Shown in pieces: positions 1-37,963 of a stretch of 37,963 bases of DNA. Both the position numbers and the translations under genes were made by a program. Location of the stretch: contig JAIKYR010000130.1 in assembly GCA_024682995.1 (NCBI GenBank), positions 1 to 37,963 on the forward strand, written 5' to 3'. Each line of letters begins with the position of its first letter. Position 1 is the first letter of the stretch. Below the pieces are notes generated by a model that had not been told where the DNA came from, did no database searches, and saw nothing but the letters and a program-made list of their open reading frames with translations. The DNA comes from Bacteroidales bacterium. GTDB taxonomy: Bacteria > Bacteroidota > Bacteroidia > Bacteroidales > WCHB1-69.

Positions 1-336
1 GACGAACGGACAGCGGAACTCTGTGTGGTGGGACACACACAGCCCACTGTGGAAGATTATGCCAGCTATCGCCAACGCTGTTGGGATGAATGCCTGAAGG
101 ATTGTTCCAGACCCTCTTGTCTCGATAAAGACACAGACTACAAGGAGAAGCACTGCATCTTCCAGTGGGATTACAGCGATGACAGCTATCTGATGCATTC
201 ACTTGGCGAGGGCGACACCCACTTCCACCCCGAATCGCCGAAAGTGTTCCGCCCCACCAAACCGGTGCCGAAAGCGTTGCGGGAGAAACTGAAAGCGAAA
301 TACGAGGAAATGCTACGGCTTTATGGAGCAAACTAA
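1..336 (+). CDS. Hypothetical protein, 3' part only
   Basis: The reading frame is open from the first base of the window and ends at TAA (334-336), so this is the C-terminal part (at least 111 residues) of a gene that begins upstream. A GTG at 25 could serve as a start, but the frame continues unbroken to its left, so I treat it as internal. The visible protein is polar and has several cysteines in its first half (CWDECLKDC, then SCLD and HCIFQW). It ends in a basic/acidic helix (PKALREKLKAKYEEM). I do not recognise the family. It lies 54 bp before the WG-repeat gene on the same strand, which could make them co-transcribed. No function is proposed. Confidence 0.6.
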   Translation, partial: DERTAELCVVGHTQPTVEDYASYRQRCWDECLKDCSRPSCLDKDTDYKEKHCIFQWDYSDDSYLMHSLGEGDTHFHPESPKVFRPTKPVPKALREKLKAKYEEMLRLYGAN

Positions 337-390
337 ACTCGTTCGCCAGCAAAGCCCCGTTATGGTTGTAAGGAATAATTGCGAAGAAAT

Positions 391-1287
391 ATGAATGAAA
401 AAACTGAAAAAAGCGACAATAACATCCTATCCGGCCTGTGGACTGCGGAAAAGGCCAACGAACGCGCTCTTTTTGACATGTGGCACGACTGGAGTGTGCC
501 TCCCATTTGGGATTTAGCAGAAGAACAGGAAGATGCTGATGAAGAGGAAGAGGGTCACTACATCGAATGTGCTGTGCCCGACGTGGAAACCGCCAAAGCA
601 TATTGCGAAGCGCGGCATATCCGAGAATGCTATTATGGAGGTATGCCGTTCCTGTTAGACCGAACATATACCTCGGAGGAGGCGGAGGAGTATTCCAAAA
701 AGGAAAAAAGATTCCGGAGAATGCACCTCGATTTGCGCGACCAAATTTTCACGGGCGACAATGGGAAGAAAGGACTTCGCGATGTGTGCGGCGCGGTGCT
801 CATCGAGCCGCAATTCGACGACTTTCCCGAACTTTACACCTGCTTTGAAAGGCCCCGCCTGATTCCAGTTGTTCTCAACAATCGCTATTTTCTTTACGAC
901 ATCAAGAAATGCAAACTCCTGACCAAAGGCTACGAATGCATCTTCCACTATTTCTGGGCTTATATGGAATACTTCGTGGTAGTGGAGAACGGCAAGAAGG
1001 GAATCCTTGACGGGTTCGACGGCACGGAAGCCACGCCCATCGACTTGGATGAGGTTTACTCCATGCCCGACCCCGACGGCGATATTCCCGTGGTAAAGGA
1101 CGGGAAAATCGGTTTGCTCTGGGGGAAGAAATATACACAGCCCATTTTCGAAGATATCTTCATTGAATCAGAAGAGTGGACCCGCGTGAAACTGAACGGG
1201 AAATGGGGCTGGGTTGACGGCAACGGGAAGTTCACCCGGAAGAAATCGAAGGCGTCGTTCGGGAGTTGGTATGATTTCTCAAAATAA
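391..1287 (+). CDS. WG-repeat protein
   Basis: A 298-residue protein with no signal peptide. The C-terminal two thirds carries degenerate WG-type beta repeats: short blocks of the form GKxGL/I or GKWGWV followed by an acidic 'P-F-D/E' strand (NGKKGILDGFDG, DGKIGLLWGKKYTQPIFED, NGKWGWVDGNGKF). The N-terminus is acidic (EEQEDADEEEEG). WG-repeat proteins are common in Bacteroidota and Firmicutes and are thought to be beta-structured binding modules; no enzymatic function is established. I chose ATG 391 over an in-frame TTG at 379 because ATG is strongly preferred and the three extra codons (RRN) add nothing recognisable. The gene is followed after 20 bp by the A1S_2505-type gene, so the two are probably co-transcribed. 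Confidence 0.75.
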   Translation: MNEKTEKSDNNILSGLWTAEKANERALFDMWHDWSVPPIWDLAEEQEDADEEEEGHYIECAVPDVETAKAYCEARHIRECYYGGMPFLLDRTYTSEEAEEYSKKEKRFRRMHLDLRDQIFTGDNGKKGLRDVCGAVLIEPQFDDFPELYTCFERPRLIPVVLNNRYFLYDIKKCKLLTKGYECIFHYFWAYMEYFVVVENGKKGILDGFDGTEATPIDLDEVYSMPDPDGDIPVVKDGKIGLLWGKKYTQPIFEDIFIESEEWTRVKLNGKWGWVDGNGKFTRKKSKASFGSWYDFSK

Positions 1288-1307
1288 AAACAAAAACAAT
1301 TTATACA

Positions 1308-1727
1308 ATGAATCACTATACAGGAAACATCACCCCGGGCAAGGACATCATTTTTGTGTTCGGAAGCAACCCGGAAGGAAAGCACGGCGCCGGTTCGGCC
1401 AAGGTCGCCCTTCAGAAGTTCGGTGCCAAGTATGGCAAAGGCGACGGTCTTTACGGACAATCGTATGCACTGATAACCACTGAGATGCGCAAGGGCCGGC
1501 CCCGTATCACCTTGGAACAAATCACCGACAACGTTCGTCGTCTCTATGAAGTGGCGAGAAAAATGCCGGACAAGCGGTTTATGGTGGCCTACCGCAACCA
1601 GCCCGCCCAACGAACTCTGTGCGGCTACACGGGCGCGCAGATGATGCAATGCTTCCTCTCCGCAGGCGATATCCCCGACAACATCTGGTTCAGCGAAGAG
1701 TGGTACAACGCCATGCAAGCGCAATAG
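1308..1727 (+). CDS. A1S_2505-type phage-associated protein
   Basis: A 139-residue soluble protein starting at ATG 1308, 20 bp after the WG-repeat gene. The N-terminal block IFVFGSNPEGKHGAGSA, followed by KFGAKYGKGDGLYGQSYAL, is the signature of a small family annotated as A1S_2505-like phage non-structural proteins (typical pattern VFGSNxxGxHGAGxA ... YGxGxGxxGxSYAxPT). The second half has the family's GYTGAQM turn, usually G-Y-T-x-x-x-x. Family members occur in phages and in bacterial accessory regions. Their biochemical role is not established, although the glycine-rich FGSN/HGAG loops suggest nucleotide or nucleotide-derived ligand binding (inference). The downstream neighbours are small unknown genes in AT-rich DNA, consistent with an accessory or prophage-derived island. 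Confidence 0.75.
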   Translation: MNHYTGNITPGKDIIFVFGSNPEGKHGAGSAKVALQKFGAKYGKGDGLYGQSYALITTEMRKGRPRITLEQITDNVRRLYEVARKMPDKRFMVAYRNQPAQRTLCGYTGAQMMQCFLSAGDIPDNIWFSEEWYNAMQAQ

Positions 1728-1752
1728 CATAGATAACTATAATTTGAACAAT

Positions 1753-1968
1753 ATGAAAAACAATAACTTACCACCTAAAGTGGGTAAAACACTCCTGAAA
1801 TGTATGGAAACAATATGTAAGATCAGTCCAAACGACGTGGAACCATTTACAGGAAAAATTATCATAGGGGATTCTGTGAAAATCCAATTAGAGCCTCATT
1901 GTACTATAGATGAAGTGCAATATATTATCCGTCATTATGCCACAAATCAATCATCCATTCTATGTTGA
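1753..1968 (+). CDS. Small hypothetical protein, coupled to next gene
   Basis: A 71-residue protein (MKNNNLPPKVGKTLLKC...). I chose ATG 1753 over an in-frame TTG at 1744. It has no signal peptide or membrane segment and I see no recognised motif. Its stop codon (TGA 1966-1968) lies inside the start of the next gene (ATG 1962), a 7-bp overlap typical of translational coupling, so the two products probably act together. The DNA here is clearly richer in A and T than the housekeeping genes further right, which suggests recent acquisition. Confidence 0.55.
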   Translation: MKNNNLPPKVGKTLLKCMETICKISPNDVEPFTGKIIIGDSVKIQLEPHCTIDEVQYIIRHYATNQSSILC

Positions 1969-2570
1969 ATATTGACACCATTTACAAACTGACACCGCAT
2001 TGCGTAGCAAATCACAAAGCGAAGCGCCGATACCCAACGTATAAGCTATATACGTTTGCTTCTTCCTTTTTCCATACAGTAGATGATGCTGAATTTTTCT
2101 TGAAGAAAGGTCCAGTAAATTCTTTAGATGCATACTGCTATTCTCTTAGCGAATTGCCGATGGGCATGGATTTTCTCGACGGGGATAGCTTTTCGGAGAG
2201 AATTTACTTTCCAAATGGGCAATTGTGGGGTGTTCGGGATTATGCGAATATCAGCCCTGTGTCAATACCAGCCCCATACACTGAAATCGAATTCGACAAT
2301 GACATCTATGGCCGATGCCTCTTTAAAGGTCGTGATCCTGAAGAGATTCGTTTCAAGCGCGGTGATATCATCGAAATTTTCTGCTATGGAGCCTCCAAAT
2401 ATTGGAGCAGGGGGAAAGTTGAGCTTGCGATTGTGGTGGAAATTCCTCCTTCAAAAGAGGAGATGACCAGATTTATGGAAAGTTATCTAAACGACAAATC
2501 AAATCATCTTACTGGAGACCGCGGGTTTGACCTCGGAATCAGATTTAACCTTCAATCTCTTCCGGAGTAG
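1962..2570 (+). CDS. Hypothetical protein of AT-rich island
   Basis: A 202-residue protein overlapping the preceding small gene by 7 bp. There is no signal peptide or membrane helix. The middle contains a beta-rich, charged stretch (RFKRGDIIEIFCYG ... VELAIVVEIPPSKEEM) and the end reads TGDRGFDLGIRF. I do not recognise the family and propose no function. Its last 26 bp overlap, tail to tail, the 3' end of the convergent truncated helicase-like gene. That compact junction could have been formed by a deletion or recombination event. Composition is AT-rich like its neighbours. Confidence 0.6.
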   Translation: MLNIDTIYKLTPHCVANHKAKRRYPTYKLYTFASSFFHTVDDAEFFLKKGPVNSLDAYCYSLSELPMGMDFLDGDSFSERIYFPNGQLWGVRDYANISPVSIPAPYTEIEFDNDIYGRCLFKGRDPEEIRFKRGDIIEIFCYGASKYWSRGKVELAIVVEIPPSKEEMTRFMESYLNDKSNHLTGDRGFDLGIRFNLQSLPE

Positions 2571-3204
2571 GGTCAGGATCTGGTTTCCCGAAAACAAAAG
2601 GGTGATTTTGTTTATTGGGCTTAACCGGAATCTTCTTATACAAATATATTTGGCTGTTGAATGGTACCACTATGATGCATTTTCGTTTGCTGGCAAGATG
2701 GCTCATAAAGAAGGTCTTGCCAGTACCTGTCGGTGCGACCACTTGTACGCATTTGTATCGATCAATCGTCTGTACAATTTCATCTCCATAGTCGAGTAAC
2801 CATTGATCATCTTTAACTACTGTTCCATTTATATTATCTCGAGGAGAATGTATCTCAACTCTCTTGTCTGTCACAAAGATTCCGAATTCACGATCAAAAG
2901 CCTGCCTGTAGATTGTATTGGTTTGGCACTTGGTTGGGTACATGAATTCATTGTGGTTGACAAACAGCTCCTTATATATTTGGGATGCTTTATTTACATC
3001 ATTGCGACAATAGTTCATCACAACAATAGACCATTGGAGTCGTAGGCCCTCTCCAGATAGGTTAACCACTCTGTAGTTGTCGTCAACGTTAACCTTGTGC
3101 AGATTACCTATTATAATATCACCATCAAACGTTTGGGTTGAGACAGACGACGCATTCTTCATTTCTGACGTGCTGCAACTGTTATTATTTTTTAAATTAC
3201 TCAT
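2545..3204 (-). CDS. Truncated superfamily-2 helicase-like protein
   Basis: A 219-residue product starting at ATG 3204 (an in-frame TTG lies two codons earlier). Near residue 155-165 it has a clear Walker A/motif I (VVAPTGTGKTFFM) followed by a motif Ia-like strand (CIIVVPFNSQIYLY). These are the first two ATP-binding motifs of DEAD/DEAH-like superfamily-2 helicases, and the arrangement resembles replicative helicases of Bacteroidota phages. The frame then ends in a proline/acidic tail (KPDPDPTPEEIEG). Walker B (DExx), motif III and the whole second RecA-like domain are absent, so it is probably a non-functional remnant. Its 3' end overlaps the convergent 202-residue gene by 26 bp, which may mark the truncation point. 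Confidence 0.6.
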   Translation of the reverse strand: MSNLKNNNSCSTSEMKNASSVSTQTFDGDIIIGNLHKVNVDDNYRVVNLSGEGLRLQWSIVVMNYCRNDVNKASQIYKELFVNHNEFMYPTKCQTNTIYRQAFDREFGIFVTDKRVEIHSPRDNINGTVVKDDQWLLDYGDEIVQTIDRYKCVQVVAPTGTGKTFFMSHLASKRKCIIVVPFNSQIYLYKKIPVKPNKQNHPFVFGKPDPDPTPEEIEG

Positions 3205-3316
3205 AAACAATAAATTACTTATAATAAGTTGTATTTAATCATCGGAGTGAAACAGGCTCCGATAATTCAGAGTAATAAAAACGGGGCGCTATTTTATTAA
3301 GATCCGTGTTTTTTTA

Positions 3317-3454
3317 TCAAAAAAAATGTATCGTAAGTTGCCTATTGCCATCTGCTATCATTTAATTCATTGACAATCAGCTGCCTTATTAAACGAGGCG
3401 GTCGCTTTTGACGCACAAACGTCAAAAGCGACCGCCCGAATCAAAAAAAATGTA
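3317..3454. repeat. 14-bp direct repeat bracketing an inverted repeat
   Basis: The motif TCAAAAAAAATGTA occurs at 3317-3330 and again at 3441-3454, in the same orientation and 110 bp apart. The second copy runs into the promoter-like TACCTTTG. The A-tract makes chance recurrence likelier than the length suggests, but the repeats bracket the 17-bp inverted repeat and could be remnants of a small inserted element or a duplicated promoter region. Confidence 0.4.
3397..3436. repeat. 17-bp perfect inverted repeat
   Basis: GGCGGTCGCTTTTGACG at 3397-3413 is exactly complementary to 3420-3436, with a 6-base loop (CACAAA). The arm is GC-rich inside an AT-rich gap. There is no U-tract on either strand immediately after the stem, so it is not a typical intrinsic terminator. 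It ends 16 bp before the promoter-like box at 3453, where an operator or an RNA structural element could sit. Confidence 0.75.
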
Positions 3455-3460
3455 CCTTTG
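3453..3460 (+). promoter_or_regulatory. Candidate Bacteroidota -7 box (orphan)
   Basis: TACCTTTG matches the TAnnTTTG -7 consensus and is identical to the box in front of apt (26996-27003), including the preceding A-tract and TG. A good -33 TTTG at the expected distance is not present. No annotated plus-strand gene follows, only about 110 bp and then a strong terminator. Confidence 0.45.
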
Positions 3461-3465
3461 CTGAA

Positions 3466-3606
3466 AGGTTGAAGTGTTCAACACTGTGTTCAAAAGGCGT
3501 TATAATTAAAGTGTAAGATTATGATTATCAATACAATAAATAAAATTCGCAATTTTCGTTTTCCGCTCAACAAAAAGAGACGCAATGCATTGCGTCTCTT
3601 TTTGTT
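3466..3606 (+). ncRNA. Candidate short transcript (sRNA or remnant)
   Basis: This is inferred only from a promoter-like box at 3453-3460 and a strong intrinsic terminator ending near 3606, which together define a plus-strand transcript of roughly 140 nt with no convincing protein. The terminator is shared with the convergent NRPS gene, so its presence alone does not prove transcription from the left. It could be a small RNA, a decayed gene, or nothing. Confidence 0.25.
3569..3606. terminator. Bidirectional intrinsic terminator
   Basis: A 38-bp perfect palindrome: the stem core AGAGACGCAATGCATTGCGTCTCT is flanked by an A-tract on the left and a T-tract on the right, so it forms a hairpin followed by a U-run on either strand. 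It sits 16 bp after the NRPS stop codon (minus strand) and would also end any plus-strand transcript from the left. Confidence 0.85.
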
Positions 3607-3621
3607 TACCATCGGATCTCA

Positions 3622-6600
3622 TCATTCGAAGAACTCCAACCCGCTGATGGCGTTCAACATACGGTCAACATAGTCCCATGTGGTAGCCGACCACTTGAAG
3701 CCCAAGCGGTAGAGCACCTGCGAGGTGTACTGGTTCGCGATATTCACAAACTCCGCCTTCATGCCATGCGCCATATCCTGGTATGCCAGCAAGCTGGAAA
3801 GTATTTTGGCCTTCTGTGGGTCGTTGCCCGCCTGCTCCAGCGTCTCCTCATATTCCTTGTCTTCTACTAACTTGATATCGGTGCCCACATTGCTGAGGCC
3901 GCTGAGCACATCGCCGAAGAACTGCGAATGGTTGTTGTAGGCGTGGAACACACAACAGGCCTTGGGCGTAGTGGCAAGCAGGATGATGGCATGCGCCACC
4001 TCGTTGATGGGTGAAAACTCAACCTCTTGCTCGTATAACGAATACGGGAAACAGCCTAACATGTTGTACACTTTGATACGGCCCATGAAGGCGTTAGTGG
4101 AGAAGTTGATCTGGAACTCGCCGTCTGTGGAACGTGCCGACAAATTACCGACGCGGATGACCTTCGCGACAAGTCCATTCTCAGCAACCGCCTGTAACAC
4201 AACCCGTTCCGCCAGGAATTTGGAATGGGTGTACTGGTTTCCGAGATATTGGCCGCCATAGAGTTGTTGCTCGGTGAACACATAGCCAGGCTCCATCGAG
4301 CTGTTCACATTCAGACCGCGGGTGCTGGCCGTGGAAATATGCACCAGCTTTGCGCCCGTGGCCACGCAGAAATCGACACAACGCTGCACCCCACCGACAT
4401 TCACATCCTCAATCTCGGTGCCTTCGCTGAAGTGCTTCACCACGGCAGCACAATTGAAGACGGTGTCGATCTTTGCCTGCACGAGCGTGGTCAAGTCGTT
4501 GGTGACGTCGCCAAGGACTATATGGAGACGCTTGTCGAAGAGCTCGTCGTAAGTATTCTCGAAATAGTAGAACAGCAGCGTTTTAAGTCTATGCTCGGCA
4601 CCATCCATATCTTTGTCGCGCACCATACAGTAGATCTCCTGGGCATCCGAGTCGATCAGCTCTTTCAGGACGTGAATACCGAGATAGCCGGTCGCGCCAG
4701 TAAGCAAGGCGTTGCCCAGCTGCAGGCGCTCTCCCCTACCGAACTCTTCCAGACTATTGTTTTCCAGCACTTTGTTAATGTCCGCATAGTCAAAATCGGC
4801 AATATCCTCTTCCTCCGTGCTGACAGTAGTGTTGCCCGTGACGAGGGCGGCGAGTTTGCGCGGCGTGGGATTGGCGAAGACATCGCCGTAGGCTACATGC
4901 ACCCCTTGCTTGTCGGCCTCGATGATGACGCGGGTCACCATGAGCGAGGTGCCGCCCAAGTCGAAGAAGTTGTCGGTGGAACCGATTTTGTCGATGGCAA
5001 GGATTTCGCCGAAGATGCGGCAGAAGAGCTCCTCAGCCGAGTTGGCTGGCGCCACATAGTCGCGGTCGGCAGCCTGCAACACCGGTGTCGGCAAGGCCTT
5101 CCTGTTCACCTTCTGGTTCTGGTTCAACGGGATGCTGTCGATCTGCATCGTCGCCGCTGGAATCATATACGGCGGTTTCTGCTGCCCGATGAATGCGTTG
5201 AGATCCTTCACATCAATTTCTTTGTCGCTGACGATGTAAGCAACAATATATTTTCCACCCTTCTCATAATCAAAGGCTTGCACGGTAACATCCTTGATGC
5301 CCGGATACTGGCGGATGACGGCCTCCACCTCTTTCATCTCGATACGGAAGCCGCGAATCTTCACCTGCCCGTCCTTGCGCCCCACGAACTGGATATTGCC
5401 ATCGGGGAGATAACGCACAATGTCGCCGGTGCGATAGACGCGGGCGTGCTTCGGGTCGTCACAAAAAGAATTCTGGAGGTAGGTCTCGGCGGTCTTCTCG
5501 GGACGGTTCAGATAGCCGCGGCTCACCTGCGGGCCCGTGACCCACAACTCGCCAGCAGCTCCGAGAGGCAATCTGTTAAATTGTTTGTCAACGATATACA
5601 GTTTCAGATTATCCAGCGGCTTGCCGATGGGAATGTCCAGCTCATAATCCTTCACCCAATAGTTGGTGGTGAAAATGGTACACTCTGTTGGGCCATAGCC
5701 GTTGTACATCTTGAAGCTGGTCGGCGGGTTGAGGGCGGACAGCTTCTCGCCACCCACAGCAAAGCAGCGCAGCGAGTGGTTCTCCACATTCGTCACGAAC
5801 TGGTAGCCTACCTGCGTGGTGATAAACGAGTGGGTGATACCCTGCGTGTTGAAATAGTTGTTGAGGTCGGGCAAATTGAGACGGATGTCTTCCCCGATGA
5901 TGTGGACACAGGCTCCGCAGGTCAGCGCCGGGTAGAGGTCCATCATGCAGGCATCGAAGCCGTAGCTGGCATAGGCAGCCACTTTGTCGGCAGCCGTAAG
6001 CCCATAGAATCGTTGATACCAATGGCAGAAGGCCACGAGGTTGCCGTGCTCCAGCTGACAACCCTTGGGCGTGCCTGTGGAACCGGAAGTATAGAGCATG
6101 ATGAAAAGACTTGACGGGGTAATGTCCGCCTTCACGGGCTCCACAACCGGCAGTGTGTCTATATCCTTGGTCAACAGCACTTTGCCTTGGTACTCGTCCA
6201 CCACAGGACGCAACTCTTCATCGGCAATGAGCAGTTTAGCATCGGCATCCTTCATCATAAAGTTCAAACGCTCAGCCGGATAGCTCGGATCGAGGGGTTG
6301 GTAGGCACAACCAGCCTTCAACACACCGAGAGAGACGATGGCCATCCATTCGCAACGCGGAATCAAGACAGAGACCACATCTTCATTGCCAAGACCTTGT
6401 GATTTCACATAACCCGCAATGCGCTCCGAGAGCTCATCCACCTCGCGATAGGTGTAACGATGGTCATGATAGACCACAGCGAGATTATCGGGCGTTTGCG
6501 CCACCTGGCGGCGGAAGAGCGACACTATGTTTTGCGTGTCGTCGTAGGGCACATCGGTCTGATTGAAGCTGTCGAGCAAAGCGGTTTGTTCGGCATCCAG

Positions 6601-9600
6601 CAGAGAGACCTGTTGCAGCGCCACCTCAGGATGGTGGATGAACGCATTGGCCGCATTGCATACCGACTGCGCCAGACTTTGCATCAATCCGTGGCTGTAA
6701 CGACCATTGTCGTATTCAACCATCACACCCGGCACGCCTTCCTTCTCTTGAATGTAGAAAGCGATACGGAACTTTGGTGTCTTCAGTTCCAGAGACTCTA
6801 TTTCAAGCTTCTGACCATTGACCACATATTGGTCGATCACGCCCATCTGATAAGCGAACATGATTTCGGCCGACAAGTCGTAATCGGCGGCAATCTGCGC
6901 AAAAGGATACTTCTCGTGGGTCAAAGTCTCGTCAAAGTTCTGGCTGGTCTCTTTTAAAAAGTCCATCACCTTTTGTTCGCCAATCTGGGCACTCAAAGCC
7001 AAAGTGTTGACGAACATGCCAGTCGTGTTGCTAATGCGCAGGTCGGAACGGCCGTTGCTGATGGTGGTGATGCAGATCTGCTCGTTGTTGGTGAAACGCG
7101 AGAGCGTATAGAACACCGCCGCCAAAGTGAGGTGCGCAGGCGAGAGGTTGTTCTTCTTGCAGAATTCCTCCATCGCGTTGAAGTCCATCTTGGAGAAGGT
7201 CTCGCTGACGGTGCCTTGCTCCAAAGGATTGGTCAAGTCGGCAGGCACCTCGGTGACTCCTTCCACCTTGCCCAAACGCTCGTTGAAGAAGTTCTTGGCT
7301 TCCATGTAGTTCGGAGTCCCTTCAGCAGCTTTCTCATCGGCCACGAAGCCGGCATAACTGATGGCTTCGGCCTCGATTTCCTTGCCATTCATCAGTTCGC
7401 ACAACTGGTTCAGGAACAGATCGAAAGAGCTGCCGTCGAAAATCAGGTGATGCACATCTGCCAAGAGATAAACATCTTGCTCGGTGGTGACGATTTCCAT
7501 ACGGTACAACGGTCCTTGTCGCAAGTTGAACGGCTTGACAAATTCCAACTTGTATTTCTTCAGTTCCGCCTCGCTCAACTGGCTCTTTGTGATGGCAAGA
7601 GGTTGATTTTTGTCAACAATTTGCACAATTTCGCCTCCTTCGCTATCAAAATGTACAAAGAACTGCGGGTGCGCCTTGATGAGGGTCTCAATGGATTTTC
7701 CAAGCAATTGTACATCAGTGCCTTTTGGGAAACGGATAAGCGAAGGAATGTTGTACACCGTGGAGGTGGGCTGTTTCATGCAATCCACATAGACACCCAT
7801 CTGCGCGTAGGACAACGGAGCATTCTTTAATTCGGAATTACTGGCATTTGAAACAGCCTGAACAGGAGCGTTTAGGAGCTGTTTTAGAATCTCATTCTCA
7901 ATCGTTTGTATGTTTCCCGTTTTGACCAAAGATTTGGAATCCACTGTGATACCGTATTTCTTGTTCAGCTGTACAGCCAGTTTGATGGCGGAGATGGAGG
8001 TGAGCCCAACGTAGCCAAGCACGGTGGTTAGGCCGAAGTCTTTGGTGCCTACTATGCCCGCAACGATTTCGTGCAGTTCCTCTTCCAGGATGTTCATCGG
8101 CGCATTGCTCTCCACCTCAGCGGCAGACGCTTTCTTTTCGGGCTTCGGCAGTGCTTTCTTGTTTACCTTCTGGTTCTGGTTGAGCGGAATACGGTCGATT
8201 TGCATCGTCACGGCAGGCACCATGTAAGGCGGTTTCTCATCCAGAATGAAGTTGTTAAGAGCTTCAACGTCAATCTGTTCGTCTGCAACGATATAAGCTG
8301 CAATGAACTTGCCACCGCTCTCTTCGTCAAAGGCCTGCACGGTAACATCCTTGATGCCTGGGTATTGGCGGATGATGGCCTCGACCTCCGTAAGTTCAAT
8401 GCGGAAACCGCGAATCTTCACCTGTCCGTCGCGACGGCCCACAAACTGGATGTTTCCATCAGGAAGGTAACGCACGATGTCGCCAGTGCGGTAGCAGCGA
8501 CCCCAGGGCGTTTCCACGAAAGACTCGGCAGTCTTCTCCGGACGATTCAGATAGCCGCGTCCCACCTGAGGGCCATTGACCCATAGCTCGCCGGCAGCGC
8601 CTACAGGTAACCTGTGCCCGTACGCATCCATGATGTACAGATGCATATTCTCCACTGCCTTTCCTATGGGGATGTTCTGCAGCTTCTCCTTCACAGCAAA
8701 TGCCGTCACATAACAGATACTCTCTGAAGGACCATAACCGTTCAAGAGCAAATAGGGAGGAGGCGTGACATCCGCCAGTTTCTCACCGCCGGTGATAAAG
8801 GCCTTCAGGGAGTGATTGGCGATATCGTTGACAAAAGAACGTGCCACCTGTGTCGTCATGAACGTATGGGTGATGCCGTTCTGTTCAAAATAGTCGTTCA
8901 GCGCGATGAGGTCAAGACGGATCTCTTCAGGAATGATATAGACGGTAGCACCCACTATGAGCGGCGGCCATAATTCGAGCAAACAAGCGTCAAAGCCGAA
9001 ACTGGCATACGCTCCAATGTGACTATCCGCTTCAACATGCAGGGTATGTTGGTGCATGTAGCTAAACGCCACCATATTCCGATGTTCGAGTTGACATCCC
9101 TTAGGCACACCCGTAGAGCCACTGGTGTAGATTAGCGTAAAGAGGCTCTCGGGCTTGGGCCCATCAAGTGCATTGGAATCCTTCAGGTTCTCAATGTCTT
9201 TGGTGAGTAGCACTTCACCCTTGTATTCATCCAAGATGGAACAGAGTTCCTCGTCGGCGATCAGCAGTTTGGAGGCCGTATCCTGCATCATGAAGCTCAG
9301 GCGCTCTTTCGGATAGGTGGGGTCCAACGGCTGATAAGCACATCCTGCCTTCAGCACACCCAGCGAGGCGATGGCCATCCATTCTGAACGAGCTATCAGA
9401 ATGGCCACCACATCCTCAAGTCCTAATCCTTTCGATGCAATATAGCTTGCAATGCGGTCACTGATGTCATCCACTTCGGCGTATGTAAATCGCTTGTCCT
9501 TGAAGACCACAGCCGTCTTGTCGGGCGTAGCTTTGGCTTGACGGCGGAACAGCGATACGATGGTCTGCGTGTCGTCGTATGGCTTGTCGGTTTCGTTGAA

Positions 9601-10863
9601 ACTGTCGAGCAGGTCGCATTGGTTCTTGGTGCAGATGTCAATGTCACGCAAGAGGGTTTGGCTTAGAAAGCCCTCCAAAACCGCCTCGTAACTCTCCATG
9701 AATTGGTCAATCAGCGTCTCAGAGTATTCGTTGGAACTGTATTCCGCTCTGATATGATATTTTTTGCCGACATAGAACGCCATCAGATAAAGCGACACTC
9801 CCTCGTTGTGCTTGCGGAGCTGTATGGCCTCCATGGGTTTGCCCATCAGTTCGGTGTAATCAAACATGAGTCCGTGCCATGCAAATGTGGTGTTGATTTG
9901 CAGGTTGAGGTCAGTCATCATGTCGGTATAGGAATAGAGGGCGTGCTTGCGACAGCCGATCATCTGTTCCTCGCCAGCTTTCAGGAAGTCAAGCACGGAG
10001 GTCTCTTCCGTGAACTTGGCATAAACGGGCAACGTCTTCACCGTCATGCCCACGGAATGTTGGAATTTCCGTTCGGTACGGCCGTTGAAAACCGTGGCAA
10101 ACAGCGATTCATGCTCGTTGTTATATTTGGCCAATAGAAAGGAATAGGCTGCCGTGAAAAATGTGCTTTTCTTGATGCCGTTGGTCTTGCAGAAGGCATC
10201 CACCCGATCCATGTCGGTGCCGAGGATGCGGACTTTATGGGCATCCGAGTGTTCAGGAACCTCCAAATCGGGCATGAGCTGGGTGAACGTGTCGCTGCAG
10301 TCAAAATTCTGGGCGTACCATTGTTTGCCCTCCTCGAAAGCAGGCGTTTTGCGCATCTCGACTTCAGCAAGGGCAAATTCCTGCATCGACATCTCCTCGG
10401 AAGCAAGCGTGACACCGTTGTAAGCCTTTTCCACATCGTAGATGATAATATTGTACGAGGTGCCGTCGCTGATGATATGATGCATGTCGAAGAGCCAATA
10501 GACATGCTCCGCGTCTCGCATCACTTTGGTATGAAACAACCTGCCACCAAGGAGTTTGAAAGGCTCGATAAATTTTTGCTTCTCAGCCTCAAGGTCCGTA
10601 ACTTGTTCAACAGAAAGGTGGAATTCCTCTTTTTCCAGGTCAATAGTCTGCACGGGCTCCCCCTCATCACTCAGCTCAATGCGTGTAAAAAAAACGGGAT
10701 GAGCCTTTATCGTTGTTTCGATGGCACGACACAATCGGTCGGCATCGAGGCTGCCATCCAGAACAAAGAGAAAAGGGAGGTTATAAAAGACTTCATTTTC
10801 GTGCTGCACGCACTCGGCATAAATACCTAATTGCGATTGAGATAATGGTGATGTGTTCTTCAT
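3622..10863 (-). CDS. Dimodular NRPS, C-A-T-C-A-T-R
   Basis: A 2413-residue nonribosomal peptide synthetase. Domains in order are: condensation C1 (about 5-415, HHIISDG at 128-134), adenylation A1 (about 435-905, YTSGSTGVPKG at 579, NGYGPSE at 708, YRTGD at 791), carrier T1 (about 925-995, Ser956 in an unusual GLTSIS), C2 (about 1012-1425, HHLIFDG at 1138), A2 (about 1445-1925, YTSGSTGTPKG at 1591, NGYGPTE at 1721), T2 (about 1935-2010, LGGTSL with Ser1973) and a terminal thioester reductase (2050-2405, NAD(P)-binding TGATGYLG at 2055, Thr2178/Tyr2211/Lys2215). All catalytic motifs are present. By hand alignment to GrsA the specificity residues are D-A-L-F-I-G-G-C-Y for A1 and D-A-M-F-A-G-G-I-F for A2, suggesting hydrophobic residues. 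The N-terminal C domain suggests N-acylation, and the reductase suggests release as an aldehyde. It is the last gene of the 15.25-3.6 kb unit. Architecture is certain; the product is inferred. Confidence 0.95.
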   Translation of the reverse strand: MKNTSPLSQSQLGIYAECVQHENEVFYNLPFLFVLDGSLDADRLCRAIETTIKAHPVFFTRIELSDEGEPVQTIDLEKEEFHLSVEQVTDLEAEKQKFIEPFKLLGGRLFHTKVMRDAEHVYWLFDMHHIISDGTSYNIIIYDVEKAYNGVTLASEEMSMQEFALAEVEMRKTPAFEEGKQWYAQNFDCSDTFTQLMPDLEVPEHSDAHKVRILGTDMDRVDAFCKTNGIKKSTFFTAAYSFLLAKYNNEHESLFATVFNGRTERKFQHSVGMTVKTLPVYAKFTEETSVLDFLKAGEEQMIGCRKHALYSYTDMMTDLNLQINTTFAWHGLMFDYTELMGKPMEAIQLRKHNEGVSLYLMAFYVGKKYHIRAEYSSNEYSETLIDQFMESYEAVLEGFLSQTLLRDIDICTKNQCDLLDSFNETDKPYDDTQTIVSLFRRQAKATPDKTAVVFKDKRFTYAEVDDISDRIASYIASKGLGLEDVVAILIARSEWMAIASLGVLKAGCAYQPLDPTYPKERLSFMMQDTASKLLIADEELCSILDEYKGEVLLTKDIENLKDSNALDGPKPESLFTLIYTSGSTGVPKGCQLEHRNMVAFSYMHQHTLHVEADSHIGAYASFGFDACLLELWPPLIVGATVYIIPEEIRLDLIALNDYFEQNGITHTFMTTQVARSFVNDIANHSLKAFITGGEKLADVTPPPYLLLNGYGPSESICYVTAFAVKEKLQNIPIGKAVENMHLYIMDAYGHRLPVGAAGELWVNGPQVGRGYLNRPEKTAESFVETPWGRCYRTGDIVRYLPDGNIQFVGRRDGQVKIRGFRIELTEVEAIIRQYPGIKDVTVQAFDEESGGKFIAAYIVADEQIDVEALNNFILDEKPPYMVPAVTMQIDRIPLNQNQKVNKKALPKPEKKASAAEVESNAPMNILEEELHEIVAGIVGTKDFGLTTVLGYVGLTSISAIKLAVQLNKKYGITVDSKSLVKTGNIQTIENEILKQLLNAPVQAVSNASNSELKNAPLSYAQMGVYVDCMKQPTSTVYNIPSLIRFPKGTDVQLLGKSIETLIKAHPQFFVHFDSEGGEIVQIVDKNQPLAITKSQLSEAELKKYKLEFVKPFNLRQGPLYRMEIVTTEQDVYLLADVHHLIFDGSSFDLFLNQLCELMNGKEIEAEAISYAGFVADEKAAEGTPNYMEAKNFFNERLGKVEGVTEVPADLTNPLEQGTVSETFSKMDFNAMEEFCKKNNLSPAHLTLAAVFYTLSRFTNNEQICITTISNGRSDLRISNTTGMFVNTLALSAQIGEQKVMDFLKETSQNFDETLTHEKYPFAQIAADYDLSAEIMFAYQMGVIDQYVVNGQKLEIESLELKTPKFRIAFYIQEKEGVPGVMVEYDNGRYSHGLMQSLAQSVCNAANAFIHHPEVALQQVSLLDAEQTALLDSFNQTDVPYDDTQNIVSLFRRQVAQTPDNLAVVYHDHRYTYREVDELSERIAGYVKSQGLGNEDVVSVLIPRCEWMAIVSLGVLKAGCAYQPLDPSYPAERLNFMMKDADAKLLIADEELRPVVDEYQGKVLLTKDIDTLPVVEPVKADITPSSLFIMLYTSGSTGTPKGCQLEHGNLVAFCHWYQRFYGLTAADKVAAYASYGFDACMMDLYPALTCGACVHIIGEDIRLNLPDLNNYFNTQGITHSFITTQVGYQFVTNVENHSLRCFAVGGEKLSALNPPTSFKMYNGYGPTECTIFTTNYWVKDYELDIPIGKPLDNLKLYIVDKQFNRLPLGAAGELWVTGPQVSRGYLNRPEKTAETYLQNSFCDDPKHARVYRTGDIVRYLPDGNIQFVGRKDGQVKIRGFRIEMKEVEAVIRQYPGIKDVTVQAFDYEKGGKYIVAYIVSDKEIDVKDLNAFIGQQKPPYMIPAATMQIDSIPLNQNQKVNRKALPTPVLQAADRDYVAPANSAEELFCRIFGEILAIDKIGSTDNFFDLGGTSLMVTRVIIEADKQGVHVAYGDVFANPTPRKLAALVTGNTTVSTEEEDIADFDYADINKVLENNSLEEFGRGERLQLGNALLTGATGYLGIHVLKELIDSDAQEIYCMVRDKDMDGAEHRLKTLLFYYFENTYDELFDKRLHIVLGDVTNDLTTLVQAKIDTVFNCAAVVKHFSEGTEIEDVNVGGVQRCVDFCVATGAKLVHISTASTRGLNVNSSMEPGYVFTEQQLYGGQYLGNQYTHSKFLAERVVLQAVAENGLVAKVIRVGNLSARSTDGEFQINFSTNAFMGRIKVYNMLGCFPYSLYEQEVEFSPINEVAHAIILLATTPKACCVFHAYNNHSQFFGDVLSGLSNVGTDIKLVEDKEYEETLEQAGNDPQKAKILSSLLAYQDMAHGMKAEFVNIANQYTSQVLYRLGFKWSATTWDYVDRMLNAISGLEFFE

Positions 10864-10918
10864 ATCGGTTGTGTTTCTCTATTTGTTATTGTTCGATGTA
10901 AGGTTTCCGGATTTGGGG

Positions 10919-12256
10919 CTATTGTTTCTTCTTGTCATTCCACGGCAAGGTGAAAATCGTCGGGTTGACAGTCAGCATCACCCAGCCCCAGTGCAAACGG
11001 CGGTTTTGGGAGACCTGCTGGAGAATCTCCATCGACTCTGTTCCTCTCATGTAGGAATACCCGGCTGCCACCTTGACAAATTTCGCGAAAGTATAGCTTA
11101 TACCGACTTCGAATTCATGCCCCAAAGGTTTCTTTATTCTATTTAAATTGGCGGCGATGGCGTAGAAGTGATAGGCGGCGTCGATTTTCAGGCCTTTAAC
11201 GGGGTTGACGGAACCTCCGGCATAGAGGTTCTGCAAGCCGGGAGAAAAGTTGTTTACATAACTGTCCATATAGAAGAAGTCCATGGCGCCATAGAATTCG
11301 TGGTGTGATCCAAACAAAGGGCTAAAAGCACGGGCTTTGTCATGGAATATGAGACCTAAACCTCCGTTGATCTGGACGGGGAATTGGTCGCCACTCAGGT
11401 AATCATAGCCGGCATAGAGGGAGTACATATCGCTGGGAGCAACTTGGAGCTTCGCACTTCCCATGAAGGCGTCCAGCTTCATTCCGTTCTCCTCTCTTCC
11501 CATCTGATAGTAGAAAGAACCTTCCAAGGTGACGATGCTGGGTTTCAATTTCACATAGCCTCCGAACAGTTGCTGAAAGAAGGTTGTGTCCGGAAAATTG
11601 GAGTTCTTGCACTGGACCCCGATGTTCATGCCAAGCAGGGAAAAACCGAACAGCGACTTCGGTGTTTCGTAGTGATACCAAAGTGTTTGCATGGTCTTAT
11701 AGGGCTGAATTCCGCCGGCATAGTAATTGGTGCCTTGTGATATGTTTTCCGAATTCTGGTTGTAGGCGAGGAGTACGTGTACTTTGTGTCCGTAGCCTTC
11801 AAAGCCTAATTTCAGTGCATCGTGGGTGGGCGCGGTCATCGTCCAGTCATCGTAACCGAGAATACGCTCGTCGTCATATTCGAAACACTGACGGCCGATT
11901 TTGGCAAAAAGTCCAGTCTTGTTGTGCTTCATCGAGAGCCAGCCCTCCGACAGGCTCAGATTCCCGCCAGCCTGACCCCAGATCCCGGAAAACTGTGGCG
12001 AGAGCTTCAACTCGAACCAGTCGGACCGCTTGTATCCGATGTTGAGCCGGTACTGTCCCATGATAAAATGGGCCATCCGCTCGTTTTCGTCTTCTTCCAA
12101 GACGTTGAATCCGCCGACACGAATCTCACCACGGGTATTCAGCTTGGCATCAATGGTGAACTCATTTTGAGGATCTTGCGCCTGCAGGTCTTGGATCGCC
12201 ATAATGGCGGCAACGACCCATATCCATTTGATGAATTTAATACAATGAGAATGCAT
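10919..12256 (-). CDS. Alginate-export-like outer-membrane barrel
   Basis: A 445-residue protein with a signal peptide (hydrophobic 8-22, likely cleavage after Ala26 in LQA/QD). The rest is alternating beta-strand sequence with many aromatic residues and no further membrane helix, as expected of an outer-membrane beta-barrel. The block IGRQCFEYDDERILGYDDW near 120-138 resembles the GRQ-x-YGDxRLxG-x-xxW signature of the alginate-export porin family (AlgE-like). Family members form outer-membrane channels, often for anionic polysaccharide. Here the gene lies between the PPTase (15 bp) and the NRPS (55 bp) on the same strand, so I infer it could pass the peptide product or a precursor across the outer membrane. 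An alternative is a general porin trapped in the operon. ATG 12256 fits the signal peptide. Confidence 0.75.
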   Translation of the reverse strand: MHSHCIKFIKWIWVVAAIMAIQDLQAQDPQNEFTIDAKLNTRGEIRVGGFNVLEEDENERMAHFIMGQYRLNIGYKRSDWFELKLSPQFSGIWGQAGGNLSLSEGWLSMKHNKTGLFAKIGRQCFEYDDERILGYDDWTMTAPTHDALKLGFEGYGHKVHVLLAYNQNSENISQGTNYYAGGIQPYKTMQTLWYHYETPKSLFGFSLLGMNIGVQCKNSNFPDTTFFQQLFGGYVKLKPSIVTLEGSFYYQMGREENGMKLDAFMGSAKLQVAPSDMYSLYAGYDYLSGDQFPVQINGGLGLIFHDKARAFSPLFGSHHEFYGAMDFFYMDSYVNNFSPGLQNLYAGGSVNPVKGLKIDAAYHFYAIAANLNRIKKPLGHEFEVGISYTFAKFVKVAAGYSYMRGTESMEILQQVSQNRRLHWGWVMLTVNPTIFTLPWNDKKKQ

Positions 12257-12271
12257 ATTTGATGTTTTATT

Positions 12272-12838
12272 TCACATTTTACGATGGTTTACGATGGAAT
12301 AGATGTAATCACCCGTCTGTATAGTTTCAAAATGGCAACCGTCCGTTTCGCAAAGCACCATTTTCATATCATTGCGGATCCCTTCGCCGGTGAGCTTGAG
12401 CAGAGCCTCCTTCCGGGTCCAAAAGTGGAAAAACTGCATCGTAGGATTTGGTGACGCTTCTATTTGCGCCTGCTCCTGATCGTTCATCGTGAAGCGGATC
12501 AGCGAAGGGGACACTTGACGGGGAACCTCCACATCTGCGCCCACAGGCTGGTTGCTGACGGCGCACAAGGCGACATGACCGGAATGGCTGAAGCTGAAAT
12601 GGATGTCCGGGTAGTCGATCAGGAACGGTTTCCCCCCAGCCTGATAGCCGAAAATGGGATTGTCCATGATGTCATATTCCTCCCGGAGAGCCTTCTTCAG
12701 CAGCAAATAGACAGCCAACGAGAGGCGTCTCCCGCTCTCATACCGGAACTTCAACGCCTGCTCACGCCGCTGAGCAGAGACTTCAGCCAAGGCAGCTGCC
12801 AAATCCAGTTCGGAGATGTTTTCGTCGATATAAACCAT
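12272..12838 (-). CDS. 4'-phosphopantetheinyl transferase, Sfp type
   Basis: A 188-residue enzyme that transfers phosphopantetheine from coenzyme A to the conserved serine of carrier domains. The three Sfp-family motifs are visible: FSFSHSG (81-87), the Mg-binding GADVE (100-104, Asp102 and Glu104) and FWTRKEALLK (139-148, Lys143/Glu144). It is shorter than Bacillus Sfp (about 224 residues) but contains both half-domains. Its natural substrates are presumably Ser956 and Ser1973 of the NRPS two genes downstream. A role on the acyl carrier protein of fatty-acid synthesis cannot be excluded. The start codon (12838) is separated from the STAS stop codon by a single base, indicating tight coupling. 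Confidence 0.93.
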   Translation of the reverse strand: MVYIDENISELDLAAALAEVSAQRREQALKFRYESGRRLSLAVYLLLKKALREEYDIMDNPIFGYQAGGKPFLIDYPDIHFSFSHSGHVALCAVSNQPVGADVEVPRQVSPSLIRFTMNDQEQAQIEASPNPTMQFFHFWTRKEALLKLTGEGIRNDMKMVLCETDGCHFETIQTGDYIYSIVNHRKM

Positions 12839-12839
12839 A

Positions 12840-13145
12840 TTAGCCGATGGTCTCGAAAATGGCGTCCAACTTGGTCATCTTGAAGACCTGCATCACATCA
12901 GGACAGACATTCCTCAAATAGACCTTGCCTCCTTTGGCTGCCACCTCCTTTCTGATCTTCAAAAAGATACGCAACCCAGAGCTACTGATAAACGGCATCT
13001 TCTCACAATCCAGAATGATATTCTGGTCAGCATGTTGCAACAAAGGGTCAATGGTCTCGGCAATCTGCTGTGCAGCCACAGTGTCCAATCGCCCGTCAAA
13101 CGCGGCTATGATAGTAGCACCCTCTTCAGTAATTGTAATATTCAT
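12840..13145 (-). CDS. STAS-domain anti-sigma-antagonist-like protein
   Basis: A 101-residue single STAS domain of the SpoIIAA/RsbV type, starting at ATG 13145. In partner-switching systems such proteins are phosphorylated on a serine by an RsbW-like kinase and dephosphorylated by a PP2C phosphatase; the unphosphorylated form binds the kinase. The phosphoacceptor region reads MPFISSSGLRIF (50-61). By alignment with the usual FxDSSGL, Ser55 is the acceptor, and the preceding Asp is replaced by Ser54. The gene lies 42 bp downstream of the sensor/phosphatase/ATPase gene and 1 bp before the PPTase, so its partner is almost certainly the upstream protein. No cognate sigma factor is in the window, so the output may be another protein. 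Confidence 0.88.
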   Translation of the reverse strand: MNITITEEGATIIAAFDGRLDTVAAQQIAETIDPLLQHADQNIILDCEKMPFISSSGLRIFLKIRKEVAAKGGKVYLRNVCPDVMQVFKMTKLDAIFETIG

Positions 13146-13187
13146 AATCTGATGAATTATTGATTATCTATAAATTATGCCAATAAA

Positions 13188-15251
13188 TTAACACGACCCA
13201 AAACTTTTCCTCATCCTCAACACATTCCACCCGTCCTCACGTGCATACTCCACCTTGTCCATAATCTCTTTGATGATAAAAATACCCAGACCTCCGATCT
13301 GCCGTTCTTCCAGAGGTACATCCAGATTGACCTCCTGCTGTTGCAGCGGATTGAAGGGAACCCCCATATCTTTGATTTCCACAAGGATATCCTCATTATC
13401 AATTTTGGCAGAGAGGTTCACTTCGCCTTGGGTGCCCTCTTGGTAGGCATACATGATGACGTTGGCCAGCACCTCCTCCAAAGCAAGGTTGACACTGGGC
13501 AGGAGGGCCATATCCAGGTTATGGCGGTCGAAGAATTCCATCAGAAAGGGTTCCAGCCGTTCCAGCTCATGGATATTGTTGGTCAAAGTAAGCTGTTGTT
13601 CGGCAGACAGATAGCGTATGGAGAGCAGTGTCAGGTCATCGCTTTGCTCGGCGTGGTCCACGAATTGGCTCACGCGTTCCCGTATGTGGGAGAGTTGCTC
13701 TTTGGCAGGCAAAGAGCCGAACTCGGCAGCGGCATCAAGGGCTCTCTTCTCTCCGAAGAGATCCTTCTGGATGTTCTCTGCCTCCGTCAGGCCGTCGGTA
13801 TAGAGCAGCAGCGTGTCGCCGGGAGTCAGAGCCATCTCATGGGCTGTGTATTGGGCAGAGGGTTCCACGCCAAGCAGCAGGGACGGCTCCGTGGACAAAA
13901 ATTCGGCTCTTCCGTTTTTCACCAAGATTGGGGGATTGTGCCCGGCGTTGCAGTAGCGGATTATCCCAGTGGACAAGTCCATGACACCGAGGAACATCGT
14001 GATGAACATGATGTCCGGGTTATTGTCGCTGACAGAGCTGTTGAGGGCCTGCATGATGCTGTCGGGGCGTTCGTCCCGGGCCGAAAGGGTACGGAACAGG
14101 CTGTGCGCGATGGCCATCAGCAGTGCGGCAGGGACGCCCTTGCCAGAGACATCGCCAATGCAGAACAGCAACTTGCCATCCCGCACATAGTAGTCGTACA
14201 GGTCGCCACCCACAAACTTGGCCGGCACCTGCAATCCGCCGACATCCACATATTTTCCCGCATCCGACAGAAGAGTGGAAGGCAGTAGCGACTGCTGGAT
14301 ATCGCGGGCAATGGCCAGCTCATCCTCAATGTGTTGCTCCTTGGCACGCACCTCGTTCAGCTTCCAAAGGTTCTGGATGGAGCGGTAGGCGATGAAGAAA
14401 ACCGTAAGGATGCCCGTCAAGGCCAGGAGGACGAAGAAGAGGGTTGACCGCCGCAGTCGGTTATACATGTCGGCGTCGGGAATTGTCAAAATCAGGACCA
14501 GATTCTTGCCGTCCACGGCTTCGGAAAAGACATGGCATTTGCCTTTGGGCTTTGTCGGGGGTGTCACCACGCTGGCCCCGCTTTGGGTCATCAGGGCGCA
14601 GGTGCTGTGGGGGTAAAGCGTGACACTGTTGACGATGCTGGCGAGCGTGTCGATGGTAACATCCGCGTTGATCACGCCCACCACCTCGCCGAGGCTGTCG
14701 CGGATGGGGAGGCCATAGGACATCATATAGGCCTTCCCGCCGGCGTTGTCGTAGTACGGGTCGCTCCACCTACCCTTTTCGGAGGCCATCCCCTTCTGGA
14801 ACCACTCCATCTGAAAATAGTCGTGGTCAGGTCCTCCCAGCTGGACGGACACCATGGTGTCGCATCCCTTCTGATACCCCACGTAAGGCTCGAACCAGCG
14901 ACCTTTTTCAGGATAATAGTCCTCTTTGAAGGCGATGCCCGCGCCCATGATGCGGGAGCTGGACTCCACGGTGTGACGGGCAATGTCGTACATCGCCTCA
15001 GGGTCGTCTAAGGCATATTCCACCATCGGTTGGATGGAGTTGACAACCGTCTCTATCTTCCCCATCCGGATAGAGATCATCATCTCGGTGTTCTTCAGGG
15101 TAGAATTCGCCCGTTTCTCGGCAATACGAAGCGACTCCTTCCGGATGTGGAAATAGTAAACCGCGCTGACCATCGCCAAAACGACGATAGCAGCGACGAT
15201 CTTCAAAAGCTCCTTCTTGGCGAATGTGTATTTACCCGTTTTGGATGACAT
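13188..15251 (-). CDS. Membrane sensor PP2C phosphatase fused to RsbW-like ATPase
   Basis: A 687-residue inner-membrane signalling protein. In order it has TM1 (about 16-34), a periplasmic sensor of the Cache type (about 40-265, with WFEPYVGYQKG and DPYYDNAGGKAYMMSY), TM2 (270-290), a short linker, a SpoIIE/RsbU-type PP2C phosphatase (about 310-548; metal ligands in VGGDLYD Asp350, IGDVSGKG Asp367, DGLTEA Asp486 and SDDLT Asp538/539), and a C-terminal HATPase_c domain of the RsbW type (about 555-685; N-box ALEEVLANVIMYAY with Asn597, DMGVPFNP, and GGLGIFIIKE). Phosphatase and kinase-like modules on one chain plus the adjacent STAS protein form a complete partner-switch set. An extracytoplasmic ligand probably sets the phosphorylation state of the STAS protein. 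It is the first gene of the unit ending with the NRPS. Confidence 0.92.
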   Translation of the reverse strand: MSSKTGKYTFAKKELLKIVAAIVVLAMVSAVYYFHIRKESLRIAEKRANSTLKNTEMMISIRMGKIETVVNSIQPMVEYALDDPEAMYDIARHTVESSSRIMGAGIAFKEDYYPEKGRWFEPYVGYQKGCDTMVSVQLGGPDHDYFQMEWFQKGMASEKGRWSDPYYDNAGGKAYMMSYGLPIRDSLGEVVGVINADVTIDTLASIVNSVTLYPHSTCALMTQSGASVVTPPTKPKGKCHVFSEAVDGKNLVLILTIPDADMYNRLRRSTLFFVLLALTGILTVFFIAYRSIQNLWKLNEVRAKEQHIEDELAIARDIQQSLLPSTLLSDAGKYVDVGGLQVPAKFVGGDLYDYYVRDGKLLFCIGDVSGKGVPAALLMAIAHSLFRTLSARDERPDSIMQALNSSVSDNNPDIMFITMFLGVMDLSTGIIRYCNAGHNPPILVKNGRAEFLSTEPSLLLGVEPSAQYTAHEMALTPGDTLLLYTDGLTEAENIQKDLFGEKRALDAAAEFGSLPAKEQLSHIRERVSQFVDHAEQSDDLTLLSIRYLSAEQQLTLTNNIHELERLEPFLMEFFDRHNLDMALLPSVNLALEEVLANVIMYAYQEGTQGEVNLSAKIDNEDILVEIKDMGVPFNPLQQQEVNLDVPLEERQIGGLGIFIIKEIMDKVEYAREDGWNVLRMRKSFGSC

Positions 15252-15272
15252 GAGCGTTTAAGATAGAGTGTG

Positions 15273-15280
15273 CAAAAATA
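15273..15280 (-). promoter_or_regulatory. Candidate -7 box for the NRPS operon
   Basis: Read on the minus strand this is TATTTTTG, matching TAnnTTTG, 22 bp before the phosphatase start codon. No convincing -33 TTTG is seen at the usual distance. No other such box was found in the four internal gaps, so this may drive the whole 15.25-3.6 kb unit. Confidence 0.5.
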
Positions 15281-15370
15281 AACAAAAAAAGGATAGGCTT
15301 GCAGATGAAGCGACAAACAAGATCAGTTCTGGAATCTGATTACGGAAACGGAATGGGGCCGTACTTAAGC

Positions 15371-15409
15371 ACAAAAAAAGCACCTTCTTCGTGGTGCTTT
15401 TTTTTGTGC
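15371..15409. terminator. Intrinsic terminator after pyrI
   Basis: The hairpin AGCACC (15379-15384) pairs with GGTGCT (15393-15398) around an 8-base loop, with an A-tract on the left and T-tract on the right, so it can work in both directions. It lies about 40-75 bp past the pyrI stop and insulates the pyrimidine genes from the NRPS operon. Confidence 0.8.
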
Positions 15410-15444
15410 ATAACCGTATTATGCGGGTTTGCCCATAGCCCCCC

Positions 15445-15879
15445 CTATTTGTTCGGGTATGGCACCACGATGTCGTCGCAGTATTCGCAGCGGTAGGAGC
15501 GCTTCTCCTTGTCCACCAGATGGAACACATGATCGAAGTAATGCTCCACGGAGGTCACGCAGCGCGGATTCTTGCAATGAATGATGTTCGTCACCGTCTC
15601 CGGCACTTCCAGTTTCACCTTCTTCACCGTCTTGCCGTCCTCGATGATGTTCACCGTGGCGTTCGGGTCAATGAGGCCAAGGAAATCATAGTTGATGTCG
15701 ATGACATTGTTGATCTTGATGATGTCCTTCTTGCCCATCTTCAAGCTGAAGGCGTTCATAATGAGGGCCACATTGTAGTCGGCCTTGTCCAGGTGCAGGT
15801 AGTTGAACACGGTCATGCCGTAGCCGGCCTTGATGTGGTCAATAACGATACCTTTTTCTATACTGTTTATTTCTAACAT
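15445..15879 (-). CDS. pyrI: Aspartate carbamoyltransferase regulatory chain
   Basis: The 144-residue regulatory subunit of aspartate transcarbamoylase. It binds nucleotide effectors (ATP, CTP) in its N-terminal domain and contacts the catalytic chain through a C-terminal zinc domain. The zinc ligands are visible as Cys102-x4-Cys107 and Cys131-x2-Cys134 (HCKNPRC, YRCEYC), with the same spacing as in E. coli PyrI. It lies 90 bp downstream of pyrB on the same strand, so the two are probably co-transcribed and assemble into the allosteric holoenzyme of de novo pyrimidine synthesis. A terminator follows at 15371-15409. Confidence 0.97.
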   Translation of the reverse strand: MLEINSIEKGIVIDHIKAGYGMTVFNYLHLDKADYNVALIMNAFSLKMGKKDIIKINNVIDINYDFLGLIDPNATVNIIEDGKTVKKVKLEVPETVTNIIHCKNPRCVTSVEHYFDHVFHLVDKEKRSYRCEYCDDIVVPYPNK

Positions 15880-15969
15880 GATGTTTCTAATTTTTATGTT
15901 TTTTGACTTTGGCTTTTGGGTATTGGCTTTAGTAATTGCTAACGGCCTATAGCCAATAGCGATATCGGA

Positions 15970-16893
15970 TTAGTATATTCCCAACAACTTCAAGATGAGG
16001 GCCATGCGGACGTACATGCCGTTCTTGGCCTGGTTGAAGTACTGCGCGCGCGGGTCGCTGTCCACCTCGGTGCTGATCTCGTTCACGCGGGGCAGCGGGT
16101 GCAGGATGTACGTGTCGGGGCGTGCGTAGGTCATCTTCTCGGCGTCGAGGATGAAACGGTCCTTGAGGCGGATGTAGTCCTCCTCGTTGAAGAAGCGCTC
16201 GCGCTGCACGCGGGTCATGTACAGGAAGTCGAGCTGGCCCATGTAGGGTTCCATCTGGTCCACCTCCTCGAAGGGGATGCCTTTCTTGCGCACCACCTCT
16301 TCGCGGATGTACTCGGGCACGCGTAACTCCTCGGGGGAAATGAAGATGAATTTCACACCCTCATAATTGCTGAGGAATTTGACCAGAGAGTGGACCGTAC
16401 GCCCGAACTTAAGGTCGCCGCAAAAGCCGTAGGTCTTGTTCTCCACATTGCCGCGGAGGCGTTCCACGGTGAGAATGTCCGTGAGGGTTTGCGTAGGGTG
16501 CTGGTGACCGCCGTCGCCGGCGTTGATGAGCGGCATCTTGATGTAATGGCTGGCCATGCGGGGCGCACCCTCCTTGGGATGGCGCATGGCCGCAATGTCG
16601 GCGTAGCACTCGATGGTACGCAGCGTGTCAGCGATGCTCTCACCCTTTGCGGTGGAGCTGGAGTTGGGCTCTGAGAAGCCGATCACCTTGCCGCCCAGAC
16701 GCAGCATGGCCGCCTCGAAGCTGAAGCGCGTGCGCGTGCTCGGTTCATAAAAAAGAGTTGCCAGAATCTTACCCTCGCAACTCTTGCTGTATTTCTCCGG
16801 ATTGTCCACGATCTGATGAGCCAAATCGAAAATCTCGCGAAATTCTTCGCGCGTGAAATCCGCAGGGTCTATTAAGCATCTGTTTTTTAACAT
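15970..16893 (-). CDS. pyrB: Aspartate carbamoyltransferase catalytic chain
   Basis: The 307-residue catalytic subunit, which condenses carbamoyl phosphate and L-aspartate to N-carbamoyl-aspartate, the committed step of pyrimidine synthesis. The carbamoyl-phosphate binding motif STRTR is at 52-56, followed by [18 protein letters not shown] is at 132-137, and the aspartate-binding/closing region HPLPRVNEI is near the C-terminus. Length and motifs match the class found with a separate PyrI. The start ATG at 16893 has a purine-rich site (AGGAAGGA) a few bases upstream. A -7 box at 16964-16971 would give a leader of about 65 nt. pyrI follows after 90 bp. Confidence 0.97.
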
Positions 16894-17067
16894 AATAAAT
16901 CCTTCCTATATTTTTTAATTAATAATTGATGACGTGTTGAAAAATCCCCCCGCAAAACCTTTGCAAAAATAGAAAAATAATTTTTTTCAACCCCTAACCT
17001 GTGATTTTTTTTTACAATTTTCCATTTACGGTTTGCGGTTTAAGATTTGCCATATAAGACATAACCG
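16894..17067. other. Non-coding gap before pyrB
   Basis: A 174-bp AT-rich gap with homopolymer T and A runs. It contains the candidate pyrB promoter and the end of the tldD-like transcript. I see no convincing intrinsic terminator hairpin for the latter. Confidence 0.5.
16964..16971 (-). promoter_or_regulatory. Candidate -7 box for pyrBI
   Basis: The minus strand reads TATTTTTG (TAnnTTTG consensus), with a TTG 16 bp further upstream (16988-16990) as a weak, slightly close -33 element. It lies about 70 bp before the pyrB start. Confidence 0.5.
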
Positions 17068-19629
17068 CTAACGGCCAACCGGCAACAGCTCCATCCGGTC
17101 AAACAGCAGCATATTGGGGACTATCACGCTGCAGGGCACCCCCGACATAGGAGGTTCTACACCACTATATTGGGAACCGTTCATCATCATATTATGGGCG
17201 AGCAATTCCTTTGTGGCCGCCGACACGTTCAGGAAATCATAAAAATGACGTTCTTGGGCACAGGCCATCCGAACAGGTATCTCCTTGCCAGTATGCACAT
17301 CCACTTGCACCATATACAGGGGATGGAAATCCGACTCAGACCAATATTCCGACATATTCCGGCTATGGAATTTACGGATAATGTAAGCATGGCTGTATCC
17401 GGCGGCGCGGGCTTTCTTGCAAAGCATCTTTTTCAGATTCTGTGTGTTCGTCGTTTGGTGGCACGTCAAGCGCAACACGCCGGCACCCACCATTGGCCGC
17501 AAACGATTATTTGAAAGGGCCAGCCTCCGATGACCGTTGGATGTCTTGGAAGAGAGTGTGGGCGTACGATCGGAGAGCAGGCTGTAGAGTTCGCCCCGGT
17601 GGATGATTTCCATGTGCGGGGGAACCTTCACTCCTTCGGCATCCACGTTATACTGGCCAATAAGCCGCATACCGCCGTAACTTCCGAAGGTGTCTATCGC
17701 ATCCACGTCGCAGGAGGCATTTATCACTTGCTGCGACAGGCATTTCTCCAACCGACTGCCTACCACATTATGGCGGACATGTTCGCTCAACGGGATACGA
17801 AACGCATATATGCTCTGATTTGTGTTTTCAGTAAACGCATGGGCGAAAAGTTGGGCCACCGCCTCACCTTCCACCAACACTGGCCCGTCGTAATACTGCG
17901 TGGGTTTGGACGCCGCTGCCATCTGTTTCAAACGGTTGCTCAGCAGATTCATCCGTTTCTGCCATTCGGCCATATCGGGCAAATCCTCTAAATCCCGCAC
18001 ATAGACAAGGTCTTCATCGGAGAATTTTCCACCATCGGGTGTCTTGATTTCTGCTGAAAGGTGGATGCATATAACCGAGAAAGGCTGACGGTATTGAAGA
18101 CGGTCGCTGGAATAATAGCACACCTCAGCCTGATAGGCATCCGCATTCACCTGGGATTCTATCGTAGTGTCCTGCCCGAGCATTGCCGACAATTCGCAAA
18201 CCAGTGCCACCATTTTGTCCTTGTCCACAGGTTTATTTTTCTTTTCCGCATCATAAAAACGCGGTTCCTCCCGATAGCCATCACGGGGACGTTTTATGCG
18301 TTCCCATGAATCAAACGAGTTCATAACCACGTTTTTGTATTCGAGTTCCTGCCACGCCTGACGATAAGCAGCATCCAACGAACGGCGCAACAAAGTCCTG
18401 AAATTGTCGTAATGACTGTCCGCCGGCAGGCTCACGGGTTTTGTCTGCTTGTGGAAATAACCCTCCACCCCATCATTGTTCAGCAGGTTGTCACCCAGCA
18501 ACACCCGGCTATCCAGCGTCCGAACAGGCGTTTCTACCATCTGAAGCAGCGTACCGGCACGGGCTTCTGCCTGCAGACTCCAGCCATCCACCCAATAAAA
18601 CTCCGACCGATAGGGCACAGGCATCCCTTTGTCTTGCAATTCCAAATCTATCTCCTCCACCTCATCACGTACAGCACGGAAAAACATATCGGATGCTGTT
18701 TCAACTGCGTGGTCATGATGGGTTTCGTAGGGCGACAATATAAAACGTTCTTTATATTCGGTATAATTATCCCCCGAAAGAGACGGTTTCTCCATATTCT
18801 CCTGAAAATCCCGAAGCAGGCTGTCAACCACGTTGTGCCATTCGTTTTCCGATGGCACAAGATTCGGGCTTATAGTCTCCAATTGTTGATCCACCTTGAA
18901 ATGTGAACCATCGGGCCGTCTTCCCCGTATCGCAAACTTGTAATCCGCTGTTTCTTCATTTTCAACCTCATAGCTTCCTTCACTATCCACGAACCACGAT
19001 CTTCTGCATTCGTAATTCATTATAGCCTCACTCTCACTATTTGACATATCCCGCACATAGGCCGTAATCTGTCCGAGCAAACCCGAGCACACCTTCGGAT
19101 CAAAAGACTCCAGCTGTTTCGGCTGGTAGCCAACCCGTTGCACAGGATGAGTGAAGACATCGTCTTCAGATTGGGCCATAAAATGTTTCTGAATGCGTAA
19201 CGTCTGATATTCTTTACGTGCCGCTTTATAGGCCTCATCCACCGCCGAACGGATGATGCTGCGGACGAGTGGTTCATTTTCATCGTACAACGGCAACAAG
19301 ACAAAGCCTCCTTCGTGATAATTGGTGGCCCGATCCAAGTCACCCACGACAATGTCCACGAAAAGCCAACGCTCGTATGTCGGGTTCGGGGCAACGGGAC
19401 TGCCCATATAAGCAGCCAAGTTGCACGAGTGTTCCTCCACCACCCTCAGCGACATATACGTAACCGGAGCGTCGCCTTTGGAAAGGTTGGAAAACAATCT
19501 GTTATGTTCTTCCTGTAAAATAGTTCCGATAAAATCTTCCTCCAATTCCTGAGGTTGCGCCCAAGTGGCACCCGCCGCACCGAAGCACAGCAACAAGGTG
19601 CAAAAGAGGATTTTACGCAAAGTTTTCAT
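17068..19629 (-). CDS. Secreted TldD/PmbA-like protein with duplicated N-terminal region
   Basis: An 853-residue protein with a Sec signal peptide (hydrophobic 7-20, cleavage near Ala24 in TWA/QP). The C-terminal third has the hallmarks of the TldD/PmbA (modulator of gyrase, peptidase U62) C-terminal domain: GQYNVDAEGVKVPPHMEII with GELYSLLSDR, KTSNGHRRL, and an ending VPCSVIVPNMLLFDRMELL. The HExxxH zinc motif of catalytic TldD is not seen; the equivalent stretch reads VEGEAVAQLFAHAF (586-599), so it may be a non-catalytic TldE/PmbA-type member. Residues about 40-270 (VTYMSLRVVEEHS ... VDIVVGD ... VDEAYKAARKEYQ) reappear in diverged form at about 315-565 (VPYRSEFYWVDGW ... VLLGD ... LDAAYRQAWQELE). 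It starts 15 bp after purA, so it is probably co-transcribed. Its role outside the cytoplasm is unknown. Confidence 0.75.
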   Translation of the reverse strand: MKTLRKILFCTLLLCFGAAGATWAQPQELEEDFIGTILQEEHNRLFSNLSKGDAPVTYMSLRVVEEHSCNLAAYMGSPVAPNPTYERWLFVDIVVGDLDRATNYHEGGFVLLPLYDENEPLVRSIIRSAVDEAYKAARKEYQTLRIQKHFMAQSEDDVFTHPVQRVGYQPKQLESFDPKVCSGLLGQITAYVRDMSNSESEAIMNYECRRSWFVDSEGSYEVENEETADYKFAIRGRRPDGSHFKVDQQLETISPNLVPSENEWHNVVDSLLRDFQENMEKPSLSGDNYTEYKERFILSPYETHHDHAVETASDMFFRAVRDEVEEIDLELQDKGMPVPYRSEFYWVDGWSLQAEARAGTLLQMVETPVRTLDSRVLLGDNLLNNDGVEGYFHKQTKPVSLPADSHYDNFRTLLRRSLDAAYRQAWQELEYKNVVMNSFDSWERIKRPRDGYREEPRFYDAEKKNKPVDKDKMVALVCELSAMLGQDTTIESQVNADAYQAEVCYYSSDRLQYRQPFSVICIHLSAEIKTPDGGKFSDEDLVYVRDLEDLPDMAEWQKRMNLLSNRLKQMAAASKPTQYYDGPVLVEGEAVAQLFAHAFTENTNQSIYAFRIPLSEHVRHNVVGSRLEKCLSQQVINASCDVDAIDTFGSYGGMRLIGQYNVDAEGVKVPPHMEIIHRGELYSLLSDRTPTLSSKTSNGHRRLALSNNRLRPMVGAGVLRLTCHQTTNTQNLKKMLCKKARAAGYSHAYIIRKFHSRNMSEYWSESDFHPLYMVQVDVHTGKEIPVRMACAQERHFYDFLNVSAATKELLAHNMMMNGSQYSGVEPPMSGVPCSVIVPNMLLFDRMELLPVGR

Positions 19630-19644
19630 CCGAATACAATGCTG

Positions 19645-20916
19645 TTATCTGAAGATGGTAGCCGCACGGTCCGGACCCACTGACACGATGCTGATCGGCG
19701 TATGGGTCTGTTCCTCAATATAATGGATGTAATCCTTGAACTCGGACGGCAGTTCCTCGTACGTCTTGCAAGCGCTGATGTCGGTTTTCCAACCCTTGAG
19801 AGTGGTATAAACGGGTTCTATCTGGGCATCCGTGGCGGCGGGCATACGGGTGGTGAGTTCGCCGTTGACACGGTAGGCGGTACATATATTTATTGTATCA
19901 AAATCCGACATGACATCCGCCTTGGTGAGGGCGATGTCGGTCACGCCATTGACCATGAGGGCGTATTGGAGGGCCACCAGGTCGAGCCAGCCACAGCGCC
20001 GCGGGCGACCAGTGGTGGCGCCGAACTCATTGCCCACGCGGCGCAGTTCCTCGCCCGTGGCATCGAACAGCTCCGTAGGGAAGGGTCCGCTGCCCACACG
20101 GGTGCAGTAGGCTTTCACAATGCCGATGGTCTTGCCTGCCAGATGCGGGTCGAGGCCAAGGCCCGTGAACGCGCCGGCAGCGATGGTGTTCGAGGATGTC
20201 ACAAAAGGATATGCGCCGAACTCCAGGTCGAGGAGTGTGCCCTGCGCACCCTCCGCCAGCACAGATTTGCCCTCCTGCAAATATTCATGGAGAACATACT
20301 CGCTGTCAATGCAGGTGAAACGGCGCAGTGTGGCCAATGATTGGTGCCAACGCTCGTCCAACTCGGGCAGCATTTTACTGTAATCGAAACCGTATTGGTC
20401 CAAAATCTCCTTGTGCTGACCTATAAGATGCTGGTATTTAGCTTCAAAGTCCGGCGAGAAGACATCGCACACGCGCAAGCCCACGCGCGCGGTCTTGTCG
20501 GTGTAGGTGGGTCCGATGCCCTTCAGCGTGGAGCCGATCTTCTGCTTGCCCTTCTTGGATTCGTAAGCGGCATCCAGCAGCTTGTGCGTCGGGAGTATCA
20601 GATGGGCTTTCCGGGAGACATAGAGATTGTCGGTCGGAGTGAGACCCATCTTCACCAAAGCCTCAATCTCCTCCTCGAAGATGATCGGGTCGATGACGAC
20701 GCCATTACCGATGATATTGATTTTATCCTTGTGGAAAATTCCGGAAGGGATGATATGCAGCACGTGACGTATGCCATTGAATTCCAACGAGTGACCGGCA
20801 TTCGGGCCACCCTGGAAACGGGCCACCACGTCATAATCCGGCGTCACCACGTCCACAATCTTACCTTTCCCCTCATCGCCCCACTGCAAACCAAGCAGAA
20901 TATCAATTTTATTCAT
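19645..20916 (-). CDS. purA: Adenylosuccinate synthase
   Basis: A 423-residue GTP-dependent enzyme converting IMP and aspartate to adenylosuccinate, the first committed step to AMP. The P-loop-like QWGDEGKGK is at 11-19 (catalytic Asp14), followed by GGPNAGHS. Further on are GSTLKGIGPTYTDK, the IMP-binding TSSNT region, and near the C-terminus the base-binding TKADV. The frame extends to 20985, but the normal N-terminus MNKIDILLGLQ begins at ATG 20916 and the candidate promoter (20942-20949) lies inside the extension, so I use 20916. The tldD-like gene follows after 15 bp. The upstream gene is divergent. Confidence 0.97.
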   Translation of the reverse strand: MNKIDILLGLQWGDEGKGKIVDVVTPDYDVVARFQGGPNAGHSLEFNGIRHVLHIIPSGIFHKDKINIIGNGVVIDPIIFEEEIEALVKMGLTPTDNLYVSRKAHLILPTHKLLDAAYESKKGKQKIGSTLKGIGPTYTDKTARVGLRVCDVFSPDFEAKYQHLIGQHKEILDQYGFDYSKMLPELDERWHQSLATLRRFTCIDSEYVLHEYLQEGKSVLAEGAQGTLLDLEFGAYPFVTSSNTIAAGAFTGLGLDPHLAGKTIGIVKAYCTRVGSGPFPTELFDATGEELRRVGNEFGATTGRPRRCGWLDLVALQYALMVNGVTDIALTKADVMSDFDTINICTAYRVNGELTTRMPAATDAQIEPVYTTLKGWKTDISACKTYEELPSEFKDYIHYIEEQTHTPISIVSVGPDRAATIFR

Positions 20917-20941
20917 ACTGACCTTGTTTTTATTTACGCTG

Positions 20942-20949
20942 CAAAAATA
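20942..20949 (-). promoter_or_regulatory. Candidate -7 box for purA
   Basis: The minus strand reads TATTTTTG (TAnnTTTG), 26 bp before ATG 20916. It supports the shorter PurA start. The -33 element is not clear. Confidence 0.5.
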
Positions 20950-20993
20950 TAAAAAAGGTTTGGACATACGGTGATATATCTGCACCTTTTTTG

Positions 20994-21001
20994 TACTTTT
21001 G
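20994..21001 (+). promoter_or_regulatory. Candidate -7 box for the Omp85-like gene
   Basis: TACTTTTG fits TAnnTTTG, 33 bp before ATG 21035, and forms a divergent promoter pair with the purA box 45 bp away. The -33 element is not clear. Confidence 0.5.
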
Positions 21002-21034
21002 CGACCTCAACTTTTTTTAATTAAAATTGGAATA

Positions 21035-22459
21035 ATGAAAAAATTTGTATCTATTCTTTTATGTCTTTGTCTGATTGGAGTTTACAATGCATCAGCATCC
21101 GATGAAGGCCGTGACAAGCCCAAAGACCCGAAGCCAAAGAAAGAGAAAAAAGAAAAAAGCGAAATCCGCACGGGTTGGACATTCGGCATTCTGCCGAGCG
21201 TGGCCTTTGATGCCGACAGGGGTTTCCAATACGGCGTGCTGGCTAACGTGTATGACTTCGGCGATGGTTCCATTTATCCCGAATATTTCCACTCCCTCTA
21301 TTTCGAAGCCGCCTACACCACCAAGCGGTCGGGCTTATTCCGTTTCGCCTACGACTCCAAGAAGCTCATCCCGAACCATCGTCTGAAAATCGACCTGTCG
21401 TACCTGCCTGATGCATTGTGCGACTTCTACGGCTTCAACGGATACCAGACGGTATATAATAGCGGATGGGGCAAGAAAAAGGCCGACGACTACATCAGCC
21501 GGGCCTTCTACAAATCGAAGCGAGACCTCATCCGTTTTGCGGCCGACATTGACGGCACGATCGGTGGCAACTGGCTGTGGAACGCCGGCATCGGTTTCTT
21601 AGGTTACCAGATCGACCATGTGAACCTCGCCATGATCAACAAAGGCAAGAAGCCGGAGAACATGCTGCCGGAGGTGGACGGTCTTTATGAGAAATACACG
21701 AAATGGGGCATCCTCGCCCCCAACGAAGCCAACGGTGGATGGCATCCCTACCTGCGCGGCGGCCTTTCGTACGACAGCCGTGACCGCCAGCAGAACACCC
21801 GCAAAGGTATGCACGCCGAGATTTTCTGGACCTACAACGCAGCCTTCGGCGAGGACAAGGAGTTCAACAACCTGATGTTCAACGCCAGTTTCAAACATTT
21901 TGTGCCTGTCTATCAAGACTACATCACCTTCGCCTACCGCGTAGCCACCCAGCTGACCGTGGCCGGCAACTCGCCGTTCTACCTCAGCAACTATTACAAC
22001 AACTTATTTATCCAAAGGGTTTTATACGAAGGATTGGGCGGTGCTAACACGCTGCGCGGCATTATGCGCAACCGCATTACCGCACCCGGATATGCTTTCG
22101 CCAACGTGGAGTTCCGCTTCAAGATCTGCAAATTCGACATCGGCAAGGAGCATTTCTTCTTCGGTGTCAACCCCTTCTTCGATGCCGGCATGATCCTCCA
22201 ACGCTATCGCATGGATGAAAACGCTATCCGCTCCTCCATCGCCGAAAACGACCCCGAATTCGACATGAACGATCTGGACAAGTACATTCTTTTCGGCAAG
22301 GATGCCCAAGTGTATCGCCCTCATCTTTCCGCCGGTATAGGTCTTAAACTGATGATGAACGACAACTTCGTGCTCTCCGTGGACTGGGCCGCCCCGTTCG
22401 ACAAACGCGACAACGGCAGTCTTGCCAACTTCTACGTGAAAATGGGCTACATGTTCTAA
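21035..22459 (+). CDS. Omp85-like outer-membrane barrel without POTRA
   Basis: A 474-residue protein with a signal peptide (hydrophobic 4-16, cleavage near Ala21 in ASA/SDEG). A lysine-rich linker (DKPKDPKPKKEKKEKSE) and then an all-beta barrel follow. The strand pattern and the loop GGANTLRGIMRNRI, similar to the conserved L6 loop of the bacterial surface antigen (D15/Omp85) family, followed by FANVEFRFKI, support an Omp85-type barrel. There is no room for POTRA domains, unlike BamA/TamA. The role is unknown; patatin-associated or small-substrate Omp85 barrels of Bacteroidota are the nearest analogues (inference). ATG 21035 places the signal peptide at the N-terminus; an upstream in-frame start at 20999 overlaps the promoter box. 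murB follows after 39 bp. Confidence 0.75.
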   Translation: MKKFVSILLCLCLIGVYNASASDEGRDKPKDPKPKKEKKEKSEIRTGWTFGILPSVAFDADRGFQYGVLANVYDFGDGSIYPEYFHSLYFEAAYTTKRSGLFRFAYDSKKLIPNHRLKIDLSYLPDALCDFYGFNGYQTVYNSGWGKKKADDYISRAFYKSKRDLIRFAADIDGTIGGNWLWNAGIGFLGYQIDHVNLAMINKGKKPENMLPEVDGLYEKYTKWGILAPNEANGGWHPYLRGGLSYDSRDRQQNTRKGMHAEIFWTYNAAFGEDKEFNNLMFNASFKHFVPVYQDYITFAYRVATQLTVAGNSPFYLSNYYNNLFIQRVLYEGLGGANTLRGIMRNRITAPGYAFANVEFRFKICKFDIGKEHFFFGVNPFFDAGMILQRYRMDENAIRSSIAENDPEFDMNDLDKYILFGKDAQVYRPHLSAGIGLKLMMNDNFVLSVDWAAPFDKRDNGSLANFYVKMGYMF

Positions 22460-22498
22460 CCAATCTGTTATTTCCAAGAAAGTTTCAGTTCTCCTTTT

Positions 22499-23503
22499 AT
22501 GATAGTCTATTGGAATCATTCGTTAAAAGATCACAATACATTTAGCATAGACGTGCGGTGTACGCAGTTCTTTGTCATGGATCAGCTTGACGATAGGCAT
22601 ATCCTGCAGAAGGAGAAAATCTTTGCCTCCCCTCACTACATCCTCGGCGGTGGCAGCAACGTCCTGTTTACAAAAGATTTCGCGGGCACCATCATACATC
22701 CGGCATTCAAGGGCATTGAGGTGATGGAGGATTCCGACCAGAGCCGCCTGATCCGCGTGGCCGCCGGCGAAGAGTGGGACGATGTAATCAACTACTGCCT
22801 CCGCAACCGGCTGTACGGACTGGAAAACCTCATCGGCATCCCCGGCTGCGCGGGCAGCGCCCCCGTGCAGAATATCGGCGCGTATGGTGTGGAAGCCAAA
22901 GACTGCATCGAACGCGTGGAGGGCTTCCTCACCGACAATATGCAACCGTTCACCCTATCGGCTGAAGAGTGCTGCTTCGGATATCGGAATTCCATCTTCA
23001 AAAAAAAGCTGAAGGGAAAATGCCTCATCACCCACGTCTGGTTTCGACTCTCCAAAACAGAACACTACACACTGACCTACAAAGCGTTGTCTGATGAGAT
23101 GGCCCAACAGAATCTTTCTTTGGAAACCATCACGCAAAGCATCCTCCGCATACGCAACAGCAAACTGCCCGACATTCGCAAAATCGGTTGTGCAGGCAGC
23201 TTCTTCAAAAACCCTGTCATCACGGAAGAACGATTCCAAAAATTGCAGGCCCAGCATCCCGACCTTGTCTCCCACCCTGCCCCAGGCAAGAAAGTGAAAT
23301 TGTCTGCTGGTCAGCTGATTGAAAAGGCCGGATGGAAAGGCAAACGCACCGGTGATGCCGGCATCTACCCCCTACAGGCCCTTGTACTCGTCAACTACGG
23401 AGGAGCCTCCCCTGAAGAAATCCAGCATCTGTACAAACAGGTGTATTCGGATGTGAGAAAAATGTTCAACATACGCCTAACCCCTGAAGTCAACATCCTG
23501 TAA
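22499..23503 (+). CDS. murB: UDP-N-acetylenolpyruvoylglucosamine reductase
   Basis: A 334-residue cytoplasmic FAD enzyme that reduces UDP-GlcNAc-enolpyruvate to UDP-MurNAc in peptidoglycan synthesis. The FAD-binding GGGSN is at 50-54, PGCAGSAPVQNIGAYG at 115-130, the type I-specific FGYRNSIFK at 160-168, and the catalytic serine in AGSFFKNP (Ser234). Length and the YRxSxFK insert match the E. coli-like type I enzymes. Its stop codon overlaps the next start by one base (TAATG at 23501-23505), so the lipoprotein gene is translationally coupled to it. Confidence 0.97.
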   Translation: MIVYWNHSLKDHNTFSIDVRCTQFFVMDQLDDRHILQKEKIFASPHYILGGGSNVLFTKDFAGTIIHPAFKGIEVMEDSDQSRLIRVAAGEEWDDVINYCLRNRLYGLENLIGIPGCAGSAPVQNIGAYGVEAKDCIERVEGFLTDNMQPFTLSAEECCFGYRNSIFKKKLKGKCLITHVWFRLSKTEHYTLTYKALSDEMAQQNLSLETITQSILRIRNSKLPDIRKIGCAGSFFKNPVITEERFQKLQAQHPDLVSHPAPGKKVKLSAGQLIEKAGWKGKRTGDAGIYPLQALVLVNYGGASPEEIQHLYKQVYSDVRKMFNIRLTPEVNIL

Positions 23504-23865
23504 TGAAACATTCTATCCGACTGATTCTGCTGATTGCCATCCTTGTTCCCCTCTGCTGCGGGTGCGACTGGTCTCACAAACCCAAATTCGACGAGGCATT
23601 GCTGGCGGGCTATTGGATCGAGGGCACCGTACACGAGTACTATAACGCCAACGGCACCGGCTATACCTGGGACACCGCCGATGACGTGACCGAAGAGGAG
23701 GCGCAACCCTTTACCTGGACGCTGGACGGTGCCACACTGACACAGAACCACAAGATGACCATGGGAGGTATCGTGCCCAAGACCTACACCGTCACCAAGC
23801 TGACCGCCTCTACACTCATGTATCACGACAATTTCGGGACTTTCCACTCCTTCATCAAGCAGTAA
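23503..23865 (+). CDS. Small lipocalin-like lipoprotein
   Basis: A 120-residue protein with a lipoprotein signal peptide: hydrophobic LILLIAILVPLCCGC with candidate lipid-acceptor cysteine at residue 19 or 21. The mature part starts a small beta-rich domain (LLAGYWIEGTVHEYYNANGTG ... FTWTLDGATLT ... TLMYHD), the pattern of lipocalin-like domains frequent in Bacteroidota lipoproteins. It would sit on the periplasmic side of a membrane. It is coupled to murB by a TAATG overlap and is 4 bp before the AsmA-like gene. Function unknown. Confidence 0.75.
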   Translation: MKHSIRLILLIAILVPLCCGCDWSHKPKFDEALLAGYWIEGTVHEYYNANGTGYTWDTADDVTEEEAQPFTWTLDGATLTQNHKMTMGGIVPKTYTVTKLTASTLMYHDNFGTFHSFIKQ

Positions 23866-23869
23866 AACC

Positions 23870-26800
23870 ATGCGTAAAGGCATCAAAATCACACTCATAA
23901 CCCTCGTTTCGCTCCTCGGTCTTCTGGTGGCGGGCATCGGTATTGTGCTGCTGACCGTCTTTTCGCCCGCGCGCCTGACAAAAATCGTCAACCAGGAAGC
24001 CCCCAACTGGCTCACCTGCGATTTTCATCTGGACAGGGCAGAACTCACCTTTTTCAAGTCGTTCCCCCATCTCGGCATCGACATTCAGGATGTAACGCTC
24101 ATCAACCGCATGTTCGGGGCACCTACTGACACGCTTCTACATGTGGACCATTGTGTGGCATCCCTCAACGTTCGCAAACTGATGCGTGACAAACACGTTG
24201 AAGTCAATGAGTTCCTGGTCAAAAACGGGCAACTGAACATCTTCACCAACAATTTGGGCCAATCCAACCTCAACATCCTCAAACCTTTTAACAAAGACAC
24301 CACGGATACCACCTCATATTCCTTTCATCTGCAAAAGGTGGAAACCCAGAATGTGGATCTTCGCTATATCAATATAGCCTCCGGCCTTGTGGCCGACGTG
24401 GACAACGTGAACCTGACGGCCAACGGCTCCTGGAACGACCCTGACGCCGAAGGTAAAATAAAACTCCTGACCGACCAACTCGTTTTCAAGACTTTACACG
24501 ACAAAAAAATCGTAGCAAAATACGACCAGCTGGATGGGGCTTTTGAGGGCTCTCTGAACGATTTGGACCGTTTGGAGGGAACGCTGGACCTCACGTTGGA
24601 CAAAGCATCCTTCTCAATGGACACCGATGTCTATTTGGATCAACAGGACATAACGTTGCATTCCGACATGAAAGCCGCTTTGGCTGATCAGACCTTGCAG
24701 CTGCAAAACACCCAACTCTCATTAGACCGATACAAACTGGCATTAGAGGGTTCCGCCAGCCGCGACACGGCCGCCAATGACCTTGCCCTGAATCTCAATT
24801 ATGAAACAGGCAATTGGCCCCTACACGACGTGCTGGAGCTAATCCCCCGCGCAATCATAGGCAACGCTTTGTACGATTTGTCTTTAGACGGTCTCGTACA
24901 CCTGACGGGACAAGTCAAGGGGCACCTCAACGAACGGCAGTCCCCCATCATCACTACGGATGTCAATCTGGTTAACGGATCCTTTGCCAAGAAAGATTTC
25001 CCTCTCGAATTTCAAAAGATTAATTCCACTTTCCATCTTGACTTGAACCCTAACGACAAGACATCAGTACAAGTCAAACAGCTGAACGCCTATACGGGAC
25101 GCAATTATCTGACCGCTACGGGCTCGATTCAGGATTTGCTGGGTGAAATGCTCTTCGACCTGGCACTGACGGGCGATTTGCACGTGGAGGATTTTCTGAA
25201 TATGCTCCCGGATAAGCTCGCTCACAGTTCCGGCAAGGCCAAAGCCGCCCTCAATGTCAAGTGCAATTACGACCAGGTAGCCCGTCTGGCCATTGACCAG
25301 TGGGTGGCGGACGGCACCTTCGATTTCACGCAACTGAATCTGGCCTACGGAGATTCGATGTTCATCACCTCCCCCGCCCTGAACCTGAAATTTTTCTTCC
25401 CCGTCAAACAAAAGCCCTACAAAATCGGAGAATGGATTTACACTCAGATTCAAGCGCCCAAACTCCAGGTGCGCCAAGTCGGGTCCATGGATATCGCAGC
25501 CAACGACGCACATTTGGATGGTTATCTGAACAACCTGACAGACAGCACCCTACCGTTGAAGTTAGGGGTTAAATATAACATGGGGACCGTCAAGGTGAAA
25601 ACGGACTCGCTGATGGCCGACCTCACCCAACCGTCCGGCACCTTCGTCATGCCCGACAATAACCAGATGAAGCTTGACTATTCCGGCAGCGCGATTTCCG
25701 CCGATTTGGGTTCCGGCCTACTGGTGAAGAGCAGAGCCCTCACGCTGAATGCCGCCACCCATTATAACCCCAAGGGTAGCAATACCTTGATGCAGTGGAA
25801 TCCCACTGCCAAACTCTCTCTCCACAACGGGGTGGTGACCGTGCCGGCGATAGAATACCCGCTGGAACTGCCGAAGCTGGTGGCCGACATCAACCCCAAG
25901 CAATGCAACATCACCAAAGGCGACGGAAAACTCGGCAACTCCGACTTCTCGCTCAGTGGCAAGATCTCCCAAATTGACGATTATTTCAACGGTAAGGATC
26001 TGATGAAAGGTACATTGGAGTTCACCTCCGACTACATCGACCTGAACCAGATTATGGACATGTTCAGCGGCTTGGGTGTTTCGGATTCTGTGATGGCCGA
26101 AAAGCCAGAAAATTCGCAGAAAGACCCATTCATGGTGCCTTACGGCATGAACATCCGCATGAACACTCACATCAAGAAGGCCCTTTACGAGGACACCTAC
26201 TTCCGCAACATCGGCGGGTTCCTCGATTTGAAGGATGGCACGCTCGTGCTGGAGGAGATGGCCGTCACGCATGACGCCGCCCGCATGCAGCTCACCGCCA
26301 TGTACCAGTCGCCGCGCAAAAACCATCTCTTCCTCGGGCTGGACTTCCACCTCTTGGACATCAAAATTGACCAACTCATCGCTCTGATTCCCGAAGTGGA
26401 CACCATCCTGCCCATGCTGAAGTCGTTTGCCGGCAACGCCGAGTTCCATTTCGCCATTGAAACCAACCTCAAATCCAACTACGACCTCAAATATTCCACC
26501 CTGCGTGGTGCCGCCGCCATCAACGGGCAAAATCTGGTGGTCTTGGATCAGGAGACCTTTGGCAACATCGCAAAGAAACTGAGATTCAAGAAAAACACAC
26601 CGAACCGCATCGACAGCCTGTCGGCGGAGATGACCATCTTCAAAAACGAGATTGATGTATATCCCTTCCTGGTTTCTATTGACAAATACCAGGCCATTCT
26701 CTCCGGACGGCACAATTTGAATATGGACTACCAATACAACATCTCGCTGATAAAACCCATCCGGCTCGGGTTGGACATCATCGGCACCGACAAGCGGCGT

Positions 26801-26938
26801 TTCAAACTGGGGAAGGCCAAATACGCCACCCTGTTCCGTCCCGAGCGGCAGAATGTGGTGGAACAGAACGTAATGCAGCTGAAGACCCGTATTCATGAAG
26901 CCCTGAAAGCCAATGTGAAACCGCCGTCCGCCGAATGA
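23870..26938 (+). CDS. AsmA-like membrane-anchored protein
   Basis: A 1022-residue protein with one N-terminal membrane helix (about 6-31) followed by a very long periplasmic, beta-rich region and a conserved AsmA-type C-terminus (ETNLKSNYDLKYSTLRGAAAINGQ ... LRFKKNTPNRIDSLSAEMTI). The N-terminal block after the helix (TKIVNQEAPNWLTCDFHLDRAELTFFKSFPHLGIDIQDVTL) is typical of the family. AsmA-like/repeating beta-groove proteins bridge inner and outer membranes and are implicated in lipid transport. That role is knowledge of the family, not shown here. The start ATG 23870 lies 4 bp after the lipoprotein stop, so murB, the lipoprotein and this gene form an operon. Confidence 0.9.
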   Translation: MRKGIKITLITLVSLLGLLVAGIGIVLLTVFSPARLTKIVNQEAPNWLTCDFHLDRAELTFFKSFPHLGIDIQDVTLINRMFGAPTDTLLHVDHCVASLNVRKLMRDKHVEVNEFLVKNGQLNIFTNNLGQSNLNILKPFNKDTTDTTSYSFHLQKVETQNVDLRYINIASGLVADVDNVNLTANGSWNDPDAEGKIKLLTDQLVFKTLHDKKIVAKYDQLDGAFEGSLNDLDRLEGTLDLTLDKASFSMDTDVYLDQQDITLHSDMKAALADQTLQLQNTQLSLDRYKLALEGSASRDTAANDLALNLNYETGNWPLHDVLELIPRAIIGNALYDLSLDGLVHLTGQVKGHLNERQSPIITTDVNLVNGSFAKKDFPLEFQKINSTFHLDLNPNDKTSVQVKQLNAYTGRNYLTATGSIQDLLGEMLFDLALTGDLHVEDFLNMLPDKLAHSSGKAKAALNVKCNYDQVARLAIDQWVADGTFDFTQLNLAYGDSMFITSPALNLKFFFPVKQKPYKIGEWIYTQIQAPKLQVRQVGSMDIAANDAHLDGYLNNLTDSTLPLKLGVKYNMGTVKVKTDSLMADLTQPSGTFVMPDNNQMKLDYSGSAISADLGSGLLVKSRALTLNAATHYNPKGSNTLMQWNPTAKLSLHNGVVTVPAIEYPLELPKLVADINPKQCNITKGDGKLGNSDFSLSGKISQIDDYFNGKDLMKGTLEFTSDYIDLNQIMDMFSGLGVSDSVMAEKPENSQKDPFMVPYGMNIRMNTHIKKALYEDTYFRNIGGFLDLKDGTLVLEEMAVTHDAARMQLTAMYQSPRKNHLFLGLDFHLLDIKIDQLIALIPEVDTILPMLKSFAGNAEFHFAIETNLKSNYDLKYSTLRGAAAINGQNLVVLDQETFGNIAKKLRFKKNTPNRIDSLSAEMTIFKNEIDVYPFLVSIDKYQAILSGRHNLNMDYQYNISLIKPIRLGLDIIGTDKRRFKLGKAKYATLFRPERQNVVEQNVMQLKTRIHEALKANVKPPSAE

Positions 26939-26972
26939 TTTTCATTCCAGACACAAACCTTCACAATATTAT

Positions 26973-27003
26973 TTTGCTTTCTCCAAAAAAAAGTGTACCT
27001 TTG
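26973..27003 (+). promoter_or_regulatory. apt promoter (-33 and -7)
   Basis: TTTG at 26973-26976, a 19-bp spacer, then TACCTTTG at 26996-27003: the best match in the window to the Bacteroidota TTTG-N19-TAnnTTTG promoter. It lies 25 bp before ATG 27028 and fixes the apt start downstream. Confidence 0.75.
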
Positions 27004-27027
27004 CCCTCGCAAAAAAAGGACATCCTT

Positions 27028-27540
27028 ATGCTTGATTTCTCCAAGATCCGCACCATCGATGATTTCCCGACACCCGGAATCAAATTTTATGACATCACCA
27101 CGTTATTGAACGACGGGGAGGCTTATCGCTGTGTCATTGACGACATGTTGGCGGTGGCCAAAAGCATCCGTCCCGATGTCATCGTGGCGTTGGAGACGCG
27201 CGGCTTTTTCTTCGGCCCCACGCTGGCGTACCTGCTGGGCATTCCGTTTGTGCCCATCCGCAAGAAGGGCAAATTGCCCGCCGCCACCTTCTCCGAAAGC
27301 TACAATCTGGAATACGGCACCGACAGCATCGAAATCCACCAAGACGCCATCGCGGAGGGCAAACGCATCCTGCTCCTTGACGACGTGCTGGCCACGGGAG
27401 GCACCATGAGCGCCGCCGTGCGCCTGATGCACCACTTCAACCCTGCCTCCATCGATACCTTGTTCCTTATCGAACTCGTCGCCTTGGAAGGCCGGAAAAA
27501 ACTTGACAATATCACGATACACAGTTTACTACAATTATAA
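27028..27540 (+). CDS. apt: Adenine phosphoribosyltransferase
   Basis: A 170-residue cytoplasmic salvage enzyme making AMP from adenine and PRPP. The PRPP-binding motif ILLLDDVLATGGT is at 115-127 and the family N-terminus IRTIDDFPTPGIKFYDITTL at about 8-27. ALETRGFFFG at 54-63 contains the flexible-loop arginine. The frame extends upstream to 26935, but the promoter at 26973-27003 and the normal family length both point to ATG 27028. ilvE follows after 32 bp on the same strand and may share the transcript. Confidence 0.96.
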   Translation: MLDFSKIRTIDDFPTPGIKFYDITTLLNDGEAYRCVIDDMLAVAKSIRPDVIVALETRGFFFGPTLAYLLGIPFVPIRKKGKLPAATFSESYNLEYGTDSIEIHQDAIAEGKRILLLDDVLATGGTMSAAVRLMHHFNPASIDTLFLIELVALEGRKKLDNITIHSLLQL

Positions 27541-27572
27541 TACAAAACATAACAATCAACAAATTTAACACA

Positions 27573-28595
27573 ATGAAGAACATAGATTGGAAAAGTCTGT
27601 CATTCGGTTATGTAAAAACCGACTACAATGTACGCTGTTATTTCAGAGACGGCAAATGGGGTGAACTGGAAGTCATGTCTGACGAATACATCCCCATGCA
27701 CATGGCTGCCTCCTGTCTCCACTACGGTCAGGAAGCGTTTGAAGGCATGAAGGCTTTCAGAGGCAAAGACGGCAAGGTCCGCCTGTTCCGTTGGGAAGAG
27801 AACTGGAAACGTCTGAACAGCTCCGCCGACACCATCATGTTGGCCCCCATTCCTCAAGAGTTGTTTTTCGCCGCCCTCGAAAAGGTCATTAAGCTGAACG
27901 CCGACTATATTCCGCCTTACGGAACGGAGGGTTCCCTGTATATCCGTCCTCTGCTGATCGGTACGGGTGCCACCATCGGTGTGAAACCTGCTGACGAATA
28001 CCTGTTCGTGGTGTTCGTGATGCCGGTCGGACCGTATTTCAAGGAGGGTTTCAAACCCACCAATATGCAGATTGCCAAGGATTACGACCGTGCCGCTCCG
28101 CTGGGTACCGGTCATGTGAAGGTGGGTGGCAACTACGCCGCCTCCCTCCGCGCTGGTGAAAGAGCACACCATGAGGGCTTCAGCGCCTCCATCTTCGCCG
28201 ATGCCAAGACCAAGACCTACATCGATGAGGCTGGTCCCGCCAACTTCTTCGGCATTAAGGACGGCAAGTATGTGACCCCGGATTCCGGCTCCATCCTGCC
28301 CTCCATCACCAACATGAGCTTGCGCCAGATCGCCGAGGACCTCGGCCTTGTGGTGGAGCGCCGTCATGTCAGACTGGACGAAATCGGCACTTTCGAAGAA
28401 GCTGGTGCTTGCGGTACCGCCGCTGTCATCTCCCCCATCCACATGATCCAGGATCGTGAGACGGGCGAAGAGTACGTCATCGCTAAAGATGGCAAGCCCG
28501 GCCCGTGGAGCATCAAGATGCGCGAAATCCTGATGGGTATCCAATATGGCGAACTTCCCGACACGCACAACTGGTGCACCATCGTGGAATGCTAA
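27573..28595 (+). CDS. ilvE: Branched-chain amino acid aminotransferase
   Basis: A 340-residue PLP-dependent fold-type IV aminotransferase that interconverts Leu/Ile/Val and their 2-oxo acids with glutamate/2-oxoglutarate. The PLP lysine is Lys183 in GTGHVKVGGNYAAS. YGQEAFEGMKAFRG (51-64) and the phosphate-binding SITNMSLRQIA (244-254) are present, and the length fits the class II (BCAT) subgroup. The start ATG 27573 begins the usual MKNIDW-type N-terminus. A strong terminator follows immediately. Confidence 0.95.
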   Translation: MKNIDWKSLSFGYVKTDYNVRCYFRDGKWGELEVMSDEYIPMHMAASCLHYGQEAFEGMKAFRGKDGKVRLFRWEENWKRLNSSADTIMLAPIPQELFFAALEKVIKLNADYIPPYGTEGSLYIRPLLIGTGATIGVKPADEYLFVVFVMPVGPYFKEGFKPTNMQIAKDYDRAAPLGTGHVKVGGNYAASLRAGERAHHEGFSASIFADAKTKTYIDEAGPANFFGIKDGKYVTPDSGSILPSITNMSLRQIAEDLGLVVERRHVRLDEIGTFEEAGACGTAAVISPIHMIQDRETGEEYVIAKDGKPGPWSIKMREILMGIQYGELPDTHNWCTIVEC

Positions 28596-28613
28596 TCCGT
28601 CCGCACTCGGACG

Positions 28614-28648
28614 ACAAAAAAAGCCCCGCGACTGCGGGGCTTTTTTTA
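28614..28648. terminator. Intrinsic terminator after ilvE
   Basis: The stem AGCCCCGC (28622-28629) pairs with GCGGGGCT (28634-28641) around a 4-base loop, with A-tract before and T-tract after. It ends the plus-strand apt-ilvE transcript and, being symmetrical, can also end the convergent infC-rpmI-rplT transcript. Confidence 0.9.
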
Positions 28649-28690
28649 TGCGACGAACTCAAATTTCGATTTTAAAATTGTTGCAACTAT

Positions 28691-29035
28691 TTATTTGACC
28701 AAGTCAACAATAGCCTTGAATGCCTCAGGATTATTCATCGCGAGGTCGGCGAGGGCTTTGCGGTTGAGCGCGACACCCTTCTTGGCCAGACTGCCCATAA
28801 GGACAGAGTAGGACATGCCATATTCGCGTGCACCCGCGTTGATACGGGTGATCCACAAACTTCTGAAGTTTCTCTTTTTAGCTTTTCTGTCGCGGTAGGC
28901 ATATTGCTGCCCTTTTTCCCACGAATTAACTGCAACGGTCCAAACGTTTTTACGTTTGCCGAAGTACCCACGGGTACGTTTCAAAATCTTTTTTCTTCTT
29001 GCTCTTGAAGCAACATGATTTACTGATCTTGGCAT
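28691..29035 (-). CDS. rplT: Ribosomal protein L20
   Basis: A 114-residue basic protein of the large subunit that binds 23S rRNA and is needed early in 50S assembly. The N-terminus [19 protein letters not shown] and the block [17 protein letters not shown] are diagnostic, and length is standard. A purine-rich site (AAAGGAA) lies 8 bases before ATG 29035. It is the last gene of infC-rpmI-rplT. In other bacteria L20 represses this operon, but I did not identify a leader structure here. Confidence 0.98.
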
Positions 29036-29122
29036 AATTAAGTTCCTTTCTTTTTTACGTCAGCGGTTTAATTTTTAAACTCTTCGATAGCTGATAGTAA
29101 AGTTAATTGTTAATAAAAATGA

Positions 29123-29320
29123 TTAGCATTTACCGAGCATCTGCAGAACGGTGCGTTCCAGATTCGGTTCGACAATGGCGCTGTAAGCCAGGTTACGTTT
29201 TCTCTTTGTAGATTTTTTGGTGAGAATGTGGCTGTGATACGCGTGATGTCTCTTGATTTTTCCGGTGCCGGTCAAAGTGAATCTTTTCTTGACAGCGGAT
29301 TTCGTTTTAATTTTTGGCAT
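29123..29320 (-). CDS. rpmI: Ribosomal protein L35
   Basis: A 65-residue, very basic large-subunit protein. The [15 protein letters not shown]-terminus, [16 protein letters not shown] and the closing LPY-like region replaced by VLQMLGKC identify it. It sits between infC (42 bp) and rplT (87 bp), the conserved order of this operon. Confidence 0.98.
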
Positions 29321-29362
29321 TTCTTCAAATTTTTAAAGTTTATATTAAGAGCTTGTCGCATT

Positions 29363-29935
29363 CTATTTTTTTGTCGATTTGGGACTGATCATCATGGTCA
29401 TGTTCTTGCCGAGCAGTGTCGGCAGCTGGTCCACCTTGCCCACCTCTTCGAGCTGCTGGGCGAAACGGAGCAGGAGTAACTCGCCCTGATCCTTGTAGAT
29501 GATGGAACGACCCCGGAAGGTCACCATCAGCTTTACCTTGTAGCCGTCCTTCAGGAACTTGATGGCATGATTGCACTTGAAATTGAAATCATGATCGTCC
29601 GTCTGCGGACCCATGTGAATCTCCTTCACCGTGGTTTTTGCACTGTTGGCCTTGATTTCCTTTGCCTTCTTCTTCTGTTCGTAGAGGTATTTCTGGTAAT
29701 CCATCACCTTGCATACCGGCGGATTGGCCTGCGGGGAAATCTCCACCAAGTCCAGCTCGTACTGGTCGGCAATGGCAAGTGCCTCTCGCAAGGAAACAAT
29801 CTTGGGTTCGAAATTCTCACCCACCACGCGCACGGTCTGGGCTGTAATGTAATTGTTGATACGGTGTTGGGCTTCTTTCTTCGGGCGAGGACCGTTTTGC
29901 CTCATCCCTCTGCCTGCATTCGGTGTAATATTCAA
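29363..29935 (-). CDS. infC: Translation initiation factor IF-3
   Basis: A protein of about 180-190 residues that binds the 30S subunit, prevents premature 50S joining and checks start codons. IF-3 features are HRINNYI, VRVVGENFEPKIVS, ELDLVEISPQANPPVCKVMDYQKYLYEQKKK and the C-domain KEIHMGPQTDDHDF. The start is uncertain. The longest frame starts at TTG 29935, but the clear AAAGGAG site (29938-29944) is only 2 bases from it and exactly 8 bases from an in-frame ATT at 29929. The first ATG is at 29905. Many infC genes start at AUU for autoregulation, so ATT 29929 is a real candidate. A promoter lies just upstream (29989-30018). Confidence 0.95.
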   Translation of the reverse strand: MNITPNAGRGMRQNGPRPKKEAQHRINNYITAQTVRVVGENFEPKIVSLREALAIADQYELDLVEISPQANPPVCKVMDYQKYLYEQKKKAKEIKANSAKTTVKEIHMGPQTDDHDFNFKCNHAIKFLKDGYKVKLMVTFRGRSIIYKDQGELLLLRFAQQLEEVGKVDQLPTLLGKNMTMMISPKSTKK

Positions 29936-29988
29936 GGCTCCTTTCTATTAAAAAATTATAATAACTTTATTTATAAATTTTTGGGGCG

Positions 29989-30018
29989 CAAAAATACACT
30001 TTTTTTCATTTGCTCAAA
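29989..30018 (-). promoter_or_regulatory. infC operon promoter (-33 and -7)
   Basis: On the minus strand, TTTG (30018-30015), an 18-bp spacer, then TATTTTTG (29996-29989). It is a good Bacteroidota-type promoter about 50-60 bp before infC, divergent from the DUF6089 promoter. Confidence 0.65.
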
Positions 30019-30043
30019 TTTCCGCGTAATTTTTTTATTTTTG
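30009..30043 (+). promoter_or_regulatory. Candidate promoter for the DUF6089-uppS genes
   Basis: TATTTTTG at 30036-30043 fits TAnnTTTG, with a TTTG at 30009-30012 (23-bp spacer, longer than ideal). It is 33 bp before ATG 30076 and overlaps the divergent infC promoter. Confidence 0.55.
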
Positions 30044-30075
30044 CAGCGTTATACGACATTATTATCTGATAATAT

Positions 30076-30945
30076 ATGGTAAGAAAAACAAACTCTTTCC
30101 CTTTCAAGTCCCTCATAACAGGCATTTTACTGACGGTTTTCGCCCTGACGACAACGGCGCAGCAGTCGGAAATCGGAGCCTTCGGCGGCATCGCCTTCTA
30201 CTGCGGCGAGCTCACCGACAATATTTTCCGCCAGGTGAAACCGGCCGGCGGCCTCATATATCGTTACAATTTGTCGCCACGCTGGGCCCTGAAGGCCGAC
30301 ATCATCTTCTCCAAAGTCAGCGGCAGTGACGGGAAAACCAACGACAACTACGAGCGCAACCTGAACTTCGTCTCCCCGATTTCGGAAATCGGCGTGCAGG
30401 TGGAGCTCAACTTCTTCAAACTCTATAACGCCACGGGCAAGAACCACTTCACTCCATACATCTTCGCCGGAATTGCCCTGTTCTCCTTCAACCCGCAGGA
30501 CTCTCTGCCGGGGTCGCCGCTGTACAATCTGCAGAGCCTCGGCACCGAAGGCCAGGGACTGGAAGGCCAGAAAAAGAAATACTCGCTCACCAACGTGGCC
30601 ATCCCGTTCGGCATCGGCATCAAAGCCACCCTGGGAAGACATATCGCCATCGGGGCCGAATGGGGAATGCGCTATACCTTCACCGACTATCTGGATGATG
30701 TGGGCGGCGTCTATTACGATAACGACATACTGCGCGAACAGCGGGGCGACATCGCCGCCAACCTGGCCGACCGCCGCGTGCCCACTCCCGAACACCCCGA
30801 CCTGATCCACGAGGACAACGGCGTGCAACGCGGCGTCTCTACCACCAAAGACTGGTACTCCTTTGTCGGACTGACCTTTACAGTGAAGTTCGGCAATGAG
30901 AGCAAGACCTGCGACCTCAAAAATCCGCGTAAGAAAAGACACTGA
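30076..30945 (+). CDS. DUF6089-type outer-membrane beta-barrel protein
   Basis: A 289-residue protein with a signal peptide (cleavage near 29 in TTA/QQ). The opening QQSEIGAFGGIAFYCGELT and the strand-rich body (AGGLIYRYNLSPRWALKADIIFSKVSG ... FTPYIFAGIALFSFNP) match the Bacteroidota family usually annotated DUF6089, an OmpA/OmpW-like small barrel encoded just before uppS. Its role is unknown, but the conserved position with uppS and bamA points to outer-membrane biogenesis. uppS starts 2 bp after the stop. Confidence 0.85.
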   Translation: MVRKTNSFPFKSLITGILLTVFALTTTAQQSEIGAFGGIAFYCGELTDNIFRQVKPAGGLIYRYNLSPRWALKADIIFSKVSGSDGKTNDNYERNLNFVSPISEIGVQVELNFFKLYNATGKNHFTPYIFAGIALFSFNPQDSLPGSPLYNLQSLGTEGQGLEGQKKKYSLTNVAIPFGIGIKATLGRHIAIGAEWGMRYTFTDYLDDVGGVYYDNDILREQRGDIAANLADRRVPTPEHPDLIHEDNGVQRGVSTTKDWYSFVGLTFTVKFGNESKTCDLKNPRKKRH

Positions 30946-30947
30946 CT

Positions 30948-31682
30948 ATGAGCCATACTGATAAAAAAACACCCACCCATATCGCCATCATCATGGATGG
31001 CAACGGACGATGGGCTCAGCAACAGGGCCACGAACGCACCTTCGGACACCAGAACGGCGTGGAAGCCGTACGCAGCGTCATCGAAGGCGCCGGCGAAATG
31101 GGTATCCGATACCTCACCCTCTACGCCTTTTCCACCGAAAACTGGAACCGCCCCAAAGAAGAGGTTGAGATGCTGATGACCCTGCTGGTGCATTCCATCC
31201 ACAACGAACTGGAACGCCTGATGGCCAACCATGTGCGCCTCATGATGACTGGCCGCATCAACGACCTGCCCGATGCCTGCCGCAACGCACTGGAGGACGC
31301 CATCCACCAGACCGCCGGCAACGACGGACTGACCGTCATCCTCGCCCTCAGCTACAGCGGCCGTACCGAACTCACCGACGCCGTCCGGAAAATCGCCTCC
31401 GACTGCGCCAAAGGTCTCCGCAATGCTGACGATATTATGGCAGATGACATCCAACATGCTCTGTATCACCCGAATATTCCCGACCCCGACATCCTGATCC
31501 GCACTGGTGGAGAATGCCGCGTAAGCAACTTCCTCCTATGGGAAATCGCCTACACCGAACTTTTCTTCTCCCCCATCATGTGGCCCGACTTCCGCAAAAC
31601 ACATTTGGCGGAAATCATCAACGCATACCAAAACCGGGAACGGCGCTATGGAAAAATAGGCGAACAAGTTCGGGAACATTAA
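30948..31682 (+). CDS. uppS: Undecaprenyl-diphosphate synthase (cis-prenyltransferase)
   Basis: A 244-residue cytoplasmic, membrane-associated enzyme that extends farnesyl diphosphate with IPP in cis configuration to make the C55 lipid carrier for peptidoglycan and surface polysaccharides. The catalytic Asp17 is in IIMDGNGRWA; TLYAFSTENWNRP and the C-terminal IRTGGECRVSNFLLW (usual RTGGE-x-R-x-SNFLLWQ) are intact. It lies 2 bp after the DUF6089 gene and 40 bp before the bamA start. Confidence 0.97.
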   Translation: MSHTDKKTPTHIAIIMDGNGRWAQQQGHERTFGHQNGVEAVRSVIEGAGEMGIRYLTLYAFSTENWNRPKEEVEMLMTLLVHSIHNELERLMANHVRLMMTGRINDLPDACRNALEDAIHQTAGNDGLTVILALSYSGRTELTDAVRKIASDCAKGLRNADDIMADDIQHALYHPNIPDPDILIRTGGECRVSNFLLWEIAYTELFFSPIMWPDFRKTHLAEIINAYQNRERRYGKIGEQVREH

Positions 31683-31691
31683 TATTTTGCG

Positions 31692-31699
31692 TATCTTTG
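31692..31699 (+). promoter_or_regulatory. Candidate -7 box for bamA
   Basis: TATCTTTG fits TAnnTTTG and lies 23 bp before ATG 31723, partly explaining why the longer frame from TTG 31687 is unlikely to be translated. No good -33 element was found. Confidence 0.45.
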
Positions 31700-31722
31700 C
31701 CGACTTTTTCCACCCACAGACA

Positions 31723-34347
31723 ATGACCGTTTTTAAACGCTTCTTGCAACTTCTGATTCTGGCCTCCGCACTCCTTTGCGGACAGGCTTATGGTCAGGTT
31801 GTAGTCGGTGGCGACCAACCCGACAGCCCTGTGAAAGTGGACTATTCCAACCCAAAAGAGTACGAAATCGGCGGCATCACCTCTTCCGGCACCGCGCCTC
31901 TGGATGCCCGTCTGCTCTCCTTCCACGTGGGTGACATCATCAAAATCCCCGGGGAGCAAATCTCTAAAAGCGTTAAATCCCTTTGGAGAACAGGCCTTTA
32001 CGACGATGTGGAGATCACCGTCACCCGCATCAACGGGAATGTGGCCTTCTTGGATGTGCGTCTGGAAGACCGCGCCCGCCTCCTATCCTTCGGTTTCAAA
32101 GGAACCACCAAGTCCGAAGAGAATGACCTGCGGGAAAAACTCAACATCTCCCAAGGCAACATCATCAACGACAACATGAAGACCACTTGCGTCAACATCA
32201 TACGCAAGTACTATGTGGATAAGGGCTTCTACAGTTGTGATGTCTCCGTGCAGGAAATTCCGGATGAGAAGATCAAAAACGCCCGAAGCATCCTTTTCGA
32301 TATTCATAAGGCAAAAAAAGTGAAGATTGCCAAAATCAACATCAACGGCAACGAGGGCGTAACCAATGCCATCCTTCTGCGCTCGATGAAGGAGACCAAA
32401 GAGAGATTCCTCTTCATGCCCATGTACAAGGCTGACACCGCCATCGCATACACCCTCAAGCACAAAGGATATTACCAGTCAAAAGATATGTTCGAACATC
32501 TGGACGACTATTTCTCCGACCGTGTGAAACTCCGCATCTTCAAGAAATCCAAGTTCATCCGTGATTCCTACGAGAAAGACAAAGTCAACCTCATCAACAA
32601 ATACAATGAGCTGGGTTACCGCGATGCCGTTATCGTGCGCGACACCTACTATGTGAAAAACAACGACATACACATTGACATTGATGTCAACGAAGGTCCG
32701 AGATATTATTTCCGCAACATCACCTTTGTGGGCAACACCATATATCCCACCTCATTGCTGCAACAGCTGCTCGGCATCAGCAAGGGCGATGTCTATAACC
32801 AGACCTTACTCACCAAAAACCTTACCATGAAGGAGGACGGCGATGACCTCGCCTCGTTGTACATGAACAACGGTTATCTGTTTTTCAACGCTAATCCGGT
32901 GGAGGTTGCCGTTGAAAACGACTCCATTGACATTGAAATCCGTATCCGCGAGGGCAAGCAGGCCCGTTATAACAAGATTACCATCTCGGGCAACACGAAG
33001 ACGAACGACAACGTCATCATGCGCGAAATCACCACCATTCCGGGCAAGCTGTTCAATCGGGCCGACATCATCCGTACCCAGCAGGTACTCATGTCGTTAG
33101 GCTATTTCAACCAGGAGAAGATGGATGTGCAGCCCAAACCGAATGAGGCGGACGGAACCGTGGACATCAACTATGTGGTGGAAGAGACCTCCTCGGACCA
33201 GCTCTCCCTGAGTGCCGGTTACGGTGCCACCGGCTTTGTCATCACCGCCGGTATCGCCTTCAACAACTTCTCCACCAAGAAATTGTTCAAAAAAGAGGCT
33301 TGGACCCCCATTCCGGGCGGCGACGGGCAGCGTCTTTCCCTCAACGTCTCCACCAACGGTTCCTGGTACCAATACTACAACCTCTCCTTCACCGAACCCT
33401 GGTTGGGTGGCAAGAAACCTAACGCCCTAACCTTTGGCGTTTATTTCCAAAAACAGACCAACAACCATAAGAAAAACGACGACTCGTACCGCGCCAGCAG
33501 CATCGCCGGAGCATCCCTGTCGTTAGCCAGTCAGCTCAAATGGCCCGACGACTATTTCCAGATGTCGCACACGATCTCATACGAATACTACAAAGTGAAA
33601 AACTGGGCGGGCTACTATTTCTTCACTAACGGCTACGCCAACAGTTTGAGTTACATATTCACGCTGTCGCGCAACTCCGTCAACGCGCCCATTTACCCGC
33701 GCGAAGGCTCCAGCCTCTCGTTCAGCGTTCAGGTCACCCCGCCTTACTCTCTGTTCTCCCGTAAGGATTACACCACCGTCACCGATCAGGAGAAATTCAA
33801 GTGGATGGAGTTTCACAAATGGAAGTTCAACGCCTCCTGGTTCACACGCATTGTGCAGAATCTGGTGCTGAACGTGCGCCTCAAGATGGGCTTCATGGGG
33901 TGTTATAACCAAGATATCGGCATCACCCCGTTCGGGCGCTTCTACCTTGGCGGTGACGGACTTTCCACGTACGCATATGACGGCCGCGAGGTGATCGGTA
34001 TGCGCGGATACGACGACGAGGTTCTGTCGCCCTACATCGACGGTTCCTCCGTAGGTGCCAGCATCTACCACAAGTTCACCGCCGAGCTCCGCTACCCCAT
34101 CTCCCTGAACCCGTCGGCCACCGTCTATGTGCTCGCCTTCGTGGAGGCCGGAAAGGGCTGGATTGACAAACGGCAATACAACCCGTTCAACCTGTACAAG
34201 TCTGCCGGTCTGGGTGTGCGCGTCTATCTGCCGATGTTCGGCCTGCTCGGCTTCGATTGGGGCTACGGCTTCGACCCCGTGCCCGGCAGGAGCTCCTCCA
34301 GCTGGGGCAGCCACTTCCACATCTCCATCAACCAATCTATCGATTAA
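31723..34347 (+). CDS. bamA: Outer-membrane protein assembly factor BamA
   Basis: An 874-residue Omp85 protein, the core of the machine that folds beta-barrels into the outer membrane. It has a signal peptide (about 1-25, FLQLLILASALLCGQAYG), tandem POTRA domains (about 40-440, for example RLLSFGFKGTTKSEENDLREKL and YYFRNITFVGNTIYP) and a C-terminal 16-strand barrel from about 450. The L6 loop motif, usually VRGF/Y, is MRGYDDE at 760-766. I chose ATG 31723, since the in-frame TTG at 31687 lies inside the uppS-bamA gap next to the promoter box. Three OmpH chaperones follow. Confidence 0.96.
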   Translation: MTVFKRFLQLLILASALLCGQAYGQVVVGGDQPDSPVKVDYSNPKEYEIGGITSSGTAPLDARLLSFHVGDIIKIPGEQISKSVKSLWRTGLYDDVEITVTRINGNVAFLDVRLEDRARLLSFGFKGTTKSEENDLREKLNISQGNIINDNMKTTCVNIIRKYYVDKGFYSCDVSVQEIPDEKIKNARSILFDIHKAKKVKIAKININGNEGVTNAILLRSMKETKERFLFMPMYKADTAIAYTLKHKGYYQSKDMFEHLDDYFSDRVKLRIFKKSKFIRDSYEKDKVNLINKYNELGYRDAVIVRDTYYVKNNDIHIDIDVNEGPRYYFRNITFVGNTIYPTSLLQQLLGISKGDVYNQTLLTKNLTMKEDGDDLASLYMNNGYLFFNANPVEVAVENDSIDIEIRIREGKQARYNKITISGNTKTNDNVIMREITTIPGKLFNRADIIRTQQVLMSLGYFNQEKMDVQPKPNEADGTVDINYVVEETSSDQLSLSAGYGATGFVITAGIAFNNFSTKKLFKKEAWTPIPGGDGQRLSLNVSTNGSWYQYYNLSFTEPWLGGKKPNALTFGVYFQKQTNNHKKNDDSYRASSIAGASLSLASQLKWPDDYFQMSHTISYEYYKVKNWAGYYFFTNGYANSLSYIFTLSRNSVNAPIYPREGSSLSFSVQVTPPYSLFSRKDYTTVTDQEKFKWMEFHKWKFNASWFTRIVQNLVLNVRLKMGFMGCYNQDIGITPFGRFYLGGDGLSTYAYDGREVIGMRGYDDEVLSPYIDGSSVGASIYHKFTAELRYPISLNPSATVYVLAFVEAGKGWIDKRQYNPFNLYKSAGLGVRVYLPMFGLLGFDWGYGFDPVPGRSSSSWGSHFHISINQSID

Positions 34348-34407
34348 ACTTATGCTGAAACAATAAATCCAACGCCCATTCGTTTGCAAAACCAAAATTC
34401 CAAAAAA

Positions 34408-34938
34408 ATGAAAAAAATAATACTCTCCACCCTGATGTTAATGCTGGCGCTGACCGGATTCTGTCAGAAATACGCCTACATCAATTCCGAATACATCCTT
34501 TCCAAACTGTCGGAGTACAAAGAGGCCCAGGCGGAATTGGACCGCGTGGCCGTTCTGTGGCAGAAAGAGATAGAGGCCAAATTCGCCGCCATCGACTCCA
34601 TGTACAAGAAATACCAAGTGGAGGCCATCACCATGCCCGACCAGATCAAGAAAAACCGTGAAGAGGCCATCATCGCCCAAGAAAAAGCCGCCAAGGATCT
34701 GCAAAAGAAGCGCTTCGGCCAGAACGGCGACCTTTTCAAGAAACGGGAGGAACTGGTGAAACCCATCCAGGACCGCGTCATCAGCACCATCAACGACTAC
34801 GCCAAGGAAAAAGGCTATGCTTTTGTGTTTGACACCGCCGGTGAGATGACAATCATCTACGCCGACCCCAAATGGGACATCAACGATGTCATCCTGCAAA
34901 AGTTAGGAGTCTCAGCATCGTCCGACATGGATGATTAA
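34408..34938 (+). CDS. OmpH/Skp-like periplasmic chaperone, copy 1
   Basis: A 176-residue protein: signal peptide MKKIILSTLMLMLALTGFC followed by the OmpH opening QKYAYINSEYILSKLSEYKEAQ, a long charged coiled-coil helical hairpin (about 45-130) and a closing YAFVFDTAGEMTIIY. Skp/OmpH trimers hold unfolded outer-membrane proteins in the periplasm before handing them to BamA, which is encoded directly upstream. The frame extends to TTG 34384, but ATG 34408 gives a normal signal peptide. This copy is more diverged from copies 2 and 3 and ends with an acidic tail (SSDMDD). Confidence 0.92.
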   Translation: MKKIILSTLMLMLALTGFCQKYAYINSEYILSKLSEYKEAQAELDRVAVLWQKEIEAKFAAIDSMYKKYQVEAITMPDQIKKNREEAIIAQEKAAKDLQKKRFGQNGDLFKKREELVKPIQDRVISTINDYAKEKGYAFVFDTAGEMTIIYADPKWDINDVILQKLGVSASSDMDD

Positions 34939-34977
34939 TATAATATGTAAAACACTAATACTCAAAAAAACTGTTCA

Positions 34978-35475
34978 ATGAAAAAAATCTTATTGCTTAT
35001 AGCAGCTGTTGCCATGTTCTCCGTCAACGTGGCCGACGCCCAGAAATACGGGCACGTCAATTCCGGGGACATCTTGGAAGTGATGCCGGGAATTGACTCC
35101 CTGCAAATCAAACTGACCGCCTTTCAGGCTGATTTACAGACCATGTACGAAAGCATGATGACCGAATATCAGCAGAAGAAGGACAAATTCGACCGTGAGG
35201 TGGGCACCATGTCCTCCGCCGTCCGTCAGGTGCGGGAGAAGGAGTTGCAAGACCTTGGCACGCGCATTCAGGAATTTCAGTCCAACGCTCAGCAAGATCT
35301 GGAAGACAAACAATACGAGCTGGCCAAACCGTACCAGGATGCCATCCAGAATGCCATCAACAAGGTGGCGAAAGAACATGGCTATGCCTACATCTTCGAC
35401 ACTAAAATACTGCTTTACTATGGCAATGGAGATGACATCACCCCGTTGGTCAAGAAAGAGTTAGGCATCAAATAA
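34978..35475 (+). CDS. OmpH/Skp-like periplasmic chaperone, copy 2
   Basis: A 165-residue protein with signal peptide MKKILLLIAAVAMFSVNVADA and mature start QKYGHVNSGDILEVMPGIDS, then a charged coiled-coil hairpin (FQADLQTMYESMMTEYQQKK ...) and the closing HGYAYIFDTKILLYY. It belongs to the same chaperone family as the preceding gene and is most similar to copy 3, with which it shares MPGIDS/T, YAYIFD/TYVFD and the C-terminal LGIK. It lies 39 bp after copy 1 and 12 bp before copy 3. Confidence 0.92.
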   Translation: MKKILLLIAAVAMFSVNVADAQKYGHVNSGDILEVMPGIDSLQIKLTAFQADLQTMYESMMTEYQQKKDKFDREVGTMSSAVRQVREKELQDLGTRIQEFQSNAQQDLEDKQYELAKPYQDAIQNAINKVAKEHGYAYIFDTKILLYYGNGDDITPLVKKELGIK

Positions 35476-35487
35476 GGAGGAACGGAT

Positions 35488-35988
35488 ATGAAGAAACTGA
35501 TTATCATCGTTTGCCTGCTGGCCGGCATTGCCACCGGTTTTGCCCAAAAGGCGAAATTCGGGCATGTGGACTATGCTGCCATCATGAAAGAGATGCCCGG
35601 CATTGACACCGCACAAACCAGGCTGGCTGATTTCCAGCAGGAGTTGGAAGAGACCGGACAGGCCATGGTAAACGAATTCAAGGAAAAAGAGGCCAAATAC
35701 ACGCAACTGGCCACATCGGGAGCCTCCGCCGCCATCCTGAAAGTCCGCGAGGATGAAATCACCAAGCTGTATGCCCGCCTGCAGGAGTTTGTGGCCAACA
35801 GCGAGGCCGAGCTTCAAGCCAAACAGGTGGAGCTGTTGAAACCCTTCCAGTCCAAACTGTTGGATGCCATCAAAGTGGTGGCCGAAAAGGGAACCTACAC
35901 GTATGTGTTTGACATCTCCACACTGGCATTCTATGCCGACAGCGACGACCTGACCTCGGCCGTCCGCACACAACTCGGCATCAAATAA
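35488..35988 (+). CDS. OmpH/Skp-like periplasmic chaperone, copy 3
   Basis: A 166-residue protein with signal peptide MKKLIIIVCLLAGIATGFA and mature start QKAKFGHVDYAAIMKEMPGIDT, a coiled-coil hairpin, then GTYTYVFDISTLAFYADSDD. It is a close paralogue of copy 2 and is presumably a recent tandem duplicate. An unusually strong ribosome-binding site, AAGGAGG, overlaps the end of copy 2 (35472-35479), about 8 bases before ATG 35488. Most genes here lack such a site, so this copy may be translated strongly. Confidence 0.92.
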   Translation: MKKLIIIVCLLAGIATGFAQKAKFGHVDYAAIMKEMPGIDTAQTRLADFQQELEETGQAMVNEFKEKEAKYTQLATSGASAAILKVREDEITKLYARLQEFVANSEAELQAKQVELLKPFQSKLLDAIKVVAEKGTYTYVFDISTLAFYADSDDLTSAVRTQLGIK

Positions 35989-36003
35989 CCCCTTGTTCAA
36001 TGC

Positions 36004-36042
36004 AACAAAAAAGGCGCGGTGAATACCGCGCCTTTTTTATTC
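36004..36042. terminator. Bidirectional intrinsic terminator
   Basis: The stem AAGGCGCGGT (36011-36020) pairs with ACCGCGCCTT (36025-36034) around a 4-base loop, with A-tract to the left and T-tract to the right. It separates the convergent OmpH (plus) and ferredoxin (minus) genes and serves both. Confidence 0.9.
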
Positions 36043-36056
36043 TACCATTGTTTCAA

Positions 36057-36227
36057 TTACTCCAAGCTGATAGCCTCGCAAGGACATACGTCAGCACAAG
36101 CGCCGCATTCGATGCAGAGATCAGGATTGATGGAATAAGGAGTGCCTTCGGAGATAGCCTCTTGAGGGCATTCGCCTGCGCAAGTACCACAGGATGCGCA
36201 GAGATCAGGATTGATTTTGTAAGCCAT
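36057..36227 (-). CDS. 2[4Fe-4S] ferredoxin
   Basis: A 56-residue clostridial-type ferredoxin, a soluble low-potential electron carrier. Both cluster motifs are complete: Cys10, 13, 16 and 20 (CASCGTCAGECP), and Cys38, 41, 44 and 48 (CIECGACADVCP), with an additional Cys50. The two halves are clear internal repeats (YxINPDLCxxCGxC). The start ATG 36227 gives MAYKINPDLC. A longer frame to 36263 would begin at TTG and overlaps the promoter box, so I reject it. It is monocistronic, between its own promoter and a terminator, and is typical of anaerobic Bacteroidales. Confidence 0.96.
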   Translation of the reverse strand: MAYKINPDLCASCGTCAGECPQEAISEGTPYSINPDLCIECGACADVCPCEAISLE

Positions 36228-36260
36228 TTTTTTATAAATTTTGTTGTTGTTTTTCGGCGG

Positions 36261-36289
36261 CAAAAATACACTTTTTATTGATATTTCAA
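36261..36289 (-). promoter_or_regulatory. Ferredoxin promoter
   Basis: The minus strand reads TTG (36289-36287), an 18-bp spacer, then TATTTTTG (36268-36261). It is 33 bp before the ferredoxin ATG. Confidence 0.6.
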
Positions 36290-36305
36290 CTTATTCCGAT
36301 TACAT

Positions 36306-37379
36306 TTATAAAGAGGGGTTTTTAATCGTGTAACCACCTGTTTTCCAATTACCTTGATATTCCACAAAATCCATATCCTTCAATTTTTTAATGTAACGCT
36401 CCACCGATCCCTTGGCAAAACCCGTGCCAGTGACAATCTGACAGACCTTGCAGTTCGGATGGGATTCGATGAACTGATAGATGGCATCCAACTTCTTATG
36501 TTTGACGAATATATCCTCCAAAGAGGTTTCGTCATGCGTGTCCGACAGGTCGGAAAAATCCTCCTCGTTCTCCGTCTCCCTCAAATCAACTCCCAACTGA
36601 CTGAATTTTTCCGCCACAATATCTTTCCGGAGGGATGAGACAGGCAGCACCAGGCTTTTCCCCCGCTCTAATTCCCCAACGAACACACCGTGACCATTAT
36701 AGGCATCCACATAGTTCAGGTTGACCAAATGGCATCTGGAAACACGAAGAAACTGATCCTCTCCTAAAAACTCCTCCATATTCTTCATGGAATCAAAACG
36801 ATAGTATTTTTCACCAGATATCATAAAGATATTGGCCATATTCTGATTCTGCTCACAATACAGTATATCCTGTAGTTTGACATACACAATCTCATTCTTA
36901 AAGTTCCGGACATCCATGTACTGGATTTGTGCTTTCAGTGCCAGAGCCTTCTTCCGGGCAAGAGACAACTCCCGCAACAGCACCGTGATGAAAAACACGA
37001 AGGAGTAGAGACCCAGATTCCGGAACAAGACCAACAGGCTGAATGTCATAATCATATCCGAGGCCGGTCGCGAAAAATATTGTAGGGATTGTTGGATATT
37101 CGGGAACACCAGAAACATCTCTCCGGAAGTCAGAAGCAATACCAAAACGGCAGATAGCAGCCAAAACCAACGGAAACGATTGCGGAAATACAACTTTGGA
37201 ATCAACACCAGTTGCTCAATAAGAAGGACTAACACAACAAACGCCCCAACCAGATATTCCTTATACATGGCCGAACAGGCACCCGGACGGATAAAACAAT
37301 TGCGACCAAAGAAAATGATGATAGCGATATAAAAAAGGGCAAATAAAACGACTGTTATGTTTCGACTTGTATTTTCCAT
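36306..37379 (-). CDS. Membrane-bound LytTR regulator with C-terminal winged helix
   Basis: A 357-residue protein with four predicted membrane helices (about 8-25, 41-61, 71-92 and 108-136), a short basic coiled linker, and a LytTR DNA-binding domain (about 160-262: IVYVKLQDILYCEQNQNMANIF, FLRVSRCHLVNLNYV). An acidic linker (ETENEEDFSDLSDTHDE) and a C-terminal winged-helix-like segment follow (about 290-352: KLDAIYQFIESHPNCKVCQI, GSVERYIKKLKDMDFVEY, GGYTI). LytTR proteins bind direct repeats upstream of target promoters and are usually attached to receiver domains. Here membrane helices replace the receiver, so the signal is probably sensed in the membrane. A second DNA-binding-like fold at the tail is unusual. 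It has its own -7 box and lies 73 bp from the T9SS cargo gene. Targets are unknown. Confidence 0.85.
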   Translation of the reverse strand: MENTSRNITVVLFALFYIAIIIFFGRNCFIRPGACSAMYKEYLVGAFVVLVLLIEQLVLIPKLYFRNRFRWFWLLSAVLVLLLTSGEMFLVFPNIQQSLQYFSRPASDMIMTFSLLVLFRNLGLYSFVFFITVLLRELSLARKKALALKAQIQYMDVRNFKNEIVYVKLQDILYCEQNQNMANIFMISGEKYYRFDSMKNMEEFLGEDQFLRVSRCHLVNLNYVDAYNGHGVFVGELERGKSLVLPVSSLRKDIVAEKFSQLGVDLRETENEEDFSDLSDTHDETSLEDIFVKHKKLDAIYQFIESHPNCKVCQIVTGTGFAKGSVERYIKKLKDMDFVEYQGNWKTGGYTIKNPSL

Positions 37380-37415
37380 TCTTTTTATGCGGTGTGAACC
37401 ATATATTTACAGCCG

Positions 37416-37423
37416 CAAAAATA
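37416..37423 (-). promoter_or_regulatory. Candidate -7 box for the LytTR gene
   Basis: The minus strand reads TATTTTTG (TAnnTTTG), 36 bp before the LytTR start. It suggests this gene is transcribed independently of the T9SS cargo gene upstream. No clear -33 element. Confidence 0.5.
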
Positions 37424-37452
37424 TAAAAATAATTCGAGAAAGCACTACACCG

Positions 37453-37963
37453 TCACTCTTTCACCACCCTTTTCACCACCGCGCCGCTGTCCGTTTCCAC
37501 GCGCAGCACATACACGCCCGCGCACAACTCATGAACGTCAAACTCCGCCATGCTGGCATTCACATTCACCGTTTTCAACAGCTTCCCATATACGTCGTAA
37601 AGCCGTATCCGGTAAATGGTGGATTGTGAGCTGTGAATGGAGAACTGGCCGTTGTTCGGGTTGGGGAAAATCCTCACATCGTCCAATCCTGTGCCGGCAG
37701 TGCTAGCACCCAGCGAAAGCGACTTCGGAGGGTCCATGTCCGGGGTGTCCGCCGTGCTGTCCCCCTCCGTTTTGATGGGCTCCGGGTCAACGATGGTGCC
37801 TATGGTGTCCCACGAGAAGAAGCAGCCACCAGAAGTTGCCCCATAATGCTGGGTCACACTCCCATAAATCAGCGACGGGTCGAGGCCAACCGTGCTGTTG
37901 TAGTAGTTTATGTTCTGCGGGCCGGCATTGTAGATACCGTAGTTTGTGATGCCCGTGAAGGAG
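37453..37963 (-). CDS. T9SS-secreted protein, C-terminal part only
   Basis: The frame is open to the right edge of the window, so this is the C-terminal part (at least 169 residues) of a larger protein. A GTG at 37857 is internal. The last 75 residues form a type A type IX secretion sorting domain: FPNPNNGQFSI, then strands with IRLYDVYGKLLKTV, and the closing LCAGVYVLRVETDSGAVVKRVVKE. Such domains carry the protein through the T9SS and are removed when it is attached to the cell surface or released. The preceding part is rich in Asn, Tyr and Gly (NYYNSTVGLDPSLIYGS), like a repeat-built surface protein. Function of the missing part cannot be judged. Confidence 0.88.
   Translation of the reverse strand, partial: SFTGITNYGIYNAGPQNINYYNSTVGLDPSLIYGSVTQHYGATSGGCFFSWDTIGTIVDPEPIKTEGDSTADTPDMDPPKSLSLGASTAGTGLDDVRIFPNPNNGQFSIHSSQSTIYRIRLYDVYGKLLKTVNVNASMAEFDVHELCAGVYVLRVETDSGAVVKRVVKE

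Follow-up and report, generated by a model that had tools for sequence, protein, structure and literature searches.

Why would a nonribosomal peptide synthetase (NRPS) of a Bacteroidales bacterium be encoded in one row with a partner-switching sensor and an outer-membrane beta-barrel? Few small molecules are known from the Bacteroidales, a major group of rumen bacteria. We analysed the whole of a 37,963-nucleotide stretch of DNA (the window), in which the open reading frames and their Pfam matches place five co-directional genes on the minus strand, for the sensor, a STAS protein, an Sfp-type PPTase, the barrel and the NRPS (Table 1). The intergenic gaps are 42, 1, 15 and 55 bp in that order, as an earlier note on this DNA had described (five same-strand genes, gaps of 1-55 bp), and Pfam and motifs agree with the families it had named: a Cache-PP2C-ATPase sensor, STAS, Sfp-type PPTase, alginate-export-like barrel and reductase-ended NRPS. 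All the catalytic motifs sought across the operon proteins were present. The strong terminator that the note had placed at the operon end corresponds to a terminator-like hairpin after the NRPS gene, and a second hairpin forms the upstream border; a generic terminator scan reported neither of them.

Table 1 Features of the operon and its borders, in window coordinates
Feature	Position	Strand	Basis
TATTTTTG box (TAnnTTTG)	15273-15280	-	box start 29 bp before sensor ATG
Terminator-like hairpin between pyrI and sensor gene, upstream border	15369-15409	-	z -7.4
Sensor, 687 aa	13188..15251	-	Pfam SpoIIE + HATPase_c_2 + MCP-like_PDC_1
STAS-only protein, 101 aa	12840..13145	-	Pfam STAS
Sfp-type PPTase, 188 aa	12272..12838	-	Pfam ACPS (PF01648)
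Outer-membrane beta-barrel, predicted AlgE/Occ-like fold, 445 aa	10919..12256	-	Pfam Alginate_exp (PF13372)
NRPS, C-A-T-C-A-T-R, 2413 aa	3622..10863	-	Pfam, motifs, full-length same-genus relatives
NRPS C1, starter position, HHIISDG at residue 128	9574..10863	-	Pfam, motif; approximate bounds
NRPS A1, nine-residue code DALFIGGCY	8149..9546	-	Pfam; approximate bounds
NRPS T1, GLTSIS at residue 953	7879..8076	-	Pfam, motif; approximate bounds
NRPS C2, HHLIFDG at residue 1138	6574..7824	-	Pfam, motif
NRPS A2, nine-residue code DAMFAGGIF	5089..6516	-	Pfam; approximate bounds
NRPS T2, LGGTSL at residue 1969	4840..5025	-	Pfam, motif
NRPS thioester reductase, GATGYLG at 2056, YTHSK at 2211	3829..4716	-	Pfam, motifs; approximate bounds
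Terminator-like hairpin after NRPS	3569-3606	-	-23.9 kcal/mol, z -7.1

The same note had proposed one promoter, and its front box is of what we take to be the primary-sigma type of Bacteroidota. The bare TAnnTTTG pattern is near chance in the window (24 found versus 17.2 expected; 24 reached in 6 of 100 shuffles), so we dropped it as promoter evidence there and used its position across homologues instead. Among 63 sensor sequences, which include the window's own and its paralogue, 36 have the pattern at most 150 bp upstream of the gene, compared with 7.6% of shuffled upstream regions. A sigma-70 scan also gave a 10-of-12 match inside the operon, between the sensor and STAS genes (13183-13156, minus strand); the surrounding region has 19 such matches versus 12.5 expected, and a single promoter for the operon is not certain.

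The linkage of these genes is conserved among relatives. Our barrel-seeded set comprised the best 80 of 127 barrel relatives, ranked by similarity to the window's barrel, and the five search profiles were built from window-seeded matches in the same loci. In 45 of these best 80 of 127 loci, the barrel has a sensor, a STAS and a synthetase gene on its own strand no more than 10 kb away; the figure is 37 of the 59 loci with at least 5 kb on both sides. Among 15 synthetase-seeded loci of the same genus (L111-L126, with L122 and L123 as one; the truncated or broken L127, L128, L129 and L130 were left out), ten of which are contigs also in the barrel-seeded set, sensor and STAS genes were found in 14, the barrel in 13 and the PPTase in seven. 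All five loci outside the barrel set (L113, L114, L115, L117 and L120) carry sensor and STAS genes and three of them the barrel; sensor, STAS and synthetase are also all present in L171 and L177, outside the 15. Exceptions within the genus are L118, with barrel and synthetase and neither sensor nor STAS gene, and L113 and L117, without the barrel. The earlier note had set against its own reading related synthetases that consistently lack the upstream genes; that pattern was not found in this genus, where sensor and STAS accompany 14 of the 15 synthetases and the barrel 13.

What is conserved is not the set of five genes as a whole. The linkage of sensor, STAS and synthetase stands, and the barrel and the PPTase are less constant: the seven PPTase genes of the same-genus loci lie between STAS and barrel (five) or after the synthetase (two), and the gene is present at 13 of the best 80 of 127 barrel-seeded loci. 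The same 80 show the order sensor-STAS-barrel-synthetase 27 times and barrel-sensor-STAS-synthetase seven times. No synthetase was found on the barrel's strand within 10 kb in 26 of them, several of which stop at contig borders; ten of the 26 have sensor and STAS genes, four the sensor gene only and 12 none of the three. L102 carries its synthetase on the opposite strand. A 34-residue synthetase remnant lies beside the barrel in L042/L161, the only one found by tblastn in the synthetase-less loci checked, and sensor and barrel are both split in L051/L140; these are signs of loss or decay where the synthetase is missing.

A related set has been described before. According to excerpts of a 2010 report on Methanobrevibacter ruminantium M1 (PMC2812497), its mru_0066-0071 locus holds a two-module synthetase (mru_0068) with a condensation domain in each module, as in the window. 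Its neighbours are a MatE exporter, an anti-sigma antagonist and two serine phosphatases. The terminal domain of this synthetase is a 'thioesterase' in the main text, and the legend of Fig. S8 mentions a thioester reductase domain. In a second cluster, mru0513-0516, PPTase and antagonist genes are found with a phosphatase and a kinase gene. Unlike the window's host, M. ruminantium is an archaeon; its phosphatase, antagonist and kinase are on separate genes, and the excerpts mention no outer-membrane barrel for the locus. The T-R didomain of PDB 6VTJ comes from M. ruminantium (excerpts of PMC8097023), from either of its two synthetases, and is identical to the window's T-R part, the only part compared, at 190 of 478 positions (40%). 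The claim that the combination was undescribed is accordingly too broad when taken generally, and survives for Bacteroidota, to which the note had confined its wording: among the matches listed in open-licence literature, none described partner switching with a synthetase in that phylum, and the methanogen paper alone did so for any organism. A survey of Bacteroidetes natural products (PMC9248904) never uses the words 'partner-switching' or 'Bacteroidales'. New, then, are the Bacteroidales form of the switch-plus-synthetase set and its spread.

Read against the gene order, intact motifs, conserved linkage and predicted folds, which were observed directly, we give an even chance to the proposal as a whole: a signal-gated small-peptide operon of ruminant-gut Bacteroidales, in which STAS gates a pathway enzyme and an aldehyde product crosses through the barrel. 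A small extracellular molecule would bind the dCache ectodomain of the sensor and shift the phosphatase/kinase balance inside it, which, as in the known families, would set the phosphorylation of STAS Ser56. STAS may then contact the synthetase or the PPTase and gate production rather than free a sigma factor. The PPTase would prime both carrier domains, as its family does; the synthetase would couple two amino acids, probably with an acyl cap put on by C1; and the reductase, again by family, would release the peptide as a reactive C-terminal aldehyde. Via the barrel, this product or a related small solute may cross the outer membrane. Most likely, we infer, the product is an N-capped dipeptide aldehyde, control is by an extracellular, possibly amine-like, signal, and the output is post-translational.

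Sensing and synthesis, two steps of the note's reading (a system that senses a signal, makes a peptide and exports it), fit the parts; that the product leaves through the barrel is unproven, a weaker point than the other parts of the proposal. The barrel scored 28.3 bits against PF13372 (cut-off 25.2; best stretch 51 residues), and its AlphaFold model (mean pLDDT 79.8) had AlgE as its top Foldseek matches (TM about 0.64), with Occ porins close behind. By this model it shares the fold type of this alginate exporter, and a PF13372 score slightly above the cut-off, at about 12% sequence identity, and no alginate synthesis genes were found in the 19 window ORFs scanned with Pfam. Unlike AlgE, it has relatives in nitrite-reductase operons. 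A Parabacteroides homologue (36% identity) lies within an annotated nrfHA-ResB-CcsA operon, and three of the four nearest relatives examined outside the group (L211, L212 and L214) share a layout in which a cytochrome c552 (NrfA) gene precedes the barrel gene, and L212 was confirmed to encode NrfH-like, ResB and cytochrome assembly proteins as well. Because of these relatives, and because the family is widespread in the order (106 of 295 genomes at E 1e-40), the barrel does not imply export, and the passage claimed earlier is further undercut by an operon without an inner-membrane exporter gene. The nitrite-reductase neighbours, the nearness of the Occ porins and the two synthetase loci without a barrel would all suit a barrel for uptake, either of the sensed molecule or of another small solute. 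We regard this as a strong competitor that falls somewhat short of an even chance: the best fold match is an exporter, the fourth outside relative (L213) has a different layout, and this group's subfamily is distinct in an order-wide sample (at least 688 bits versus 428 for the next relative). Transport is favoured by a MatE family whose genes follow the synthetase in 12 of the best 80 of 127 loci.

The sensor is one membrane protein with a dCache ectodomain (about residues 30-275), a SpoIIE-type PP2C domain (358-547) and an RsbW-like HATPase domain (562-682). Its dCache_1 match is slightly under the Pfam cut-off, and the ectodomain model (pLDDT 93.3) matches dCache structures. The PP2C and HATPase motifs are intact, with key residues near-invariant across 64 sequences; STAS residues S55, S56 and G57 are invariant in 64 of 64, and in an alignment to SpoIIAA chains S56 falls on residue 58, presumably the SpoIIAA phosphoserine. 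Judged from sequence, these domains and the candidate phosphoserine would form a partner-switching module.

The published dCache_1AA motif has PctA R126, W128, Y144, D146 and D173 as reference residues (excerpts of PMC9540692). Equivalents of the last four are present in the sensor (W150, Y166, D168 and D197, placed by residue spacing, not by PctA alignment); M148 stands in place of the arginine, and we rejected the sensor as a dCache_1AA amino-acid or CahR-type AI-2 receptor. The dCache_1AM amine motif comprises two central aromatics, hydrophobic and S/T positions, a final D and an R103/D133 insertion (PMC10104139); by spacing, W150, F151 and D197 fit, M176 and S178 fit with a one-residue shift, and the insertion and W155 are unplaced. 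In a tree of 86 sensor rows with at least 300 tail residues, some deep forks of which are moderately supported, barrel- or synthetase-adjacent sensors form two groups that may have different ligands, since their ectodomains are only about 20-30% identical. One row, L133, carries a barrel-only label because it represents a short piece of the window itself. A separate group has five rows, four of them confirmed upstream of a RelA/SpoT gene. Sensor-STAS pairs without a synthetase exist, before RelA/SpoT genes in G000, G006, G018, G028 and G035 and before a PPTase gene in G034, and SpoIIE proteins occur in 30 of 40 genomes of the genus, up to eight each, so the pair is not pathway-specific.

No switch target, whether sigma factor or effector enzyme, is evident among the operon genes. 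In classical partner switching, the HATPase domain, or a third, stand-alone HATPase_c_2 protein of the window's genome (G000:C119), would hold a sigma factor until STAS dephosphorylation sets it free to act on the operon or on a broader regulon. Matches of the HATPase domain to RsbW/SpoIIAB-type models, all under curated cut-offs, the stand-alone protein and 14 sigma70_r2 matches in the genome agree with such a switch. We nevertheless think it unlikely: a scan of 20 representative neighbour proteins found no sigma or anti-sigma factor, the box ahead of the sensor gene resembles what we take to be the primary-sigma type, and bacterial-type sigma factors are not known from archaea, so that the methanogen counterpart would be unable to use one. 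The box before 36 of 63 sensors and the archaeal set together favour a non-sigma output. SypE-SypA of Vibrio fischeri likewise pairs a conserved STAS serine (SypA Ser56) with a dual kinase/phosphatase, SypE (excerpts of PMC8256260), and in Pseudomonas SiaABCD the STAS protein SiaC acts on a non-sigma target, SiaD (excerpts of PMC8457831). Unlike in these systems, the window combines both predicted activities in a membrane dCache sensor, with a synthetase and a barrel as neighbours.

The NRPS has two Pfam stretches each of Condensation, AMP-binding and PP-binding, plus NAD_binding_4. Two modules and a terminal NAD(P)H reductase, with motifs intact, mark it as a putative reductase-terminated dipeptide NRPS of the AusA kind. 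The nine-residue codes of A1 and A2, read at what we take to be the code positions, permitted no substrate assignment. AusA is its best full-length NCBIfam match, at 1153.9 bits against a cut-off of 2500, and on that score we rejected an AusA orthologue. The PPTase, the sole PF01648 match in the window's genome (87.75% complete), matches AusB best, also under the cut-off, so that the pair differs from AusA/AusB proper. To our knowledge, AusA and ruminopeptin clusters contain no partner-switch genes. AusA and the gut dipeptide-aldehyde synthetases (ruminopeptin; excerpts of PMC12327764) also have two modules with a terminal reductase, and dimodular pyrazinone-type synthetases were reported in 13 of 981 rumen genomes, with no such gene context given in the excerpts (PMC9540692). 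An aldehyde is favoured because the reductase motifs are intact, the T-R part is 40% identical to the archaeal didomain and an Fe-dependent alcohol dehydrogenase (Fe-ADH) family follows the synthetase in three loci (L037, L044 and L046); the neighbour families MatE, AMP-ligase-like, Fe-ADH and MnmE are named from one Pfam-scanned member each. If C1 were idle, a free-amino dipeptide aldehyde would cyclise to a pyrazinone in AusA fashion. AusA being the best match speaks for this outcome, which we find doubtful given the missed cut-off and the HHxxxDG motif that C1 retains.

That adjacency reflects co-inherited neighbour modules (sensor-STAS-PPTase; barrel-synthetase) with no functional coupling would account for sensor-STAS pairs before RelA/SpoT (five genomes) or PPTase (G034) genes and for lone barrels of the same subfamily (for example, in G238), yet is very improbable, as the set stays together while its order varies (27 versus 7 of the best 80 of 127), the linkage is seen in two sensor groups covering several named families, and a similar set occurs in an archaeon (excerpts of PMC2812497).

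Peptides that are likely protease-reactive, made from a conserved locus under signal control, would be candidates for a role in rumen communication or competition. Should the switch act on an enzyme and not on a sigma factor, it would directly exemplify post-translational control of a nonribosomal assembly line. The methanogen parallel suggests an exchanged trait. More specifically, a cross-domain cassette in which the STAS switch directly gates a dipeptide-aldehyde synthetase (or the PPTase) in rumen Bacteroidales and rumen methanogens alike is a speculative and rather unlikely idea; if true, two unrelated gut inhabitants would make and regulate related reactive peptides by the same kind of switch, and the sensor-STAS paralogues before RelA/SpoT-type genes would be that switch wired to a different enzyme. 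Plasmid searches, followed up by gene context for one record, returned five records with the barrel and 287 with the T-R part, the latter all below 60% identity.

The five genes lie in a tight run on one strand, as the earlier note had proposed: coordinates, strand and successive gaps of 42, 1, 15 and 55 bp agreed with that description, and Pfam confirmed all five families. In the sensor, the dCache ectodomain, SpoIIE phosphatase and RsbW-like HATPase all sit in a single protein (Pfam and structure model). Pfam gave the synthetase the domain order C-A-T-C-A-T-R, and a motif check found the HHxxxDG motif of each condensation domain and the serine of each carrier domain intact, as well as the motifs of the reductase. 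Hairpins close the operon at both ends. A sigma-70 scan of the window also returned a sigma-70-like match inside the sensor-STAS gap, so a second promoter is possible.

Positions of the operon, its borders and other features (window coordinates unless a locus or contig is named)
Feature	Position	Strand	Remark
Sensor gene	15251..13188	minus	
STAS gene	13145..12840	minus	
PPTase gene	12838..12272	minus	
Barrel gene	12256..10919	minus	
Synthetase (NRPS) gene	10863..3622	minus	
TAnnTTTG box, TATTTTTG	15273-15280	minus	upstream of sensor gene
Upstream hairpin	15369-15409		z -7.4; between operon and pyrimidine genes pyrI, pyrB
Downstream hairpin	3569-3606		z -7.1; after synthetase
853-aa ORF	17068-19629	minus	zero Pfam or NCBIfam matches at 0.01
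1022-aa ORF	23870-26938	plus	no Pfam match at 1e-5; neighbours in gene run include MurB, Omp85-like and POTRA proteins
PF01648 match in operon PPTase	G000:C102:12341-12547		window's genome
Second sensor-STAS pair	L136:1765-6760		window's genome, contig C122; dCache-SpoIIE-HATPase sensor and STAS, then RelA_SpoT, APH and HD_4 genes
Sensor-STAS-PPTase unit	L142:9730-12723		genome G034; no barrel or synthetase nearby

One genome scan with the barrel as bait yielded 127 relatives, and the best 80 were compared. On the same strand and within 10 kb of the barrel, the sensor was present in 60/80, the STAS gene in 59/80, the synthetase in 54/80 and the PPTase in 13/80. Sensor, STAS gene and synthetase occurred jointly in 45 of the 80, and in 37 of the 59 with at least 5 kb of sequence on either side of the barrel. 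Gene order varied among these 80: sensor-STAS-barrel-synthetase was seen in 27, with a trailing PPTase in 6 more, barrel-sensor-STAS-synthetase in 7, and the window's order, sensor-STAS-PPTase-barrel-synthetase, in 3, plus one with an extra PPTase in front. A second, synthetase-seeded set comprised 15 usable same-genus loci after four truncated or broken ones were dropped; sensor and STAS gene were kept in 14, the barrel in 13 and the PPTase in 7, the exceptions being locus L118 (no sensor or STAS gene) and loci L113 and L117 (no barrel). Ten of the 15 sit on contigs shared with the barrel-seeded set, so the two sets are not independent; the five loci outside it had sensor and STAS gene in all five and the barrel in three. 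These data establish the sensor, switch and synthetase as one real, conserved unit. The full five-gene set is not what is conserved, the PPTase being absent from many of the loci.

Of 36 same-genus genomes, the window's own among them, 17 gave a synthetase match whose E value was reported as 0; one further genome, G006, has only a reductase-end fragment. Locus L040, on the same contig as L122-L123, has two synthetases: sensor, synthetase and a MatE-family gene are followed by STAS gene, barrel and synthetase. At five loci (L010, L011, L012, L014 and L015), the domain at the A1 position is closer to the window's A2 than to its A1, which suggests adenylation-domain replacement between modules. 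Among the best 80 of 127 barrel relatives, 26 had no synthetase on the barrel strand within 10 kb; 10 of these had sensor and STAS gene, 4 the sensor only and 12 neither. In a tblastn check, a synthetase remnant of 34 residues was left downstream of the barrel at L042/L161 and the other synthetase-less loci showed none there, and at L051/L140 both sensor and barrel are broken, in two frames each. These two loci would fit synthetase loss followed by decay.

In a tree of 86 sensor tails, in which some deep forks have moderate support only, sensors linked to a barrel or synthetase fell into two groups of 25 (one linked to a PPTase only) and 44 rows. A separate group of five includes the second pair of the window's genome, and four of the five were confirmed upstream of a RelA/SpoT gene; two further RelA/SpoT-adjoining sensors (L173, L155) were placed elsewhere. 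SpoIIE proteins occurred in 30/40 same-genus genomes, with up to 8 per genome. A RelA_SpoT gene also adjoins a sensor-STAS pair in genomes G006, G018, G028 and G035, and lies about 1 kb away in G063; at such pairs the partner switch may control alarmone-like synthesis. Genome G034, which has the sensor-STAS-PPTase unit, carries its barrel-synthetase pair at another site, L118. The TAnnTTTG box was found within 150 bp upstream of 36 of 63 sensor genes, compared with 7.6% of shuffled sequence. Nineteen of the 27 box-less sensors directly follow a barrel or an MnmE-type family (one member identified as MnmE), and are inside a longer gene run.

The earlier note had the product pass through the barrel, which we regard as unproven. 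The barrel model (pLDDT 79.8) matched AlgE best, followed by other porins including Occ channels. Relatives at E 1e-40 were found in 106/295 genomes of the order; apart from the window and genome G238 (688 bits), whose barrel stands alone in a fetched stretch without sensor, STAS gene or synthetase, the best score was 428. Among the four relatives that score next highest, L211, L212 and L214 share a layout with cytochrome c nitrite reductase upstream, and L213 does not. A Parabacteroides homologue (36% identity) lies within an annotated nrfHA-ResB-CcsA operon. Fold matches, scores and nitrite-reductase contexts together indicate that the barrel belongs to a separate subfamily within a wider porin-like family, so product export through the barrel is a guess. 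In other Bacteroidota, genes for cytochrome c nitrite reductase as well as for cytochrome assembly directly precede the relatives at L211, L212, L214 and L139. A MatE family, named from one scanned member, follows the synthetase in 12 of the best 80 of 127 relatives, and in L046 alone an MFS gene lies next to a second synthetase; the window's operon has neither a MatE nor an MFS gene.

PF01648 had a single match in 36 of the 37 positive same-genus genomes (40 searched). In the window's genome the sole match is the operon's PPTase, although at 87.75% completeness a second enzyme could be missed. In several same-genus genomes the single PPTase gene is part of the NRPS locus or its neighbour. The operon's enzyme probably also serves fatty-acid synthesis and is not to be taken as a dedicated pathway gene; the NRPS cluster may carry a housekeeping PPTase.

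The modelled ectodomain (pLDDT 93.3) resembled amine- and amino-acid-binding dCache domains, including 3lib, which the available text of PMC10104139 counts among those with an amine motif. Judged from residue spacing, Y166, D168 and D197 correspond to the Y, D and D of the PctA motif, and the carboxyl-binding Arg is Met148. By this spacing, the published motifs for amino acids and for CahR-type AI-2 binding were ruled out for this sensor; an amine-like ligand is possible. With the ectodomains of the other sensor group this one shares only about 20-30% identity, so the ligand there may differ.

A similar gene set has been published for the archaeon Methanobrevibacter ruminantium. According to the available parts of PMC2812497, two serine phosphatases, an anti-sigma factor antagonist and a MatE protein flank a two-module synthetase there, while a PPTase, antagonist, phosphatase and kinase are found together in another cluster; the authors of that paper already suggested environment sensing and regulation. 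PDB 6VTJ originates from this archaeon (PMC8097023, in the part available). The window's T-R region is identical to it at 190/478 aligned positions and scores 330 bits, compared with 167 bits for the reductase of AusA. The rumen survey PMC8241843 reports 934 NRPS clusters in Bacteroidaceae, and its accessible sections do not mention a partner switch beside them. In the available text of PMC9540692, serine phosphatases with dCache domains are already listed as signal receptors of the rumen, and 13/981 genomes have dimodular pyrazinone-type synthetases, the two not being connected with each other. The combination had been called undescribed for Bacteroidota only; its novelty is that of a Bacteroidales variant of an already known kind of locus.

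Kinase, phosphatase and STAS action are standard for these protein families. We infer that the switch would act by contact with an enzyme and not by sigma factor release, because the promoter box resembles the primary type, an archaeal counterpart exists and paralogues are linked to RelA/SpoT genes. We give the signal-gated synthetase account as a whole an even chance of being right. Record titles of the best 80 of 127 barrel relatives name a ruminant animal in 27 cases, a RUG code (which we take to mean rumen uncultured genomes) in 33, a RUI code in 1 and no source in 19; judged by these relatives, the window's source organism would be a ruminant-gut Bacteroidales.
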